Source of the DNA: Stratiformator vulcanicus
GTDB taxonomy: Bacteria; Planctomycetota; Planctomycetia; Planctomycetales; Planctomycetaceae
Length of the DNA: 64,000 nt
Reading direction: 5' to 3'
NCBI RefSeq assembly: GCF_007744515.1
Contig: NZ_CP036268.1
Location: 1-64,000 of the forward strand
Shown: in pieces, positions 1 to 64,000 of the stretch
How the letters are laid out: each line of letters starts with the position of its first letter
Numbering within the stretch: position 1 is the first letter of the stretch
Notes under the pieces: generated by a model
The model's database searches: none
Told to the model about the DNA's origin: nothing
What the model saw: the letters and a program-made list of their open reading frames with translations, nothing else
Made by a program: the position numbers and the translations under genes

Positions 1-1101
1 ATGGCAATGTTGGGTGCTGATCTCTCATCGGTGGCGGATCTGACGACACGGCTCTACCAAGGGCCGCGCCGGACGGCAGATTTTGCCGACCCGTTCGTAC
101 CTCTTCCGGAGAACCGATTCGCCGGTGCCGCGATGGCCCGACTCGCGGAATGTCGCGATGCTCGACGGGGACAATTGGTTTATCTATACGGCCCGGCCGG
201 TTGCGGGAAATCGCATCTTGTCAGCACTTTTCTGCGGCAGGAACGCCTGAGACCCGACGGTGATTTCGTCACTCGAACGACCGGTGCGGAACTGAGAGAA
301 CGACTCGCCGAAGGTCAGCCGCACGACGAGATCGCGGCGGTTCGGGATGAGTTGCTCTCCGCGATCGTGTTGGTCGTCGAAGATGTCGGCAGCCTCTCCG
401 GCTTCCCGATGGCCCAGCAATTCCTGAAAGAAGCGATCGACGAGACCGTCTCGTGCGGTGGGCGGGTGCTCCTGACCGCCGCGAAGTCTCCCGGCGAGCT
501 GGAACGCGTCACTCCGCAACTTATCAACCGTTTTCACGGTGGGACGTGTGTCGGGATTGAGCCACTCGGCGTGGCGAGTCGCACGGAGTTGCTCTCCCAT
601 TTCGCCCGCAAATATCAGCTCGCGATTCCGGCTGACATTCTTCACTACCTGGCAGAGAACTTGACGTCGTCGCCTCGCGAGCTGAGAGGGGCGATGACCC
701 GGCTGGATGCGATTGCCGCTCGAGAGGGCGTCGCTTTCGTCAACTCGGCCACGGCGAAACGTTTCCTCTCCGACGAGGTCAAGCCGCGAACCATCGATCT
801 GCCCGAGATTGCCCAAGCGGTTGCGAACCAGTTTGATCTTTCCGTCGGACAGCTTCGAACCGGCGGCCGGAGTGCCGCGTCGGTCCTTCCGCGTCAAATC
901 GCGATGTATCTGTCACGACAGTTGACTGACAGCTCACTCGAACGGATTGCGACCTATTTCGGCCGCAAGAATCATGGGACAGTGATCCATGCGATCCGGC
1001 GTTTGAAGAACCGGGCCAAAGATCAAGCCGCCCTACAGCGTCATCTTGCGGTCATCCGGCGTGCCCTTGGGGCCCCTGCACCAGATGGCTCGATTTGCTG
1101 A
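1..1101 (+). CDS. dnaA: Chromosomal replication initiator DnaA (short form)
   Basis: AAA+ initiator that binds DnaA boxes and opens oriC. Visible motifs are a Walker A loop GPAGCGKS at residues 64-71, a Walker B-like run ending VVED near 125-128, and the C-terminal DNA-binding signature GRKNHGTVIHA near 321-331. At 366 residues it is shorter than the usual DnaA (about 450): the AAA+ and DNA-binding domains are present, but no recognisable domain I (helicase/regulator contact) or long linker. The ATG is the first base of the window, so an upstream extension cannot be excluded from this sequence alone. It is followed by a 501-bp non-coding stretch and dnaN, the usual origin-region order. The family call is sure; the start is less so. 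Confidence 0.93.
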   Translation: MAMLGADLSSVADLTTRLYQGPRRTADFADPFVPLPENRFAGAAMARLAECRDARRGQLVYLYGPAGCGKSHLVSTFLRQERLRPDGDFVTRTTGAELRERLAEGQPHDEIAAVRDELLSAIVLVVEDVGSLSGFPMAQQFLKEAIDETVSCGGRVLLTAAKSPGELERVTPQLINRFHGGTCVGIEPLGVASRTELLSHFARKYQLAIPADILHYLAENLTSSPRELRGAMTRLDAIAAREGVAFVNSATAKRFLSDEVKPRTIDLPEIAQAVANQFDLSVGQLRTGGRSAASVLPRQIAMYLSRQLTDSSLERIATYFGRKNHGTVIHAIRRLKNRAKDQAALQRHLAVIRRALGAPAPDGSIC

Positions 1102-1602
1102 AGGCGTTCGCAGTTTTGGGCGCGAGTGACGACGTCGTTTTCGGAGCCTGCGCTGAGTCCACGCGACGAATCACCGACCCGTGGCGACAATTCACGGCGA
1201 CTCTGTGGCCGCGAGTGTGACTGTGAAAACAGTGTCGCGGGAGTGTTGCCCAATGGCGCTTAAGAGCGCGAAAAATATGTGACTAATTGACGTTCAGTAC
1301 CTCCGGACGTTCGAAGGTAATTTTGTCATCATTTCGGCAACAATTCGTCCACCGTCTTCGAACACGTTTCTCACACCCGGCGACATCGGGCAAAACGCAA
1401 TAAACACTGTCGTACCTTGGATTTTCGAAGGCCGAATCGATATGATTGACGATTATGAAGCCGCCCAGAACTACTACTGAAATTTAAGTTTGGAGTTCCT
1501 CTGAGTGGACCGTTTCTGAGTTCGTAATTGTTTCTTTCGATTCTCGGGGGTGATACCCGATCGAATCTTCGAGTGACTGACATATCCGCAGGATGGAATC
1601 TT
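1102..1602. promoter_or_regulatory. dnaA-dnaN intergenic region, candidate oriC and dnaN promoter
   Basis: This 501-bp stretch has no convincing gene. It holds near-matches to the DnaA box TTATNCACA: reverse-strand GTTTTCACA (1222-1230), reverse-strand TTAGTCACA (1278-1286) and TTTCTCACA (1367-1375). None is perfect. Short AT-rich patches lie near 1270-1290 and 1478-1492. Its position between dnaA and dnaN fits an origin in many bacteria. The boxes are too degenerate to be sure, and an origin upstream of dnaA lies outside the window. Confidence 0.35.
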
Positions 1603-2715
1603 ATGAAGCTTCAATGTCATCGACCGACGCTGTCGATGGCCTTCGGAACGGTGGGGTCGGTGGTACCGGCACGCACCCCGAAGGAGATATTGAAAAACGT
1701 CCGCATTATCGCGGAAAACGGCACTGCCACGCTCATCGGGACCGACTCGGAGATCGGCGTTCGGTACGAGATTCCCGAGGTTCACGTCGAAGAACCGGGC
1801 GAGACGCTCGTTCCAGCGGGGCGATTCAGTCAGATCCTGCGGGAACTGACTGAGGACGACTTCCACCTGTCGATTGAAGATGGCGGCGTATGGATTCGCT
1901 GCGGCCATAGTGAATTCCGACTTTCTCCGGAGGATGTCGCTGATTTCCCACCGGTCCCTTCATTCGAAGAAACCGCCTACCTGGCGATGCCCGGCGGCGT
2001 GCTGAAGGAAGCGATTCGTCGCACCGTGATCGCGACCGACACCGAAAGCACGCGCTACGCCCTCGGCGGCGTGCTGCTCGAGGCCGCTACCGATCGCGTC
2101 ACCTTCGCCGCCACCGACAGCCGGCGTCTCTCGGTGGTCGAGGCTCCCTGTCGGCAGGAAGGGACCGTCGAGTCCAACAATGCGGGGCCGGTCGTACCAA
2201 GCAAGGCGATGCAGCTCATTGAGCGAAGCATCACCGATGAAGACGCGGAGGTCGCGCTCGCTTTGCACGAAAACGACGCCGTGATGCGGGTCGGCCAATG
2301 CACGATTTCCAGTCGACTGGTCCAAGGGCGGTTTCCGAAATATCGAGCCGTCATTCCTGATGAAACGCCGATCACGATCGAAATGGTCGCCGGACCGCTC
2401 TACTCGGCCGTCCGTCAGGCACAAATCGTGACCAACGACGAGAGTCGGGGCGTCGACTTCAAATTCGCCGACGGCACGCTGACATTACAAAGCATCGCCG
2501 CCGACGTCGGGCAGTCGAAAATCGAATTGCCGATTCCCTATGACGGCGAGGCGTTGACCATCACGTTCGATCCGCGGTTCGTCGCCGACGTGCTGAGGAT
2601 TTTGGACAACGATACCGCGTTTACGCTTCATCTGACCGACGGTGACAGCCAGGCGGTCATTCGAGTGGGCGACTCGTTCACCTATGTCATCATGCCGCTA
2701 TCACGGGATCGATAA
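1603..2715 (+). CDS. dnaN: DNA polymerase III beta subunit (sliding clamp)
   Basis: Ring-shaped processivity clamp of the replicative polymerase. The 370-residue product has family length and three repeated clamp folds. The N-terminus carries the pattern around KLQCHRPTLSMAFGTVG, the first domain continues through EIGVRYEIP, and the C-terminus ends in FTYVIMPLSRDR, resembling the usual YVIMPMR-type ending. The ATG at 1603 is chosen because AGGA lies nine bases upstream and the clamp fold starts directly after it; an in-frame TTG at 1528 would add 25 residues unlike the family. The following DUF721 gene starts within tens of bases of the stop, so the two are probably co-transcribed. Confidence 0.97.
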   Translation: MKLQCHRPTLSMAFGTVGSVVPARTPKEILKNVRIIAENGTATLIGTDSEIGVRYEIPEVHVEEPGETLVPAGRFSQILRELTEDDFHLSIEDGGVWIRCGHSEFRLSPEDVADFPPVPSFEETAYLAMPGGVLKEAIRRTVIATDTESTRYALGGVLLEAATDRVTFAATDSRRLSVVEAPCRQEGTVESNNAGPVVPSKAMQLIERSITDEDAEVALALHENDAVMRVGQCTISSRLVQGRFPKYRAVIPDETPITIEMVAGPLYSAVRQAQIVTNDESRGVDFKFADGTLTLQSIAADVGQSKIELPIPYDGEALTITFDPRFVADVLRILDNDTAFTLHLTDGDSQAVIRVGDSFTYVIMPLSRDR

Positions 2716-2755
2716 TGCGGTCGACTTGCAGGACAGGGTGAAAACGGACTCCGTT

Positions 2756-3091
2756 ATGCGACGCCGTATGTCGGATTCTTCCCGTCCTCAATCATTGGGC
2801 GAAGCCCTTTCGCACCTGATTCAGGCGAAGGGAATCGCCAAACCGAATGCGACTGCTGAGCTATCAACCGCCTGGCGCGAGACGGCCGGCGAACGAATCG
2901 CTTCGCACAGCCGTGTGATTAATGTGCATCGTGGAATCTTGAATGTCGCGGTATCGAGTTCGGCCTTGATGGGGGAGCTATCGGCTTACCATCGCGATCC
3001 GATTTTAGAAGCACTCAACGACAAGTATGAGCATTTAAAAATTAAGGGCTTGAAGTTTCGGTTACGCGGAGATCTGAGAGACGATTCGTAA
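2756..3091 (+). CDS. DUF721 / DciA-type protein
   Basis: Small DUF721-family protein (about 111 residues). The family pattern is an N-terminal helical part with SLGEALSHLIQAKGI, a central W-x-E-x-(A/V)-G-x-x-(I/L)-x-x-H run seen here as WRETAGERIASHS, then a short beta region (RGILNVAVSSSALMGEL). DciA is the helicase-operator protein that loads DnaB in most bacteria lacking DnaC/DnaI, and it commonly sits between dnaN or recF and gyrB. The start is uncertain: ATG 2756 is used; GTG 2738 has an AGGA close upstream and ATG 2768 is also in frame. No recF lies between dnaN and gyrB. Loader function is inferred from family and position. Confidence 0.8.
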   Translation: MRRRMSDSSRPQSLGEALSHLIQAKGIAKPNATAELSTAWRETAGERIASHSRVINVHRGILNVAVSSSALMGELSAYHRDPILEALNDKYEHLKIKGLKFRLRGDLRDDS

Positions 3092-5656
<2,565 letters not shown>

Positions 5657-5689
5657 AGCCGGATCGCTGCCATTCAGACGGATAAGAAT

Positions 5690-6763
5690 GTGCGAAAGGT
5701 CGATACGGTTATCATCGGACAGGGTCTTGCCGGTTCGCTCGTTGCGTGGTTGTTGCTGCAGCGAAATGAGAACGTCGTCGTCATTGATCGCGGAGATATC
5801 GGTTCCGCATCGAGAGTAGCGGTGGGATTGGTGACGCCGATCACGGGGAAACGCCTTGTGCGGTCGTGGCGTTTCGACGAATTTCATCGCCGAGGGATCG
5901 CCATCTATCGGGCAATCGAGCGCGAACTCGGGCAGGAACTCTATTCGGCCCGGTCAGCGGTACGTTTGTTCGGCTCTCAGGCCGAGCGTGAACGATTCGA
6001 TGGTAAAGCGGAACGCGAATTCGGTGACCTCGTCGAAACCATCGATCCCGCTGTGAATGAAAGCCTCTACCATGCGCCGTTCGGAGGCTTCCAGATGAAA
6101 CGGGCGGGCCGGCTTGATGTGCCCGGCTTCGTCGAAGCCATCGGAGAATGGTTGCAGCAGCAAGGTCGGCTGATCCTTGGCGAGTTCGATCTGACCAAGG
6201 ACGTTCGCGAAGATGCAGGTCGTCTTGTGATCGAGACCTTCGGTTTATCGGCTAACCAGATTGTGTGCTGTCGCGGGTTCTCAGAATCAATGTCTGAGGA
6301 TTTCGCAGGATTGGACTTTAATGCTGCCAAAGGAGAAGTCTTAAAAATTGAGCGGTTTCCAACTTGTGATTCGCGGACGATTCACAGCGGAGGCTGGCTG
6401 GCTGATGTCGGGGACGGCTTAGCCGTCGGGGCCACGTATGAGTGGGACCGGCTCGATGATCAGGTCACCGATGCGGGTCGGGTGAATCTTGAACTTCGAT
6501 TGCAGCGGATGCTGCGTGTGCCGTATCGCGTCATCGATCAAGCAGCCGGCGTACGGCCGATCTTGCGTTGGCAGCGGCCGACGATCGGGCAGCATCAAAC
6601 GTTTTCGGGCGTCTACTGCTTCAACGGTCTCGGCTCGAAAGGTGTTTTACAAGCGCCCTATTTTGCCGAGCAACTGGTCAGTCATCTCTGCGATGGGTCG
6701 AATATCGAACCGGAGGCGGATCTGGCCAGCTCGAGCGTGAAGGCGTCGACATCATGCGATTGA
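5690..6763 (+). CDS. FAD-dependent oxidoreductase, MnmL/MnmC1-like
   Basis: Member of the DAO fold. A dinucleotide-binding GxGxxG (GQGLAG, residues 10-15) follows a beta strand at the N-terminus, an acidic residue ends the second strand (VVVIDRG), and the C-terminus has the FAD-site run NGLGSKGVLQAP. The last motif resembles the C-terminal half of E. coli MnmC, which converts cmnm5U to nm5U in tRNA. The next gene, overlapping by ten bases, is a MnmM-type methyltransferase that would do the second step. The start is GTG 5690, 33 bases after gyrB; its ribosome-binding site is weak. Other DAO roles such as amino-acid oxidation are possible, but the partner gene argues for tRNA modification. Confidence 0.72.
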   Translation: MRKVDTVIIGQGLAGSLVAWLLLQRNENVVVIDRGDIGSASRVAVGLVTPITGKRLVRSWRFDEFHRRGIAIYRAIERELGQELYSARSAVRLFGSQAERERFDGKAEREFGDLVETIDPAVNESLYHAPFGGFQMKRAGRLDVPGFVEAIGEWLQQQGRLILGEFDLTKDVREDAGRLVIETFGLSANQIVCCRGFSESMSEDFAGLDFNAAKGEVLKIERFPTCDSRTIHSGGWLADVGDGLAVGATYEWDRLDDQVTDAGRVNLELRLQRMLRVPYRVIDQAAGVRPILRWQRPTIGQHQTFSGVYCFNGLGSKGVLQAPYFAEQLVSHLCDGSNIEPEADLASSSVKASTSCD

Positions 6764-7317
6764 CCGAGCAAGCCCACGCATTGATTCGGCCCCACCTTCG
6801 GCCGGGGGACACCGTCATCGATGCGACCGTTGGCAATGGCTACGACACGTTATTTCTGGCCGAAGGTGTCGGCGGCGACGGGAACGTGTATGGTTTTGAT
6901 ATTCAGCTCGATGCGCTCAAAGCAGCGGGGCAGCTTCTCGAAGAGGCCGGCTATCAGAACGTCCGACTCTATCAATCCTCTCACAGTCGACTAAGGTCAG
7001 AGCTCCCGCCGGACCTTGACGGACGAATTTCCGTCGTGATGTTTAACTTGGGCTATCTTCCCGGTGGCGACCATGGCATCGTCACAACGCGGGATTCGAC
7101 CCTGCCGGCGATCTCGCAATCGTTTCAACTACTCAAACCCGCCGGTCTCCTTTCCGTCATCGCTTACACGGGCCACAGTGGCGGTCGCGAAGAAACAATC
7201 GCCCTTGAAGAACACTTCGCATCGATGGATCTGGATTCGGTTCAAAAGTTGGCGTGGCCGCTGCACCCGGCGACAGTAGAAACGGGCCCGCGGCTGTATG
7301 TCATTCAGCAGAGATGA
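6754..7317 (+). CDS. mnmM: SAM-dependent methyltransferase, MnmM/YtqB family
   Basis: Class I methyltransferase of 187 residues. The SAM-binding motif I reads IDATVGNGYDTLFLAEG and the strand-2 acidic position is in YGFDIQ; together they closely match the B. subtilis YtqB family (putative rRNA methylase family, later shown to be MnmM, which methylates nm5(s2)U to mnm5(s2)U at tRNA position 34). Further conserved features are FNLGYLPGGDH and an ALLSVIAYTGHSGG-like strand. The ATG at 6754 overlaps the end of the oxidoreductase gene by ten bases, implying translational coupling. The pair would reproduce, as two proteins, what E. coli does with the bifunctional MnmC. The substrate is inferred from the family. 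Confidence 0.8.
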   Translation: MRLTEQAHALIRPHLRPGDTVIDATVGNGYDTLFLAEGVGGDGNVYGFDIQLDALKAAGQLLEEAGYQNVRLYQSSHSRLRSELPPDLDGRISVVMFNLGYLPGGDHGIVTTRDSTLPAISQSFQLLKPAGLLSVIAYTGHSGGREETIALEEHFASMDLDSVQKLAWPLHPATVETGPRLYVIQQR

Positions 7318-7332
7318 TCAATCAGCGTTTCA

Positions 7333-7827
7333 ATGATCCGACTCCCAATAATTGTCCTCGCCGGAGCCTTAATCGGCGCGCTGGTTTGCTGGGGGGTGGA
7401 TCACAGTCTGCACGTTCGAATGAACGAAGTCGGTGTCCCGTCGTTCTACCAGATGAGTATTGATCTGTTCGGTCCGGCCGGTTCGATCGGACTTTTTGGC
7501 GTCGTCCCGATCGTGATGTCATCGGCGTTCGGAGCGGTCATCGCCCTGGTCGAAACGCGACTACTAAAACGCTGGGCGAGGATATTTCGACGAATTTGCT
7601 ACTGCACCTTCGGGGAATACGCATTTCTATATTCTGCGGGCATGAACCTCGCGTTCGCGACTTATCTTCTTTCTTACGAGCTTCCGCTTGCTGCGATGGT
7701 GTCGATCGTCGGGACATCGGGGAGCTTGGTCGGGTTCGCCACCTACCGGTGGCTATCGGGCCGATTAACGGCGGGAGACTTACCGAAAAAATTAATCGAT
7801 CGCGATAACGACCTTGCCGACGTGTGA
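7333..7827 (+). CDS. Small integral membrane protein, function unknown
   Basis: A 164-residue protein with about four hydrophobic segments (near residues 4-20, 50-72, 92-112 and 118-135), starting directly with a membrane helix (MIRLPIIVLAGALIGALV). No family is recognised. It begins 15 bases after mnmM and is probably at the end of that transcript. Its last codons overlap the 3' end of the convergent dehydrogenase gene by 36 bases. Length, clear membrane pattern and codon continuity support a real gene. Confidence 0.65.
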   Translation: MIRLPIIVLAGALIGALVCWGVDHSLHVRMNEVGVPSFYQMSIDLFGPAGSIGLFGVVPIVMSSAFGAVIALVETRLLKRWARIFRRICYCTFGEYAFLYSAGMNLAFATYLLSYELPLAAMVSIVGTSGSLVGFATYRWLSGRLTAGDLPKKLIDRDNDLADV

Positions 7828-8805
7828 ACCCGACTGCAAATGCCGATAGGCATCCGGAGCTTCATCAAAGCCGAAGACCCGATCGATGGCTGGCTTAAGT
7901 TGTGATGTTTCGATCGCACGGTTCATGGCGTGAAACATCTCGCGGCTGCCGACATAAATGCCGTGAATCGTGACGCGATTAAACAGGGCGAGAAGCGGGT
8001 TCACCGCCCCCTCAGTACCACTTAATACGCCGATGAGTGAGACGTGCCCATTGAGTGCGGCCGACTTTAGCGAGCGCTCCAACGTGCCGATGCCGCCGAC
8101 TTCAACGACATTATCAACGCCACGACCGTCCGTCAGGTCGCGCACGTTGCGGTGCCATTCGGGGTTATCGCGGTAATTGACGATGTCCGTTGCCCCGAGT
8201 TGTTTGGCCTGCTCTAACTTCTCGTCACTACTGCTGGTCGCGATGACGCGGGCACCGTGCATCGCGGCAAATTTGATGGCAAAGGTCGAGACGCCACCGG
8301 TTCCGAGGGTCAGGATGTCGTGACCCGCCTTTATGTCGCCTTTGACAACCAAGGCCTGCCATGCGGTGAGCGCGGCACAGGGCAGCGTCGAGGCTTCCTC
8401 GAATGACAAATGTTGCGGCACGGGGACAAGGGCGTGCGGCTTAAACGTCATGTACTCGCGAAGGACGCCATCGATGCCGCCGCCGAGCGCGGTCTGAAAC
8501 TGTTCTTCCGTCGGATCTCCACCGACCCAGTCGCGGAAGAAACAACCGGCGACACGATCACCGGTCTTAAACTCGGTAACATCCTCGCCGACTTCAACGA
8601 CCTCCCCTGCCCCGTCGCTGAGCGGGATGACCGGTCGCGTGTCATTCCGCGAATATCCGCCTTGAGCGACAATTAAGTCGCGATAATTCAAGCTGCAGGC
8701 GCGGATGCGGACGAGAACCTCATCAGCCTTGGGCTTGGGGCCGTCGAGATTGACTCGCTCGATCGCGTCGATCCCACCGTCCGAATGAATCTGATAAGCC
8801 TTCAT
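7792..8805 (-). CDS. Zinc-type alcohol dehydrogenase / quinone oxidoreductase family (MDR)
   Basis: Medium-chain dehydrogenase/reductase of 337 residues. The N-terminal catalytic domain has the GroES-like run SLNYRDLIVAQGGY and PLSDGAGEVVEVGEDV. The C-terminal Rossmann domain has the coenzyme loop LTLGTGGVSTFAIKFA. The Cys and His ligands of the catalytic zinc are not visible at the usual places (NYRD replaces the Cys-containing motif), and the structural four-Cys lobe is absent, so a zinc-independent NADPH quinone or enoyl reductase-like activity is more likely than a classical alcohol dehydrogenase. The substrate cannot be inferred. It is convergent with the preceding membrane-protein gene. 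Confidence 0.85.
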   Translation of the reverse strand: MKAYQIHSDGGIDAIERVNLDGPKPKADEVLVRIRACSLNYRDLIVAQGGYSRNDTRPVIPLSDGAGEVVEVGEDVTEFKTGDRVAGCFFRDWVGGDPTEEQFQTALGGGIDGVLREYMTFKPHALVPVPQHLSFEEASTLPCAALTAWQALVVKGDIKAGHDILTLGTGGVSTFAIKFAAMHGARVIATSSSDEKLEQAKQLGATDIVNYRDNPEWHRNVRDLTDGRGVDNVVEVGGIGTLERSLKSAALNGHVSLIGVLSGTEGAVNPLLALFNRVTIHGIYVGSREMFHAMNRAIETSQLKPAIDRVFGFDEAPDAYRHLQSGSHVGKVVIAID

Positions 8806-8841
8806 AACGTCGTTTCCAGAATCGAGGTGAAAAGTTCCAAC

Positions 8842-8866
8842 AATAGCCCGACGCGCAAGCGAGGGA
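8842..8866 (+). repeat. REP-A dispersed repeat copy
   Basis: Single copy of the roughly 28-bp element (AATAGCCCGACGCG, then AAGCGAGGGA), lying 37 bases upstream of the dehydrogenase start. It is one of at least 13 copies in the window. Confidence 0.7.
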
Positions 8867-8917
8867 GATCAACAGAGAAATTCATCTCCCGCACTCACAC
8901 GCGGCTTGCCACTATAT

Positions 8918-9679
8918 TTAATGCATTAACAGCATCCCCGCAGCCATGGCCGCCATGCCAACGTCTTCAATTAAAGTGACGGTCGACATCGGAAGATTAA
9001 TGACCGTCCCCATGCAGGCGCAGCGAATCTGGCGGCGATTCAGCAGACTGTTCAGCACGCCGATCGAACCGATCAGCATCACGACGATTGTCACGATGTT
9101 CGTGGCGGTCGGGAAAATTCTTCCGAGGTAAGCAGCTCCGAGCCCGAGTTCGATGAAAGGATACACATAGGCGTAGGGCTTCCACGCTTTGGCCACGAGG
9201 TCGTACATGCTGAAGGTCGCGGCGAACCCGCGGAGGTCGAGCAGTTTGAAGAAGGCGAAGGCCATCAGAAAACCGCCCATGAAGTCGGCCATGAACTCGC
9301 CGGTCGACCATTCGGTTCGCCAACGTATCAATAGCGTACCGGTGAGCAGAATGCCGACCATCAGAATCAGCGGGTAGTAGCTCTTTTCCGTTTCGGTGCT
9401 GGAAGGGTCTGGCTCGGTATCAAACTCCGGCTGTTTCGTCGTGTCTGGCTCGACTTCCGATTGGACCCGGTAATCGCCGGCGTTTTGCACGGCTTGGGAG
9501 ATTCGGTCTTTGTCGATCGGCTCATCGCCTTCGATCGTAACTTCGGGCGGGGCGAGTGTGATGGAGGCGGTCTGTCCGCGCTCAAGCGCTTCGCCGACCG
9601 ATGCTTCGATGCGGCGGACACACGATTCGCAGTGCATGCCCTCGACACGGAAAGTCTGGCTGACGGTAGCGGTGCTCAT
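8918..9679 (-). CDS. Heavy-metal-associated domain fused to DoxX/MauE-like membrane domain
   Basis: The first 70 residues form an HMA fold with the metal motif GMHCESC (CxxC), as in copper chaperones and CopA N-termini. A Pro/Glu/Thr-rich linker follows, then four predicted membrane helices (IRW-preceded segment near 105-120, then three between about 130 and 250). These contain the CACMG motif near the last helices that is typical of MauE/DoxX-like proteins. Cytoplasmic HMA capture of a metal linked to a membrane redox or transport step is plausible but unproven. The ATG at 9679 is chosen over an upstream in-frame start because GGAGGG lies about ten bases before it. Known as a domain combination; specific role unknown. 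Confidence 0.75.
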   Translation of the reverse strand: MSTATVSQTFRVEGMHCESCVRRIEASVGEALERGQTASITLAPPEVTIEGDEPIDKDRISQAVQNAGDYRVQSEVEPDTTKQPEFDTEPDPSSTETEKSYYPLILMVGILLTGTLLIRWRTEWSTGEFMADFMGGFLMAFAFFKLLDLRGFAATFSMYDLVAKAWKPYAYVYPFIELGLGAAYLGRIFPTATNIVTIVVMLIGSIGVLNSLLNRRQIRCACMGTVINLPMSTVTLIEDVGMAAMAAGMLLMH

Positions 9680-9794
9680 CGATACGTCCCTCCGGCAAAT
9701 GTCCAATTCCTGACTCAGCCTATCTTAGGCGAGCGGAATTTGCCGGTGATCCGGGAGTGTCCCCATGCGTTCGCTGCGGGAAGGCGACGCCGAA

Positions 9795-10250
9795 TCAGCC
9801 GCGGCTGCGAAACAGCCAAGCGCCGCGGACCGGCGGGGACGATTGCGCGGCCGTATCGTTCGCCTTGGCCGGTAGCGGCGGGAGGCTGTCGTCCCTCTTC
9901 GAGTCCACCGGAGGCCTGAGGTCGACCGGTTCGTTCATGACCGGCTCCTTTAAGACCGGCTCTGTCGCCGCCGCGGGAACTTCTGCGGATACCCAGGAGG
10001 CGCCTGCCGGTGGACTATGCACAGGAATTGACCCCGGCCCGGCATTGTACGACCAGCGATAGTGCTCGGCGTCGGCTCGTGTCGGGGGGAGATGGTGAAT
10101 TTGCTCGACGAACAAAGCCGGTTCGCGAAGCGTATTCTTATCGGCCCAACATCGCGTGACGACGTATCGGCTGGAGTAAACGCAGCCGGTGCTCCCGCAG
10201 ATCGAGATCGCCAAACAGATCAGGGCGAGTTGCTGACGGGAGGGCTTCAT
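9795..10250 (-). CDS. Predicted lipoprotein of unknown function
   Basis: About 151 residues beginning with a charged N-region and hydrophobic helix ending in the lipobox STGC, which predicts signal peptidase II cleavage and lipid anchoring. The mature part is Pro-rich and low in complexity in its second half (runs of Glu-Pro and Pro-Pro), with no recognised domain. ATG 10250 is preferred; a GTG four codons upstream is also possible. It stands alone, 115 bases from the HMA/DoxX gene on the same strand. Confidence 0.6.
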   Translation of the reverse strand: MKPSRQQLALICLAISICGSTGCVYSSRYVVTRCWADKNTLREPALFVEQIHHLPPTRADAEHYRWSYNAGPGSIPVHSPPAGASWVSAEVPAAATEPVLKEPVMNEPVDLRPPVDSKRDDSLPPLPAKANDTAAQSSPPVRGAWLFRSRG

Positions 10251-10558
10251 ACGATCAATCACACGAATTAGTGACGCTGCCGGATCGGTGCGTCCGCGAC
10301 TTCGAGGGCAAGCTCAACGCTTGTTCGCAGCCGCAGCGCCGGAGCATGGCCTCTGGGACTAGCATCGATCGACAGGATCGGTGCAGTTGATGCGACCGTG
10401 ATCGACCGCAAGAACCGGCACAGGCGGAGCATCCCGGACGCCCCGATTAAATTACTTGCGTCCCCCCAACCCCCGTTCTAAAGTCAAAGTGTTGAATTTA
10501 GGGAACATGGGAAGAAACGACGGAGCGGACGGCGTTCGAATTCTGTTGAGGCGATGTG
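10251..10558. other. Divergent intergenic region, no gene seen
   Basis: The 308 bases between the lipoprotein and the Tyr/Gly-rich gene must hold promoters for both. No gene, repeat or convincing hairpin was seen. GAGG at 10548-10551 is the ribosome-binding site of the following gene. Confidence 0.5.
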
Positions 10559-11158
10559 ATGTGCGTTCGGTTGATCGGCGGAGTTCTGGCGGCCGCGTTC
10601 GCCGCGGTCTTGGTCATGCCTGCGTCGGCTTCGGACAAAGTGCCGGTGCGTGACGGCGTCTATCGTCCGGCAGAGATGACCGTCGACTTGAATCCGGTCG
10701 GTCTGGGCTACGGAATCGGCGTTCGGAACGGTGCCTTCGGCTATAAGCCGTATGACCTCGGCTATGGATACCGCAGCCTGAAGCGGCCCGCGTATTACGG
10801 GTACAGCATGTACCGGCCGTCGTTCTACGGGTACGGCTACTATCGCGCCCGATACAGCCCCAGCTTCTACGGAGGCTACGGCGGGACATACTTCAACGAC
10901 TCGTTCTACTACCGCCCGCTCAACTACGGCTACGCCTACTACAAGCCGCGTTACTACGGCTACAACGCGTTTCGCCCGAGGCTGTACGGCGGGGGATTCT
11001 ACAAGGGCTACGGGCACAAGTACGGCTATGGCTACGGGATGCCGGCCTACGGCGTGTGCGGCTGCCCCGCGCCTGTGCTGAACTCCGCGTTCGGCGGCTA
11101 TCTCGGTGGACCGGCCTACGTCGGCACCTACGGCTGTGGCACGCTCTATGCTTATTGA
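10559..11158 (+). CDS. Secreted Tyr/Gly-rich low-complexity protein
   Basis: About 199 residues with a Sec signal peptide (hydrophobic run to ASA near residue 25) and a mature part dominated by Tyr, Gly, Arg and Pro in short loose repeats such as YYGYSMYRPSFYGYGYY. Four cysteines near the end (CGCP and a later YGCG) could cross-link it. Proteins of this composition are common in planctomycetes and are probably extracellular or cell-surface structural proteins; no enzyme motif is present. ATG 10559 is chosen because GAGG lies seven bases upstream. It is followed after 35 bases by a perfect palindrome. Confidence 0.75.
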   Translation: MCVRLIGGVLAAAFAAVLVMPASASDKVPVRDGVYRPAEMTVDLNPVGLGYGIGVRNGAFGYKPYDLGYGYRSLKRPAYYGYSMYRPSFYGYGYYRARYSPSFYGGYGGTYFNDSFYYRPLNYGYAYYKPRYYGYNAFRPRLYGGGFYKGYGHKYGYGYGMPAYGVCGCPAPVLNSAFGGYLGGPAYVGTYGCGTLYAY

Positions 11159-11193
11159 TCGTCGAACGGCGCGCGTTGATCGAATCGTCATGT

Positions 11194-11243
11194 CGTTTAG
11201 CCGCGACCGATAGGGAGCGCTCCCTATCGGTCGCGGCTAAACG
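11194..11243. terminator. Perfect 50-bp palindrome between convergent genes
   Basis: Two 25-base arms (starting CGTTTAGCCGCGACCGATAG) pair without any mismatch and without a loop, centred between 11218 and 11219 on AGCGCT. It sits 35 bases after the Tyr/Gly-rich gene and three bases before the end of zwf on the other strand, so it would fold in transcripts from both sides. No T-run follows on either strand, so it is an unusual bidirectional terminator or mRNA 3'-end stabiliser rather than a classical intrinsic terminator. Confidence 0.6.
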
Positions 11244-11246
11244 GCT

Positions 11247-12824
11247 TTAGACCTGCGGGGATCGCCAGGAGTGGCCCGCTTGATAGAGCAGTTCGGCTGC
11301 TTCCTTCGGACCCCAGGTCCCGGCTTCGTAGCCACACGGCTCGATGTTCTGACCCTCCCAGTATTCCAGGACGGGGTCGACGAACTCCCAAGCGGCTTCC
11401 AATTCATCATCGCGCGTGAAGAGCGTGTTGTCGCCGCGGATCACGTCGAGCAGCAGCCGCTCGTATGCCTCCGGCAGTTTCATCTCGAAGGCTTCTTCGT
11501 AGGCGAAGTCCATCGTCACCGGGTGAATCTGATACTGCATCCCCGGACGCTTCGTGGAGAACGTCAGCGAGATCGCTTCCTTCGGCTGAATGCGAAACAC
11601 GAGCATGTTGGGTCGCGCCGCGACGAGATCGCACACGTCGCCCTCGCACTCGACCGTCCGGAACATCTGCATCGGCGGCTGCTTGAACTGGATGGCAATC
11701 TCGGTCACCCGTGTCGGCAGTCGCTTGCCGGTTCGCAGATAAAACGGCACGCCGGCCCACCGCCAGTTATCGATCTTCACCTTCATCGCGACGTACGTCT
11801 CGCGGTTCGAACCGTCGGGAATGCGGTCTTCCTGCCGATAGCCCTTCTTCGACTCACCGCCGCGTTCGCTCGCGACATACTGCCCAGGGATCGCCCAATC
11901 GGAGATTTTGTCGCCCCCGGGCTTGAGTGCCTGAAGCACTTTCATCTTTTCGTCCCGCAGGTTGCCAGCGAGAAACTTCGCGGGCGGCTCCATCGCGGTC
12001 AGGCAGAGCAACTGCAGCACGTGATTCTGCAACACGTCCCGCAGGGCACCGGACGTGTCGTAATATCCGCCGCGGCCCCCTTCCATCCCCTGTGATTCGG
12101 CCACCGTAATCTGCACGAAGTCGACGTACTTCTGATTGAGCAGCGGCTCGAAGATCGCGTTACCGAAGCGGAACAGCAGGATGTTCTGGACCGTCTCTTT
12201 GCCGAGGTAGTGATCGATCCGGTAAATCTGCTCTTCGCGGAGCAGCCGACCCATATCGCGGGCGAGTTCCTTCGCCGAGTCGAGGTCGCGGCCGAACGGC
12301 TTCTCGATCACCACACGCAGCCAATCCTTCTCCTCGGGATCGGGGATCAATCCGCTCTGCGACAGCGACTCAACGCACGGGACGAATAGCGAAGGCGTGA
12401 CCGCGAGATAGGCGATCCGTTTGCCCGTCACGCCCGAATCGGACTCGAGCTGGCGGATGTCGTTGCCGAAATCGGCGTACTGATCGGGCTGATCGATATC
12501 GAGGCGACTGTAAAACAGCCGTTGAGCGAACGCATCCCATTTTTCCCGTGTGATGCCCTCGTCCGATTTGCTGACCGCATCGAACATTTCGTTGCGGAAT
12601 TCTTCGTTCGACTTGTCGCGCCGGGCGACGCCGATGATCGGCGCCCGGTCGGTGAGATAGCCGTCGGTCCACAAATCGTAAAGCGCCGGGAGCAGCTTCC
12701 GGGCCGTCAAATCGCCCGACGCTCCATAGATGAGGATCGACGCCTCCAGCGCGTCCGGTGCGACGGAACCGTCTCCGGAAGCGGAGTTAGCCTTCGCCTC
12801 GGTGCGAATGGTTTGGACCGCCAT
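11247..12824 (-). CDS. zwf: Glucose-6-phosphate 1-dehydrogenase
   Basis: Oxidises glucose-6-phosphate to 6-phosphogluconolactone with NADP(+), the entry to the oxidative pentose phosphate route. The coenzyme-binding start reads LIYGASGDLTARKLLPALYDL, and the active-site signature RIDHYLGKETVQN carries the catalytic His. VIEKPFGRDL precedes it. The 525-residue length fits the family with a short N-terminal extension of about 30 residues (Ser/Ala-rich). The gene stands alone; no 6-phosphogluconolactonase or gnd gene is adjacent. Its 3' end abuts the 50-bp palindrome. Confidence 0.97.
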   Translation of the reverse strand: MAVQTIRTEAKANSASGDGSVAPDALEASILIYGASGDLTARKLLPALYDLWTDGYLTDRAPIIGVARRDKSNEEFRNEMFDAVSKSDEGITREKWDAFAQRLFYSRLDIDQPDQYADFGNDIRQLESDSGVTGKRIAYLAVTPSLFVPCVESLSQSGLIPDPEEKDWLRVVIEKPFGRDLDSAKELARDMGRLLREEQIYRIDHYLGKETVQNILLFRFGNAIFEPLLNQKYVDFVQITVAESQGMEGGRGGYYDTSGALRDVLQNHVLQLLCLTAMEPPAKFLAGNLRDEKMKVLQALKPGGDKISDWAIPGQYVASERGGESKKGYRQEDRIPDGSNRETYVAMKVKIDNWRWAGVPFYLRTGKRLPTRVTEIAIQFKQPPMQMFRTVECEGDVCDLVAARPNMLVFRIQPKEAISLTFSTKRPGMQYQIHPVTMDFAYEEAFEMKLPEAYERLLLDVIRGDNTLFTRDDELEAAWEFVDPVLEYWEGQNIEPCGYEAGTWGPKEAAELLYQAGHSWRSPQV

Positions 12825-12960
12825 GATGCTTCTCTCCGCTTGATGTTTCGCGATGTCTTCTTCAATGGCGCTGCCGGCAACGGTCGGCTTCTTGCATCAT
12901 GCAAACAACTTCCGTTGGTTGCATCAACGAAACGCGGCACACGCCGCATTGCGACGCAAT

Positions 12961-13635
12961 TTAAGCTCCAGCGGAAAGCAGCTCGTCGAAGCGGGCCGGT
13001 GACAGCTCGCGTAGTGAATCGACAACGATGTCTGCCTCGCCGTATTGATCACGGGAGTGCCCGGTACTGCAAAAGCCGACACACATCGCCCCGGCCGCCT
13101 TGGCTGCGGCGACACCGTAAATCGAGTCTTCGATCACCACACAGCGTCGCGGGGGAACGCCCAGCCCGTCACTGACCTTCAGATAGACTTCGGGATCGGG
13201 CTTCGTCCGAGTCACATCATCCGAGGCGACGCTGATTTCAACGATTTGGGCCACGCCGAGCTTTTCGATCGACTGATCGAGGTTGCCGCGCGGCCCGGCC
13301 GTGCCGATGCCGATGTGAAAGCCCGCGTCCTTGGCCGCCTTCATCAATTCGACGGCTCCATCCATCGCGGGAAACTCTCGATCGACGATTTCGCGATAGA
13401 GAATCTCTTTGCGATCGTCCCGCTGACGGATCTGTTCGTCGGTCAGATCGTCCTCGGGCCAATCGTCACTTTTGAGGATCACGTCGGTCGTGCGGCCGAA
13501 CCACTTCGCATAGGCTTCCATCGTGAACTCGCCACCGATTTCACGCGCAAGAACCTGATAGGTCTCAAAATGGGGCCCGAAGGAATCGACGAGGACGCCG
13601 TCCATGTCAAAAATCAGGGCTTTCGGATCACTCAT
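12961..13635 (-). CDS. HAD-superfamily phosphatase / beta-phosphoglucomutase-like
   Basis: A 224-residue HAD hydrolase of the subclass with an alpha-helical cap. Motif I is DMDGVLVDS (nucleophile Asp10, acid/base Asp12), motif II is the Ser/Thr position in GIGTAGP, and motif III/IV is the Lys in KPDPEVY followed by VIEDSIYGV. This order is typical of phosphoglycolate phosphatase and beta-phosphoglucomutase relatives; the sugar- or glycolate-phosphate substrate cannot be told from sequence. It runs in the same direction as zwf but is separated by 136 bases. Confidence 0.88.
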   Translation of the reverse strand: MSDPKALIFDMDGVLVDSFGPHFETYQVLAREIGGEFTMEAYAKWFGRTTDVILKSDDWPEDDLTDEQIRQRDDRKEILYREIVDREFPAMDGAVELMKAAKDAGFHIGIGTAGPRGNLDQSIEKLGVAQIVEISVASDDVTRTKPDPEVYLKVSDGLGVPPRRCVVIEDSIYGVAAAKAAGAMCVGFCSTGHSRDQYGEADIVVDSLRELSPARFDELLSAGA

Positions 13636-13794
13636 CGAAGGCGTTCTCGGCGAGGTACAAGGCGAGTAGCGAGAGAGGATACCCCGCCAAGCCCACGGGT
13701 CCCACCCCGTGGGTCAAAGACCGCACACAAACTTCCGCGACCTATTTTTTGACGACTTGTCAATTTGTGACGCCATGTTTACGATAAAGCAACT
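13636..13794. promoter_or_regulatory. Divergent promoter region with hairpin and sigma70-like promoter
   Basis: Between the HAD gene (minus) and the TetR gene (plus). A perfect 8-bp stem CCCACGGG / CCCGTGGG spans 13692-13713. A candidate promoter for the TetR gene is TTGTCA at 13757-13762 and TACGAT at 13780-13785 with a 17-base spacer, which would give a very short leader. TetR regulators commonly repress from such sites. Confidence 0.35.
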
Positions 13795-14529
13795 ATGACA
13801 TTGCGCTCCACACGAAAACAGCGGGAATTCGAACAACGCGAGGCCCTGATCCTCGACGTCGCTCGACGGTTGCTCAACGACCGCGGCTACTTCGGCTTTA
13901 ATATGGACGACATCGCTGCGGAGATCGAATACTCGAAAGGGACGGTCTACCAGCATTTTAAGTCGAAAGAGGACGTGCTGATGGGCCTGGCCGCGGCGGC
14001 AACCGGTAAACGGGTCGAAATGTTCGCGCGGGCCGCCACATTCCAAGGACGACCGCGGGAGCGGATGACCGCGATCGGTTGCGCCGCCCAATTGTTCGTT
14101 CGCCTGTTCCCCGATCATTTTCGAGTCGAACAGGTGCTGCAAATGAGCTCGATTCGTGGCAAAACGGCTGAAGTTCGGCAAGAGAAGCTGATGGCCTCCG
14201 AGGGCCGCTGCATGGCAATCATCGCGGGGATCATCCGAGACGGCATTGCTCATGGGGACCTCTCGCTGCCGAAAGACGAGCCGCCCGAAAATATTGGATT
14301 TGGCCTCTGGTCACTTTGCATGGGTGGTTACACGATTGCTCACGGGGCACCGGTGGCCGAGCTGGGCATTACGGACCCGTACCGTGCGATCGTGCACAAT
14401 TACCACCATTATCTCGACGGCATCAGGTGGGAGCCGCTCTCAACGGCGTTCGACCACGATGCGGTCTGGGAGAGGGCGGGCCGAGAACTGTTCTCAGAAG
14501 AGATGAAGATGGTCGAAACGGCTGCGTAA
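13795..14529 (+). CDS. TetR-family transcriptional regulator
   Basis: A 244-residue repressor. The N-terminal helix-turn-helix reads ILDVARRLLNDRGYFGFNMDDIAAEIEYS in pieces, with the recognition part IAAEIEYSKGTVYQHFKSKEDV (TetR signature, residues about 40-60). The C-terminal ligand domain is variable as expected. It lies immediately upstream of, and in the same direction as, the HlyD and RND genes and is probably co-transcribed with them, so the likely role is ligand-released repression of that efflux system. The stop is followed by an A/T-rich 35-base gap before the next start. Confidence 0.9.
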   Translation: MTLRSTRKQREFEQREALILDVARRLLNDRGYFGFNMDDIAAEIEYSKGTVYQHFKSKEDVLMGLAAAATGKRVEMFARAATFQGRPRERMTAIGCAAQLFVRLFPDHFRVEQVLQMSSIRGKTAEVRQEKLMASEGRCMAIIAGIIRDGIAHGDLSLPKDEPPENIGFGLWSLCMGGYTIAHGAPVAELGITDPYRAIVHNYHHYLDGIRWEPLSTAFDHDAVWERAGRELFSEEMKMVETAA

Positions 14530-14564
14530 ATTTTTTTGCCTCAAAAATGACAAGGCGTCAAAAA

Positions 14565-15845
14565 ATGACGACGCGTATTGTACTGTCGCTGTTGGGAGGC
14601 GCCGCTCCGATTGTGGCCGTTGTCGCGCTGATGGCGGTCCTCTCGCCGCCCGCCGATGCAACGCCGGAGGCGACCGGTCGTCCCCTGCCCGTTGAGACCG
14701 TCACCGCCGAGCGAGTGGCCTCGCTGATGGTTCAGCGAGAGTTCACCGGCACCATCGAAGCATCGCGCGAGTCAGACCTCGGATTCGAACGGGGCGGGCG
14801 GATCGTCGAACTCATCGTCGATGAAGGCGCGCGAGTCGATACTGATGACATTCTCGGGCATGTCGATACGAGTCACCTCTACGTGCGGCAGAAGCAGGTG
14901 CAGGCTGATCTGGCCGAAGCCCGTGCCATGTTGACGGAACTCGTCAATGGCCCGCGCAAGCAAGACATTGACGCCGCCGCGGCTAATTTGGCTGACGCGA
15001 ACGCGAAAGTTGCACTTCAAAGAAATCAGCTTGAACGGCGCAAACGACTGCTCGAACGCAATGTCATCACCCGCGAGGAGTTCGACGAATTTCGGTTCGG
15101 TTATCAGTCGATGATCGCGCAGCGAGACGCGGCAGCGGCGGCGCTCGACGAACTACGCGAGGGCACGCGGAAGGAGCAAGTCGATGCCCAACGAGCTCGC
15201 GTGGCATCGCTCGAAGCCTCTTTGGAGTCGATTGCCGAAGACTTTAAGGATGCCGTGCTCACGGCTCCGTTCGGAGGAACGATCGTCAGGCGAAATAAAG
15301 ATGAGGGTGACGTCGTCGCGGTAGGCGAATCTGTTTTCCGTCTGATCGAAGATTCCGTGTTGGAACTGCGGGTCGGTGTACCGGCTGAACTGGCCGCGGG
15401 TCTTAATGCCGGCGAAACGGTCGAGGTCAAAGTATCGAGACGGGTTCGAAACGGGACCGTTAAGACCGTGCTTCCTCAAGTCAGCCTCGCAACACGAACG
15501 CAGGTCGTGATTATCCGCATGAATCTGGACGATAAAAGTCGAGCAGTGGTCGCCGGTCAGATTGCTCGACTGCAATTGAAGTCGGGCAAAGACGTTGAAG
15601 GAATCAGCATCCCGCGGGGCGCACTCGTGCGAGGTATTCGGGGCCTGTGGTCGTGCTATGTGGTCGAGAAAACGGAATCCGAAGACGCCGGCGAACGAAT
15701 AGGGATCGTCCGCCGGCGCGACGTGGAATTACTCGATACGCATGACGATTTTTCCCTCGTCCGCGGCACAATCTCCCAAGGCGAGCGCGTTGTCACCTCA
15801 GGAGTGCATCGCGTCGTTCCCGGACAGCGAGTTGTGATCGAATAG
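14565..15845 (+). CDS. RND efflux periplasmic adaptor (HlyD/MexA family)
   Basis: Membrane-fusion protein linking an inner-membrane RND pump to an outer-membrane channel. After an N-terminal membrane/signal helix (LSLLGGAAPIVAVVALMAVL) come the first barrel/lipoyl half (SDLGFERGGRIVELIVDEGARV), a long alpha-helical hairpin (about residues 100-215, many Ala/Glu/Arg) and the second lipoyl half (TAPFGGTIVRRNKDEGDVV), then beta-barrel sequence. ATG 14565 is used because AAGG lies nine bases upstream; ATG 14547 is in frame. The pump gene follows after 35 bases. Confidence 0.9.
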   Translation: MTTRIVLSLLGGAAPIVAVVALMAVLSPPADATPEATGRPLPVETVTAERVASLMVQREFTGTIEASRESDLGFERGGRIVELIVDEGARVDTDDILGHVDTSHLYVRQKQVQADLAEARAMLTELVNGPRKQDIDAAAANLADANAKVALQRNQLERRKRLLERNVITREEFDEFRFGYQSMIAQRDAAAAALDELREGTRKEQVDAQRARVASLEASLESIAEDFKDAVLTAPFGGTIVRRNKDEGDVVAVGESVFRLIEDSVLELRVGVPAELAAGLNAGETVEVKVSRRVRNGTVKTVLPQVSLATRTQVVIIRMNLDDKSRAVVAGQIARLQLKSGKDVEGISIPRGALVRGIRGLWSCYVVEKTESEDAGERIGIVRRRDVELLDTHDDFSLVRGTISQGERVVTSGVHRVVPGQRVVIE

Positions 15846-15880
15846 TTTCCCCGCCACCGTCTCCCTCCGGATCGACCGGC

Positions 15881-18800
15881 ATGTCGACTTTATTTTACCG
15901 CGATACACGGTTGCTCACGCTGACCGTCATCATTATTGCCGTGGCCGGTCTGTCCTCGTGGCATGTGTTGCCGAGGCTGGAAGACCCCGAGCTGACGTCA
16001 CGGGTCGCGCTGATCAAAACCATCTACCCCGGTGCCCCGCCGGAGCGCGTCGAAGCGCTGGTGACGGAAAAGATTGAGGACGAACTGACCGAGATCGAAG
16101 AGATTAAAGAAATCGAATCGACGAGCAGTTCCGAAGTCTCAATCTTAACCGTCGAATTAAGGGACGACGTCTACGAGACCGAACCGGTGTGGTCTCGCAT
16201 CCGCGACGAACTCGACGACGCCCGTTTAACAATAGCCGAGGACGCGCTCGATCCGGAATTCGAGGAAATCGATGTCAAAGCCTACGCCTTTATTACGTCG
16301 GTCGTGTGGGAAGCCGACGGCCCGCCGAACTACGCGATTTTGCGGAGGCTGGCCGAAGAATTAAAGGATCACCTCGAAGCGATCGCAGGCACCGAAGAAA
16401 TTGATCTTTATGGCGATCCGCAGGAGGAAATTCTCGTCGAAGTCGATCCATCGCGAGCCATTGCCTCGGGGCTTGACGCGGCGTCGATTTCCGCCGGAAT
16501 CGACGATAGCGACTCTAAGAATGCCGCCGGCCAACTGCGGTCCGAAGAGGCGGACCTGCTGCTCGAGGTGTCGTCGGAACTCGATTCGCTGGAACGGGTG
16601 CGGCGAACTCCGATCCGCGTGGCCGAAGACGGCACGATCGTGCAACTCGGTGACGTCGCGACGATATCGAAAGCGGTTCGACGACCAATGACGGATGAGA
16701 CGCTGATCGGTGGCAAACCGGCCGTCACGCTGGCGGTGTTCGTCGAATCGGATTTTCGCGTCGATCATTGGGCGGAGGCCGCTCATCGCGAAGTCGATGC
16801 CTTTCGGGAGGGGCTGCCGCAGGGCATCGGCCTGCCCGTGGTGTTCGATCAAAGCGTCTATACGGCGGACCGTCTCGGCGCATTAATTAATAACCTTATC
16901 CTCGGAGCGCTGGCCGTCGTCGGAGTGATCTTTGTCATTATGGGTTGGCGGTCGGCGGTGCTGGTGGGCACGGCGCTGCCGCTATCAGTGTTGTGCGTGT
17001 TTGCCGGGATGAACTTATTCGGTATCCCGATTCATCAAATGTCGGTGACCGGCCTGATCATCGCGCTGGGATTATTAATTGATAACGCGATCGTTGTGGT
17101 CGACGAAGTTCGGCGTCGGCTCAAGGACGAACCCCCCGCCGATGCCATTGCGCACTCGGTCGGGCATTTGGCTGTTCCATTATTCGGGTCGACTTTAACG
17201 ACGATCCTCGCGTTTTCGCCGATCGCTTTAATGCCGGGGCCGGCCGGCGAGTTCGTCGGGTCGATCGCGACGGGCGTGATCCTCGCGCTCATTAGTTCGC
17301 TGGCCGTTTCGCTGACAATTGTGCCGGCCGTCACGGGATTGACGCAGCGGTTTGTCCGGAAGACCGATCGCCATCATTGGTGGCGTGATGGCATCTCGAT
17401 CCCCTTCATCGCTCGCATTTATAAAAACGTGCTCGGTTTCCTGTTCCGCGTCCCCATCGCCGCGATCGGTTTATCGGCGGTTTTTCCATTCATGGGCTTT
17501 TACGTCGGGGGCATGTTACCGGAACAGTTTTTTCCGCCCTCGGACCGTAACCAGTTTCAAATTGAAATTGAGCTTCCGCCCTCGGCTTCAATCGGGCGGA
17601 CGAGACAAACGGCTTTGGAGATCCGCGAGGTCGTCGTTGAGATGCCCGGTGTGGAAGACGTGCATTGGTTTCTCGGACGGAGTGCACCGAGCTTTTACTA
17701 CAACCTGCTTCGCAATCGACAGAATGCGTCTCAATACGGGCAGGCCTTGGTGCAACTGGATAGCGGTCGTGATATCTTCGCACGGATTAATAAAATTCAG
17801 GCTGAGCTGGATGACCAATTCCCGGCTGTGCGAGTGCTGGCCCGGCAACTCGAACAGGGGCCGCCGTTTGATGCCCCGGTCGAAATGCGAGTCTACGGAC
17901 CCGATCTTAATGTGCTGCGAGAAGTCGGCGAGCAACTGCGTGAGGAATTAGTGGCGGTCGAACACACGACGTACAGCCGGGCCAACCTGACGGAGACGCT
18001 TCCGAAAATGTCATTGGAGGTCGATGAGGAAAGCGCCCGCATCGCAGGCTTTAATAATGCCGGTATTGCTCGACAACTCGAAGCCACGTTGGAAGGTCAA
18101 ATCGGCGGTTCGATCCTTGAGGCGACCGAAGAATTGCCGGTGCGGGTTCGGATCGGTTCGCAGGACCGCGGCCGACTCGATGCGATTCGCTCGCTCGAAT
18201 TATTGCCGCCGCAGCAGCAAGGTGTGCGGGGCGCGGAATTCGTCCCGCTCTCCGCCATTGCGGAGACCCGACTGAAGCCGGTGTCCGCGGGGATTCCCCG
18301 GCGCGACGGGCGACGCGTTAATACAGTGCAGGGTTTCATTAACGCGGGCGTGTTGCCTTCGACGGTCTTGGAACCGTTTCGCCGGCGGGTGGCCGAGTCG
18401 ATCGAAGCGGGTCGCATCGTTCTGCCTCCGGGATACTCGATCGACGTCGGCGGCGAGTCGGCCGCGCGGGATCGGGCGGTCGGCAATCTGCTCGCGTTCG
18501 TCGGCGTGCTGGGAACCATCATGGTGGCGACGCTGGTGCTGTCGTTTCATTCGTTTCGGATGGCCGGGATCATTGGGGCGGTCGGGTTCTTGTCGGTCGG
18601 ATGCGGCCTGGGTGCACTGTACGTCGCCGGTTACCCCTTCGGATTCATGGCAATCGTCGGCACGATGGGCCTCGTCGGCGTGGCCATCAACGATGCGATC
18701 GTGGTGCTCGCCGCGTTGAGAGAGGATCCACTGGCACGGAGCGGCGACGTGGATGCGATTCACAGAATTGCGATGCGTGAGACCCGTCACGTCGTTGCCA

Positions 18801-19066
18801 CAACAATTACGACGATCGCGGGATTCATCCCGTTGCTGGTCGATGGCGGCAAATTCTGGCCGCCGTTAGCGGTGTCGATCGCCGGGGGTGTGGCGGGAGC
18901 AACTCTGCTGGCGCTGACGTTCGTTCCCGCCTCGTTAGTGTTGCTCGCTCAGGTCGGGAGCATCTTCGGTCGCCACAAGTCTTCGAACAAATTAGTCGAA
19001 GCTGAGCCGGACGAATCCCCCTCGATTGAGAGCCATCAACGTCAGCCTGCCCCGCTAACCGTGTGA
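15881..19066 (+). CDS. RND-family efflux pump permease (AcrB/MexB-like)
   Basis: Proton-driven inner-membrane exporter, 1061 residues, with the twofold repeated plan of an N-terminal helix, a large periplasmic loop and six-helix bundle, then the same again. The first loop begins with YPGAPPERVEALVTEKIE. In helix 4 the usual Asp-Asp pair is Asp-Asn (GLLIDNAIVVVDEV), so only one of the two proton-relay aspartates is kept there, as in a divergent RND subfamily. The second half has GLVGVAINDAIVVL. No outer-membrane TolC-type gene lies nearby, so the channel must be supplied from elsewhere. Substrate unknown. Confidence 0.93.
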   Translation: MSTLFYRDTRLLTLTVIIIAVAGLSSWHVLPRLEDPELTSRVALIKTIYPGAPPERVEALVTEKIEDELTEIEEIKEIESTSSSEVSILTVELRDDVYETEPVWSRIRDELDDARLTIAEDALDPEFEEIDVKAYAFITSVVWEADGPPNYAILRRLAEELKDHLEAIAGTEEIDLYGDPQEEILVEVDPSRAIASGLDAASISAGIDDSDSKNAAGQLRSEEADLLLEVSSELDSLERVRRTPIRVAEDGTIVQLGDVATISKAVRRPMTDETLIGGKPAVTLAVFVESDFRVDHWAEAAHREVDAFREGLPQGIGLPVVFDQSVYTADRLGALINNLILGALAVVGVIFVIMGWRSAVLVGTALPLSVLCVFAGMNLFGIPIHQMSVTGLIIALGLLIDNAIVVVDEVRRRLKDEPPADAIAHSVGHLAVPLFGSTLTTILAFSPIALMPGPAGEFVGSIATGVILALISSLAVSLTIVPAVTGLTQRFVRKTDRHHWWRDGISIPFIARIYKNVLGFLFRVPIAAIGLSAVFPFMGFYVGGMLPEQFFPPSDRNQFQIEIELPPSASIGRTRQTALEIREVVVEMPGVEDVHWFLGRSAPSFYYNLLRNRQNASQYGQALVQLDSGRDIFARINKIQAELDDQFPAVRVLARQLEQGPPFDAPVEMRVYGPDLNVLREVGEQLREELVAVEHTTYSRANLTETLPKMSLEVDEESARIAGFNNAGIARQLEATLEGQIGGSILEATEELPVRVRIGSQDRGRLDAIRSLELLPPQQQGVRGAEFVPLSAIAETRLKPVSAGIPRRDGRRVNTVQGFINAGVLPSTVLEPFRRRVAESIEAGRIVLPPGYSIDVGGESAARDRAVGNLLAFVGVLGTIMVATLVLSFHSFRMAGIIGAVGFLSVGCGLGALYVAGYPFGFMAIVGTMGLVGVAINDAIVVLAALREDPLARSGDVDAIHRIAMRETRHVVATTITTIAGFIPLLVDGGKFWPPLAVSIAGGVAGATLLALTFVPASLVLLAQVGSIFGRHKSSNKLVEAEPDESPSIESHQRQPAPLTV

Positions 19067-19078
19067 CGCTCAAGCGCG

Positions 19079-19116
19079 TAAAAAAAGACAGCGGGGCGGT
19101 CTTCACCGTCCCGCTG
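19079..19116 (-). terminator. Intrinsic terminator of csrA
   Basis: Reading the minus strand, an 11-bp stem with one G-T pair (19106-19116 with 19089-19099, loop of six bases) is followed by TCTTTTTTTA (19079-19088). It lies 30 bases after the csrA stop. The stem could also fold in the RND transcript from the other side, but the T-run is only on the csrA strand. Confidence 0.75.
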
Positions 19117-19145
19117 CCTTGTCTGGTGCCTTATTCGGCCAGCGT

Positions 19146-19358
19146 TCAGACGCCGATCGGGTCGCCGTGGCAATCGCGCACGGGTCGCGAATCCCGTTTC
19201 CCTTTCAGATTCGGCGTCAACTCAGCCCTGCGAATCGAAGTCCCGTCGGGTGCTTCGATTCCGATCATGACGCGATTTCCGGACGATTTGAGGAGCCGAA
19301 TGACGACATCGTCGCCAATCTGAATTTCCTCGCCGGACTTTCGTTGCAGTACGAGCAT
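19146..19358 (-). CDS. csrA: Carbon storage regulator CsrA
   Basis: Small RNA-binding post-transcriptional regulator that blocks or alters translation by binding GGA motifs in leaders. The 70-residue product starts MLVLQRKSGEEIQIGDDV and continues with IRLLKSSGNRVMIGIEAP, the family core of five strands, then RRAEL with the conserved basic residue used for RNA binding. A short tail of about 20 residues (rich in Lys, Arg and Asp) follows the core. ATG 19358 is preceded by AAGGAGAG, an unusually strong ribosome-binding site. It is a single gene with its own terminator. Confidence 0.93.
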   Translation of the reverse strand: MLVLQRKSGEEIQIGDDVVIRLLKSSGNRVMIGIEAPDGTSIRRAELTPNLKGKRDSRPVRDCHGDPIGV

Positions 19359-19823
19359 ACGGTCTCTCCTTGACCTGGGACGCGTGCACCCGCGCCCGTC
19401 AGTTTCCATGTCGTCGAAATTCGAAGAAAAAGTCACCACCGAGCACAGCAAGACAAACCCGGTCGCGATGCACCCCCCTAGGTGCGCCCGTATTCTCTCT
19501 TCTCCGGCCGTCGAAGCAAGACCAATTTGTGATTCCGGATCGTTATAAAGCAAAACAGGGGCCAAACGATTCGCGATCCGATAAAAAACGGAAGCGATTC
19601 GCCCGACAACAGTTGAAATGAAAACCGCCCGCTGGAATAATGCTGAGTTCGCAGTTTTGGTCACGACGAGAGGCTTCGCTTCTGCGAATTGGTCGCGTGG
19701 AGTAAGTCCTCCTTCGAGCTCGGTCATTGACGGCCATTCCGTTTCGTACGGCTGTCACAATTCGATGCGAGCTTGTCTTCTTAGAGTTCTGCTTTCTGTC
19801 CCCATTCAGAGGACCAGCCGGTT
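19359..19823. other. Divergent intergenic region between csrA and the TPR/alpha-CTD gene
   Basis: The 465 bases hold no believable gene; the open frames here have no conserved pattern. It must carry promoters for csrA and for the gene to the right. AGAGGA at about 19808-19813 is the ribosome-binding site of the right-hand gene. The csrA leader could be long; no riboswitch-like fold was recognised. Confidence 0.45.
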
Positions 19824-21215
19824 ATGGATATGGATACGGATTTGAGCCAGGATCCGAGTATTGCGGCTCGAGATATGGCGGCGCGAGCTGCCGTGGCCAA
19901 CAATCAGATCGACGTCAAAGAGCTGCTGCTGGGGACGTCGAGCCTGACGCCGGAACTCGTCAAAGACCTTGAGCGGGCGATTTCGGGTTATCAGGTCGTC
20001 GAGGTTCGGCAGAATCTGGCCGAACTCGATCCGCGGGCCAGCAAAGGCGGATCAGACCGCGACCGTGCGGTTGCCGGTGTCGTGCATCACATGCTCGGGC
20101 GGCATGAGGACGCCGACCACTATCTGTCCGGTGTCGCCGGCGATCCGATCGCACTGTTTCATCATGCCGAGGCGTTGGTCGCACTGCGTCGCTACTCCGA
20201 CGCTTCGAAACGCTACGAAGATGCCGCCACGGCCGGTTACGACGGCGTTCATTGCCAGTTGTCTCGCGCCGGCGCGGCCCGTCTGCAGGGTCAGTTGGAC
20301 GAAGCCGACGAGATTCTGACGTCGACCGCGAAGCAGGGCGGCGCCACGCGAGCCGAATACTGCTACCAACGAGCGTGCATCCTTGCCGATCGCGGCGACA
20401 CGTACGGGGCGATCGAATACTTCGAGCGCGCCGTCGACATGGACGCCAAGCACAGCGGGGCTCTGTTCCGCCTCGCCGGGCTGAATGATCTGATGGGTAA
20501 CGACGACGAGGCGATCCACCTGTATGAGCGATCGCTGTCGAAGCCGCCGTTGTTCCTGGGGGCGCTGCTCAATCTCGGACTACTCTACGAAGACCGCGAG
20601 AACTACTCGGCCGCCGCGTACTGCTTCCGCCGCGTGCTCGAAGTCTATCCGAATCACGAGCGGGCTCGGTTGTTCCTGAAGGACATCGACGCCGTCGGGG
20701 ACATGTACTACGACGAAGAAGCCGCGCGGCAGCAGCGCGAGCTTGAAAACGTCATGCGGATTCCCGTGACCGATTTCGAGCTCTCCGCGAGAGCACGCAA
20801 TTGTTTGGAGCGGGCGGGCATCGATTCGCTCGGCGATCTGACGAAGGTCACCGAAGCCGAATTGCTGGCTGGCAAGAACTTCGGCGAAACGAGCCTGACC
20901 GAGATCAAGGAACTGCTTAATCAGCGCGGTCTGCGGATCGGTCAGGAAGTAAAACTCGACGTGCCGCAGAAGTCGTACTTCCAGGCGGACGACCTTTCGC
21001 CGCAGGAACGGGCGACGATGGAGCGACCCGTCACCGACCTCAATCTGTCCGTTCGGGCCCGCAAGTGCTTGAGCCGACTGGGACTCTCGACGCTGGGCGA
21101 GTTGTGCCAGCGCACCGGCGACGAACTGATGAGCGTCCGCAACTTCGGCGTCACGAGCCTGAACGAGATTCGCCAGAAACTCACCGAGTTCGGCATCTCA
21201 CTAAGAAACGACTGA
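19824..21215 (+). CDS. TPR protein with two tandem RNA polymerase alpha-CTD modules
   Basis: A 463-residue protein. Residues about 75-290 are helical TPR-like repeats (for example ALFHHAEALVALRRYSDASK and ALLNLGLLYEDRENYSAAAY). Two C-terminal modules, about 313-375 and 401-460, each resemble the helix-hairpin-helix C-terminal domain of RNA polymerase alpha: V-T-D-(F/L)-x-L-S-(A/V)-R-A-(R)-(N/K)-C-L, then GDLT or GELC, then NFGETSLTEIKELL or NFGVTSLNEIRQKL. In RpoA this fold binds UP-element DNA and activators. Here it may bind DNA or RNA polymerase partners, with TPRs binding a protein. No alpha N-terminal domain is present, so it is not an rpoA copy. ATG 19824 has AGAGGA upstream, and a strong terminator follows. 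Confidence 0.85.
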   Translation: MDMDTDLSQDPSIAARDMAARAAVANNQIDVKELLLGTSSLTPELVKDLERAISGYQVVEVRQNLAELDPRASKGGSDRDRAVAGVVHHMLGRHEDADHYLSGVAGDPIALFHHAEALVALRRYSDASKRYEDAATAGYDGVHCQLSRAGAARLQGQLDEADEILTSTAKQGGATRAEYCYQRACILADRGDTYGAIEYFERAVDMDAKHSGALFRLAGLNDLMGNDDEAIHLYERSLSKPPLFLGALLNLGLLYEDRENYSAAAYCFRRVLEVYPNHERARLFLKDIDAVGDMYYDEEAARQQRELENVMRIPVTDFELSARARNCLERAGIDSLGDLTKVTEAELLAGKNFGETSLTEIKELLNQRGLRIGQEVKLDVPQKSYFQADDLSPQERATMERPVTDLNLSVRARKCLSRLGLSTLGELCQRTGDELMSVRNFGVTSLNEIRQKLTEFGISLRND

Positions 21216-21237
21216 CGGCTCATCGCCTTTGAATTTC

Positions 21238-21272
21238 AAAAAGCCTACGTGTTGCAACACGTGGGCTTTTTT
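21238..21272 (+). terminator. Intrinsic terminator after the TPR/alpha-CTD gene
   Basis: A 17-bp stem with a single T-G pair (AAAAAGCC...GGCTTTTT ends, centred on TTGCAA at 21252-21257) is followed by a run of six T. It lies 22 bases after the stop. The A-run on the left arm means it could also stop transcripts coming from the right. Confidence 0.88.
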
Positions 21273-21737
21273 CGTGGCGTTTTGCGAACGCGCTTCACGC
21301 CAATCGGCGGTGGACGATGCCGTGATGCCCGGCGGAAAGGGCGCTGCGTTGCCGAGTTCGGCCGAATCGCTGCGGCGGCTTGAAGGGGTTGCTGCGGTAC
21401 GATGTCGATTGAAATCGCCATGGATCGCGCCGGCCGAGTCGGCTGTCCTGGAACATGTCATCCGCGGCCAGTCGACTCAGCCAATGCGTCATTCTCATCC
21501 ACGCGCTCCTTATCAAGTGAGTGATGTCGGCTGTCTGCGGCAATGAGCCCGCCGGCCGTCGCAGGCTGCTTTCGTTGGCAACTGCGACGCTCTCTCTGCG
21601 ACGCTTCCTCCGGCAGACACACCCCAACGTCGTTCGGTTCCGTAAAACGATACGCGTCGTTCCGGTCGCGGGTCAAAATGCTTTCGGGGTCGGTTTTGCA
21701 ACTTTCGCAAAGGCATGTCGATCACACATTCGCCGTA

Positions 21738-21767
21738 TTGACAGTCGGGCAATCTCTGACCTACGGT
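21738..21767 (+). promoter_or_regulatory. Candidate sigma70 promoter in the 21273-21819 gap
   Basis: A perfect TTGACA (21738-21743) is followed after 18 bases by TACGGT (21762-21767), about 50 bases before the next start codon. The rest of the 547-base gap from 21273 shows no gene, hairpin or repeat. Confidence 0.4.
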
Positions 21768-21819
21768 TTCGCTCCTCCTCTCCTCGCTGCCACATCCCGA
21801 CCACCGTTCCGAAAGAACC

Positions 21820-22704
21820 ATGATGCGACATTGCGTCGTCATCGCCTGCGCGCTGCTCCTTGCCGCGCCGACGGTTCGGGGGGACGATCGCGTCGAATTG
21901 CGGACGCCCTACGAAGTCTTTGAAATTGAATACCCCGCTCACACGCGGAGTTCTGCGGGCGAAGCGTGCGACTTCGCAGGCGTTGTGTGCTCATTTCCGG
22001 AGACCGACGGCACGAATCTACTTGCCTCTCCGCCCGCAGTTGCCGACGCGTCCTGGGTCGACGAGACGGAACCGATTGTGATTCGCGGGCAGAGCATCGC
22101 GCCGGTCGGGTTGGTCGGGATAGCCGGCGACCTGATCCAACTCGTCGGCGGAAGCACGATCGGAGCAGCCACCGGCACCGTCAACGGTGTCGCGGGAACA
22201 TCCCTATCGACCCTGCGATCGATCATGGGCTCGAAGGGTCGGCTCCGATTCGACTATCTTTATGACGATGACATCAATCGTTACGGGGGGCACTTGCTCA
22301 CGCAGACCGGCAACGGTGTCGGATTCGATGCCGAAGGCCATTATTGGGACCGACACGACAACGCGAACGACGATTTCTGGACGGGTGATCTCAATCTGAT
22401 TTTGTCGCTGTCGTCGAACCCTCGCATGATCTTTCGAAGTGGTGCGGGGATGGCGTTCATTCATGTCGACGATACCGATTTCGGATACAACATTACCCAC
22501 GGAGTCGACGTCTACCTGCTCGGCCCGTTTTTGTTCAATGCCGAGATCGATTGGGGCGAGATCAGTGGTGAAGGACTCCTTCACTATCGGGTCGCATTCG
22601 GCGCGCAATTCGTCGGACTCGAGTGGTTCGCCGGTTACGATTCTTACAAGCTCGGCTCGCTCAGAATCGACGGCCTGCTCGCCGGGGCTTCGATCTGGTA
22701 CTGA
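21820..22704 (+). CDS. Secreted protein, possible outer-membrane beta-barrel
   Basis: A 294-residue protein with a Sec signal peptide (CVVIACALLLAAPTVRG). After about residue 130 it shows alternating polar/hydrophobic strands of 9-12 residues (LRFDYLYDDDINRYGG, LNLILSLSSNPRMIFRSGAGMAFIH, VDVYLLGPFLFNAEIDWG and so on) and ends in the aromatic ...ASIWY, as outer-membrane barrels often end in Phe or Tyr. A Gly/Val-rich hydrophobic stretch near 90-125 precedes this. No named family is recognised. The promoter candidate above and the flanking terminator suggest a single-gene unit. Confidence 0.6.
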   Translation: MMRHCVVIACALLLAAPTVRGDDRVELRTPYEVFEIEYPAHTRSSAGEACDFAGVVCSFPETDGTNLLASPPAVADASWVDETEPIVIRGQSIAPVGLVGIAGDLIQLVGGSTIGAATGTVNGVAGTSLSTLRSIMGSKGRLRFDYLYDDDINRYGGHLLTQTGNGVGFDAEGHYWDRHDNANDDFWTGDLNLILSLSSNPRMIFRSGAGMAFIHVDDTDFGYNITHGVDVYLLGPFLFNAEIDWGEISGEGLLHYRVAFGAQFVGLEWFAGYDSYKLGSLRIDGLLAGASIWY

Positions 22705-22893
22705 TCGGCCTATCGAGCCCGATAGAATTGGTGCGCGACGCGGATTGAGTCCGGTCCGCGGCGAATTCTCGCTGACATTCCGTGTCGATTCTTGAATTTT
22801 CGGGGCCGACGGCTTTCGCCCCGCTGTCCGCATTGCCCGGACATGGTTGAATGAGGGGATCGTAGCTGTGATCCCGCAAGATGAGCGTCGCCG

Positions 22894-23694
22894 GTGCCGA
22901 CTGAACTGCTCACTGAATACCGCTTTGTCATCGACGCCTTCGTCGCAGGGATCGTGGCGAGCTTCGCGTGCGGCCTCGGTGTGATTCCGCTGATGTTCGG
23001 GCAGGAATCCTTCAAGCGGCGGATCGGCTTAGGCTACGGCTTTGCGGCGGGGCTGATGTTCTCGGCCAGCGTTTACAACCTACTTTTGCCCGCGTTGCAG
23101 TTAGCCGAAGGACGGGTAGACCGCATCAGTTCTTTACTGCAGGTCACCGCGGGTCTTGGACTCGGTGCGTTCTTCCTGTGGGTGGTGGGACGCCAACTGA
23201 CGCCGGAGAACTTGCAGGCGAAGTGGTTCAAGTCGATGGGGGGTCGCACCGGCCTGCTTGTCTTCATTGCGATGTCGCTGCACTCGCTGCCCGAAGGCGT
23301 TGCCGTAGGCGTCGGCTATGCCGCCGAGACTCATCATCCCGAGATGGAAGGCTGGGGCTTCTTCTTGGCGATGGCGATCGCGATTCATAACATCCCGGAA
23401 GGTCTGGCTGTTGCTTTACCGATGCGGGCCGCCGGAATGAGTCTGCCGCGTTGCTTCTGGTTCGCGGTTGCCACCAGTTTGCCGCAACCGATCGGGGCGG
23501 TCCCCGCGGCACTGGCGGTCTGGTTGTTTGAACCGCTGCTGCAGTTACTCCTCGGCTTCGCGGCGGGGGCGATGATCTTCCTTGTAATGGACGAAATCAT
23601 CCCCGACGCGCTGGAGACGCGAAAGCGCGGCGAGGTCGCATGGAGCTTTCTGATCGGCTTCGCACTGATGGCACTGGTCCAAGTCGCGCTGTGA
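22894..23694 (+). CDS. ZIP-family divalent metal transporter
   Basis: A 266-residue membrane protein with about eight helices. The two metal-site helices carry HSLPEGVAVG (residues 130-139) and HNIPEGLAV (165-173), the diagnostic His-x-x-x-Glu pairs of ZIP transporters, which import Zn, Fe or other divalent ions. A short His-containing loop (ETHHPEMEG) lies between them. The GTG start at 22894 is used because it gives the first membrane helix directly; the site before it is weak. No metal regulator is adjacent, so the ion is not known. Confidence 0.9.
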   Translation: MPTELLTEYRFVIDAFVAGIVASFACGLGVIPLMFGQESFKRRIGLGYGFAAGLMFSASVYNLLLPALQLAEGRVDRISSLLQVTAGLGLGAFFLWVVGRQLTPENLQAKWFKSMGGRTGLLVFIAMSLHSLPEGVAVGVGYAAETHHPEMEGWGFFLAMAIAIHNIPEGLAVALPMRAAGMSLPRCFWFAVATSLPQPIGAVPAALAVWLFEPLLQLLLGFAAGAMIFLVMDEIIPDALETRKRGEVAWSFLIGFALMALVQVAL

Positions 23695-23758
23695 AAGGCG
23701 AGCCGATAGCGTTAGCGCCCGGAGTTCGATTCAGCAGCTCCCCCGCCAATCAACAGAC

Positions 23759-23965
23759 TCACGCCGACTGCTCGCGATTTGCGGAGAGACTCAGCTGGAC
23801 GACCGGTTTGTCGTTGGTCGCTGCCGAGGTCGGGCATGAGCCGCAACCGGTCCCGCAGCCGCTCGACGTTCCACCAAAGAACCGACGCATGGCCCGCCAG
23901 ATGAGCGACCCAGCCGCGATCGCGACGACCGTCAGCGCTATTGCGGTTTGGAGGGCGGGACTCAT
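23759..23965 (-). CDS. Small Cys-rich single-pass membrane protein
   Basis: Sixty-eight residues: one N-terminal membrane helix (ALQTAIALTVVAIAAGSLIW), a basic stretch and a Cys/Gly-rich part with three Cys in CGTGCGSC. It resembles small FeoB-associated Cys-rich proteins in layout, though no feoB is nearby. The start has GAAGGT about six bases upstream. It follows the Nudix gene by ten bases and is probably the last gene of a Uma2-Nudix-small protein operon. Confidence 0.6.
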   Translation of the reverse strand: MSPALQTAIALTVVAIAAGSLIWRAMRRFFGGTSSGCGTGCGSCPTSAATNDKPVVQLSLSANREQSA

Positions 23966-23975
23966 GCGGTGACCT

Positions 23976-24347
23976 TCACAACTTCTGAATGACAGTTTGA
24001 TTCGCATCCGGCCAATCAAGGTTCGGCAATTCGTTCCCGGCGACCCAACGAAACGGCGGTCGCGGTTCTTGCTGCGACCCGACCCGACACAAGATGAATT
24101 CTAGCGCGATGCGGCCGTGATCGTAGTCCCACTCGACCGAATCGAGATGTGAGACGATCTCAATCTCCAACCCGGTTTCTTCCAAGCACTCGCGAATCGC
24201 GGCTGCTTCAAATGTTTCGTTCGCTTCGACCTTCCCGCCGGGAAACTCCGCCTTGCCGGCGAGCGTTTGCTGTTTGGTCCGAAGCCCGACGAGATAACGC
24301 CCGTCTCGTTCGACGACCGCAATGGCGATACGGGTGACGCTGCTCAT
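23976..24347 (-). CDS. Nudix hydrolase (MutT-like)
   Basis: A 123-residue protein with a full Nudix box: GGKVEANETFEAAAIREC followed by LEETGL, matching G-x5-E-x7-REUxEExGU. The sequence before it, LAGKAEFPGGKVE, is typical of MutT-type pyrophosphohydrolases that remove oxidised nucleotides such as 8-oxo-dGTP, but substrate prediction within the family is weak. Its start overlaps the stop of the Uma2 gene by four bases (ATGA), indicating translational coupling. Confidence 0.88.
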   Translation of the reverse strand: MSSVTRIAIAVVERDGRYLVGLRTKQQTLAGKAEFPGGKVEANETFEAAAIRECLEETGLEIEIVSHLDSVEWDYDHGRIALEFILCRVGSQQEPRPPFRWVAGNELPNLDWPDANQTVIQKL

Positions 24348-24973
24348 TCGATGTCCGAAGCGAAGACTTCTTTCACATTGATCGCCAACTCGGGTATTAG
24401 GGCCGATCTCACAATTCCTGTCCCGAGGGCCTTCGCGTGCTCCAGGTATCTTCGTGTGTCGTGGTTAAGTCGAAATATCGTCAGTGATCGATCGCGCGGG
24501 TCCGCGATCCAATACTCAGGAATTTCTGCGGAAGCGTACTCACTTCGTTTGGTTATCAAATCACGAACGAAATCGTCTTCGCTGATCACCTCAACGACGA
24601 GATCGGCACCTTGCCAGATTCGATTGGAACGCCGTGGGTCCCGTCGATCCAACAGCGCAACGATGTCAGGTTCTCGAACGCTTTGTGGACCGGTCCGGAC
24701 GCGAAGTCCTCGGGGCAAAACGATCCCATTTTTCGGGCCAATGTTTTGATGCAAGAGCCTCATCAGCGAGGCCAAGGCTGACTGGTGAGAATCGGTGAGC
24801 GGATGCGGAAACTCCAAGCGACCGTCGACCAGTTCAACCGCGCCGTCATCGTCATCGAGCATCAGGTATTGCTCGACCGACCAAAGTCCCTGTGGCGGGA
24901 GCAGTTCGGCGACCCGATAGACCGGTTCCCCTTCGCGCGGTGGCAGAGAAGGATCGATCAATCGCGAAGTCAT
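24344..24973 (-). CDS. Uma2-family PD-(D/E)XK nuclease-like protein (copy 1)
   Basis: A 209-residue Uma2 (DUF820) protein. The fold pattern is VELVDGRLE, then SVREPDIVAL (Asp of the core), then LVVEVISEDD (E-x-I/V, the catalytic Glu strand), with KRSEYASAEIPEYWIADP (Lys and the conserved E-Y-W motif). This family is highly multiplied in planctomycetes and cyanobacteria; no cellular function is established. ATG 24973 is chosen for the GAGGAG upstream. A REP-A copy lies 29 bases before the start. First gene of the Uma2-Nudix-Cys-rich operon. A related copy is at 62909. Confidence 0.9.
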   Translation of the reverse strand: MTSRLIDPSLPPREGEPVYRVAELLPPQGLWSVEQYLMLDDDDGAVELVDGRLEFPHPLTDSHQSALASLMRLLHQNIGPKNGIVLPRGLRVRTGPQSVREPDIVALLDRRDPRRSNRIWQGADLVVEVISEDDFVRDLITKRSEYASAEIPEYWIADPRDRSLTIFRLNHDTRRYLEHAKALGTGIVRSALIPELAINVKEVFASDIE

Positions 24974-25001
24974 CGAAAGCTCCTCGCTCAATTCCCCCAC
25001 C

Positions 25002-25124
25002 AAACAAGCCCGCAGCGCAAGCAAGGGATTTCGCTCTGAACAATTCGTCTCAATGGAAAGGCAATTTGTCTTGTTGCTCGTAGGCCGATGCGCTGAATCC
25101 CTCGCTGGCGCGTCGGGCCTGTTT
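25002..25124. repeat. Inverted pair of REP-A copies
   Basis: Forward copy 25002-25030 (AACAAGCCCGCAGCGC, then AGCAAGGGATT) and reverse copy 25096-25124 (AATCCCTCGCTGGCG, then GTCGGGCCTGTTT), 65 bases apart. The reverse copy touches the last base of fabI and the forward copy lies just upstream of the Uma2 start. Confidence 0.8.
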
Positions 25125-25936
25125 TACGAGAGTTCTGCGACGTCCATCGGCGGAGCGCCCATGACGTGGTAGCCCGCGTCGACGTGCAGGTTCTCGCCCG
25201 AAATCCCGCTGGCCGCATCGGAGAGCAGAAACGCCCCGGCCTTTCCGACCTCTTCAAAGGTGATGTTCCGCCGCAGCGGGCTGAAGGTTTCGTAGAGTTT
25301 CTGCATCTGTTGGAAGTCCCCGACCGCACTGGCGGCGAGGGTTCGCAATGGTCCGGCGCTGACCGCGTTGACGCGGATGTTTGACGGACCGAGTTCTGCG
25401 GCGAGGTAGGTCATCGTCGATTCCAACGCGGCTTTGCAAACCCCCATCAAGTTGTAGCCGGGGATCACGGTTTCACCGCCGAGATAGGTCATCGCCAGAA
25501 TGCTGCCGCCGTCCTTCATCAGTGGTTTGGCACGGTTGGTCAGCGAAATCAGGCTGTAAGCGCTGATCTCCATCGACATCTTGAATCCGTCGCGGCTGAC
25601 ATCGTAAACCGGGCAGGTCAGGTCGTCGATCGGGGCGTAAGCAATCGAGTGGATCACGAAGTCGAGCTTGCCGAACGTCTTTTCCGCTTCGGCGAAGACG
25701 GCGTCGAGGTGTTCGTCGTTCGTCGCATCGCAGGGCATCACGAGGGCGGGGTCCCAGCCGTCGACGACTTTGTGCAGTCTTTTTGCGGCCTTGGGTCGCT
25801 CGGGATCGGTATCGGGCAGGTGGGTGAAGCCCATCTTTGCACCGGCCGCATGGCATTCGGACGCGATTGCCGCCGCGATACTGCGGTCGTTCGCGATCCC
25901 GAATACGAGTCCCGTCTTGCCTTCCATCGAAACCAT
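25124..25936 (-). CDS. fabI: Enoyl-[acyl-carrier-protein] reductase FabI
   Basis: Catalyses the last, NADH-dependent reduction step of each fatty-acid elongation cycle. The 270-residue SDR protein has the coenzyme motif GIANDRSIA near the N-terminus, the catalytic pair in [11 protein letters not shown] (Tyr-x6-Lys) with the extra Tyr in TYLGGE, and the FabI pattern [10 protein letters not shown]. The C-terminus is ordinary. Gene is single; its 3' end overlaps a REP-A copy. FabI is the triclosan and isoniazid-type target in other bacteria; nothing here suggests altered sensitivity. Confidence 0.95.
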
Positions 25937-26052
25937 CGCCGGCGTCTCCAGTCAGTGTGAAATCGTCAGCCGCAAAGTATAGCAGCGAGGGGCAAGCGCT
26001 CGCGAATCTCCGGCGATTTCCCGTGTTGCCCCCGATATCCCCACGCGCCGCG

Positions 26053-26192
26053 GGTGCCGGGAGCGTGTCGCTCCCGCATCAGGATCTTCGCACTCGTTTT
26101 GCAACGCTTGCCACCGCGTCAGCTTCGACGAACTCCAGCGATGCAATACGCGTGAGAACCGAACCATGCGGGGGCGACACGCACCCCGGCAC
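26053..26192. repeat. Inverted repeat pair around an 83-bp spacer
   Basis: Left arm 26053-26080 (GGGTGCCGG, then GAGCGTGTCG and CTCCCGCAT) and right arm 26164-26192 pair with a few mismatches. The left arm itself contains a perfect 8-bp hairpin CGGGAGCG / CGCTCCCG (26058-26076). This lies in the 377-base gap between fabI and the ABC permease; no gene is seen there. Confidence 0.6.
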
Positions 26193-26253
26193 CCACGCTG
26201 GCTTACTCGCCTTTGGGCGATTCACGATCAGAAAGCGGAACGTCTGAGAGCGA

Positions 26254-26281
26254 AATCCCTTGCTGGCGCTGCGGGCTTGTT
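26254..26281 (-). repeat. REP-A dispersed repeat copy
   Basis: Reverse-orientation copy (AATCCCTTGCTGGCG, then CTGCGGGCTTGTT), 32 bases from the end of the ABC permease gene. Confidence 0.8.
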
Positions 26282-26313
26282 AGGCGGAACTCTTCGTGCA
26301 AGTTCGAGGACGA

Positions 26314-28623
26314 TCAATAATCGCGTCGCGAAATCACGAAGGATGTGAGCCCCAGCACGACGGCGATGAAGATCACGTTGCTCCGCAAAGGACCCCACAA
26401 ATTGAGTTCCACTCGGTCCGCCTCCAAGCTATTCGCCCCGGCTTCCTCCTCGGTCAGCGTCAGCGATTTCTGTTCGGTCATCAGGTAGGTCGCAAGTTCG
26501 TCCATCTGGGCCGGTTTGGGCAGCACGGTGTAGAGCGGCCAAATGCCGTAGCGGTAGACCCGCAGAAAGATGTCGTCCGGTTGAGAAAATCGTTCCGGAT
26601 CGCTTCGATCATCCGGCACGATCGAAGTCACCTGCCGATAGTCATCCGCCACATAGAGTCGACCGTCATCACCAAAGGCCGCTGCCCCGATGTTTCCGCG
26701 ACGACGGACGACCTCGGGTTTGCCGCCGTCGTCAATCCGCAGCAGCGCGTAGCTGCGATCATGTGAGACCACGGCGATCAGTTGACCGTCGGGTGAGACC
26801 GCGACGCTGCGCGGGGCGGCATCGAAGGCTTCTACTTCACCACGCGGTGATAGGTCGTCCGGTTCGAAAAATCGCGCCCGCCCCTCTTCCGTGACGACTA
26901 CGACCTGTTTGCCGAAGCCGACAAGCCCGGGTCCATCGACATCGAGTTCCGTTGGACGTGACGGTTCGAACGTGCCGTCGTCCTGCTTCTGCAAAACGAT
27001 GAGCTCGCCCGCGGCGTAGAGGGCGAGATCGCCGGAGTCGAGGTGCATCGCGATCGAAAACGGTCGGCGGAATTGGGCCATGTCGTCGGGCGTGAGCTGA
27101 CGAAAATTCTTGTCGCTACTTCCGAAGATGTTCCCGATCGCCCCTTCCACCCAACCTTTTTCGGGCTGCTCCTGAAACTCGCCGGTGAACTCGTACACGC
27201 CCGATCGCGTGACGCACAGCACTCGGCCGTCCGGGTCGATCAGTACGTCTTTGATGAGGTCGGGAGCGACGCCGATGCGTTCGCGATACCAGCCGTTTTC
27301 GGGCCGCCCCGCGAGAAGGTTGAGCGAGCCGTTCGCGCCGAATTGATGCGGCGTTTCTTCATTCGAAATCAGGAGGTCGCGGCTGGCGTCGTACTGCGGC
27401 AGAACCCGTTGCGAGGCGAGCATCTGACGCCGCAACATAGCCGGGCCGGGTGTTTGTTCGCCGGCGAAGACTTGGTTCCAGCTCTTCTGACTGGCATCCC
27501 ACAACAACACCTCGCGGTTGCCGTTTACGGTGAATAGGTCATCGCCCGCCGGGATGATCTCGGTCAGTGAGATCGGCTTAATGACCAATTCGTCGAGTGT
27601 TCCTTTCGCGGTGCCCAGACCGAACAGGAGCAGCCAGAAACAAATCGTGGCCACGACCGAGAGGATGGCGCTGCGCGTGAGCGCACCGACGGCTGCCGAG
27701 ACCGCGTAGTAGACCGAAAATACAAAGACATAGAGCGGAATGCACCAGACCAGGCCGAACGCCCAGATTTGATGCATCACGCCGAGAATGAGAAACAGGC
27801 CGGCCATCAGATAGGCGGCGCACACCAGGGCGAACGCGCATCCGCCGAGATACTTCGTCACGAACAACATCGTCCGCGAGATCGGCTTGCTGAGCAGCAG
27901 CGTGATCTCACCCGGTTCGAAGGTGCGGGGGACGATGTTTGCGGTGACCAGAATCGCCACCATGACGCCAACCCCGCCGACCAGCCATGAGTTCAGCGAG
28001 ACGACAATCAGGCGAATCGATTGCTCGATCTGATCCGCCGTGACCGGAATCGGTTCGAACAAATCGAACCACAGGTAATAAACCTGGAACGCGGAATCCG
28101 TCTGCAAACGGATGAATCCCGGAAACGCCGCTGCGACCAATTTGCGATTGCGGGCCTTGAGCGCTTCGCCGGAAAGATCCGATTGCTCAGCTTCCGCGGC
28201 GAGATCCTCTTTCAGCTGGACATCGCCCCACGCGTCCCGATCGTAGAGATCGGGACTCTCAATGACCGACTGCAACACCCCGGAAGTCTCTGCGCGAATG
28301 AATCGCCGCGATCCTCCGGAGTCGTCCGACGGTTCGACGGTCTGTCGAATAAATTTTCGATCCGTATCGTCAAGCAACGACCAGATGCGGGAAGCCGGCG
28401 AGGCACCATCATCGGCGGCTTCACGTTCGAGATAGATCGCATTGAGCAGCGGTATCGGCGCGAGGATCTCGCGGGGCGCGATTCGCGTCGCTTTCACCTC
28501 CTGAATCGTCAGTGGTGCGAGCAGCACGAGCAGCAGCGTGATCGCGACAAGCACGACCCACAAAATGCGGTTCGCCAGTGCTTCGCGAAACGAGTCTTTG
28601 ACGATGGCCAGATACGGTCTCAT
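26314..28623 (-). CDS. ABC-2 type permease with beta-propeller-like insert
   Basis: A 769-residue permease. One helix is at residues 20-40; a group of five or six helices lies at about 208-337 (for example LVGGVGVMVAILVTANIV and ATICFWLLLFGL); a single helix is near 745-763 before the C-terminal RRDY. Residues about 365-735 are not membrane-like. They hold repeated blocks such as VAVSPDGQLIAVVS, AAFGDDGRLYVADD and LIDPDGRVLCVTRSG that resemble WD40/NHL propeller blades. The membrane part resembles NosY-type ABC-2 permeases. Its start overlaps the ATPase gene by four bases (ATGA), so the two proteins probably form one exporter; the cargo is unknown. Confidence 0.82.
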   Translation of the reverse strand: MRPYLAIVKDSFREALANRILWVVLVAITLLLVLLAPLTIQEVKATRIAPREILAPIPLLNAIYLEREAADDGASPASRIWSLLDDTDRKFIRQTVEPSDDSGGSRRFIRAETSGVLQSVIESPDLYDRDAWGDVQLKEDLAAEAEQSDLSGEALKARNRKLVAAAFPGFIRLQTDSAFQVYYLWFDLFEPIPVTADQIEQSIRLIVVSLNSWLVGGVGVMVAILVTANIVPRTFEPGEITLLLSKPISRTMLFVTKYLGGCAFALVCAAYLMAGLFLILGVMHQIWAFGLVWCIPLYVFVFSVYYAVSAAVGALTRSAILSVVATICFWLLLFGLGTAKGTLDELVIKPISLTEIIPAGDDLFTVNGNREVLLWDASQKSWNQVFAGEQTPGPAMLRRQMLASQRVLPQYDASRDLLISNEETPHQFGANGSLNLLAGRPENGWYRERIGVAPDLIKDVLIDPDGRVLCVTRSGVYEFTGEFQEQPEKGWVEGAIGNIFGSSDKNFRQLTPDDMAQFRRPFSIAMHLDSGDLALYAAGELIVLQKQDDGTFEPSRPTELDVDGPGLVGFGKQVVVVTEEGRARFFEPDDLSPRGEVEAFDAAPRSVAVSPDGQLIAVVSHDRSYALLRIDDGGKPEVVRRRGNIGAAAFGDDGRLYVADDYRQVTSIVPDDRSDPERFSQPDDIFLRVYRYGIWPLYTVLPKPAQMDELATYLMTEQKSLTLTEEEAGANSLEADRVELNLWGPLRSNVIFIAVVLGLTSFVISRRDY

Positions 28624-29654
28624 GCCGGTTTCTCGTCCTCAAAGAGATCGTCGTCGATCTCGACCGCTTCTTCGGCTGAATCGGACGTCTGGGCGTCACT
28701 ATTCTTTTCGGCCGACCCGATGAGCGCGATGAACGCGTCCTCCAGAGTCGCTTTGGCTCGGCTGAGGCTCACGATGCTGATACCGGCGGCCCGCCAGGCA
28801 TCGACCAACAGGTCGATGTCGGCCTGATCGCTGACCGCCGCTTTCGCGGACGTCCCAGCCGATGAGGGCTCGGCGACAACTGCAATGCGTTCGGCAAAGG
28901 GCTTGGCCGCTTCCTCGACGGCTTCCGTGCGAGCGCAGAGTTCGAACCGGACCTCGGTCTCGACGTTCGTCAGCTCATCAACGGTCGCGACTTTTTGCAG
29001 GCGTCCCCGATTGAGGATCGCCACGCGATCGGAGACCAATTCGGTTTCCTGAAGCAGGTGGCTGTTGAGGAAGACCGTCTTGCCTTCCTGCTTGAGGCGA
29101 TGCAGCACCTGTCGAATCTCTCGTCGACCGACCGGGTCGACGCCGTCGGTCGGTTCGTCGAGCACGATCAAGTCGGGATCGTGCAGCATCGCCTGCGCGA
29201 GCCCGAGCCGTTGGAGCATTCCCTTCGAATAACCGCTGACGGAGCTCTTGGCCCGCTTCGAAAGCCCGACTTGCTCGAGCACCTTCGGCCGGGCCTGCCG
29301 AATCGCCTGTCCCGAGAGTCCGCTGAGCGCACCGTAATATTCGAGAGCCGTGTTGCCGGTCAGGTGTTGTGGGATGCGGTGATTCTCGGGCAGATAGCCG
29401 ACGTGGGATCGCATCTTTAGCGAACCGGCCGTAAGCCCGAGGACTTTTGCATCGCCCCCGCTGCGGCGAACGATTCCGAGCAGAATCTTGATCAGTGTCG
29501 TTTTGCCGGCACCGTTCGGGCCGAGCAGGCCGAAGATCTCCCCCTTCTGCACGTCGAACGTCACGCCTTGCAGCGCCTCGACCTTCCGTTTGCGGAACGT
29601 GCCTTCGCGATAGGTCTTTCGCAGCGAGGAAACGCTGATCGCGGACGCATTCAT
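28620..29654 (-). CDS. ABC transporter ATP-binding protein
   Basis: ATPase partner of the permease downstream. It has Walker A GPNGAGKT (residues 45-52), Q-loop sequence in LPENHRIP, a variant signature SGYSKGMLQRLGLAQ in place of LSGGQ, Walker B IVLDEPTDGVDP and the switch His in LNSHLLQE. The C-terminal 110 residues after the ATPase core are a variable extension ending in an acidic tail. The layout is that of DrrA/NosF-like exporters of ABC-2 type. Four-base overlap with the permease start indicates coupled translation. Confidence 0.92.
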   Translation of the reverse strand: MNASAISVSSLRKTYREGTFRKRKVEALQGVTFDVQKGEIFGLLGPNGAGKTTLIKILLGIVRRSGGDAKVLGLTAGSLKMRSHVGYLPENHRIPQHLTGNTALEYYGALSGLSGQAIRQARPKVLEQVGLSKRAKSSVSGYSKGMLQRLGLAQAMLHDPDLIVLDEPTDGVDPVGRREIRQVLHRLKQEGKTVFLNSHLLQETELVSDRVAILNRGRLQKVATVDELTNVETEVRFELCARTEAVEEAAKPFAERIAVVAEPSSAGTSAKAAVSDQADIDLLVDAWRAAGISIVSLSRAKATLEDAFIALIGSAEKNSDAQTSDSAEEAVEIDDDLFEDEKPA

Positions 29655-29859
29655 TCCGGAGCGATCAATTTTGGGAAAGCGAATGAAATTCGGGGCCGAC
29701 CGAAACTGGCCGGGGTGCCGGTGGGTTTACTTTCGCGGGATGACAGTCCCGGTCCAAGCAGAGTTTGCGAAATAGGCGACCATTCGTCGACTCAACCCGT
29801 AGCCCGCAAAAATCTTGAAGACGCGTCGCTCATGTAATGGTTACCAATTATTGGCGATT

Positions 29860-30133
29860 CTGGGGCGGCGAAAGCGCCGTCCCCGGCCACCAAACGATAG
29901 CCCGACGCGCCAGCGAGGCCGTGAAAATACTCTTCAACGGCGACACCGTCGTCGAGCAATTGCGAGTTAGAGAATTCACGTTACTGGGTCGGCAAGAGCG
30001 CCGTCCCCCGAACGATAGCCCGACGCGCGAGCGAGGCCGTCAGAATACTCTCCTTCGTTGACACCGTCGTCGAGCAATTTCTCGTTAGAGAGTTCACCTT
30101 CCGGAGGTGGCGAAAGCGTCGTCCCCGCCTCCC
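29860..30133. repeat. Tandem repeat cluster upstream of the kinase gene
   Basis: Two full units of about 120 bases (starting at 29867 and 29991) and part of a third (30109). Each unit contains a REP-B-like hairpin core (GGCGAAAGCGCCGTCCCC and variants), a REP-A-like core (GATAGCCCGACGCG at 29895-29920 and 30013-30038), then ACACCGTCGTCGAGCAAT and a GTTAGAGA(A/G)TTCAC end. The rest of the 660-base gap (29655-30314) shows no gene. Confidence 0.8.
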
Positions 30134-30314
30134 GAGAGACATCGCAATTCGATTATCGAACAGACCCACTTTCGGCGATTCCCAGTCCGTGTCGTTGTGC
30201 GGTAAGGTTCAGGTGATGCAAACTGTGATGTTATTTCATTTGAAACGTCGACTCATCTGGTGACTCGCCGTTCGATCCGAACGACATTCGACCTTCTCAA
30301 AATTTCAATCGACC

Positions 30315-31919
30315 ATGAGCGACCCATCGCCTTCGCCTTCATCTGACTCTACACCAACGACAGGATCCCTCAGTGGACCGGCGGACCGAGCGTCTGACTT
30401 GATCGGCAAAGAGTTGGGAGACTTCCGTCTGCTGCGTCGGCTCGGCTCGGGTGGAATGGCTGAGGTCTATCTGGCAGAACAGCTCTCGCTGAAACGAAAA
30501 GTCGCGGTGAAGATTCTACGGGCCGAAACGGTCGACGAATCGGAAACGACGATGCGGCGGCGATTCGAGCAGGAAGCGACCGCGGCGGCAAACCTCAATC
30601 ACGCCAACATCGTGCAGATCTACGCGATCGGCGAGCATGAAGGCCTGCACTTTATCGCGCAGGAGTACGTGCCGGGGACGACACTGCGAGACTACGTCTC
30701 GAAGAAAGGCCCGCTCGACGTGCTGACCGCCTTGCGAATCATGCGGCAGGTCGCACTGGCGCTGGACGCGGCTGCATCGAGCGGAATCGTGCATCGCGAC
30801 ATCAAGCCGGAAAACATTCTGCTGACGCGCAAAGGAGAGGCGAAGGTGGCCGACTTCGGCCTGGCCCTGCTGACTTCCGGCGAAGAGCGAATGGCACTGA
30901 CGCAGGCCGGCGTGACAATGGGTACGCCACTGTATATGAGCCCCGAACAGGTCAACGGCGGAACGCTCGACAATCGTAGCGACATCTATTCGCTCGGGGT
31001 CACCGGCTACCACATGCTTTCCGGGTCGCCGCCGTTTCGCGGAGAAACCGCGCTGGCGGTGGCCGTCAAACATCTGAATGAAACGCCGCCTCCCCTTGCG
31101 GAGCGACGGCCCGACCTGCCGACGGCTGTCGTGCAAATCGTCGATCGGACGATGCAGAAGCGTCCCGATCGACGCTACCAGTCCTCGAAAGAACTGGCGG
31201 CCGACCTGAGAAAAGTGGCGATCCAACTCAAATCGGATCCCGAAGCGGCAGACAAGATTCGGCTTTCGAAAATCCAACCGGCGCCGCGGAGTCAAAGCGA
31301 GTCGAACGGCCTGCTCGGTCTTGATCAATTTTATCATTGGAGTCTCGGTCGACACGCCGCCATGCTCGCCCTGGCCGTTCTGATCGTCGGCGGACTCGGT
31401 GCCGGTCTCGGATTCGCGATGCGTCAGCCCGATCCGTTCCGGTCGCCGCCTCCGCAGGCGAGGTACGAGAAGATGCCCGACGCGAAACTGCAGTTCTTTG
31501 CTGCGGCGATGGACGCGAGAAACCCGGCTGCGTGGCAGGCCGTCATCGAGTACTTCCCGCGTGACGAATTTTACGGTCGACAGGCGAAATACCGGCTGGC
31601 CTTGCTCAGTCTGGCCAGCAACGACCTGAGTACGGCCGAGTCGATGTTTGACGACTTAAAAACTCAAAACGATGACAAAGGGCTCAAAGCCACCGGGCTC
31701 GCGGGACAGGCGGTCGTCGCTGCGAGACGGGACGACTGGTCGACCTTCTCGACCCTAGCGACGCTCGCGTTCAACATCCAATCGGAAAGCACGCCGATCC
31801 GAGACGAACTCGTCCCTTACTTGACGGCAGCGGCGCAGCGGAACCGGCAGCAGATCGAAAGCAGCACGCTGGAAAGCCTCCGGCGGCTCGAACAACAAGT
31901 CGCCGAACCGCCGGAGTAA
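30315..31919 (+). CDS. Membrane-anchored Ser/Thr protein kinase (Hanks type)
   Basis: A 534-residue kinase with all catalytic motifs: glycine loop GSGGMAEVY (residues 44-52), Lys66 in VAVKIL, catalytic HRDIKPEN at 160-167, DFG at 180-182 and MSPEQ as the APE-like motif. One predicted transmembrane helix is at about 348-369 (LALAVLIVGGLGAGLGFAM). The last 165 residues are outside the membrane and contain helical, TPR-like spacing (YRLALLSLASNDLSTAESMF), a likely sensor or partner-binding part. Such kinases are numerous in planctomycetes. It is bracketed by related repeat clusters on both sides; no phosphatase gene is nearby. Confidence 0.93.
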   Translation: MSDPSPSPSSDSTPTTGSLSGPADRASDLIGKELGDFRLLRRLGSGGMAEVYLAEQLSLKRKVAVKILRAETVDESETTMRRRFEQEATAAANLNHANIVQIYAIGEHEGLHFIAQEYVPGTTLRDYVSKKGPLDVLTALRIMRQVALALDAAASSGIVHRDIKPENILLTRKGEAKVADFGLALLTSGEERMALTQAGVTMGTPLYMSPEQVNGGTLDNRSDIYSLGVTGYHMLSGSPPFRGETALAVAVKHLNETPPPLAERRPDLPTAVVQIVDRTMQKRPDRRYQSSKELAADLRKVAIQLKSDPEAADKIRLSKIQPAPRSQSESNGLLGLDQFYHWSLGRHAAMLALAVLIVGGLGAGLGFAMRQPDPFRSPPPQARYEKMPDAKLQFFAAAMDARNPAAWQAVIEYFPRDEFYGRQAKYRLALLSLASNDLSTAESMFDDLKTQNDDKGLKATGLAGQAVVAARRDDWSTFSTLATLAFNIQSESTPIRDELVPYLTAAAQRNRQQIESSTLESLRRLEQQVAEPPE

Positions 31920-31989
31920 CTGACGGACAATGGATCAGTTTGAACAAGTCAAACACTTAAGCCGGTGGCTGTGGACGGCGCCACCCATC

Positions 31990-32330
31990 GATAGCCCGAA
32001 GCGCCAGCGAGGCAGAAAAAATACCGTCCGAAAACGATCGTAAGCCAGTTCGAACGATTCGGATGCCCAAGCGGGCGGAAGTACAAGGCGTCTTTACGCC
32101 GTCCACAGCGATCTCGTCCTCGGCAATACCGTCGTCGAGCATTCGCGAGTTTAAGAGTTCGCGTTCCGTGGGCTGCGAAAGCGCCCTCCCCGGCCACCCG
32201 CCGATAGCCCGACGCGCCAGCGAGGCAGTGAGACTACTCTTTTCTTCTTCGGCAATACCGTCGTCGAGCATTCGCGAGTCAAAAGAGTTCGCATTCCGGG
32301 GGCGGCGAAAGTGCCCTCCCCGGCCACCCG
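31990..32330. repeat. Repeat cluster downstream of the kinase gene
   Basis: REP-A-like cores at 31990-32013 and 32202-32226, REP-B-like hairpins at 32167-32200 and 32295-32330 (both with GGCCACCCG ends), and the shared string AATACCGTCGTCGAGCATTC at two places (about 32126 and 32253). The same string, as ACACCGTCGTCGAGCAAT, is in the cluster upstream of the kinase. No gene is seen in the 421-base gap from 31920. Confidence 0.8.
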
Positions 32331-32340
32331 ACGCAGGGCT

Positions 32341-33219
32341 TCAAATCCCGTTCATCCGTTCGCCGCGACCGTTATCAGCGAATTGCGGATCCTTCAGTTC
32401 GCGCGGTAGTGGGAACCGGCGGGGGTTGTCGATGAACCGCCTACGCGAATCTTCGGTCGCGTGCAGGTAGAGCCGGTCTTTATAGAACGAACCGTACTCA
32501 ATCCGGCCGGGGATCGGCTGACGCTTTGTGGCGAGAATCGTGGGATCGAACCCGCTGTAGCGTGGGGCGAACTTCTCCGGTTGATCGCGGAACTGAGCCA
32601 GTTCCTCGGCGTCGGCCAGATAGTACACGACGCCTTGGTGCCGCCAGGCAAATTTCGGGTCGCCCTGTGACCAAACCTTTTCCTGGACGAGAGCCACCGG
32701 GCTGTAGCCGTCCAGTCCGAGTCCCTGCTCTTCGGCGAGGTCGCTTAACACCTCGGTCGCATCCCGCTTCACAATTTCGACGCGGCGGTCGCTGCGCTTT
32801 TCGATGCGGGCTGCCCCTGAGTCGAGCCGGGCGAGGTAGCCGTTCGTACTCGTTCCTCCGACGTAGCGGGAAACGACATCGCCGCTCGGGCTCAATATGA
32901 CGTCGGTTGGCAGGGCGGCGACACCGAAGCGGCGTTTCAGATCGCCGTGATGATCGACATTGACCTTCACACCAACCGCTGATGTCCCCAGTTCCGAAGT
33001 AATCGTGGACGAATTGAGCACGCTCTCCATCGCTCGGCAGGGGCCGCACCAGTCGGCGTAAAAATGGACGACGAGCGGCACTCCCAACTTCCGTGCTTCC
33101 GATTGGGCGGCGTCGAAATCTCGATGCCACGACCCGGCTGATGCCGATGAGATCGTCAGTGATGCAACCAGTACCATCACCGTCAGTGCGCAGAACGAGA
33201 GTGACTTTTGCAGCAGCAT
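32341..33219 (-). CDS. Secreted thioredoxin-like protein with YHS-like C-terminus
   Basis: A 292-residue protein: signal peptide (cleavage near SASA, residue 28), then a thioredoxin fold with active site WCGPC (Trp57, Cys58, Cys61) and the cis-Pro strand AALPTDVIL. From about residue 165 on, the pattern GYSPVALVQEKVW, FAWRHQGVVYYLADAEELAQF and the P-x-K-(F/Y)-x-P-x-Y-(S/G)-G block resembles a YHS metal-binding domain, without obvious Cys ligands. Likely an extracytoplasmic thiol-disulphide protein; a YHS-like partner domain suggests metal-linked redox. The gene is alone and runs opposite to the kinase. Confidence 0.82.
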   Translation of the reverse strand: MLLQKSLSFCALTVMVLVASLTISSASAGSWHRDFDAAQSEARKLGVPLVVHFYADWCGPCRAMESVLNSSTITSELGTSAVGVKVNVDHHGDLKRRFGVAALPTDVILSPSGDVVSRYVGGTSTNGYLARLDSGAARIEKRSDRRVEIVKRDATEVLSDLAEEQGLGLDGYSPVALVQEKVWSQGDPKFAWRHQGVVYYLADAEELAQFRDQPEKFAPRYSGFDPTILATKRQPIPGRIEYGSFYKDRLYLHATEDSRRRFIDNPRRFPLPRELKDPQFADNGRGERMNGI

Positions 33220-33472
33220 AGGGAAACTCCGTTTGTGGGCAGTCGACCAGGCAGGTCGCCCGACGGGGCGAAGAGTCGACGGTCGGGTAGGTCTTGCGTG
33301 TTCGTCACGCAGGAGTCGTCGGCCATTCCTTCCAGCCGGACGACAGGGCGATTCCGATCGCGTCCTTACGATCCCATTCCTTGTTGGGGCGAGAGAATGC
33401 CGTAGGTAAAGTCCCCTGTCAAACCCCCGGTCGTCCCTGATTACCGATTTTCACGGAATCGACCCGACGGCA

Positions 33473-34609
33473 TCACATCGCCCGGCGAGTTTTTCGGCCG
33501 TTTTTGAAGCTCTCGATCACCATGTTTCCGAGGTCAGACGCATTGCAGTAAGCAGAAACCCCGCCAGAGACTTGCGCCATCTTCTCCACAAAATTCACAA
33601 GGCCGAGATAGAAGTAATCTTCGACCAGCGCGAAGCTCGAAAGGTGAATTCCGTCGGTCGCACATTTCTTGACTTCCTGGAGCGTCATCCCGGCCGTCTT
33701 TTCGTCCGGCGGGTAGATCAGCACGACGTCTCGCCCCTCAATGTGAGCGGTCGGTTCGCCATCGGTGATCGTGATGATTTGCTTATTCGGCGCCGCCTGC
33801 CGCGAGAGAATCCGCCGCGCGAACTGCAGGCCGGCCTGAATATTGGTGAAATGCTGCGGGACGAAGGCGGGCGGGTTGTCGAGGCTGATCCGCAGCCGAA
33901 CCCGCGGGTCATAAATACTGACGGGTTTGGGGGCCGAGTTCATCAGCTCCCGTTCGGTCATCGGTGAGGCGTACGTGTAGAAGCCGACAAACTGCAGGAA
34001 GTCCCCCTGATATTTGCCCCGCACGAGCGACTGCATCGCCAGCGCGACCTTTTTCGCCGCTCCGTATTTGCCGTACCGCATCATGCTGCCCGACATATCG
34101 ACGAGCACCACCGTTGCGCAGCTCGTCTGATATTCGGTGTCATGGACGACGAAGTCGTCCTCGGCGATCCCGATCGGGCTGCCGCCCCCTTGCCGATACA
34201 GTGCGTTCTTCAGCGTTTCGTGCATGTCGAGGTTCGAAACCGGATCGCCGAACTCGTACGGCTTCGACTCCTCGTGAATCGTCTCCCCTGCCCCGCGGAA
34301 CTCGGTCTCGTGCTTACCGAGTTTGTCCTTGCGGGTGACGTCGAACAGCTCTTCCAGTGCTTTGTTCTCGACGCGCCGCAGCCCCTTCGGAGTGATGACG
34401 AACTGCCCGTTCTCGTCCTGCTCGATATTCCCCTGCTTGAGCAACGCCTCGATTAATTCGGGATGCTCTTCGGCGAGATCCTCAAGCTGGTCGAGGACCG
34501 ACTCGCCGTAATCGAGCATGTACTCGCTGATCTGGTCGAAGACCTGATCGGCACTCTGCGGCTGGAATTCCTCGGAGCCGTCGAAGCGGGAGTATTCAAA
34601 GTCGGGCAT
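33473..34609 (-). CDS. VWA-domain protein with intact MIDAS motif
   Basis: A 378-residue protein. The first 150 residues are charged and helical (with LDQLEDLAEEHPELIEALLKQG) and resemble the N-terminal region of CoxE/YehP-like VWA proteins. The VWA domain begins about residue 160, with the metal-ion site DMSGSM at 171-176, the Thr in HFTNIQAG and the Asp in ITDGEP. No membrane segment or signal peptide is present, so it is probably cytoplasmic. Such proteins often work with a MoxR-type AAA+ ATPase, but none is adjacent here. Function is inferred only at domain level. Confidence 0.88.
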   Translation of the reverse strand: MPDFEYSRFDGSEEFQPQSADQVFDQISEYMLDYGESVLDQLEDLAEEHPELIEALLKQGNIEQDENGQFVITPKGLRRVENKALEELFDVTRKDKLGKHETEFRGAGETIHEESKPYEFGDPVSNLDMHETLKNALYRQGGGSPIGIAEDDFVVHDTEYQTSCATVVLVDMSGSMMRYGKYGAAKKVALAMQSLVRGKYQGDFLQFVGFYTYASPMTERELMNSAPKPVSIYDPRVRLRISLDNPPAFVPQHFTNIQAGLQFARRILSRQAAPNKQIITITDGEPTAHIEGRDVVLIYPPDEKTAGMTLQEVKKCATDGIHLSSFALVEDYFYLGLVNFVEKMAQVSGGVSAYCNASDLGNMVIESFKNGRKTRRAM

Positions 34610-34650
34610 AAGCTAGTCGAGGGTCGAGAGTTCAGAGTCGAGGGCAAAAC

Positions 34651-34733
34651 AAACAAGCCCGACGCGCGAGCGAGGGATATTCTTACTACGGCACCCGTAG
34701 GAGCGAATCCCTTGCTTGCGCTGCGGGCTTGTG
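34651..34733. repeat. Inverted pair of REP-A copies
   Basis: Forward copy 34651-34678 (AAACAAGCCCGACGCG...) and reverse copy 34705-34733 (GAATCCCTTGCTTGCG...), 26 bases apart, so transcripts could fold into one long hairpin. It lies between the VWA start and the Obg stop. Confidence 0.8.
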
Positions 34734-34779
34734 TCGGCGCGCCCTTTTTCAATAACGCGACGCGTTCGATTGTAGGCGC

Positions 34780-35787
34780 CTAACCTTCTTCGTTCTCCCC
34801 CAGCACTGCCAACTCCTCGAAGATTCGCTTCTGAAGTCCTTCCAATCCCCAGCCGGTCGCAGCGGAGATCTGCAGCACCGGTTTGCCGAGTTCTTCAGAA
34901 AGCATTTCCGCGATCGGGGCGGCGTCAGGCAATTCGCATTTGCTGACGCAGATGATCTCGGGACGCTCGGCGAGCGACGCCTCGTACAGCCGGAGTTCCT
35001 CGCGAATTTGCTTGTAGTTGTCGATCGGATCGGTCTGATCGGTCGGCATCGGTTCGACCAGATGCACGAGCAGCCGCGTCCGTTCGACATGCCGGAGAAA
35101 TTCGTGGCCGAGGCCGACGCCCTGCGAGGCTCCTTCGATCAGCCCCGGTATATCGGCGAGCACAAACTCCCGGTCCCAGCCCTCGCGGACCATGCCGAGG
35201 TTGGGGTATTTCGTGGTGAAGGGATAGTCGGCGATCTCCGGCGTCGCCGCCGACATGCGGGAGAGCAACGTCGATTTGCCCGCGTTCGGTTTGCCGATCA
35301 GCCCGACATCGGCGATCAACTTCAACTCGAGCATGACCTCACGATATTCCCCTTCGCCGCCCGGCTCGTATTCTCTGGGCGTCTGATGAGTCGCGGTGGC
35401 AAAGTGTCGGTTGCCGCGTCCCCCGCGTCCCCCGTGACACAGGACGATCTCCATCCCGTCGGCGTTGAGATCTTTGAGCACATGGCCTCGTTTGAGGTCG
35501 CGAACGATCGTGCCCGGCGGAACGACGATCAGAACGTCCTCGCCGTTCTTGCCGTGCATCAGGCTACCCATGCCGTGCTGTCCACGACCGGCGTTCCAAT
35601 GCTTGTGTCCCACGATGTTCGACAGGCTTGATACGTTGACGTCGGCCCGAATGATCACATCGCCGCCGTCGCCGCCGTCCCCCCCGTTGGGTCCACCCCG
35701 TGGCACATGCGACTCTCGGCGGAAGCTCATGCAGCCATCGCCGCCGTCACCGGCCCGGCAGTAAATAGATGTGCGATCAACGAACAT
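34780..35787 (-). CDS. obgE: Obg-family GTPase (ObgE/CgtA)
   Basis: Essential ribosome-assembly and stress GTPase. The N-terminal Gly-rich Obg fold is clear (RAGDGGDGCMSFRRE, GGPNGGDGGDGGDV, GRGGRGNRHFATATH). The G domain has G1 GKPNAGKS (165-172), G2 YPFTT and G3 DIPGLIEGA (212-220). The G4 motif, normally NKxD, reads SKCE (282-285), so both usual guanine-specifying residues are substituted by similar ones. G5 is SAATGWG. No C-terminal OCT domain is visible; 335 residues is the short form. It is near an inverted repeat and REP-A pair. Confidence 0.95.
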   Translation of the reverse strand: MFVDRTSIYCRAGDGGDGCMSFRRESHVPRGGPNGGDGGDGGDVIIRADVNVSSLSNIVGHKHWNAGRGQHGMGSLMHGKNGEDVLIVVPPGTIVRDLKRGHVLKDLNADGMEIVLCHGGRGGRGNRHFATATHQTPREYEPGGEGEYREVMLELKLIADVGLIGKPNAGKSTLLSRMSAATPEIADYPFTTKYPNLGMVREGWDREFVLADIPGLIEGASQGVGLGHEFLRHVERTRLLVHLVEPMPTDQTDPIDNYKQIREELRLYEASLAERPEIICVSKCELPDAAPIAEMLSEELGKPVLQISAATGWGLEGLQKRIFEELAVLGENEEG

Positions 35788-35802
35788 GGCGAAGGAGCAG
35801 TC

Positions 35803-35945
35803 AGAAGACAGGAGTTAGTAGTCAGAAGCACGAGCGATCCGGTCATTAGACCGTCCGAGCGCCCCCGGCGATACACTAACACTGGCCCGGTCGAAACGCA
35901 GAAAACTCTAGTCTTCTAACTTCCGACTTCTGACTCCTGTCTTCT
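35803..35945. repeat. Inverted repeat between Obg and the TAXI gene
   Basis: AGAAGACAGGAGT (35803-35815) pairs exactly with ACTCCTGTCTTCT (35933-35945); AGTCAGAAG (35820-35828) pairs with CTTCTGACT (35927-35935). The right arm lies inside the last codons of the TAXI gene. Spacer about 100 bases. Confidence 0.55.
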
Positions 35946-37253
35946 CAATTCCGCCTCCTCGACTCGCAATGTCCGCACCGTCTGACGGGCATCGGCGACG
36001 TGGCTGATGAAGCCGGTCAGATGTTCTTGGCCATGCACCCGGCCGGAGGAGTAGGACTCAATCGCTCGCTCCTTCAGCCGGGTTAATTCGTCGAGCAGGT
36101 CATTCCGCATTCGCTCGGTAAATGTTCCGCCTCGAAGCGCGGCAAAGGCCCGAGCCTCCAGCGCGGAGACTTCATCAAAGTACTCTTCGAAACGGACTGC
36201 CTGTTTGCGGCGATACCATTGCCACAGCAGAAACGCGGCGACGAGTGCCGAAAAAACGAAGCTGCGGGCGCTCTCGGCGTTGTCGATGAATTCATTCGTG
36301 ACGATCGGTTCGTGCCGGCGAAGAAACGCGATCGTCCCTTCGTGCAGCGGCAGTTCGCGAAACGGCTCGATCTCGGCGGACGACAATTCCCCGATTTCAG
36401 CCCGGCGACGAAAGTCCCCGTCGTACATCGCAGTCAACAGCCGTTCGACGGCCTCGGCGGGAACGTCCGCCCGGGCGACCAAATTCAGGCGTGGCGCGAT
36501 GGTCGCGATCGGTTCGCGCGGCTCGGCGGGATAGGCCCGATAGGCCGCGTACGGAATTTCGACCGGTGTCAGCGACGTATCGCGCATTGACAATGCTCGG
36601 CCGAACGGGATCGCGATCAGCCGGTAATTTCGCTTACGGACAAAAAATTCCGCAATGTCCGAGGGCATCGACGAAACGAAGAACATGGCGTCGGGCAACT
36701 GCTCGGCGGGCATCTGCTGCAGTTCGCGGTAGCTGTGGCTTTCGTCGATATAGTCCCCCGGGCCGACTCCATAGAACTGAAGGACCTGCTCGCTGAGCTG
36801 CCGCGACCCACTCCCCTTCGTACTCAGATTGATCCGCTTTCCGAGGAGCGAGGCCAGCCCGGCCTCCGCTAATTTTGGGCGGGCAACGAGGTGTAATGGC
36901 TCCGGATGCAAAATTGTGAGCTGACGGAGATCGGCGGGCGGGGGGCGAAGCCCGCCCTGCACGAAGGCGACGTCGAGCTCCCCCTCGGCGAGTAGCCTGA
37001 GCGATTCGACCGAGCCGGCCGTCGGCACGATTTCGACTGTGATCTTGTGGTGACCGACTTCTTCGGCAAGTGCGACGGCCAGATCGTGCCGGTGGCCGCG
37101 CTCACTGCCGGCACTGACACGCAGACGATAATGCCGCTCGCGCGTGATGAGCGGCATCACGAAGAGCGTCACGAACACCATCGCGACGGCGCCGGCGGCG
37201 AGATACTTCACGTGCCGCAAACGCTTACCGAGGCCGTCCTGTGGTGCGCTCAT
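35916..37253 (-). CDS. TAXI-family TRAP-type solute-binding protein, membrane-anchored
   Basis: A 445-residue protein. A hydrophobic helix at about 16-37 is followed by a periplasmic-binding fold of the TAXI type (YRLRVSAGSERGHRH, ...AEGELDVAFVQGG, LLGKRINLSTKGSGS, YGVGPGDYIDESHSY). A second helix at about 330-350 leads to a C-terminal coiled or helical part of 95 residues inside the cell. Ordinary TAXI proteins are secreted and soluble; two membrane anchors plus a cytoplasmic tail suggest sensing rather than uptake, since no TRAP permease gene is adjacent. The ligand is unknown. Confidence 0.82.
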   Translation of the reverse strand: MSAPQDGLGKRLRHVKYLAAGAVAMVFVTLFVMPLITRERHYRLRVSAGSERGHRHDLAVALAEEVGHHKITVEIVPTAGSVESLRLLAEGELDVAFVQGGLRPPPADLRQLTILHPEPLHLVARPKLAEAGLASLLGKRINLSTKGSGSRQLSEQVLQFYGVGPGDYIDESHSYRELQQMPAEQLPDAMFFVSSMPSDIAEFFVRKRNYRLIAIPFGRALSMRDTSLTPVEIPYAAYRAYPAEPREPIATIAPRLNLVARADVPAEAVERLLTAMYDGDFRRRAEIGELSSAEIEPFRELPLHEGTIAFLRRHEPIVTNEFIDNAESARSFVFSALVAAFLLWQWYRRKQAVRFEEYFDEVSALEARAFAALRGGTFTERMRNDLLDELTRLKERAIESYSSGRVHGQEHLTGFISHVADARQTVRTLRVEEAELRRQESEVGS

Positions 37254-37260
37254 GAGGCAA

Positions 37261-37302
37261 GCTGCGCTTGCGGTTTAGGGTTTAAAGGTGAGGGTTGAGG
37301 GA
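37261..37302 (+). repeat. Left inverted repeat flanking hicBA
   Basis: About 42 bases (GCTGCGCTTGCGGTTTAGGG, then a GGTGAGGGTTGAGG end) that match, inverted and imperfectly (roughly three quarters of positions), the copy at 37771-37814. Confidence 0.5.
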
Positions 37303-37337
37303 TGCACGATTACGCGTAGCTCCCCGACTCATTGAAT

Positions 37338-37514
37338 TTAATCAGCGAGCCTACGAATAATGCTTCGCGCAAGGTGCTCTTTAATTTCACGATGACGAGG
37401 CACTGGCTGGGCAACACCTGAGTTTGGATTCCGATACCAATCGTGCTTGGCACCGTTCCGAATCAGCACCGCACCGCCTTTCTCAATCACGCGAATCAGG
37501 TCGACACGCTTCAC
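37338..37514 (-). CDS. hicA: HicA-family mRNA interferase toxin
   Basis: A 58-residue gene read directly from the DNA. The GTG start at 37514 overlaps the hicB stop in GTGA, a classic coupling signal; the stop TAA is at 37338-37340. The product starts KRVDLIRVIEKGG, has the conserved toxin His in NGAKHDWYRNP (His24), then VPRHREIKEHLARSIIRRL, the strongly conserved C-terminal block. HicA is a small double-stranded-RNA-binding-fold protein that cuts mRNA or blocks translation and is neutralised by HicB. Length matches the family (about 60). The order is antitoxin then toxin, less common than hicA first. Confidence 0.88.
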   Translation of the reverse strand: MKRVDLIRVIEKGGAVLIRNGAKHDWYRNPNSGVAQPVPRHREIKEHLARSIIRRLAD

Positions 37515-37705
37515 GATAAGTTCAACTCTTCAATCCGGCGAACGTTCGGAATTTTCCCGCCTGTCAAGTCGGCGTATAAGTCCCGGAGATGCTCCTTCAG
37601 ATCATCAAGGGTGTCGCCCTGTGTCCAATAGTCAGGATACTGCTGCAGGTATCCGATCCACCCGCCGTCTTCTTCCCAAATCACGATTTTGACAGAACTG
37701 GTCAT
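37511..37705 (-). CDS. hicB: HicB-family antitoxin (short form)
   Basis: A 64-residue protein with the HicB pattern: two short strands (VKIVIWEEDGGWIGYL), then YPDYWTQGDTLDDLKEHLRDLYADL, matching the partial RNase H-like fold of HicB with its G-x-T-x-x-(D/E)-A/L-x-x-N/H-(L/I) block. No C-terminal helix-turn-helix is present, so DNA binding, if any, must come from elsewhere. ATG 37705 has AAAGGTGAG about eleven bases upstream. It is followed by hicA with a four-base overlap. Confidence 0.85.
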   Translation of the reverse strand: MTSSVKIVIWEEDGGWIGYLQQYPDYWTQGDTLDDLKEHLRDLYADLTGGKIPNVRRIEELNLS

Positions 37706-37770
37706 GTTAGAGCTCTCACCTTTCGCCCGGCACCACTCGCCTGCATAAAAATCATAACACGCCAACGCGA

Positions 37771-37814
37771 GCCGCTCACCCCTCACCTCTCAACCGTAAA
37801 CCAAAAGCGTTAGC
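37771..37814 (-). repeat. Right inverted repeat flanking hicBA
   Basis: About 44 bases that reverse-complement to GCTAACGCTTTTGGTTTACG followed by GGTGAGGGGTGAGC, pairing imperfectly with 37261-37302. Its outer edge overlaps the last codons of pgi. Confidence 0.5.
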
Positions 37815-39207
37815 TCTGCCCACTGAGAATCGCGTTCATATTCTGCTTGTATGCTTCGACGCCAGGCTGGCCGTACGGGTTAATGCCAATTAAGCGTCCT
37901 TCCACGACGGTCGCGATCATCAACATCTGCAGCAGCTCGCCGATGTGATACGCGTCAAGCTGAGGCAGTTTAATATCGGCAGTCGGTCGCTTGTCGTCGG
38001 CATAGGCTTTATTCGTTCCGGCGATCGCCGCGTCGAGGACTTCCGGAATCGTTTTACCGGCGTATTTATTAAGCTGGTCGGCATCGTCTTCCACTTCGGG
38101 GATCACGACCGGTTCGTTGTTCGCTGACCCGACGATGACGTTCGTGATTAATTTATCGCGACGGCCTTCCTGATGCTGTTGGCCCCGGCTGTGCAAGTCG
38201 CGAGTATTGACGATCGTCAGGGGCAACGCCCCCCGCTCTTCCTTACCGAGGCTCTCTGCGAGAAGTTGATCGTACCACAGGCCCACGGCTTCGAGCTTCT
38301 TGCCCCAGGTCGAAAGGATGCGGGTCGTCATCCCGTGATCGCGCTCGCACAGGTGACAGATCGCGGTGTAATCAAGAGCCGGGCTTGACCCGACATCTGC
38401 GGTCTTAAATTTTTCCGTGAAGTCGGCGGCGCCCTGTAATAAATCTTTAATGTTAATGCCTAGCACGGCTGCCGGGACGAGTCCGACCGCGGTCAGTACA
38501 CTGAACCGCCCGCCGATGCCGTCGGGCACGGGGAACATCTCCGGGTAGCCCTTCGCTTCCGAAAGTGCTCGGAGCTTACTGCCTTCGCCGCCGGTGACGG
38601 GAATGACGAAGTTCTTCGCCTCTTCGGAATCGGGGCCGTAATACTTTTCGAGGGCTTCGCGGAAGATTCGGAATGCCGCCGCCGTTTCGAGCGTACCGCC
38701 CGATTTGCTGATCACGACGATGCCCCAGCGATCTTCCAATTCGGCCGCATTGCCGGTCATCAGGTAGTCGCGGATCGCCCCCATCACGTCGCTGTCGACG
38801 TTGTTGCCCTCGTAATAGAGACGAGGCACGCCTCGCGCGGATCGCGGCAGTTCGTTATGAATCGGAGAGCACAACGCCTCCTGCAGCGCCCGCATGCCCA
38901 TGTACGACCCGCCGATGCCGAGCAGCACGCAGGCGTCGACCGATTCCCGAAACGACTTCGCCGTCGCTTCGATCCGGCCCAGCAGGCTGCCGGTCGGGTC
39001 GATGCTCGCTTCTTGCAGCACATTGGCGGGAAAGTTCAGGAACCCCGCATCGAGCGGCTGTTTGTCCTCGGGGATCGATCCGGACGACATCAGCTCGACG
39101 TCTGCCACCACTTCATCGCGTGCGGCGATCAGCTTGGGCGCCAGATCGTCCAGCTTCGAGGTATCGATCAGTTTTTTGGTTGCAGAGGCGTCGTATGACA
39201 GAGCCAT
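37810..39207 (-). CDS. pgi: Glucose-6-phosphate isomerase
   Basis: Interconverts glucose-6-phosphate and fructose-6-phosphate. The 465-residue protein matches the bacterial short-form family: LLGIGGSYMGMRAL (phosphate loop), ISKSGGTLETAAAFR (the PGI signature 1 region), GGRFSVLTAVGLVPAAVLGI and the C-terminal block NPYGQPGVEAYKQNM with the catalytic Lys. Start and length are as expected. It is several kilobases from zwf, so the two sugar-phosphate genes are not one operon. Confidence 0.96.
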   Translation of the reverse strand: MALSYDASATKKLIDTSKLDDLAPKLIAARDEVVADVELMSSGSIPEDKQPLDAGFLNFPANVLQEASIDPTGSLLGRIEATAKSFRESVDACVLLGIGGSYMGMRALQEALCSPIHNELPRSARGVPRLYYEGNNVDSDVMGAIRDYLMTGNAAELEDRWGIVVISKSGGTLETAAAFRIFREALEKYYGPDSEEAKNFVIPVTGGEGSKLRALSEAKGYPEMFPVPDGIGGRFSVLTAVGLVPAAVLGINIKDLLQGAADFTEKFKTADVGSSPALDYTAICHLCERDHGMTTRILSTWGKKLEAVGLWYDQLLAESLGKEERGALPLTIVNTRDLHSRGQQHQEGRRDKLITNVIVGSANNEPVVIPEVEDDADQLNKYAGKTIPEVLDAAIAGTNKAYADDKRPTADIKLPQLDAYHIGELLQMLMIATVVEGRLIGINPYGQPGVEAYKQNMNAILSGQS

Positions 39208-39316
39208 GGGATCGGTCCAAAGGAGGATACGGTCAACACCCCGCCCATGATGCCGACTTTGGCGAAGGATTGAAGGAGCTTCGGATCAGGAATTCCGGAA
39301 TTTGCCGCATCGGGCG

Positions 39317-40903
39317 TCACTTTACTTCCACGATCTCAACACTCGCCTCACCGATGAAGTCCATCACGGGGAGCATTGCCGATAGCGGGGCGGGGCCGTC
39401 GTCGGCGAAGCTGGCGTCGGCGAGCTTGAGATGAGCCGGGCCGATGCCGCCGGACCCGAGCGTTGCGTCGAGCGGCACCCATTTCCCGCCGAGGTACGCT
39501 TCGGTCCACATGTGCCAACCCATCTGGCTGCGGCGTTGGATGTAGACCAGTCCGATCGCCACGCGGGACGGAATTTTGCGAGCGCGGAGCATCGCTGCCA
39601 GCAGCACGGCGTGCTCGGTGCAATCACCCTTCATCGAGCGAGCGATCTCGGACGCACTGGCCATGCCCGTTGAAAGATCAGTCGAGTCCATCTTGCGAGC
39701 CACGTATTTCTCCATCGCGACCGCCACGCGTCCCGGGTCGGTCTCTGAGCCGACCGCCTGGCGAACCAATTGGCCCACATACGGATCTCTCGACTGAATC
39801 ATCGCGCTCGGTTTGATGTATTCCTCGCCCGGCGACCCCCGAACGGGGCGACGCGTGTCGGGAATCTCGACAGCCGTGACGGTCACAAGAGCCGACCCGG
39901 CTTCTTCATCCGGCTCGACCTGTTGAAAGTCAGTAATCGGCAATAGCTCCGTGGGATCACGATCTGCGATCGTCACCCGATAGACAATCTCCTCCCGACG
40001 ATGCGCCCGGACGAGCGGCGTCACGTCGATCAGCGTCTTCAGGGCGAAGTCGAGTTCCTTGCCCGAAATCTCTTCCAAGGCGACACCGGCGGTCACGCGA
40101 TCGGTTCGAATCGTCTGCCCGGCGGCCCGCTGCTCGGTCGCGCGGATCACGCCACGGTCATCGACGTAAGCCGTCATTGGACTTTGAGGCATCAAACTGC
40201 TGCTGATCGTCACCGGGGTCAGTTCGATGAGCGAACCGTCGAACATTTTCACACGCTTCGGCTCCATCGCCCGCATCGTGTAGTCGGCGGACTCCTCCAT
40301 TTCCGGAAGATAAGCCCGGAACTTCATCGTCTCACCGGCAATGGGCTTGTCCCGCAAAAACAGTCGTTCGGGCCAATCGATCGACTTCAGGCCGTACTCC
40401 CATCCGAGCACCTTTTCTTTCGTCTTGCCGTCGATCGTCACTTCCAGTTCGACGTTGTCACCAACAATGCGTCCGGCACGGCGGACCGGCGCGGCCGGGG
40501 GATTTTCCAAGACGTGAGAGAAGGCCAGCAACCGCCCGGACTTTTCTTCCTCCTCGGTCTTCAATCGCGTGATGATCTGCAAGTCTTTGCCGAACCGCCG
40601 GATCGTCATCCGCGTTTCCTGATCGATAGACACGCGGCCTTCTTGCACACGCCGCTGCGTCCGCGCGTACCCGACACGCGCGTCTCCGATCCGAATGAGG
40701 TCCCACTTCTCCGCGAACGGGTCGCCGAAGACCGTATCGCCGGCTTCGGTCAGTCGACCGCCCGGATTCGTCGGCGGCTGAGAAGACGGCTCGGTCTTGC
40801 GATTAGGAACGATAACGATCTGTTCGGCGGGGCTGTCGGAGCACCCGATTGCGACGATCAGCGGCAGAATTGCCACCCGCCAGTTGGTCTTGAAGTAGGA
40901 CAA
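39317..40903 (-). CDS. Lipoprotein with transglutaminase-like catalytic domain
   Basis: A 528-residue protein. An N-terminal hydrophobic run ends in the lipobox-like AIGC (about residue 21), predicting a lipid anchor. Residues about 60-380 form a beta-rich region of unknown fold. The C-terminal transglutaminase-like domain has a Cys-His-Asp triad: Cys428 in KGDCTEHAVLLAAMLRA, His464 in GWHMWTEAY and Asp479 in PLDAT. In bacteria such domains usually act as proteases or amide-bond hydrolases rather than cross-linkers. The gene is alone on the minus strand and divergent from the next one. Substrate unknown. Confidence 0.85.
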   Translation of the reverse strand: MSYFKTNWRVAILPLIVAIGCSDSPAEQIVIVPNRKTEPSSQPPTNPGGRLTEAGDTVFGDPFAEKWDLIRIGDARVGYARTQRRVQEGRVSIDQETRMTIRRFGKDLQIITRLKTEEEEKSGRLLAFSHVLENPPAAPVRRAGRIVGDNVELEVTIDGKTKEKVLGWEYGLKSIDWPERLFLRDKPIAGETMKFRAYLPEMEESADYTMRAMEPKRVKMFDGSLIELTPVTISSSLMPQSPMTAYVDDRGVIRATEQRAAGQTIRTDRVTAGVALEEISGKELDFALKTLIDVTPLVRAHRREEIVYRVTIADRDPTELLPITDFQQVEPDEEAGSALVTVTAVEIPDTRRPVRGSPGEEYIKPSAMIQSRDPYVGQLVRQAVGSETDPGRVAVAMEKYVARKMDSTDLSTGMASASEIARSMKGDCTEHAVLLAAMLRARKIPSRVAIGLVYIQRRSQMGWHMWTEAYLGGKWVPLDATLGSGGIGPAHLKLADASFADDGPAPLSAMLPVMDFIGEASVEIVEVK

Positions 40904-41280
40904 GATCGGGCCTCCCTGTAATGACGACCGGTCGTGCGGATCGCATCGATTCCGGCGGATAGATCAATTAATGCCGGCGTCCGAGCCGACCGCGGCGATT
41001 GTAGACGCTCGCGCAGCCCGCCGAAACCGGCCTCGCAGGCCTTCCGTCCGTCACGACTCGCACAATCGTGCGCCTCGGCCATCCCTCGCTTAGTCGCCGC
41101 GGCTTCCCCGACATCCGCCGACCTAGATATTTCGCGCGCCACGCTCTTTGTTCCGGCGAGACGGGGCCGAATTGCGTGCTAGGTTTGGGTGAGCCGTCGC
41201 AAGACCTCCGGCGGCGGTACAGAACGCCGATCTCGCTGCCGGACGTAGCGACGGACGCATTCGGATTTAAAGGTCCTTCG
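40904..41280. other. Divergent intergenic region, no gene seen
   Basis: These 377 bases must hold promoters for the transglutaminase gene (minus) and the following hypothetical (plus). No repeat, hairpin or gene was recognised; AAAGGT just before 41281 is the ribosome-binding site of the right-hand gene. Confidence 0.45.
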
Positions 41281-41964
41281 ATGAGCTTCTTGCAGCGCTT
41301 TCTAAAAACCAATCCGCGGGACGGACGCAGCGCGTCACGGCCGAGCAGCTTTCGTGATCTCACCGAAGATCAAATCGAAGCGCACCTCGCCGTCAGTCGC
41401 TACGGCCGGTTCACGCTGACGGACGCCGTGCGCCCTTCGTACGACCTCCAGGTCGTCCCGCGAGCCGGCTATCGTCACGACACCTTCACCGACCGTGAAA
41501 ACGGCGTGAACATCCCCGTATTAATGGCGGCCGCCTCGCGAGAAGTGGTATTCGATCTATTCATGGACCTGCTCGGCCCACTTGGTGAAGAGGTCGACGT
41601 CGTGCTTGAAACGAGTCACGACAAATCGAACAACAGCCATCACGACCTATACCGCGACCATATCGATCTCCCCGTGCTGCGCAGCACGATGTACGACTTC
41701 GAAGAGTCGATCCTCGACGACGGCTGCCTCGGCATCGCCGCGCTGAATCCGCGCATCCCGCTCGAAGTCCAGCTCGACGAACACAAGCTGCTGATCGTCT
41801 ACGGTCAGGACCTTGAAGAGTTCGAGGAGACTTTCCGTGAGTATGGTTTGAAGCGTGATGACGAGCTGAAATTCATCACCGAAGCCGAACACGTCCACTC
41901 GTCAACCGACGACCTGCAGGACGAGTTCACCCAGCTCAAATACCGCTTAGGCGTCGAAGACTAA
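41281..41964 (+). CDS. Conserved-looking cytoplasmic protein of unknown function
   Basis: A 227-residue acidic protein (many Asp, Glu and Leu) with no signal peptide or membrane helix. It begins MSFLQRFLKTNPRDG with AAAGGT upstream. Internal segments such as VLMAAASREVVFDLFMDLLGPLGEEVDVVLETSH and LLIVYGQDLEEFEETFREYGL look like an ordered alpha/beta protein. I do not recognise the family. The frame continues upstream without a stop for about 70 codons, but that part lacks protein-like character. It ends ten bases before a REP-A copy. Confidence 0.7.
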   Translation: MSFLQRFLKTNPRDGRSASRPSSFRDLTEDQIEAHLAVSRYGRFTLTDAVRPSYDLQVVPRAGYRHDTFTDRENGVNIPVLMAAASREVVFDLFMDLLGPLGEEVDVVLETSHDKSNNSHHDLYRDHIDLPVLRSTMYDFEESILDDGCLGIAALNPRIPLEVQLDEHKLLIVYGQDLEEFEETFREYGLKRDDELKFITEAEHVHSSTDDLQDEFTQLKYRLGVED

Positions 41965-42540
41965 GCGCGCTCTCAACAAGCCCGCAGCGCCAGCAAGGGA
42001 CTAAGTTCTCAAAGTCCCCGCCCGTCCTCAAACCCGGCTGCGCCGGGGGTTGAGAGTTTAGGGGAAAGCCTCGATGCGGGACTCTCACCGCTTGCCTCTC
42101 AACTCTAGACTGCGAGCGCAGCGAGCCTTCGCATCGTGCTCTCCGGCGAAGGCGAATCTCCTCTTCCGACTCGGGACAACCGCCTCCGCAATCGCGGTTG
42201 CGCTGCTGCCTCCTCGGTGACTTTCTGCTGAAAGTGCTCTTAGCGGTGTATCTCTTGTAGCAAGCGCACAAAGCCCAGTCACCCAACTCCAAGCCTCGGT
42301 TTCGCACCACTCCGAATTTGCTTGACGCTTCCGCAGGATCGTGCTTAGGGCATTTCTGGACGGGAACGAATGCACGGCCACGTGCCCAAATCGATCTGTC
42401 AAGACCGAAGCAGGCGACCGACACAAATAACCCAGAGCTGATGTTATTCCGCCGCCTCGTTCAAAGTCGCTCGTCGCGCCGTAGACGGTCAGGCAACCAT
42501 CCTATAGGTTACTGCTTTGGATGAAGGAGTGCCCCAAGCG
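41965..42540. other. Non-coding stretch with REP-A copy and hairpin
   Basis: A forward REP-A copy is at 41974-42000 and an imperfect hairpin at 42027-42054 (CTCAAACCCGGC / GCCGGGGGTTGAG). TTGAGAGTTTAG (about 42051) pairs inversely with CTCAACTCTAGA near 42097. No believable gene is seen between here and the methyltransferase; open frames on the minus strand lack protein character. The composition changes at about this point, consistent with an acquired segment. Confidence 0.5.
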
Positions 42541-44013
42541 ATGCCACCGTGCGCCAATGATACCGCTGCGCAAAAGTTGAGGGGAGCCTTCTACACACCT
42601 GATGATGTCGCTGCCGCGCTAGTGCGATGGGTCGTTCGACGAAACTCAGATCGGCTCCTCGATCCGTCCTGCGGTAACGGGCAGTTTTTGCAATTTCATA
42701 GCAATGCGTTTGGTGTCGAGTGCGACTCTGAGGCTCTGACAGAGACAGCAATTCGGCTGCCTCATGTGCGAGTGCAGTCCGGCGACTTCTTTGAATGGGC
42801 TGGCAAGACGAACGCAAGATTCGAATGTGCTGCCGGCAATCCACCGTTTATTCGATACCAGCACTTTAAGGGCGAGCAGAGGAAACGGGCGCTGAGGCTA
42901 TGTCGCCAGTGGGGCGCTGAGTTCACAGCGCTTTCGTCGTGCTGGCCGTTGTTTCTGGTTGGCGCCGCCAGGCTCCTGCGACCTGGCGGACGAATGGCTT
43001 TCGTTGTGCCAGCGGAAATCGGACACGCTCCATATACGCTTCCACTCTTAGACTATCTCCGGTTTCGCTTCAGCACGGTTTCTGTCATCGCCGTGAAGAA
43101 AAAGATTTTTCCTACTCTCTCTCAAGACGTATGGCTTCTTTATGCTTCGGGAGCCGGTGGCACAACCCGTTTTATCGATTTCCATGCGTGGGATGAATTT
43201 GCTTATCGCTCCACTCCGCCTACCAGTGGTACGCGATTGTCGCTGGATGAACTTCAAAAGTTTGGCGGAAGGCTGCGACCTTTTCTTCTACCAGAAGAGA
43301 TGAGAGAGCTTTATTTGCAGCTAAAGTCTTCGGCAGATGTCAGGCGTCTTGGTGACTTCGCCAAAGTCGGTATCGGATACGTCACCGGCGATAACGACTT
43401 CTTCCATTTGAGCCGTAAGAAGGCCGAATCGTGGGGGATCGAAGACCGTTACCTGATGCCTACTGTTCGCAATGGCCGCATGTTACCGAATAACCGTCTT
43501 ACGCGCAGACAGGTTAGCAGTTGGATTGAGGACGATATTGAATGTTTTCTGCTGCGAATCCGGCCTGAAGAGTCGCTTTCAAAGGCAGTCCGGTCCTATC
43601 TTGGCAGCGAACAGGGGCAGAAAGCGCAAGGCACGTATAAGTGCCGCAATCGAACGCCTTGGTATTCCGTGCCTGACGTAAAAGTGCCCCACGCCTTCCT
43701 CAGTTATATGAGTACGGACTGTCCAAAGTTCACGGCCAACGCCGCCGCTTGTGCATGCACCAATTCAATTCATTCGGTTCGATTTGCGGGTGGTCGTCCT
43801 CCCATCAATCTTTCGACTGTCGCGGACAATATCGTGATGGCTTTCAGTGCTGAAGTGGAAGGCCACAGCTTGGGTGGCGGAATGTTGAAACTCGAGCCGA
43901 GGGAAGCAGGCAACTTGTTATTCCCGAGTAAAAAATTGCGAGTCACTCCGTCGGAAAGCGCGTTAGTGCGGGAAGGCATCTTACGTCTGAGAAGGTGGCG
44001 GCATCGTGGCTGA
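42541..44013 (+). CDS. Type II N6-adenine DNA methyltransferase (gamma class)
   Basis: A 490-residue methyltransferase. The SAM motif DPSCGNGQF begins at about residue 41, after the typical RGAFYTPDDVAAALVRW opening; the catalytic NPPF starts at residue 100. About 300 further residues form a target-recognition region. The order SAM motif, then NPPF, then recognition region is that of gamma-class TaqI/Eco57I-type enzymes. ATG 42541 is chosen for AAGGAG eleven bases upstream; an in-frame TTG and GTG lie just before. The next gene overlaps by eight bases and is the likely restriction partner. Lower GC and different codon use than neighbours suggest horizontal gain. Confidence 0.87.
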   Translation: MPPCANDTAAQKLRGAFYTPDDVAAALVRWVVRRNSDRLLDPSCGNGQFLQFHSNAFGVECDSEALTETAIRLPHVRVQSGDFFEWAGKTNARFECAAGNPPFIRYQHFKGEQRKRALRLCRQWGAEFTALSSCWPLFLVGAARLLRPGGRMAFVVPAEIGHAPYTLPLLDYLRFRFSTVSVIAVKKKIFPTLSQDVWLLYASGAGGTTRFIDFHAWDEFAYRSTPPTSGTRLSLDELQKFGGRLRPFLLPEEMRELYLQLKSSADVRRLGDFAKVGIGYVTGDNDFFHLSRKKAESWGIEDRYLMPTVRNGRMLPNNRLTRRQVSSWIEDDIECFLLRIRPEESLSKAVRSYLGSEQGQKAQGTYKCRNRTPWYSVPDVKVPHAFLSYMSTDCPKFTANAAACACTNSIHSVRFAGGRPPINLSTVADNIVMAFSAEVEGHSLGGGMLKLEPREAGNLLFPSKKLRVTPSESALVREGILRLRRWRHRG

Positions 44014-44860
44014 CACGCTCATCGGGCTCAGGGAAGCTTTGCAAGCATTTGTTGAAGCCGAACAGGTACAAAGCCAGCGGCATATTAAGCCGCTGCATCG
44101 TCACCTCGTTCAACGGCTTGTTATTGAAGGCGGATTTCATCCGCAACATATTACACCACGTCCGCCACTTCGAATTGAGGTTACCGGATCGGGTAGACAC
44201 CGAAAAAAGATTCTGCATTTCGATGCTGACCAAGCGCGCGACGGAGAGCAAACGGTACTCGGCGGTCTTAAGACGAAAGACGTCGATGTTGTCGTCTCGC
44301 TTCCCGAAATTGGGCCGGTGCTCGCGATCTCAGTAAAGGGAACGTTTAACGCGTTTCGAAATTTAACGAATAGGATGGAAGAGGCGGCGGGCGACTGCAC
44401 CAACTTGCATATTGCTTACCCCGCTCTTGTTTACGGCTTCCTGCACGTCATGCGCGCAAATCGTGTAGGCGATGTTTCGAAGCCAAACGACGTTGCGATT
44501 AATGCGGATGGCACAATCGTAGATTCCATCCAGCGTTATCACGATGCAATGGCGCGAATCACCAATCGCCGTGATTTGCGAAATGATGTCAGCCGCTACG
44601 AGGCAGTCGCTCTTGCTCTTGTGAATACATCTGGCGCACAAGTCGCCGAGGTTGTGGATATTTACCCACTTGCCGCGAGTCCATTAGGTTTCGATCGATT
44701 CTTTGAAGCGCTTTATTCGATGTACGACCTACGGTTTGTCTATTCCGCGCCAGCTCTTGCGCGGAAAACAAGGCGTCAAATTTGGGACAACGATTCTCCG
44801 GTCCGTGAGATTGCCGACGGAGTAGATCTCATTTTGCGAACCGGTGACGACGAAAGCTGA
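44006..44860 (+). CDS. Putative type II restriction endonuclease partner
   Basis: A 284-residue soluble protein with no recognised family. It starts with GTG inside the last codons of the methyltransferase. A PD-(D/E)XK-like core can be read: Asp94 in KDVDVVVSLP followed by ISVKG with Lys111, with Ser in place of the middle acidic residue; Glu125 and Glu126 (MEEAAGDC) follow at a helix start. Position immediately after a type II methyltransferase is the main reason for the restriction-enzyme call; it could instead be a specificity or accessory factor. No recognition site can be inferred. Confidence 0.5.
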   Translation: MADTLIGLREALQAFVEAEQVQSQRHIKPLHRHLVQRLVIEGGFHPQHITPRPPLRIEVTGSGRHRKKILHFDADQARDGEQTVLGGLKTKDVDVVVSLPEIGPVLAISVKGTFNAFRNLTNRMEEAAGDCTNLHIAYPALVYGFLHVMRANRVGDVSKPNDVAINADGTIVDSIQRYHDAMARITNRRDLRNDVSRYEAVALALVNTSGAQVAEVVDIYPLAASPLGFDRFFEALYSMYDLRFVYSAPALARKTRRQIWDNDSPVREIADGVDLILRTGDDES

Positions 44861-45179
44861 CAGCTTGGGCAAAATCAGTCCCAAACTCAACCCTTTCGCG
44901 GGTGGCCCGGAGGTCACACCCTTACCCACAATTTTTCAACGAACGTGTGTTCCTTGGCGATCGAAGGATTGGCGGAGGTCGTGGAGTGTGAGGGAAATGG
45001 GGTTTCGGGGGCGGTGTGGTGCGCCGGTTGCAGGTTTCCGCAAGGGTCTGCGGCGGGTGGCACTGGCTCTGCCAGTGATTGTGGGTGGTTCATGAGTGGA
45101 GGCTCGAGAGTCCCGCGATGGTTGGCAGCCCTTCGTGCTGCTGTCTCGGAGATCCGTTCAAATAATATCGCGCAGACGA
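44861..45179. other. Intergenic stretch after the restriction-modification pair
   Basis: No gene is seen. A short hairpin CACTGGC / GCCAGTG lies at 45061-45077. It leads into the RAYT remnant at 45180. Confidence 0.4.
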
Positions 45180-45308
45180 TCATCTGAAGTCGACCGCCCG
45201 CAGGCATAGTCCTCGACGAACGGGATTATTGTTAATGTCGTCGATTGCCGACGGAATGGCCTTGTCGCCGAAGATGCTTCGGTCATAGCCGGGACCTTCC
45301 TGCCAGAA
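45180..45308 (-). pseudogene. Remnant of a REP-associated tyrosine transposase (RAYT)
   Basis: About 42 codons on the minus strand read FWQEGPGYDRSIFGDKAIPS then AIDDINNNPVRRGLCLRAV, closely matching the C-terminal region of RAYT/Y1 transposases (pattern FWQ-x-G-G-Y-D-R-N, I-x-N-N-P-V-R-R-G-L-V, D-W-x-W-S-S). A stop codon interrupts at the point where the DWxWSS block should follow, and the catalytic N-terminal HUH and Tyr parts are missing. Two REP-B elements lie directly upstream of it, as expected for a REP/RAYT unit. It is not functional. Confidence 0.65.
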
Positions 45309-45313
45309 ACCAA

Positions 45314-45347
45314 GGGTGGCTGGGGACGACCTTTTAGTCGCCCCCAG
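45314..45347 (-). repeat. REP-B hairpin next to the RAYT remnant
   Basis: On the minus strand CTGGGGGCGACTAAAAGGTC then GTCCCCAGCCACCC: a stem of GC pairs with an AAA-containing loop, the same plan as the REP-B copies at 55840 and 56956. Confidence 0.7.
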
Positions 45348-45391
45348 CGAGCGCGGGTCAACGGTGATATAGAGGGCGTACCTCTTCAACG

Positions 45392-45477
45392 ACTGGGGGC
45401 GGGCGACTTAACGCAAGGCAATGTTTAACGACAAGCGAGGACTGGCTACAAAACCCCGTCCGTCCCCAGCCACCCAG
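45392..45477 (+). repeat. Expanded REP-B copy
   Basis: Starts ACTGGGGGCGGGCGACTTAA and ends CCGTCCCCAGCCACCC, with about 50 bases between, as if another sequence had been inserted into or duplicated within a REP-B hairpin. Confidence 0.55.
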
Positions 45478-45486
45478 CGATTCAAC

Positions 45487-46014
45487 TCACCCTTTCCGCC
45501 GCTCGATCTGCTTAATCGCGGCGTCAGTTTGTTTCCGCGCTTCACACGCTTCCAAGATCGTCTGGCGGACGGCTTCGGCGTAGGGGACGGCGATAAGTTT
45601 TAAGGTCGCTCGGTCGTCGTTGGAGCGGAGGATGAGGTCGCCGGCGCGGAAGAAGCGGTAGCAGTGCCGAAGCCGCAGGTCGATTTGATCGACGCTTTCG
45701 AGCGGCATGGCTCCGTTCGGTGAGCCGGTCAGGGCCGACTCGCGGCGGACGGCTCGATCGGTCACGGCGTAGCGTTCACCGAAGGCCTTGAGCAGCACGT
45801 AGAGCAGCGCCCCAATCGGGGCCAGCGGCAGCCCGAAGATCAGGTTCGACACGCGGGCCGAGCCGATCGGAATCGGGATGCATTCCATCAGCGTCCCGAT
45901 CAGGCGACCCACGGGATTGCTGGCGATCGACGGGTAATAGATGCGAATGACCCGTTCGGCAGCCGCGTCGGGATCAAGTGTTGCCGATTTCATATCCAAT
46001 CCGGCCGAAACCAT
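45487..46014 (-). CDS. Membrane protein with PH-like domain (bPH2 type)
   Basis: A 175-residue protein. A hydrophobic stretch near residues 55-75 (LIFGLPLAPIGALLYVLLKAF) is followed by YAVTDRAVRRESALTG, then SVDQIDLRLRHCYRFFRAGDLILRSNDD, the pattern of bacterial PH (bPH2, YdbS/YdbT-like) domains, in which 'Y-x-(V/I)-T-x-x-R' opens the fold. The first ATG has AGGA ten bases upstream. Such proteins are membrane-peripheral and of unknown role. Confidence 0.75.
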   Translation of the reverse strand: MVSAGLDMKSATLDPDAAAERVIRIYYPSIASNPVGRLIGTLMECIPIPIGSARVSNLIFGLPLAPIGALLYVLLKAFGERYAVTDRAVRRESALTGSPNGAMPLESVDQIDLRLRHCYRFFRAGDLILRSNDDRATLKLIAVPYAEAVRQTILEACEARKQTDAAIKQIERRKG

Positions 46015-46113
46015 TGTTCGTCCTATCGCAGCACAGCCAAGACGGGTTGGCGGGCTGAAAGGTTCGTGTCGTGGCGAGTTAAGGTCGTCATTGGGAGTTC
46101 GCCCGCGGTGAGA

Positions 46114-47286
46114 TTAACCGGTTCGGCTGTCGTTGTCTTCGGAAAGGGCCTCTTGGGTGGCGGCTCCGTCGATGGGCTGGTCTGTGGATGCCGACTCGCC
46201 GTCCTGCTCGGCTTCTTCGACGCTCGGCTCGGTGACCATAACGCTGGATGCCAGGTCGGCGGTCACGCGTTCGTGGGGGTGTGACTCGGGCAGTTTGTTA
46301 CGGATACGTTCGATCCGTTTCATTTTTTCGATCTCGCCCAAATGCACGACCGGTTCTCCCGGGCTGGTCGCCGGCAGCGTCGTCATGCCGATGACCACGC
46401 CGTCGAACGGCGCGACGAGGCTGTGACTGTCTTCGCCGAGCAGGTCGCTGATGGTCGCGATCGGCTTGCCGCGGAGGACGATGTCACCCGGCCCGACGTG
46501 AAATTCGAGGAACCCGCCCCGCTCCGCCCGAATCCATTTCGTCCGTTCAATCAGCAGTTGATACGGCGGTTCGACGGGCGGCTCGTCGATCATTTTCAAC
46601 TCGAACAGGACGTTCTTCACGCCGCGCACGGCGGCGGCCACGATCGAGGGTTCGACCTTCCATATTTCGCCGGCTTCGAATAGCAGCACCGGACACCCCG
46701 CCCCGGTCGCCTCGCGGCGGAGGGATCGATCGGGGCCGCGACCGACCATCATCAGCTCGCAGCCGAAGCTCTCGGCGAGACGCTTGGCCCCGGCGTTTCG
46801 GAAATCGGCCCGCACGTTCGGGAAGTTCGTCCGCCGCGCCGCCGCGGTGTGCAGATCGATTCCGAAGTCAGACCGGCCGATGATTTCCTCGAAAATGACC
46901 CGCGCGGTTCGCGATGCGAGGCTGCCCCGCTCGGAGCCGGGGAAGCAGCGGTTTAAATCGCGGCGATCGGGCAGATACCGCATGTGTCGATCGAAGCCGA
47001 AGACATTGACGACCGGCACGAGAATCAACACGCCGGCCGTCAGATTCAGCGTTCCGTCGCGGATCAGTTCGCGGACGACCCCGGTGCCGTTGATTTCGTC
47101 GCCGTGCAGCGCGGCGGTGACGAAGATGGTCGGCCCATCCCTCAGTCCGCGGCGTACGTAGACCGGAATCGGAATATTGACGCCGCTGTAGCTTTCCGAC
47201 ACGTTCAATTGAACGCGTCGAGACTCACCGGGCAGAACCTCTTCGCCGTCCCAGATTGACGAAGGTTTTCGCTTCCTTTTTTTCAT
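46114..47286 (-). CDS. Succinylglutamate desuccinylase / aspartoacylase family zinc hydrolase
   Basis: A 390-residue M14-like metal hydrolase. Zinc ligands are His61 and Glu64 in ALHGDEINGTG and the later His in IDLHTAAARRTNFPN. NPVVNVFGFDRHMRYLPD-like sequence and DLNRCFPGSERGS are family blocks. The C-terminal part has a lipoyl-like strand run (GFLEFHVGPGDIVLRGKPIA and ...APFDGVVIGMTTLP) typical of the AstE/AspA group, then an acidic tail. ATG 47286 is preferred; an upstream in-frame start would add 16 residues. Likely removes an acyl group from an amino acid or peptide; true substrate unknown. Confidence 0.85.
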   Translation of the reverse strand: MKKRKRKPSSIWDGEEVLPGESRRVQLNVSESYSGVNIPIPVYVRRGLRDGPTIFVTAALHGDEINGTGVVRELIRDGTLNLTAGVLILVPVVNVFGFDRHMRYLPDRRDLNRCFPGSERGSLASRTARVIFEEIIGRSDFGIDLHTAAARRTNFPNVRADFRNAGAKRLAESFGCELMMVGRGPDRSLRREATGAGCPVLLFEAGEIWKVEPSIVAAAVRGVKNVLFELKMIDEPPVEPPYQLLIERTKWIRAERGGFLEFHVGPGDIVLRGKPIATISDLLGEDSHSLVAPFDGVVIGMTTLPATSPGEPVVHLGEIEKMKRIERIRNKLPESHPHERVTADLASSVMVTEPSVEEAEQDGESASTDQPIDGAATQEALSEDNDSRTG

Positions 47287-47403
47287 CGTGGTGCCGTCCC
47301 GGTTCGGTCGCCGCAGACTTGAAGCTGCGATCATCGAGACAGCATACCCGATCGGACGGCCCTTCGAACGCCTGCGGCAGTCGCGATGCCGACCCGGGCG
47401 AGG

Positions 47404-48477
47404 CTATTTCATCGCGGCCTGTTCGGACATGCGGCGAATCATGCGGGCGGGTCCGCTGAGGATCGGTCGCAACGCGGGCGTTTTCGCGGTTCGCCGGGCC
47501 AGTTCCCAAGCCGATTTCCCGGCCCGCCGGAGCGGACTGCAACTGACGATTCCATCGCAGACGGGAATCGTTCCGGACGCAAATTTCAGTTTGTACGTCT
47601 CATCGCCCCGCCCCAAATCAATCCGTTGAATTCCGTTTTCGGCCGCTGCTTCGGCGAGTAGTTGCAGTGAGATCAGCCCGGGCGAGTACTTGGAGAGCTC
47701 GCAATCGTAAGCCGGAAACCATGAGTGTAGCACGCCGCCGGACGCCATGCCGTAATGCATGGCCACGAGGCGATCGCCGGCATACATCGACGACAGAACG
47801 CCTTGGAACTCGGCGTCGCTGCGGTCGAGAATGTGGAGCAGCAGATCGAGCGTCCAGTCGAAATCGAAGATGTTGGTCAGATCGGTTCGAGCGTACTGAT
47901 CGGCTTTCCAGCGGACGAGCTGGTCGAAAACGCGATCATCAGCATCGTGATAGGTGAAGCGGATCTCGCCGACTTCTCGCTCCAGCTTTCGCTCTTTGCG
48001 GCCGAGCGATTTGATTTCGCTGCTCTGCTTTCGTCGGTCCTCGATGTAGGCTTCGTACCCTTTCGACAGATCGATATAGGGTGACGTGTCTCGGGTTTCG
48101 ATGTCGCCGCTGAACGGTTTCTGATTACCGTGCAAGTGGTCGAATCGCCACTCGGAGAGCCCGCATTTTTTTACGAACTCGCGGGTCGAAATCCGCAAAT
48201 TTTGATGCCCGATGATCCCTTGGAAGTCGGAAAGCCGCCCGCCAACCGGCCGGCCGGCGTTGCCGGCTCCGAGTTGAAACGGAAACACGGCGACGATCTC
48301 GCTGCCCTCTTCGACGATCGCGACTCGCACGTCATCGCGGACCGTGGCCACGGCGTCGGTGAATTCCGGTCGGAAGTAGGGGCTGTCCAAAGAGGCGTCT
48401 GCCGCGAGCAGGTCGCGCCACACCTTGGTAATTGCGGGCGGAATGTCCCACGACGACAGGACAGATACCTTCTGCAT
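47404..48477 (-). CDS. FemAB/CelD-type GNAT acyltransferase
   Basis: A 357-residue protein of the GNAT superfamily in its FemAB-like (CelD/BcsL, Pfam Acetyltransf_6) form. The first half contains VWRDLLAADASLDSPYFRPEF. The second half has the acetyltransferase core SSMYAGDRLVAMHYGMASGG and YSPGLISLQLLAEAAAENGI, RIDLGRGDETYKLKFAS being highly typical of this family. These proteins are commonly encoded in polysaccharide-synthesis loci, but no other such gene is close. ATG 48477 is used, three codons inside a TTG. Confidence 0.85.
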   Translation of the reverse strand: MQKVSVLSSWDIPPAITKVWRDLLAADASLDSPYFRPEFTDAVATVRDDVRVAIVEEGSEIVAVFPFQLGAGNAGRPVGGRLSDFQGIIGHQNLRISTREFVKKCGLSEWRFDHLHGNQKPFSGDIETRDTSPYIDLSKGYEAYIEDRRKQSSEIKSLGRKERKLEREVGEIRFTYHDADDRVFDQLVRWKADQYARTDLTNIFDFDWTLDLLLHILDRSDAEFQGVLSSMYAGDRLVAMHYGMASGGVLHSWFPAYDCELSKYSPGLISLQLLAEAAAENGIQRIDLGRGDETYKLKFASGTIPVCDGIVSCSPLRRAGKSAWELARRTAKTPALRPILSGPARMIRRMSEQAAMK

Positions 48478-48856
48478 GGGTTTCAATCATCGAAGAGAAT
48501 AGAGGGCAGACGTCTCAAACTTACGCCTCAGTTATCCGTTCGAACGACTTTAATGGCAGGAATGCCGAGATACCGTGTCGACCAAACACAACGTCGGCGA
48601 GTCGACCGTTCAATCGGCCCAATCCGCGTGACCGATTCGTCGGGCCGAATGACCGGCATAATCGACATAGTTTGTCATTCCTACACGGCCGAAGCATCGC
48701 GCACGTAGAAGTTGCAACGATGTCAGGGCGTTGTGCAATGTTGGGCAGTGATCCGTAAACATTTTAATTTGAATGGGTTACGTCAAATGCATTTTTCCAG
48801 CGGTCTCGAAAACCCGGTTTGGCACGCCAGTCGCAATGTGGTGATGGCGGAGAGAA

Positions 48857-48907
48857 CGACTTCGACAACGAACTCCCGCGGAGGGGAGTTCGACCCCGCC
48901 GAAGTCG
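48857..48907 (+). other. Nested double hairpin in a 1-kb non-coding stretch
   Basis: Outer arms CGACTTCG (48857-48864) and CGAAGTCG (48900-48907) enclose inner arms GAACTCCC (48870-48877) and GGGAGTTC (48884-48891). All 16 pairs are perfect. The stretch from 48478 to 49481 has no believable gene. An AT-rich promoter-like pair TTGGGC (48741) and TTTAAT (48763) precedes it, and a terminator follows at 48988. Confidence 0.55.
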
Positions 48908-48987
48908 CCAGAGGAACTGACCCACCGGCCTGCTGGAGAACAGGCTACCCGCCCACCTCATCGATCACGCCTCAATTTTCCCCCAAA

Positions 48988-49030
48988 TGAGCCGGTTGGA
49001 CCCCGCATCCGACCGGCTCATTTTCCTTTT
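48988..49030 (+). terminator. Intrinsic terminator without an upstream gene
   Basis: TGAGCCGGT (48988-48996) pairs exactly with ACCGGCTCA (49012-49020), followed by TTTTCCTTTT. It would stop plus-strand transcripts, yet no plus-strand gene precedes it in this kilobase; the neighbours to the left are all on the minus strand. Confidence 0.75.
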
Positions 49031-49075
49031 GCGCCTTCAAAATTTCACTGATCAACTTCCGCTTGCGCTTCTGGC
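49014..49075 (+). repeat. 62-bp dispersed repeat, copy 1
   Basis: About 90 percent identical by eye to 56994-57055. On the minus strand both read QKRKRKLISEILK in one frame, but neither belongs to a convincing gene. Copy 1 begins at the right arm of the terminator. Confidence 0.65.
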
Positions 49076-49481
49076 AGTGACGCAAGGCCGGCGGCGGCGT
49101 CGAATCTCCACCGCCAACCCGTGAGAGTCGCCGCCCCAATCTGGCGTTGCGCGACACGCCACGGTGCAGCACGGCGAAAAGCATCACAGTCTCTCAACAT
49201 CCGCTGTGCCCCTGTGTGAAATTCTCCTGCTTGGTCGCCGCGCGAAATTCACCCCATCTCCCGAACACGTTGCGCCGTCGCGCGTTCGGTCGATCCACGG
49301 AGGGGTCATGTGTGAATATCGTGCAAATGTTTATTAATGCGCTTGCACCACTGAGCACCGTCGATATTGTCTTTTTTGAACAGGTAAAGCCTTCTGGCCT
49401 CAATGAGCGATCGGTCACATCGCAGCGCGCCAAAGTCCTCGGTCCTCTCTGACACCCTCCCCGCAGCAAAGACCTTCCCTG

Positions 49482-51494
49482 ATGGCTGACAACCCTCGAC
49501 CGCGACGCCCGCGCACCGGTCCCTCGTCGACGACCTCTTCGAATACTCGTCGGCCCGAACGATTGAAGCGACAGGTGCCCCGTGCAACGGAGGAGCCCGC
49601 GAAAGATGAAAAAGCAAAGCGGCCTTCAAGAGCTCAGCTTGCGAAATTAAGAGCCGCCCGAAAAACGGCGCAGGAGAAGGCGAAGCAGCAGACCAATCGC
49701 CGTATGCTGATTGCTGCCAGCGCGGTCTTAACTCTGCTATTCATCGTTGGACTTTCCTATTGGCCCAGCAGTTCCTCCAACACCCCCGCCTACCCCGGCG
49801 TTCCGACGCCGACAGCAGGCCCCGTCCAGCCGGCCAATTCACAGCCGAGCATCGTTGACTTGAGTTCGTCCGGACAGGCGGGCAATCACATTTTAAGTCC
49901 CGGTACCGATATATCGCAGGCGGGCGGATTTAACAGCTTTCTGAATCAGCCCGGAACAACAACGCTTGTTTCCACTGTCGGGAGTGCGAACGCGGCACCG
50001 GAAGTCGCCCCGGTACCGGATGACCCTTTGCTGACCGTGAGTGATTCGACCGGGGTCCGTCTCTCGCTGAACGTCGAAGGAGCCGCCCGCTTTTATGACA
50101 TTAAGGCGGTCGGCCCGCGGCACTTTCGGGTCACCTTCCCGCCTGAAGGCCCGAACGAGTATTTCTCGTGGTTCATTGCCCGCGTCGAAAACGCCGCCGG
50201 TCAGCAGGTGCAGATCGACATTAAAGGCGTGCGTCGCCACTGGCGTTCGCAGACGCCGGTCGTCTGCTCCGATGATGATCCGTCGGCGCTTAAGAACTTC
50301 GAATCCCGGCCGGTCTCCAATCCACGCAAGCCGGTCGAGGCCGCGCACGGGCCGCTCCTGCCCGACACCTCGGGCGAACAATGGCACTTCGTGGACGAAG
50401 TCACCAACGACGGCAAGACCCACAAGCGCGGTCGCATCACGCTGCACGTAAAGCACACCTATAAGAGCGATTCGTCCTTAATTGCGATCCGGCCTCCTTA
50501 CACGCCGAGCTATCACGAGAATTACCTCGCCTCGATCGAGTCTGATCCTTACGTCACCGTCCATCGCGTCGGCAAGTCGGAACTGGGCCGGCCCCTCTCG
50601 GTCATTCAGGTCGGCGGCTTAACCGAGACGGCCCGCAAAGAGAACCCCTGCCTCTTCCTCTACGCCCGCGAACACGCCGACGAACAGGACGGCAGCTGGA
50701 CCGTGCAGGGAGCCATCGACTGGTTAAGAAAAGGCGAAACCGCCGAAGCCCGCCGCCTCCGCGACGAAATCACCCTCCTCGCCATCCCGCTGCTCGACCC
50801 TGACGGTGCAGCGCTCGGCATGCACGACCGGATCATGACCACGTTCTCTTACATAACCACGGTGCCGGAAGTGACGCAGGAACGGACCGAGGCGGTCCAC
50901 TATACGCAGTTCTTAACGAACTGGGTGAACGCCGAGAATCGATTAGATATCGTCCACACCTATCACAACCCCGGCGCCGCAGGCTGGCACTTTCAATGTG
51001 CGATGATAGAGCCTGACAAAGAGCGCGCGGCCATGCTCAACAGTCTCAACAACGCGGTCACCCGCGATGTCGAGTCGAGCGGTTACCGCGTCGATACCCG
51101 ACCGGTCAAGAAATTCTATGCCCACATGCGTTTGTGCAAATGGTGCCGCCATTACGGCTCGATGAATTACGGTTATGAAGTCAACGCGCGTTCGACGAAA
51201 CGGCATTTGAATCTCGGGGAATTAAGACAACTCGGCACAGTCATTCTTTCAGAGAGTGCCCGGCAACTTCACGGACCACGGGGGAATTCGCTCATCACCG
51301 ACATCGATGCCCTGCGTCTTCAGCGGGCGAGGCGATGGTTAATGCACTACGGCGACTTCGACGCACCCGACGACTACACGCGCCTAAAAGCCGAAGACGT
51401 ACTCTCCGTCAAATCGCTGCCGGAATGGACGGAAGACCGCGAACTGCTCGGCCGACTCAATGACGCCTTAAACCGCTATCCCCAGTATCGTTAA
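49482..51494 (+). CDS. Membrane-anchored M14-family metallopeptidase
   Basis: A 670-residue protein. Residues 1-73 are basic, Ala/Thr/Pro-rich and cytoplasmic; a membrane helix is at about 74-94 (MLIAASAVLTLLFIVGLSYW); a Ser/Pro-rich linker and beta-rich pro-region follow. The zinc carboxypeptidase core has His398 and Glu401 in YAREHADEQDGSW and the third ligand among His492/His495 in HTYHNPG. NEYF and GVRRHWRSQTPVV mark a predomain typical of AGBL/Nna-like M14 proteins. Likely an extracytoplasmic peptidase acting on peptides or cell-wall stems. It starts the 49.5-57 kb secreted-protein cluster. Confidence 0.85.
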   Translation: MADNPRPRRPRTGPSSTTSSNTRRPERLKRQVPRATEEPAKDEKAKRPSRAQLAKLRAARKTAQEKAKQQTNRRMLIAASAVLTLLFIVGLSYWPSSSSNTPAYPGVPTPTAGPVQPANSQPSIVDLSSSGQAGNHILSPGTDISQAGGFNSFLNQPGTTTLVSTVGSANAAPEVAPVPDDPLLTVSDSTGVRLSLNVEGAARFYDIKAVGPRHFRVTFPPEGPNEYFSWFIARVENAAGQQVQIDIKGVRRHWRSQTPVVCSDDDPSALKNFESRPVSNPRKPVEAAHGPLLPDTSGEQWHFVDEVTNDGKTHKRGRITLHVKHTYKSDSSLIAIRPPYTPSYHENYLASIESDPYVTVHRVGKSELGRPLSVIQVGGLTETARKENPCLFLYAREHADEQDGSWTVQGAIDWLRKGETAEARRLRDEITLLAIPLLDPDGAALGMHDRIMTTFSYITTVPEVTQERTEAVHYTQFLTNWVNAENRLDIVHTYHNPGAAGWHFQCAMIEPDKERAAMLNSLNNAVTRDVESSGYRVDTRPVKKFYAHMRLCKWCRHYGSMNYGYEVNARSTKRHLNLGELRQLGTVILSESARQLHGPRGNSLITDIDALRLQRARRWLMHYGDFDAPDDYTRLKAEDVLSVKSLPEWTEDRELLGRLNDALNRYPQYR

Positions 51495-51520
51495 TATTCC
51501 CCTGGAATGAGAGGAAACAA

Positions 51521-52804
51521 ATGATTGATTGGTTGAAGATTGGAACTGTGCTCGCAATCACGGGCATCGCTTGGCCTGTGGCAACGTACGCCGCTGACCC
51601 GGTCGTCGCGCCGAAGCCGTCACTGGGTTGCGGGTGCAATTTGCCGTCCGACCCGACTGCTGATGCGAAGCTCCGCCCGATATCAATGGAAGGCTTTGGT
51701 ATGCCGGGTGATTGTAATGACGATAAGGGAAAGGACCTTCTTCATGACCCCTGCAAAAACGGTATCCCAGTCCCGAATGATACTCTCAATTTAAAAATAA
51801 CCGATGGCAATGCGTGCTATGTCTGCGCCGACCCGGACGGACCGGGTCTGTGTTCTTACCCTTGTGCAGACGGCAAGTGCTATGAGTGTGATGCGGATGA
51901 TTCGAAGCAGGGAAAAGACGCTTGCAAAACGTGTAGTTACAATAACGCGTTAAATTGCCCGACCTGCGACGAGGATGATGATGGTGTTCGCGATTGCCCT
52001 TCGTGCGATCACGATTCCACGGTCCCTGGAAACGAGTCGTGCAAAAAATGTCGAAATTGCGATAACGCCCCGGTGTGTTGTCGCTATGATAATGACGATG
52101 ACGGAAAGTTGGAATCGTATTTTCAGCCTGTCGATGTGTCAGTAACGCCTATCGACTCATTCGGTGAAGGCGACGACAAAAAAGATACGATTTTAGACCC
52201 CGTGACGTGCGTCGCACTTCACAGTCCGCAAGTACCACTCGATCAGCGAAGGCAGTGGTTTAAATTTTCTGTTGATAACATCCCATGCAATGCGATAATT
52301 ATTCAACGGGTTGAAGTCGATTGTCGGCGAATGACGGTGTGTGCCAATCCGTCCGGAACGCTAAAGACTTACGCATATTACGAGCACTGGAATCCCACTC
52401 CTGCTGCTCAATCGGCAGACAGATTTGACGAAGCATCATTCTTGCCACCACGCAATTTTGGCGCCACGAAAAAGTATGCGACTATTATGGGTCTATACAA
52501 ACAAACCTGCGAAATTCGACTTATACCAGTCACCGCAGACGATTTCGTAAATGGCGATTGGACTCAGCTCAAAGACTTCAAAAAACCCGCGGCGAATGCG
52601 TTGAACGAAATCGGACCATTCGGCTGCACGACCGTTACCGGCGAATTACCGTTCCATCGGGAGAAAAGAGACAAGCCACCAGAAATCTGGAATCGCCCAG
52701 CATTAGGTACAGCATCCCGATCATTTACGGTAAAATGGAATTGCTGTGACCCAATGTTCGGCGTGACTTTTCCACAAGGCGTGTCGGTGGAAGCTCAACC
52801 ATAG
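51521..52804 (+). CDS. Secreted Cys/Asp-rich protein with CxxC array (A)
   Basis: A 427-residue protein with a Sec signal peptide (cleavage after TYA, residue 24). Residues about 99-193 contain seventeen Cys, mostly as CxxC pairs (CYVC, CYEC, CKTC, CPTC, CPSC, CKKC, CRNC), mixed with Asp-rich calcium-site-like runs (DEDDDG, DNDDDG). This resembles a metal-binding or disulphide-knotted extracellular module. The remaining 230 residues are beta-like with a few Cys (ending CCDPMFGVTF). No named family is recognised. A shortened relative of its C-terminus occurs at 54280. It starts 26 bases after the peptidase gene. Confidence 0.75.
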   Translation: MIDWLKIGTVLAITGIAWPVATYAADPVVAPKPSLGCGCNLPSDPTADAKLRPISMEGFGMPGDCNDDKGKDLLHDPCKNGIPVPNDTLNLKITDGNACYVCADPDGPGLCSYPCADGKCYECDADDSKQGKDACKTCSYNNALNCPTCDEDDDGVRDCPSCDHDSTVPGNESCKKCRNCDNAPVCCRYDNDDDGKLESYFQPVDVSVTPIDSFGEGDDKKDTILDPVTCVALHSPQVPLDQRRQWFKFSVDNIPCNAIIIQRVEVDCRRMTVCANPSGTLKTYAYYEHWNPTPAAQSADRFDEASFLPPRNFGATKKYATIMGLYKQTCEIRLIPVTADDFVNGDWTQLKDFKKPAANALNEIGPFGCTTVTGELPFHREKRDKPPEIWNRPALGTASRSFTVKWNCCDPMFGVTFPQGVSVEAQP

Positions 52805-52892
52805 GGCGAACTATTGTGCAAGAAACTGAGATAATGTGAGTGCTTTTAAGAATGTAGTCAATAGCGGAAATCCTTGGCAGGAGAGTTATTTA

Positions 52893-53981
52893 ATGAAGTT
52901 CCGAAATTGTGTCAAAGCGTTGTTGATAACAATCTCTATCTTGCCGTCTCTGGCACGAACTGCGGCTGGGGATAACCCGTCATACCATGACGGCGAGTGC
53001 AAGTTGAGTTCCGAAGCCGATATTTTAAAGTTGATAAACCAGATCGAAATGCCCTATCGAACTTGGCAGGAGGAGGAATGTTTTCGGGCGCTTGGCCGTA
53101 AAATTGAACGGCCGTGCCGTTATTCAATGCTCGATGCCGAGCAACTCAAAAGGGGAATAAAAAGTGATGTTCTTACGCATCAGGTGAATTGCCAGTGGCA
53201 ACTGGCATTTCGACAGGTAATTGAGAAGTTAGTATCGAAATTATCTGATATTGAGGTGACAGAGCTGAAAGACGGAAAAGACATACGCGACGATTTGGCA
53301 GCCGAAAATGCCGAGCAAGTCCTCTCTGAATTTTCGCGAAAATTCGGCAAGTTTCTAGACATCGAACTGCCGAAATGGTTCAGTGAGTCGTTGAAGCGTG
53401 GAAATGTAGGATTCTCGGCATTGGAACGATGTGACGGACAGCCGTTTCGAGTTAAAAATGTGAAGAGCCCATTGTATTGGGCAATCGGGTTCCCGCCTTT
53501 ACAACCGAGCGATAGTCGCGAGAATCAGATGCAAGGCAACGGCGAAGCAAACTTAATAGGTGGTGTTGCTCTAAGTCGTGGAGTAGAAGGGGTTCTAGTT
53601 AAGATTGAAACGGAGGACGGCTTTATCGCGTCGTTTGAGACTGCCTTAAATGTCGGCCGCCAAGCGATCGTGACGCGTGTTGACGATCTCTTGCTAATTG
53701 CTTTTATTGATGAGGTTGGCGCACCAAGCGCGACCGTCGCGTATGACATGAAGAAACTCACAAAGGTGTGGGAGGCCAGTCAGTGGGCGGCGGGGACAGT
53801 GGGCGTGGGAACCACCGGGATTCTTCCACATCCCAAAGCTGAGTGGCGGGTCGCGGACGGGAAAGCATTTTTATTCGGGAGAGCAATGTACGCGTTATTT
53901 GTGGAAGGTTACGATATCAAAACAGGTAATGTTATCTTTCGGTTTACTCCGTCAATTGATCTTCCTTTGGTACCGCAGTAA
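52893..53981 (+). CDS. Secreted protein of unknown family (B)
   Basis: A 362-residue protein with a signal peptide (ALLITISILPSLARTAAG). N-terminal half is helical with the conserved string CRYSMLDAEQL and ...LTHQVNCQWQLAFRQVIEKL. C-terminal half is beta-like, ending GYDIKTGNVIFRFTPSIDLPL. It is clearly paralogous to the gene at 54494: shared CRYSM, WQ-x-AFR, GTTG-x-LP, and the C-terminal RF(T/S)P block. ATG 52893 is chosen for GGCAGGAGAG upstream. Function unknown. Confidence 0.75.
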   Translation: MKFRNCVKALLITISILPSLARTAAGDNPSYHDGECKLSSEADILKLINQIEMPYRTWQEEECFRALGRKIERPCRYSMLDAEQLKRGIKSDVLTHQVNCQWQLAFRQVIEKLVSKLSDIEVTELKDGKDIRDDLAAENAEQVLSEFSRKFGKFLDIELPKWFSESLKRGNVGFSALERCDGQPFRVKNVKSPLYWAIGFPPLQPSDSRENQMQGNGEANLIGGVALSRGVEGVLVKIETEDGFIASFETALNVGRQAIVTRVDDLLLIAFIDEVGAPSATVAYDMKKLTKVWEASQWAAGTVGVGTTGILPHPKAEWRVADGKAFLFGRAMYALFVEGYDIKTGNVIFRFTPSIDLPLVPQ

Positions 53982-54236
53982 GACCGGAACACACCGACTC
54001 TACAATGTTTTTCACTATCGGCTTTTATCGGGTGCCGGGCAACGCCGGGAGCGATTCTTACGGTGCGAGCCAAGTAGGGTCCGCTGAGCGGACCGAGGAG
54101 CGACGTCGCATTCCGCTATAAAATTCGGTTTGAGTCGCAGGGCCGTCCCATCTCTTGCGTCGGCCCTGCTTTCATTGGTGGATGCTGAGTTGGGTTTCCC
54201 GCGTAGTTCCGACGGGAATATTGTAACGATAAAGCG

Positions 54237-54272
54237 CCGGGTTCCCGATCTGAGAACAGGACTGGGTGGCGG
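54237..54272 (+). repeat. 36-bp exact direct repeat, copy 1
   Basis: Thirty-six bases (beginning CCGGGTTCCCGATCTGAGAA) are identical to 55555-55590. The C-terminal remnant of protein A starts immediately after this copy. Confidence 0.85.
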
Positions 54273-54279
54273 CGGGGGG

Positions 54280-54450
54280 GGAGCTTGCTCTACTTCATCC
54301 GGAAGACTGGCATACTTTCCCGTCTCGGCCACCGAGCCGGACAAAGCCCCTAAAGTTTGGGACAATCCAGTACTTGGCGTGAACGACCGTGAATTCAAAC
54401 TTGAATTCGACTGCTGCGGCAACAATGCGACTGGAATTGACGTCGACTGA
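54280..54450 (+). pseudogene. 5'-truncated copy of protein A (A')
   Basis: Fifty-six codons ending in a stop match the last part of the 51521 protein: GACSTSSGRLAYF against FGCTTVTGELPFH, then DKAPKVWDNP against DKPPEIWNRP and EFKLEFDCCG against SFTVKWNCCD. The signal peptide, the Cys-rich array and most of the body are missing. The break coincides with the end of the 36-bp direct repeat, so the front was probably lost by recombination between repeats. Confidence 0.72.
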
Positions 54451-54493
54451 GTGTCGCTGGATTCTTGGCTTATTTACTTTTGAAAGGTATCCG

Positions 54494-55543
54494 ATGCTAC
54501 GTAAATCGTGTGTGAGTCAGACTCCAATACATTTTATATGTATAGGCTTCGCTGCGTTACTGGTGACCGACCAGATAACGGTCGCGGAAGAACCGCGAAA
54601 TTGGTGTAAGAAAATTGACGCAACAGAGATCACTGCTGTTGTGCGATCGAAAACGCAGGTATTGCCCAGTGTTTTGTGTGCGCTTCAACTAGGCATCGAA
54701 TTGGATGAAATTTCTTGTCGCTACTCCATGATGAGCGATGAACAAATTGCGAAGGGCCGAGAGTCTAAGCTACTGCAGCACGCGATATGCTGTGACTGGC
54801 AGTTCGCGTTCCGCTCACTTGTGAAACGCCGTTCAAAAGTCGACCAGGATGGCAATCCGGACGAAGCCACAGTGGCCGAGTTGAAAACGTTCACGGATAA
54901 GCTGCAAGTTCACCTAAAGACGCAACTCCCGTCATGGTTAGAAACTGCCTTAGCAAATACTTACTTGGCGGAGATCGGACCATGCTGCGGCACATACGAT
55001 GTGGCTGATATCCCAAATAATGCACTACGCGAATGGGGTCCTGTCAGTCCAGTTGGTGATTCTAGGAAAGTAAAAGACTCTTTGAATGATGGCGATCCAA
55101 AATGGTACAAGATAACGGCCAATGTTGAGCGACAGAGGTCGGCGATCCTTTTAAAGTTCAAGACACGTAACGGCGATGAAGTCCGCCACTCAACAAAGTT
55201 GCCCTTTTCGAGTGAACTACTCTGCTTTGAGACAAAGACTGATTATGTTCTGTTCTGCATAAATTCGTTTGGTTCCCCTGGTGTAGTCTTTGCAGTCTCA
55301 AAAGACACCCTGAAGACGAACTGGGAAAATGGGAGTTGGGGATTGTCGACATGCGGCGGAGGAACCACAGGGAGTCTGCCCGAGACGCAAACGGCGTTTC
55401 GACAAGCGGGCGACAAGCTGTTAATTTGTCGTGCTGTGTATGATTCATTTTTCATTGAACGTTACTCGTTGAAAGATGGAAGTGTCGACCTTCGATTTTC
55501 TCCTCAGGTGGATTTTCCGTTATCGCCGGAGATTATCAATTAA
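54494..55543 (+). CDS. Secreted protein, paralogue of B (B')
   Basis: A 349-residue protein with signal-like N-terminus (PIHFICIGFAALLVTDQITVA). It shares with the 52893 protein the strings CRYSMM, LLQHAICCDWQFAFRSL, GGGTTGSLPETQTAF and VDLRFSPQVDFPLSPE; overall similarity is moderate, so the duplication is not recent. Extra Cys pairs (CC at two places) are present only here. The start is ATG 54494 after GAAAGGTAT; an upstream frame overlaps A'. It ends 11 bases before the second 36-bp repeat. Function unknown. Confidence 0.75.
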   Translation: MLRKSCVSQTPIHFICIGFAALLVTDQITVAEEPRNWCKKIDATEITAVVRSKTQVLPSVLCALQLGIELDEISCRYSMMSDEQIAKGRESKLLQHAICCDWQFAFRSLVKRRSKVDQDGNPDEATVAELKTFTDKLQVHLKTQLPSWLETALANTYLAEIGPCCGTYDVADIPNNALREWGPVSPVGDSRKVKDSLNDGDPKWYKITANVERQRSAILLKFKTRNGDEVRHSTKLPFSSELLCFETKTDYVLFCINSFGSPGVVFAVSKDTLKTNWENGSWGLSTCGGGTTGSLPETQTAFRQAGDKLLICRAVYDSFFIERYSLKDGSVDLRFSPQVDFPLSPEIIN

Positions 55544-55554
55544 CGCTTTTGAAG

Positions 55555-55590
55555 CCGGGTTCCCGATCTGAGAACAGGACTGGGTGGCGG
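55555..55590 (+). repeat. 36-bp exact direct repeat, copy 2
   Basis: Identical to 54237-54272. Together the two copies bracket A' and B'. Confidence 0.85.
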
Positions 55591-55657
55591 GTCTGAACCG
55601 GAGGGCCAGACCCGGATCACCCGCCGGGTGCCCGGAGGCGCCGCGCCCCTGTAGAGT

Positions 55658-55880
55658 GGGGTTCGCTCGCGGCTTTCCCGCCGGCTGCCCTGTTTTTTGA
55701 TCAAACCAGGCAATTGAATTGTCCCGTTTTTGCGGAGAAAGCCCGGGCGAGCGGCAGGGTGTCCGGGCTCGCAGAGCAGGCCCGTCGGGGCGCCGGGCAT
55801 GGCTGCGCTATCAACCAATTCATCGCCAGATGCGATCGACTGGGGGCAGGCGAAAGCGCCTGTCCCCAGCCACCCGTCGG
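55658..55880 (+). repeat. Long duplicated segment with REP-B hairpin, copy 1
   Basis: This stretch and 56761-56996 align over their whole lengths with scattered differences (about three quarters to four fifths identical by eye). Each ends with a REP-B hairpin (here 55840-55869, stem CTGGGGGCAGGCG with one G-T pair, loop AAAG) and CCACCCGTCGG. No gene is seen in 55544-55890. Confidence 0.75.
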
Positions 55881-55890
55881 AGTAGAAGTC

Positions 55891-56718
55891 ATGTTATCTA
55901 TCGTTAAAGGCCAGTTGAAAAACACGGCCGTCTTTTTCATCGTTTTTAGTTCGTTGGCGATATTGATGCCGGCCAGCAGTGGCGGTGATGCCTCTGATGT
56001 TTCGAAGACTGTTCTGGGTTACGTAAAGCCTTCGAATGTACGACCGCCGGAAAAATCTCTCTTTTGGAACGACGAATTCAAATACGATGTTTCGGCTAGC
56101 TACTTAACCGTTAAGCCCGTTCGCGATGCGAAAACAGGCGATATCGTCATCCCGTCGCTGATTATTGTTGTTCCCGAAGAGGCCTTTGAGGCAAATGCAA
56201 GCGAGCGTGCCGGTGATGTGAAACGGGTGCTCTCCAATTCACTCTATTACAACGAGCTTAAAGAGGGTGATGTGTTTGCGGTGCCGGGCGCGGGGACCGG
56301 TGTTTATAAAATTGCGAGTGTTGATATTGAGAAGCCGACAGTCACGCTCGAAATGCTGGCTGAGGATGTCATTGATTCGCTGGGCGTCGATGCTCCGCGG
56401 GGGCCGGTGGTGCTGTTCGGCCCTTCAGTCAGCTCTCTTAATCCGTTCGCCCTCACACTTGAGGCCAATGATCGCGGTAAAAAAACCGCCGCCTTCGATC
56501 TCGATGTTGTCGAGATTCGGGTCAGCGGCTCCAAAGTTCGCCGGGGCAATCAAAAGATTCGACTCGCTGAGGGTCGTTTCAGGGCCTATAAAGGCGCTGT
56601 CTTGCCGATAGGTGGGCTCGGCTTCAAAATCGTTAATGTCGTGCTGCCGGATGAAAAGCGTCAAATCGCCGGGTGGATTGAGCTCTCGAAAGAGCCGCCG
56701 ATCAAGCTCCGTCCGTGA
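55891..56718 (+). CDS. Secreted protein of unknown function
   Basis: A 275-residue protein with a signal peptide (AVFFIVFSSLAILMPASSGG) and a beta-rich mature part: YLTVKPVRDAKTGDIVIPSLIIVVP, GVYKIASVDIEKPTVTLEMLAEDV, FALTLEANDRGKKTAAFDLDVVEIRVSGSKVR. No Cys and no catalytic motif are apparent. The start follows the REP-B hairpin by 21 bases, leaving little room for a separate ribosome-binding site (GGAGTAGAAG precedes the ATG). Role unknown; grouped by position with the secreted proteins to its left. Confidence 0.72.
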   Translation: MLSIVKGQLKNTAVFFIVFSSLAILMPASSGGDASDVSKTVLGYVKPSNVRPPEKSLFWNDEFKYDVSASYLTVKPVRDAKTGDIVIPSLIIVVPEEAFEANASERAGDVKRVLSNSLYYNELKEGDVFAVPGAGTGVYKIASVDIEKPTVTLEMLAEDVIDSLGVDAPRGPVVLFGPSVSSLNPFALTLEANDRGKKTAAFDLDVVEIRVSGSKVRRGNQKIRLAEGRFRAYKGAVLPIGGLGFKIVNVVLPDEKRQIAGWIELSKEPPIKLRP

Positions 56719-56760
56719 TACGAGTTCACCAACGCCGGGGGCAATATGCCCCCGTGGGAA

Positions 56761-56996
56761 GGGGTTTGCTTACGGCTTGCACGCCGGCTGTCCGGTTTTT
56801 TGATGAAGATGAAATCGGGCAACGGAATCGTCCCCATTTTGGGGAGATAGCCCTGGCGAGCGGCGGGATGTCCAAGGGCCGGGCTCACAGAGCAGGCCTC
56901 TGCGAGCGCTTGGCATGGCTGCGCTATCAACCAATTCATCGCGAGATGCGACCCACTGGGGGCAGGCGAAAGCGCCTGCCCCCAGCCACCCGTCGG
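56761..56996 (+). repeat. Long duplicated segment with REP-B hairpin, copy 2
   Basis: Counterpart of 55658-55880. The REP-B hairpin at 56956-56985 is perfect here (13-bp stem, loop AAAG). The segment runs straight into the second 62-bp repeat. Confidence 0.75.
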
Positions 56997-57055
56997 CTCA
57001 TTTTCCCTTTGCAACTTCAAAATTTCACTAATCAACTTCCGCTTGCGCTTCTGGC
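56994..57055 (+). repeat. 62-bp dispersed repeat, copy 2
   Basis: Matches 49014-49075. It lacks the left arm of the terminator found with copy 1. It ends 60 bases before the next start codon. Confidence 0.65.
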
Positions 57056-57114
57056 TTTGATGCGAGAGGGGGACTATTCTCGATGTCCTCCACAAATCGC
57101 TGTTCTTTGCCGGA

Positions 57115-60100
57115 ATGCTGATGCGCCCGATCTACCGCCTGCCGATTGCACTTATCGCTGCTTCGATTCTGATCTACTCGGGCCGACCGCTTGCGGCTGG
57201 TGACGGCAACGACGTTTTGCGGCCCGATAATCTGGTCGCGTGGTGCATCGTGCCTTTCGATGCGAAGGATCGCGGGCCGGCGGAACGGGCGGCGATGCTG
57301 AAGGAATTGGACGTCTCCCATTGTGCTTATGACTGGCGGCGGGAGCATGTGCCGACGTTCGAGGACGAGATTCTTCAGTACCGCGAGCACGGCATCGAAT
57401 TCTTTGCCTTCTGGAGCGAACACCCGCGGGCGTTCGAGCTCTTCGAAAAGTACGACCTGCATCCGCAGATCTGGAAGACCGCACCCAGTCCTGCGGGCGA
57501 CTCCGACGAGGCCCGCGTCGAAGCGGCGGTCAAGTCGCTGACGCCGTTAGTCACAAGGGCGGGCGAACTCGGTTCGAAGTTTGGCCTCTACAACCACGGC
57601 GGCTGGGGCGGAGAGCCGGCGAACCTCGTGGCGGTGTGCCGACGCTTCCGCGAACTCGGGCATGAGCACGTCGGGATCGTCTACAACTTCCATCACGCCC
57701 ACGGGCATATCGAAGATTGGCCCGAAGTCTTCGCGGCGATGAAGCCTTATTTGCTGTGCCTGAATCTCAACGGGATGAACGAGGGTGCGAAGCCGAAAAT
57801 CGTCCCGATCGGCCAAGGTCGGCACGAAGCCGAGATGATCCGCGTCGTTGTCGAAAGCGATTACGACGGGCCGATCGGCGTCCTCGATCACCGGAGTGAA
57901 ATCGACGCCCGCGAGGCGCTCAAGCAGAATTTGGAGGGGCTTGCGGAGCTTCGAAAGAAGTTCGCCAAGGACGACAAACCGCAAGAGGATCGAGATGTCA
58001 GTGCAACCGAGCCGAAGAGCGCCGAAGGAGAATTCCCCTACGATCCGCAACTCATTTCCGCACTCATCAATGAGGCCAGCAAGGAGGGCGATGCGAAACG
58101 CGGGGCGGCCGTCTTCGCATCTGCGAAAACCGCTTGCCTCTCATGTCATCGTGTCGGAGCGCACGGCGGCAAGGTCGGGCCGGAGCTATCAAAAATTGCC
58201 GCGGAGAAGAAGCTGCCGCACATTGTGGAATCGATCTTCTGGCCCAAGCGCGAGGTCAAACCGGAGTACGTGGTGCATCAGGTGCTCACGATCGACGGCC
58301 GCATTCGATCGGGTTTTCGTCATGCCGAAGATGACGACCACTTCACCCTTCGTGACGCGAACACCGGCAAGCTCACGGCGATCCCGCAGGATGAGATCGA
58401 CGATGTCTTTACCGGCAGCACGCCGATGCCCGCCGCTTTGGCGAAAGCGATGTCGCGTCGCCAACAGGTCGATCTGATCCGGTTTCTGTCGGAACTCGGT
58501 CGCGGCGAGGACGGCACCGTCACAGACGGAGTTCCTCCGGAAATTGATTCCCTGTTAGCCCGCCTCGGCTCGCACGCACCGGCTGACTTCCCTCTCTCAA
58601 AGGCACCGCTGGAACCGGCGCATTGGCCGAACGCATCGCATCGGGTCAATCGTGATCGCATCTACGATTTCTACACAAAGCAGGCGGAGCATTTCCGGCG
58701 AAGCGGTCCACCGCCGATGTTGCTGAAGGCCTATCCCGGACTCGACGGAGCCGATACCGGGCACTGGGGCAATCAGACAGAATCGACGTGGCGCGACGAC
58801 CGCTGGAACAAGATGCGGCTTGGCTCGGTGCAGGCGGGCGTGCTGAATCTTGATGGTCGCCGGATCGCGCGGGCGATCTGCCTGCGGCTCGGCGACCATG
58901 CGGTCTGCTTCAATCCCGACACGCACACCTATGAGGCATTCTGGAAAGGCGGCTTCGTCAGTTATTCATCGACCCGGCGGGGCTTTCTCGGGGGGATGAA
59001 AGTCGACGGCAAACTCCTGTCGCTGCCCGCGTTCAAGCCTCGTCCACAGCCGGTCGAGTATCTGGGTTTCCACCGAGCGGGAAACGAAGTCGCGTTTCAC
59101 TTTCGAGCCGAGGGCAGCGAGTATCTCGAAATCCCGCGGGTGGTTGCGGGGAAGCTCACCCGTACGATCGTCCCTTTTGAAGATCATCCGTTTCAATCGC
59201 TCTTGACCGGAAGCGATCCGACTTCGCCCAAGGTGTATGAGACGGAAATCGCCCTTGGCGACGGGTCGCCCTACGCGATCGACACGATCACGGTTCCGGA
59301 GCAGACCGAAGACAACTCGTTGTTCTTTTTCGGAGGGCACGACTTCCTGCCCGACGGCTCGGCAATGCTCTGCACGATGCAGGGGGACGTCTGGCACGTC
59401 AGCGGACTCGACTCCGGCACCGCACGATGGCGGCGATTCGCATCGGGGCTGCATCATCCGCAGGGTCTCGTCGTCGACGAAGATGGGGCGGTGTTCGTGC
59501 AGTGCCGGGACGCGTTGATGCGACTGACCGACGAGGACGGCGATGGCTCCGCCGACTATTACGAATGCTTCGACAAGTCGTTTAAGACATCGCCCGCCGG
59601 TCACGATTTTATTTGCGGGTTGGAGCGCGATGCCGACGGGAATTTCTACACCTCCTCGGGTAATCAGGGCCTGTTGAGAATCGGCGCCGATGGCGAATCG
59701 TCCGAAGTCATTGCGACCGGCTTTCGCAATCCCGACGGTCTCGGCCTGTTGCCCGATGGCACGATTTCGGTCCCCGCCTCGGAAGGCAGTTGGACGCCGG
59801 CCTCGATGATCTGTGCGGTCACACCGAAAGAAATCCAAAGCGGTGGTCGTCCGCACTTCGGCTATCGCGGTCCGCGGGGCGGCAAGCCGCCGTCGTTGCC
59901 GTTGGCTTATCTACCGCGAGCCCTCGACAACTCCAGCGGCGGACAGGTCTTCGTCGACGGCGATCGCTGGGGTCCGCTCAGCGATCAGCTCTTGCATCTT
60001 TCATTCGGAATGGGCTCGTGGTTTACGGTCCTGCGTGACGAAGTTGACGGCGTTCCGCAGGGGGCCGTGGTGCCGATGACCGGGGACTTTCTCTCCGGTG

Positions 60101-61098
60101 TGCATCGGGGTCGCTTCCGTCCGCAGGATGGCCAGCTCTATGTCACCGGTATGCAGGGCTGGGGTTCTTATACGATCGCCGATGGATGCTTTCAGCGGGT
60201 GCGATATACAGGGGCGAAGTTTCAGACTCCGATTGGCTTTCACGTGCACGAGAACGGGGTACGCGTTGAGTTCGCCGAGCCGGTTGCCGCAGAAGTCGCC
60301 ACCGAACCGAAAAGCCACTTCGCCCAAAGCTGGAACTACCGCTACAGCGGCGGCTACGGCTCCCCCGAGTACTCGCCATCGCACCCCGGCGTTGCCGGTC
60401 ATGACCCGCTCGAGATCGCATCTGCTCATGTCCTGGACAACGGGACGTCGCTCTTCGTGGAGATTCCCGAGATCCAGCCGGTCAGCCAATTGCATCTGCG
60501 ATTGAACGTCAATCGCGCGGGCGAAGTCCCGACGGCAAACCCCGCGGGAACCGGGCACGACCTGTTCGTCACGGTTCACCGTCTCGACGCCCCCTTCACC
60601 GGCTTCCCCGGCTACGTCGAGCGGGACAAGCTGATCGCCGTTCATCCGCTGCTATCGGACATGCGGCTCAATGCGGCGCGGAAGCCGAACCCGTGGCGGA
60701 ACGAGGTCAAAGGCGCTCAGCCGATCCGCGTCCTGACGGGTGAGAATCTCAGCTATCAGACTCGCGAGTTGACGGTCACCGCCGGGGAGCCGATCGCCTT
60801 CACGCTCGCCAATCCCGATGTCGTGCCGCACAACTGGGTGCTCGCCAAACGCGGCACGCTGCGAAGTGTTGGCGAACTCGCCAACAAGCTGATCGCCGAT
60901 CCCGACGCCTTCGCCCGGCACTACGTCCCGAAGACGGCCGACGTGCTCGTGCATACCGATGTCGTGGGTCCGGGCGACGAGCAAACGATCTACTTCAAGG
61001 CCCCTGAAGAACCGGGGCGCTACCCGTTCCTATGCACCTTTCCGGGTCACTGGATGGTCATGAACGGGACGATGGTCGTAGGAGTTGTGGATGAGTGA
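57115..61098 (+). CDS. Four-module secreted redox protein: TIM barrel, cytochrome c, sugar-dehydrogenase-like, cupredoxin
   Basis: A 1327-residue protein with a signal peptide (IALIAASILIYSGRPLAAG). Residues about 35-285 resemble a sugar-phosphate isomerase/epimerase TIM barrel (GSKFGLYNHGGWGGEP, HVGIVYNFHHAHGH). A class I cytochrome c-like domain follows, with CLSCH at 341-345 (CxxCH) inside the PVC-type pattern GDAKRGAAVFASAKTACLSCH. Residues about 500-1090 hold a beta-propeller like PQQ/sorbosone dehydrogenases (FASGLHHPQGLVVDEDGAVFV, GFRNPDGLGLLPDG). The C-terminal 110 residues are a cupredoxin: His in VVPHNWVLAK (about 1239) and Cys1307, His1312, Met1314 in CTFPGHWM. Together these suggest sugar oxidation with electrons passing from propeller to haem to copper. 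Confidence 0.85.
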   Translation: MLMRPIYRLPIALIAASILIYSGRPLAAGDGNDVLRPDNLVAWCIVPFDAKDRGPAERAAMLKELDVSHCAYDWRREHVPTFEDEILQYREHGIEFFAFWSEHPRAFELFEKYDLHPQIWKTAPSPAGDSDEARVEAAVKSLTPLVTRAGELGSKFGLYNHGGWGGEPANLVAVCRRFRELGHEHVGIVYNFHHAHGHIEDWPEVFAAMKPYLLCLNLNGMNEGAKPKIVPIGQGRHEAEMIRVVVESDYDGPIGVLDHRSEIDAREALKQNLEGLAELRKKFAKDDKPQEDRDVSATEPKSAEGEFPYDPQLISALINEASKEGDAKRGAAVFASAKTACLSCHRVGAHGGKVGPELSKIAAEKKLPHIVESIFWPKREVKPEYVVHQVLTIDGRIRSGFRHAEDDDHFTLRDANTGKLTAIPQDEIDDVFTGSTPMPAALAKAMSRRQQVDLIRFLSELGRGEDGTVTDGVPPEIDSLLARLGSHAPADFPLSKAPLEPAHWPNASHRVNRDRIYDFYTKQAEHFRRSGPPPMLLKAYPGLDGADTGHWGNQTESTWRDDRWNKMRLGSVQAGVLNLDGRRIARAICLRLGDHAVCFNPDTHTYEAFWKGGFVSYSSTRRGFLGGMKVDGKLLSLPAFKPRPQPVEYLGFHRAGNEVAFHFRAEGSEYLEIPRVVAGKLTRTIVPFEDHPFQSLLTGSDPTSPKVYETEIALGDGSPYAIDTITVPEQTEDNSLFFFGGHDFLPDGSAMLCTMQGDVWHVSGLDSGTARWRRFASGLHHPQGLVVDEDGAVFVQCRDALMRLTDEDGDGSADYYECFDKSFKTSPAGHDFICGLERDADGNFYTSSGNQGLLRIGADGESSEVIATGFRNPDGLGLLPDGTISVPASEGSWTPASMICAVTPKEIQSGGRPHFGYRGPRGGKPPSLPLAYLPRALDNSSGGQVFVDGDRWGPLSDQLLHLSFGMGSWFTVLRDEVDGVPQGAVVPMTGDFLSGVHRGRFRPQDGQLYVTGMQGWGSYTIADGCFQRVRYTGAKFQTPIGFHVHENGVRVEFAEPVAAEVATEPKSHFAQSWNYRYSGGYGSPEYSPSHPGVAGHDPLEIASAHVLDNGTSLFVEIPEIQPVSQLHLRLNVNRAGEVPTANPAGTGHDLFVTVHRLDAPFTGFPGYVERDKLIAVHPLLSDMRLNAARKPNPWRNEVKGAQPIRVLTGENLSYQTRELTVTAGEPIAFTLANPDVVPHNWVLAKRGTLRSVGELANKLIADPDAFARHYVPKTADVLVHTDVVGPGDEQTIYFKAPEEPGRYPFLCTFPGHWMVMNGTMVVGVVDE

Positions 61099-61242
61099 TC
61101 GCTGAACAGGCATGCCGATTGCGTCGGTAATTTGCGGCGCGCATTGCGAACCGCACATTGCTGGCGTGTGTCGAGCGGCTTAGACTGATAAGGGGCCCGG
61201 CTCGGGCCGAACGGTACCGACTTTCAAAATTCGAGGGCACGC

Positions 61243-62616
61243 TTGGGCGATCCGAAACGCGACCAGTTACAAGTCAAACAAAAGCGGGCGGTGCTCGCGG
61301 CGGTGATCACTCCCGACGATCCGCTCTCCAAAGAACACGCATTGGATGAACTGAAGGGGCTGGTTGAAACCGCGGGCGTGATGGTCGTCGGCGAGTTGAT
61401 CCAGAACCGGCAGAATCCGCATCCCGCGCACTGCCTCGGCACCGGCAAGCTCGAAGAGCTGGCCGAACTGGCCAAGGCGACCGACGCCGAGCTGATCATC
61501 TTCGACAACAATCTCTCGCCCGCTCAGGGGCGAAATCTTGAAGAGCAGACCGGCACGGTCATCGTCGATCGCAGCGAGGTCATTCTCGACATCTTCGCTT
61601 CGAACGCCCGGACGTACGAAGCGAAGTTGCAGGTGGAACTGGCGCAATTGCTCTACTTCCGCCCGCGGCTAAAACGGCTGTGGACGCACTTGGAACGAAT
61701 CGAAGGTGGTGTGGGAGCCGGGCGCGGTCCCGGTGAAAAGCAGCTCGAGACCGACCGCCGCTTGCTCGATCGACGGGTCGCGGAATTAAAGCGAAAGCTC
61801 GGCGAAGTCGAGGGGCGTCGCCGCCGTGCGGTCGATGCCCGCGATGAGAATCCGACGGTTTCGCTCGTCGGCTACACCAACGCCGGCAAGAGCACCTTGA
61901 TGAACGCCCTCACGGGGGCCGATGTCTATGTGGCGAACAAGCTCTTCGCGACACTCGATACCCGGACGCGGAAGTGGTCGGTCCCGAACTGGGGCGAGTT
62001 GCTGCTGTCCGACACGGTCGGGTTCGTTCGCAATCTGCCGCACCACTTGGTGGCGTCGTTCCGCTCAACGCTCGAAGAGGCCCGGCAGGCCGATCTGCTG
62101 CTGCACGTCGTCGATGCGAGTAATCCGGAAGCCGAGGAACAGATTCGGACGGTCTACGAGGTGCTCGAAGAGATCGGCGTTGAGACCGACAGCGTGCAGC
62201 TCGTCTTCAACAAGATCGACAAGGCGGAAGCCGAAGGGCCGTCCACGCTCGATATCTTAAGGCGTGAGTTTCCCGATGCGGTCTCCGTCAGCGCCGCTAC
62301 CGGTCGCGGGATCGAACGCCTGACGGAACTCGTCACCATACGGTTGGGTGACGGCTATGTCGACGCGGTGATCGATACCTCCGCGGGCAACGGCAAGCTG
62401 CTCGCCTTCCTCGCGGCACACGGCGTGATTCAGAATCGGGACTACGTCGATTCACGTGTCCGCGTTGAAGTTCGCCTGCCGCGGACGACGGCCGACCGCA
62501 TCTTCGCGGATGAGTCGTTAGTGGATGAGGACACGAAGTTCGAACTCCTTTCGGCAAAGTCGGGAGAATCGCTGGGCGACCCGCTCCAACCCGCAACGCA
62601 CGCGGCTTCAGGGTGA
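61243..62616 (+). CDS. hflX: GTPase HflX
   Basis: Ribosome-associated GTPase that splits stalled 70S ribosomes under stress. The 457-residue protein has the HflX N-terminal domain (VMVVGELIQNRQNPHPAHCLGTGK, FDNNLSPAQGRNLE), a helical linker with RIEGGVGAGRGPGEKQLETDRR, and a G domain with G1 GYTNAGKS (210-217), G3 DTVGFVRNLPH (257-267) and G4 NKID (323-326). A C-terminal extension of about 60 residues is present. The TTG start at 61243 has GAGGG upstream and gives the family N-terminus. Single gene; a REP-A copy follows by 20 bases. Confidence 0.94.
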   Translation: MGDPKRDQLQVKQKRAVLAAVITPDDPLSKEHALDELKGLVETAGVMVVGELIQNRQNPHPAHCLGTGKLEELAELAKATDAELIIFDNNLSPAQGRNLEEQTGTVIVDRSEVILDIFASNARTYEAKLQVELAQLLYFRPRLKRLWTHLERIEGGVGAGRGPGEKQLETDRRLLDRRVAELKRKLGEVEGRRRRAVDARDENPTVSLVGYTNAGKSTLMNALTGADVYVANKLFATLDTRTRKWSVPNWGELLLSDTVGFVRNLPHHLVASFRSTLEEARQADLLLHVVDASNPEAEEQIRTVYEVLEEIGVETDSVQLVFNKIDKAEAEGPSTLDILRREFPDAVSVSAATGRGIERLTELVTIRLGDGYVDAVIDTSAGNGKLLAFLAAHGVIQNRDYVDSRVRVEVRLPRTTADRIFADESLVDEDTKFELLSAKSGESLGDPLQPATHAASG

Positions 62617-62636
62617 ATTGAATCGCAACGCTCAAC

Positions 62637-62857
62637 AAACAAGCCCGTCGCCAAGCAAGAGACTTACTCACGAAATCACGAAAGAGTTTAAAGCTTATGA
62701 TCAGATGCGAAGCATTTTTAAGATGATCAACTGCGCTAATTCTCGCGATGATAAAGTCGCGATCTCAAGTCGCGTGGGCTTTTCCTATTTTCGGGCAACC
62801 CTTTCCATACAATGGGAATTTGCGAGCTAATCCCTTGCTGGCGTTGCGGGCTTGTTT
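62637..62857. repeat. Inverted pair of REP-A copies between hflX and Uma2
   Basis: Forward copy 62637-62663 (AACAAGCCCGTCGCC...) and reverse copy 62828-62857 (TAATCCCTTGCTGGCG, then TTGCGGGCTTGTTT), 164 bases apart. Nothing else is seen between them. Confidence 0.75.
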
Positions 62858-62908
62858 GCGTTCAGAATTATTTTCGAACTCTTAGGGCACTTCTTAAAGA
62901 CGTTTGCC

Positions 62909-63541
62909 ATGTCGACATCCCGCAGCATTGACGACGTGATCCATCACCCGCGACCGGGTGAGCCGGCGTACTTCATCGCGGAGTTCTGGCCCGATCAAGG
63001 CCGGTGGAGCGAAGAGGCTTATTTTCGGCTCCCCAAGCAGCAGGGCGTGGAACTTGTTGACGGTCGATTGGAGATGCTTGCTGTGCCGACAACTACTCAT
63101 CAGCGGCTCATGAAATGGGTGTTTCGACTCTTGATGATCAGCGTCGATGATCGCGGCTTGGGCGAAACGTTTCCGGCTGGGTTGCGGGTTCGAATCCGAG
63201 CTGGAAATGTCCGCGAGCCCGATGTCGTTGTTGTTCTAAATCGCCGACCGGGAGCCGACGAAAATCGAGCTCTCAATCACGCCGACCTCGCTGTTGAAGT
63301 CGTCAGTCCCAGTGATCCCGATCGCGATTGGGTTGAAAAGCACCGCGATTATGCGGAGGCCGGCATCAGCGAATATTGGATCGTCGACCCACGCGACCGC
63401 ACGTTGACGATCTTCTCACTCGACGAGGCCGGCGTTTATCAACAGGCGGGTCGCTGCGCAAGCGGGCAGACCGCGCGATCAACCTTGCTGCCTGACGTGA
63501 CCGTAGTCATCGATGAGCTTTTTGCCTGCGTGGGCGAGTGA
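62909..63541 (+). CDS. Uma2-family PD-(D/E)XK nuclease-like protein (copy 2)
   Basis: A 210-residue Uma2 protein: VELVDGRLEM, NVREPDVVVVL, DLAVEVVSPSD (E-x-V), EKHRDYAEAGISEYWIVDP. It shares the family motifs and length with the 24344 gene but is not a close copy. ATG 62909 is chosen; an upstream frame start would add 19 poorly conserved residues. A reverse REP-A copy lies 51 bases upstream. No function is established for the family; restriction-like or mobile-element roles have been suggested. Standing alone, with the REP-A pair before it. Confidence 0.9.
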   Translation: MSTSRSIDDVIHHPRPGEPAYFIAEFWPDQGRWSEEAYFRLPKQQGVELVDGRLEMLAVPTTTHQRLMKWVFRLLMISVDDRGLGETFPAGLRVRIRAGNVREPDVVVVLNRRPGADENRALNHADLAVEVVSPSDPDRDWVEKHRDYAEAGISEYWIVDPRDRTLTIFSLDEAGVYQQAGRCASGQTARSTLLPDVTVVIDELFACVGE

Positions 63542-63758
63542 CAAGCTGAGCAGTTGGCTTTGACGGCCGGATGACGTGGATCACGGTTCGTCTTGGATCG
63601 AGTGAAAGTCCCCATCGAAGTCGATTTGATGCCGTGATGTCACCACCGAGGCGAATTTGCGGATGCAGGGGCTTACATGGGCCTCCTTCCCCGTTTAGGC
63701 TTTCTGATCGACCTCAACGCTTTCTTTCAGTGACGTTTCATCCGATCGAGGAATTGAA

Positions 63759-64000
63759 ATGAATTCGAAGCCGGTTACCGGAGAATACGCACGCGAACGG
63801 CAGGTGCCTCGCCGCGAAGCTTTAGGCACTTTAGCGGCCGTTGCCGCAGGGGCGATGACGGTTTCGCCCCGCTCGCTCTTTGCAGCCGAGACCGACAAGC
63901 CGGTTCGACTCATCACTCGTGCCGACGATCTTGGCGGGATGCGGAGCCTTAATCACGCGGTGATTGAGTGCGTCGATCCCGGGATTGTGCGAAACGCTTC
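63759..64000 (+). CDS. ChbG/HpnK (YdjC)-family deacetylase, partial
   Basis: The gene runs off the window. The first 80 codons give a twin-arginine-like signal (VPRREALGTLAAVAAGAMTV, cleavage near FAAE) followed by VRLITRADDLGGMRSLNHAV, the metal-binding start of ChbG/HpnK deacetylases (ADD followed by N-H/A). GAGGA lies seven bases before the ATG. A secreted Tat-type N-terminus suggests an extracellular sugar deacetylase rather than hopanoid HpnK; the rest of the protein is needed to decide. Confidence 0.7.
   Translation, partial: MNSKPVTGEYARERQVPRREALGTLAAVAAGAMTVSPRSLFAAETDKPVRLITRADDLGGMRSLNHAVIECVDPGIVRNA

Follow-up and report, generated by a model that had tools for sequence, protein, structure and literature searches.

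A probably secreted planctomycete protein that joins an isomerase-like barrel, a c-type haem domain, a DUF6797-propeller core and a blue copper domain

Organization of the locus

We have analyzed a 1327-residue protein encoded within the first 64,000 nucleotides of contig NZ_CP036268.1 of Stratiformator vulcanicus; this whole stretch is called the window below. A preliminary description had read four modules in the chain: a barrel, a haem domain, a propeller and a copper domain. Pfam and TIGRFAM profiles, structure prediction and fold searches bear out both the reading frame and these modules, the barrel, haem and copper modules scoring above their profile cut-offs. The description had overlooked a DUF6797 domain, and a small beta domain after the propeller can also be added. 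The features are as follows.

57115..61098, + strand: open reading frame, 1327 aa, ATG at 57115 and stop at 61098
57115..57198, + strand: signal-peptide-like stretch, aa 1-28, a hydrophobic run ending in LAAG, read from the sequence
57202..57984, + strand: xylose-isomerase-like TIM barrel, aa 30-290 (PF01261, model, fold match, ligand columns)
57982..58026, + strand: low-confidence linker from barrel to haem domain, aa 290-304 (pLDDT <50)
58087..58491, + strand: c-type haem domain, aa 325-459 (TIGR02603, 79.9 bits against a cut-off of 68.15)
58135-58149, + strand: haem motif C341-C344-H345 (CxxCH)
58426-58428, + strand: axial M438, by homology to the solved Kustd1711
58903..59130, + strand: DUF6797 domain, aa 597-672 (PF20601, 34.1 bits against a cut-off of 24.9)
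59269..60210, + strand: beta-propeller with six-bladed matches, aa 719-1032 (model m40a7b6afdb54, fold matches, columns)
60412..60714, + strand: small beta domain, about aa 1100-1200 (model secondary structure; matched in homologues)
60730..61080, + strand: azurin/auracyanin-type cupredoxin, aa 1206-1322 (PF00127, profile and fold match to 2aan)

Nineteen aligned homologues are 47-57% identical to the chain, so the four-module build is not a product of chance. Judged from its N-terminus, the protein is probably secreted. The DUF6797 domain sits inside a larger beta-rich domain (about residues 480-700), and the small beta domain lies between the propeller and the cupredoxin. An HflX gene is found downstream, the upstream ORF has no Pfam match, and no sugar-related genes were found beside the gene in the window. 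An Rfam search of the window gave nothing above gathering scores, and a plasmid origin was dropped when the plasmid collection gave no match.

Sampling of relatives

Relatives were collected in two ways. Alignment A1 contains 20 sequences from a whole-protein search that made no use of the copper motif. Copper-domain motifs were used to find a further set, of which 80 loci from at least 576 relatives are listed; having been gathered by these motifs, the loci listed give no estimate of the share of relatives that lack the copper domain. Part of this set lies on the same contigs as genomes from the whole-protein search. Nine near-duplicate or truncated loci of the 80 were dropped before alignment A2 (72 rows). 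For A3 (65 rows), 14 of 78 listed pieces were dropped; for A4, five of 73 stretches (L082, L091, L110, L132 and L141); for A5, two of 78 (L087 and L089); and for A6, ten of 24 loci.

The barrel

The PF01261 match covers residues 117-277 (34.9 bits, cut-off 31.1), and the model of barrel plus haem domain, mc8b72df15f87, has a mean pLDDT of 91.2. In the fold search 4ovx aligns over 233 residues at 3.1 A (Z 20.2), and the best 50 rows, with Z between 18.7 and 20.6, are all isomerase-like barrels or close kin. Metal-dependent sugar isomerases and epimerases carry Glu-Asp-His-Glu ligands at strands 5 to 8. In a register taken from the MJ1311 and 4ovx alignments these canonical ligands are absent: all 69 barrel sequences have Y159, N191, N217 and N219, and position 257 is L in 51 and I in 18. 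These replacements rule out a canonical metal-dependent sugar isomerase. Most strands of the barrel nevertheless have, at their C-terminal ends, residues invariant in 69/69 sequences, a pattern typical of an active site, and H161, which occupies the position of the eliminase base, is conserved in every one. The site has probably been remodelled into a metal-free one.

The 3-keto-glycoside eliminases and epimerases AtOGE, CGE and YcjR have the barrel fold in common with our protein (YcjR, Z 18.8). Where these enzymes have their metal ligands, identified for AtOGE in PMC10628242, the 1327-residue chain has Tyr, Asn, Asn and Leu/Ile. The same source names His134 as catalytic in AtOGE; by our own mapping, which is based on sequence registers and strand ends, H161 would correspond to it, two residues past the strand-5 metal position. 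One could imagine oxidative glycoside cleavage on a single chain, in which the propeller, using some cofactor that is not self-made PQQ, would oxidise a glycoside to a keto-glycoside, H161 of the metal-free barrel would take the activated proton, the sugar would be broken or epimerised, and copper and haem would remove the electrons; we consider this scheme decidedly improbable.

The haem and copper domains

The linker between barrel and haem domain is predicted with low confidence (pTM 0.65 for that model). Other members of A1 have an insertion in this region, which Pfam identifies as LamG in L037; a Pfam scan of L041 found no LamG match. An assignment of the insert to DUF1080 was dropped after the LamG result for L037.

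The haem domain matches the profile of Kustd1711 (7zs0) at 5.9e-29. The first Foldseek rows support it as well, with an rmsd of 17.5 A that arises because the alignment spans the linker. M438 shares a column with M292 of Kustd1711, where mutant entries have C and H, and M292 is given as the distal haem ligand in PMC11791136. Homology to this Kuenenia stuttgartiensis protein extends over residues 328-460 and includes the distal Met, but Kustd1711 is a dihaem cytochrome of 316 residues without the other modules of our chain. The haem ligands, CxxCH and distal Met, are present and aligned in 20/20 sequences of A1 and in 56/56 rows of A3 with letters at these positions; the other 9 of the 65 rows are barrel-only pieces, among them L119 and L128, which come from chains without a haem domain. 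The profile for PVC-type haem proteins, TIGR02604, stays under its cut-off (34.5 against 122.2 bits). Genes for cytochrome c assembly are present in the host genome (two PF01578 matches over the cut-off).

The cupredoxin matches PF00127 over residues 1209-1322 with 47.6 bits (cut-off 21.2). It is closest to auracyanin A of Chloroflexus (2aan; profile 6.5e-18; Z 18.6 with 118 residues aligned at 1.4 A), with 30% identity and equal ligand spacing, although auracyanin A is a separate 139-residue blue copper protein and the domain here is fused. The azurin equivalog TIGR02695 stays below its cut-off (49.2 against 105.1 bits). The ligands H1239, C1307, H1312 and M1316 are invariant in 20/20 sequences of A1; they are also found in 72/72 rows of A2, whose loci were collected by motifs containing H1239, C1307 and H1312. 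The preliminary description was thus right about Cys1307 and His1312, but it omitted the first ligand, H1239, and took Met1314 for the axial one; position 1314 is M in 49 of the 72 A2 rows and L, K or R elsewhere, while M1316 occurs in all of them. One Planctomycetes azurin hit recorded in PMC8779525 was put down to contamination or wrong annotation.

The propeller and the question of its cofactor

Propeller and cupredoxin were predicted in one model, m40a7b6afdb54, with a mean pLDDT of 91.6 and a pTM of 0.88. The propeller residues H830, R871, N872, E890 and R998 are invariant in 72/72 rows. By sequence its family matches are weak: DUF7133 scores 25.6 bits in the whole chain and 28.3 in the propeller alone (cut-off 27).

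Many nitrous oxide reductase (NosZ) chains appear among the best 50 Foldseek rows because both proteins pair a propeller with a cupredoxin. That our pair is a copper reductase of this kind is nonetheless extremely improbable. The query TM-scores of 0.12-0.21 and rmsd of 22-29 A mean that there is no common arrangement, and the cupredoxin has a single ligand Cys and matches the mononuclear auracyanin; the TM-score and the single Cys together rule out the likeness. A CuZ site requires seven His, and only three propeller His are near-invariant (H830, H961 and H997).

The sugar oxidation proposed earlier fares unevenly. The propeller fold does fit dehydrogenases: the top Foldseek match is the putative glucose dehydrogenase 2ism of Thermus (E 1.3e-11), and the aldose and glucose dehydrogenases 2ism, 3a9g, 3das, 7cgz and 2g8s reach Z 17.2-19.2. 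The fold, however, is equally that of NHL proteins and lactonases, and NHL, designed and lactonase propellers score as high as the PQQ sugar dehydrogenases, so the sugar-oxidising role is only partly upheld. Neither the whole chain nor the propeller alone gave a PF07995 sugar-dehydrogenase match with E values up to 1 admitted. By hhalign the relation to PF07995 is close to noise (profile E 0.0008, probability 24; in a rerun 29.9 against a maximum of 26.2 in 30 column shuffles). In its best register, itself weak, H830 falls opposite the invariant His of PF07995, and R871 N872 opposite the family's Arg-Asn; these would be the residues shared with the PQQ aldose sugar dehydrogenases 2ism, 2g8s and 3das. 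Placed by eye, R998 has the spacing expected for the second Arg in an RxR motif, but the first Arg is replaced by A, V, T, S, I or P.

A true PQQ-dependent sugar dehydrogenase, oxidising sugar C1 with environmental PQQ while copper and haem replace a separate acceptor, would have a precedent as a fusion in the fungal PQQ-haem pyranose dehydrogenases. PqqC was not found by profile search in the host genome (G000) or in 57 of 58 relatives, leaving 1/59 genomes with it. PqqE profile matches occur in 59/59 genomes and 14/14 controls, but only G008 passes the cut-off, and the host genome does not. It would be too strong to take this absence as refuting PQQ use, and that argument was dropped: missing synthesis is not decisive, because PF07995 genes occur in 30/30 genomes searched, in which PqqC is rare, and PF07995 without PqqC is also seen in E. 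coli, one of the controls. Teredinibacter turnerae secretes a large protein, TERTU_3803, in which a propeller-type domain pair occurs together with a CxxCH domain; its haem and accessory modules differ from those here, and its similar propeller pair was negative for PQQ binding and activity (PMC10916295). On balance we find a PQQ dehydrogenase unlikely.

Modular architecture of the family

Among the 80 loci listed the barrel is fused in front of the core in 42, behind it in 1 and encoded by an adjacent ORF in 7, the latter being 7 of 35 unfused chains; it is thus tied to the core at either end or as a neighbour. In 28 of the 80 no barrel was found in the stretch searched, some of these being short contigs, so the barrel does not always accompany the core. 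The adjacent ORF is upstream in L084, L090, L104 and L110 and downstream in L121, L125 and L131. In L084, L090 and L110, but not L104, CxxCH precedes the first ATG, GTG or TTG of the open frame; there the two ORFs may derive from a fusion interrupted by a frameshift, genuine or introduced in assembly, or translation may begin at an unusual start.

Other modules are exchanged as well. L059 is a barrel-LamG-DUF6797-propeller chain in which cytochrome c is present and the copper domain gives no match. In L053-L056, the four scanned by Pfam among six loci of this kind (L053-L058), ThuA precedes the core and cytochrome c follows it. In three Verrucomicrobia loci neither a haem domain nor any CxxCH was found, so the build can do without the haem. 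The build recurs in relatives with swaps of barrel for ThuA and of copper for cytochrome c, and looks like a modular, wired redox family. The earlier idea of a self-contained device is weakened by the chains that have no barrel fused to them. A Gfo/Idh gene or a sulfatase lies close to some homologues. The largest recurrent neighbour cluster occurs in 19 loci among those listed, and the single protein scanned from it is PSCyt2/PSD1; an operon logic was dropped because neighbours are inconsistent among loci.

Swapping of redox modules would also suit a chain that serves as an electron-transfer or binding scaffold, with propeller and barrel binding carbohydrate or partners without redox chemistry, and haem and copper forming a relay between periplasmic proteins. 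The nearest propeller folds include binding propellers (the NHL domains of PknD and TRIM2), and the loss of the barrel's metal ligands would fit too. The invariant strand-end residues of the barrel and the several polar propeller residues invariant in 72/72 argue against a scaffold, which we regard as rather unlikely.

Proposed mechanism

Given the domains, the conserved ligands and the module exchanges observed, we see an even chance that the protein is a secreted single-chain redox protein built around the DUF6797-propeller core, with the whole electron path and barrel role set out here. Core and barrel would most likely handle a sugar-like substrate, the barrel as the substrate-handling front end. 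Electrons would enter at the core, where catalysis may take place and scavenged PQQ is a candidate cofactor. They would then pass to the blue copper domain, packed against the core in the model, and from there, either directly or through the flexibly tethered c-type haem, to an acceptor in the periplasm and on to the respiratory chain. The electron-transfer part, already suggested in the preliminary description, is well supported by the invariant haem and copper ligands of the 20 A1 sequences and by the exchange of redox modules between relatives. The isomerase-like fold, the LamG insertion and the Gfo/Idh or sulfatase genes near some homologues link it indirectly to carbohydrate.

Relation to known proteins and significance

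The chain belongs with the known planctomycete cytochrome-fusion proteins. In Planctomycetes and Verrucomicrobia, the PSCyt/PSD and TIGR02603/TIGR02604 fusion proteins are multi-domain proteins with haem domains, some with LamG carbohydrate-binding modules (for PSCyt, PMC5615132). Unlike them, our protein has its TIGR02603 haem domain accompanied by a barrel, DUF6797 and an azurin-like domain. The open-licence literature searched yielded no experimental study of the architecture and no mention of DUF6797.

PF07995-type propellers are common in genomes without PqqC, which raises a clear question: their cofactor would be scavenged, or other than PQQ. In the family described here a single conserved core has an interchangeable front end (barrel or ThuA) and an interchangeable electron module (copper or cytochrome c), and the fusion partners of the core point towards substrate handling. 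Planctomycetes and Verrucomicrobia have many multi-domain haem proteins, and the DUF6797-propeller family offers a testable handle on them.

Domain organization

The ATG at 57115 opens a frame that runs to the stop at 61098 and yields a product of 1327 residues, whose N-terminus reads as a hydrophobic, signal-like stretch. Four families score above their cut-offs in a Pfam/NCBIfam scan, while the region from DUF6797 to the cupredoxin gives weak family-model matches only. DUF7133 scores 25.6 on the full chain, short of its cut-off of 27, and 28.3 on the propeller scanned by itself; the chain does not reach the TIGR02604 cut-off (34.5 against 122.2).

Domains of the 1327-residue chain (57115-61098, forward strand), in order, with score and cut-off
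First: isomerase-like barrel, PF01261, 34.9 bits, cut-off 31.1
Second: haem domain, TIGR02603, 79.9, cut-off 68.15
Third: DUF6797, 34.1, cut-off 24.9
Fourth: cupredoxin, PF00127, 47.6, cut-off 21.2

One report on planctomycete-specific cytochrome fusions, some with LamG, gives their function as unknown and suggests that they take part in carbohydrate metabolism (PMC5615132). Searches of an open-licence library of papers found no experimental study of the barrel-haem-DUF6797-propeller-cupredoxin architecture. Downstream of its gene lie an HflX-type GTPase (61243-62616) and a Uma2-family putative endonuclease (62852-63541), neither with an evident link to it; an AcrB-family efflux pump subunit (PF00873) is found at 15881-19066.

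Structure models

AlphaFold2 models of residues 28-470 (65 aligned sequences; mean pLDDT 91.2, pTM 0.65) and 470-1327 (72 sequences; mean pLDDT 91.6, pTM 0.88) are both confident. The barrel resembles solved isomerase-like barrels, with Z of 18.7-20.6 among the matches listed, including 4ovx from Planctomyces limnophilus (Z 20.2, 3.1 A, 233 aligned residues). The Kuenenia dihaem cytochrome Kustd1711 fills the first three Foldseek rows for the haem domain (E 3.3e-10 and weaker), at an rmsd of 17.5 A because the alignment crosses a flexible linker. For the cupredoxin the match is auracyanin A (Z 18.6, 1.4 A, 118 aligned). Matches to the propeller include PknD (Z 20.4, 3.0 A, 248 aligned), the putative Thermus glucose dehydrogenase 2ism (Z 19.2, 2.9 A, 277 aligned), designed six-bladed Pizza proteins, other aldose dehydrogenases and lactonases; rows less than 1 Z apart were counted as tied, so the fold does not select among a dehydrogenase, a lactonase and a binding propeller.

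Haem and copper ligands

C341, C344, H345, M438, H1239, C1307, H1312 and M1316 are invariant in a 20-sequence whole-protein alignment, gathered with no copper motif. Larger alignments keep the haem ligands in 56 of 56 rows that have residues there, a further 9 rows being pieces of the barrel only. The copper ligands are kept in all 72 rows of their alignment; H1239, C1307 and H1312 lie inside the motifs that gathered these loci, and M1316 outside them. The preliminary description had placed the copper methionine at 1314, a position that is M in 49 of the 72 rows and otherwise L, K or R; M1316 replaces it. M438 aligns with the M292 column of Kustd1711, where mutant entries carry C and H; M292 is a distal ligand according to PMC11791136. 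The S. vulcanicus genome carries cytochrome c assembly genes (PF01578).

Probable active site of the barrel

With the register set by alignments to MJ1311 and 4ovx, the places that we take to be those of the usual metal ligands in isomerase-like barrels hold Y159, N191 and N217/N219, each in 69 of 69 sequences, and residue 257, which is L in 51 and I in 18. Most strands nevertheless end, at their C-terminal side, in one or more invariant residues; the invariant set comprises W43, C44, D73, R75, W100, Y159, N160, H161, N191, H193, H194, N217, N219 and H259. H161 lies two residues past the strand-5 ligand place. The catalytic His134 of the keto-glycoside eliminase AtOGE is two residues past His132 (PMC10628242), and by our own mapping the two histidines occupy like positions. 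These residues suggest a remodelled active site, probably metal-free, rather than a dead scaffold.

Distribution and module exchange

A single match from haem to copper domain was found in 19 of 59 genomes, S. vulcanicus included; in four more (G003, G006, G011, G013) the match is fragmented or meets the end of a contig. Domain orders were counted among 80 listed loci, found by copper motif. The barrel is fused in front in 42 and behind in 1. Of the 42, 21 carry both LamG and haem, 18 haem alone, and 3 LamG but no haem domain; a further 35 of the 80 begin with the haem domain and have no fused barrel, and the last 2 are truncated. The fused barrel of L143 (3021-7148) is C-terminal, after the copper domain. 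No haem domain or any CxxCH was found in the chains of L119, L128 and L132, which are Verrucomicrobiales or Verrucomicrobium by record title.

A barrel ORF adjoins 7 of the 35 unfused chains (4 upstream, 3 downstream). At L084, L090 and L110, each with an upstream barrel ORF, the CxxCH precedes the frame's first usual start codon, which could reflect a broken fusion, an assembly frameshift or an unusual start; 70-80 open codons including the CxxCH follow the barrel ORF directly, before the first ATG/GTG/TTG. The contigs of L044 and L110 are equal in length. The barrel of L106 is split between two overlapping ORFs in different frames (5899-6336 and 6288-10511); either the gene or its assembly contains a frameshift.

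More distant relatives exchange modules: L053-L056 combine ThuA, DUF6797, propeller and cytochrome c, and three of these four also carry LamG. Another such chain (L059:3862-9822) has barrel, LamG, DUF6797, propeller and cytochrome c, with five CxxCH motifs and no copper-domain match. Planctomycete-like versions also occur in records titled Acidimicrobiales or Candidatus Kuenenia (L131, L089, L092, L126), assemblies that are perhaps mis-binned or mislabelled. Two ORFs upstream of the L109 homologue is a large chain with PQQ_2/BamB-like repeats (297-4757), and similar ORFs occupy the same place in 6 loci.

Proposed function and the PQQ question

Because an electron module of varying kind stands behind the core (DUF6797 and propeller) in the chains examined, and because the barrel is repeatedly fused to this core, we propose that core and barrel most likely act on a sugar-like substrate, and that electrons would most likely pass from them to copper and haem, in an order that is only proposed, and on to the periplasm.

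Propeller residues H830, R871, N872, E890 and R998 are invariant (72/72). In a profile comparison with 14 of 24 fetched sequences of the PQQ sugar dehydrogenase family PF07995, the best register, a weak one (probability 24), sets H830 and R871-N872 opposite the family's His and Arg-Asn; a rerun scored 29.9, whereas 30 column shuffles averaged 16.9 and reached at most 26.2. PF07995 itself matched neither the whole chain nor the propeller alone (E up to 1), and the propeller's single match in its own genome is itself. A secreted bacterial haem protein of similar style has a propeller pair with neither PQQ binding nor glucose dehydrogenase activity, as reported in PMC10916295.

The PQQ synthesis protein PqqC was not found in the S. 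vulcanicus genome and was detected in 1 of 59 genomes (G008), likewise the only one with PqqE above cut-off. All 30 genomes searched for PF07995 have genes that score above its cut-off; such propellers are thus common where PqqC was not found, which counts against over-reading its absence. The cofactor of these PF07995 propellers may be scavenged PQQ or a compound other than PQQ.
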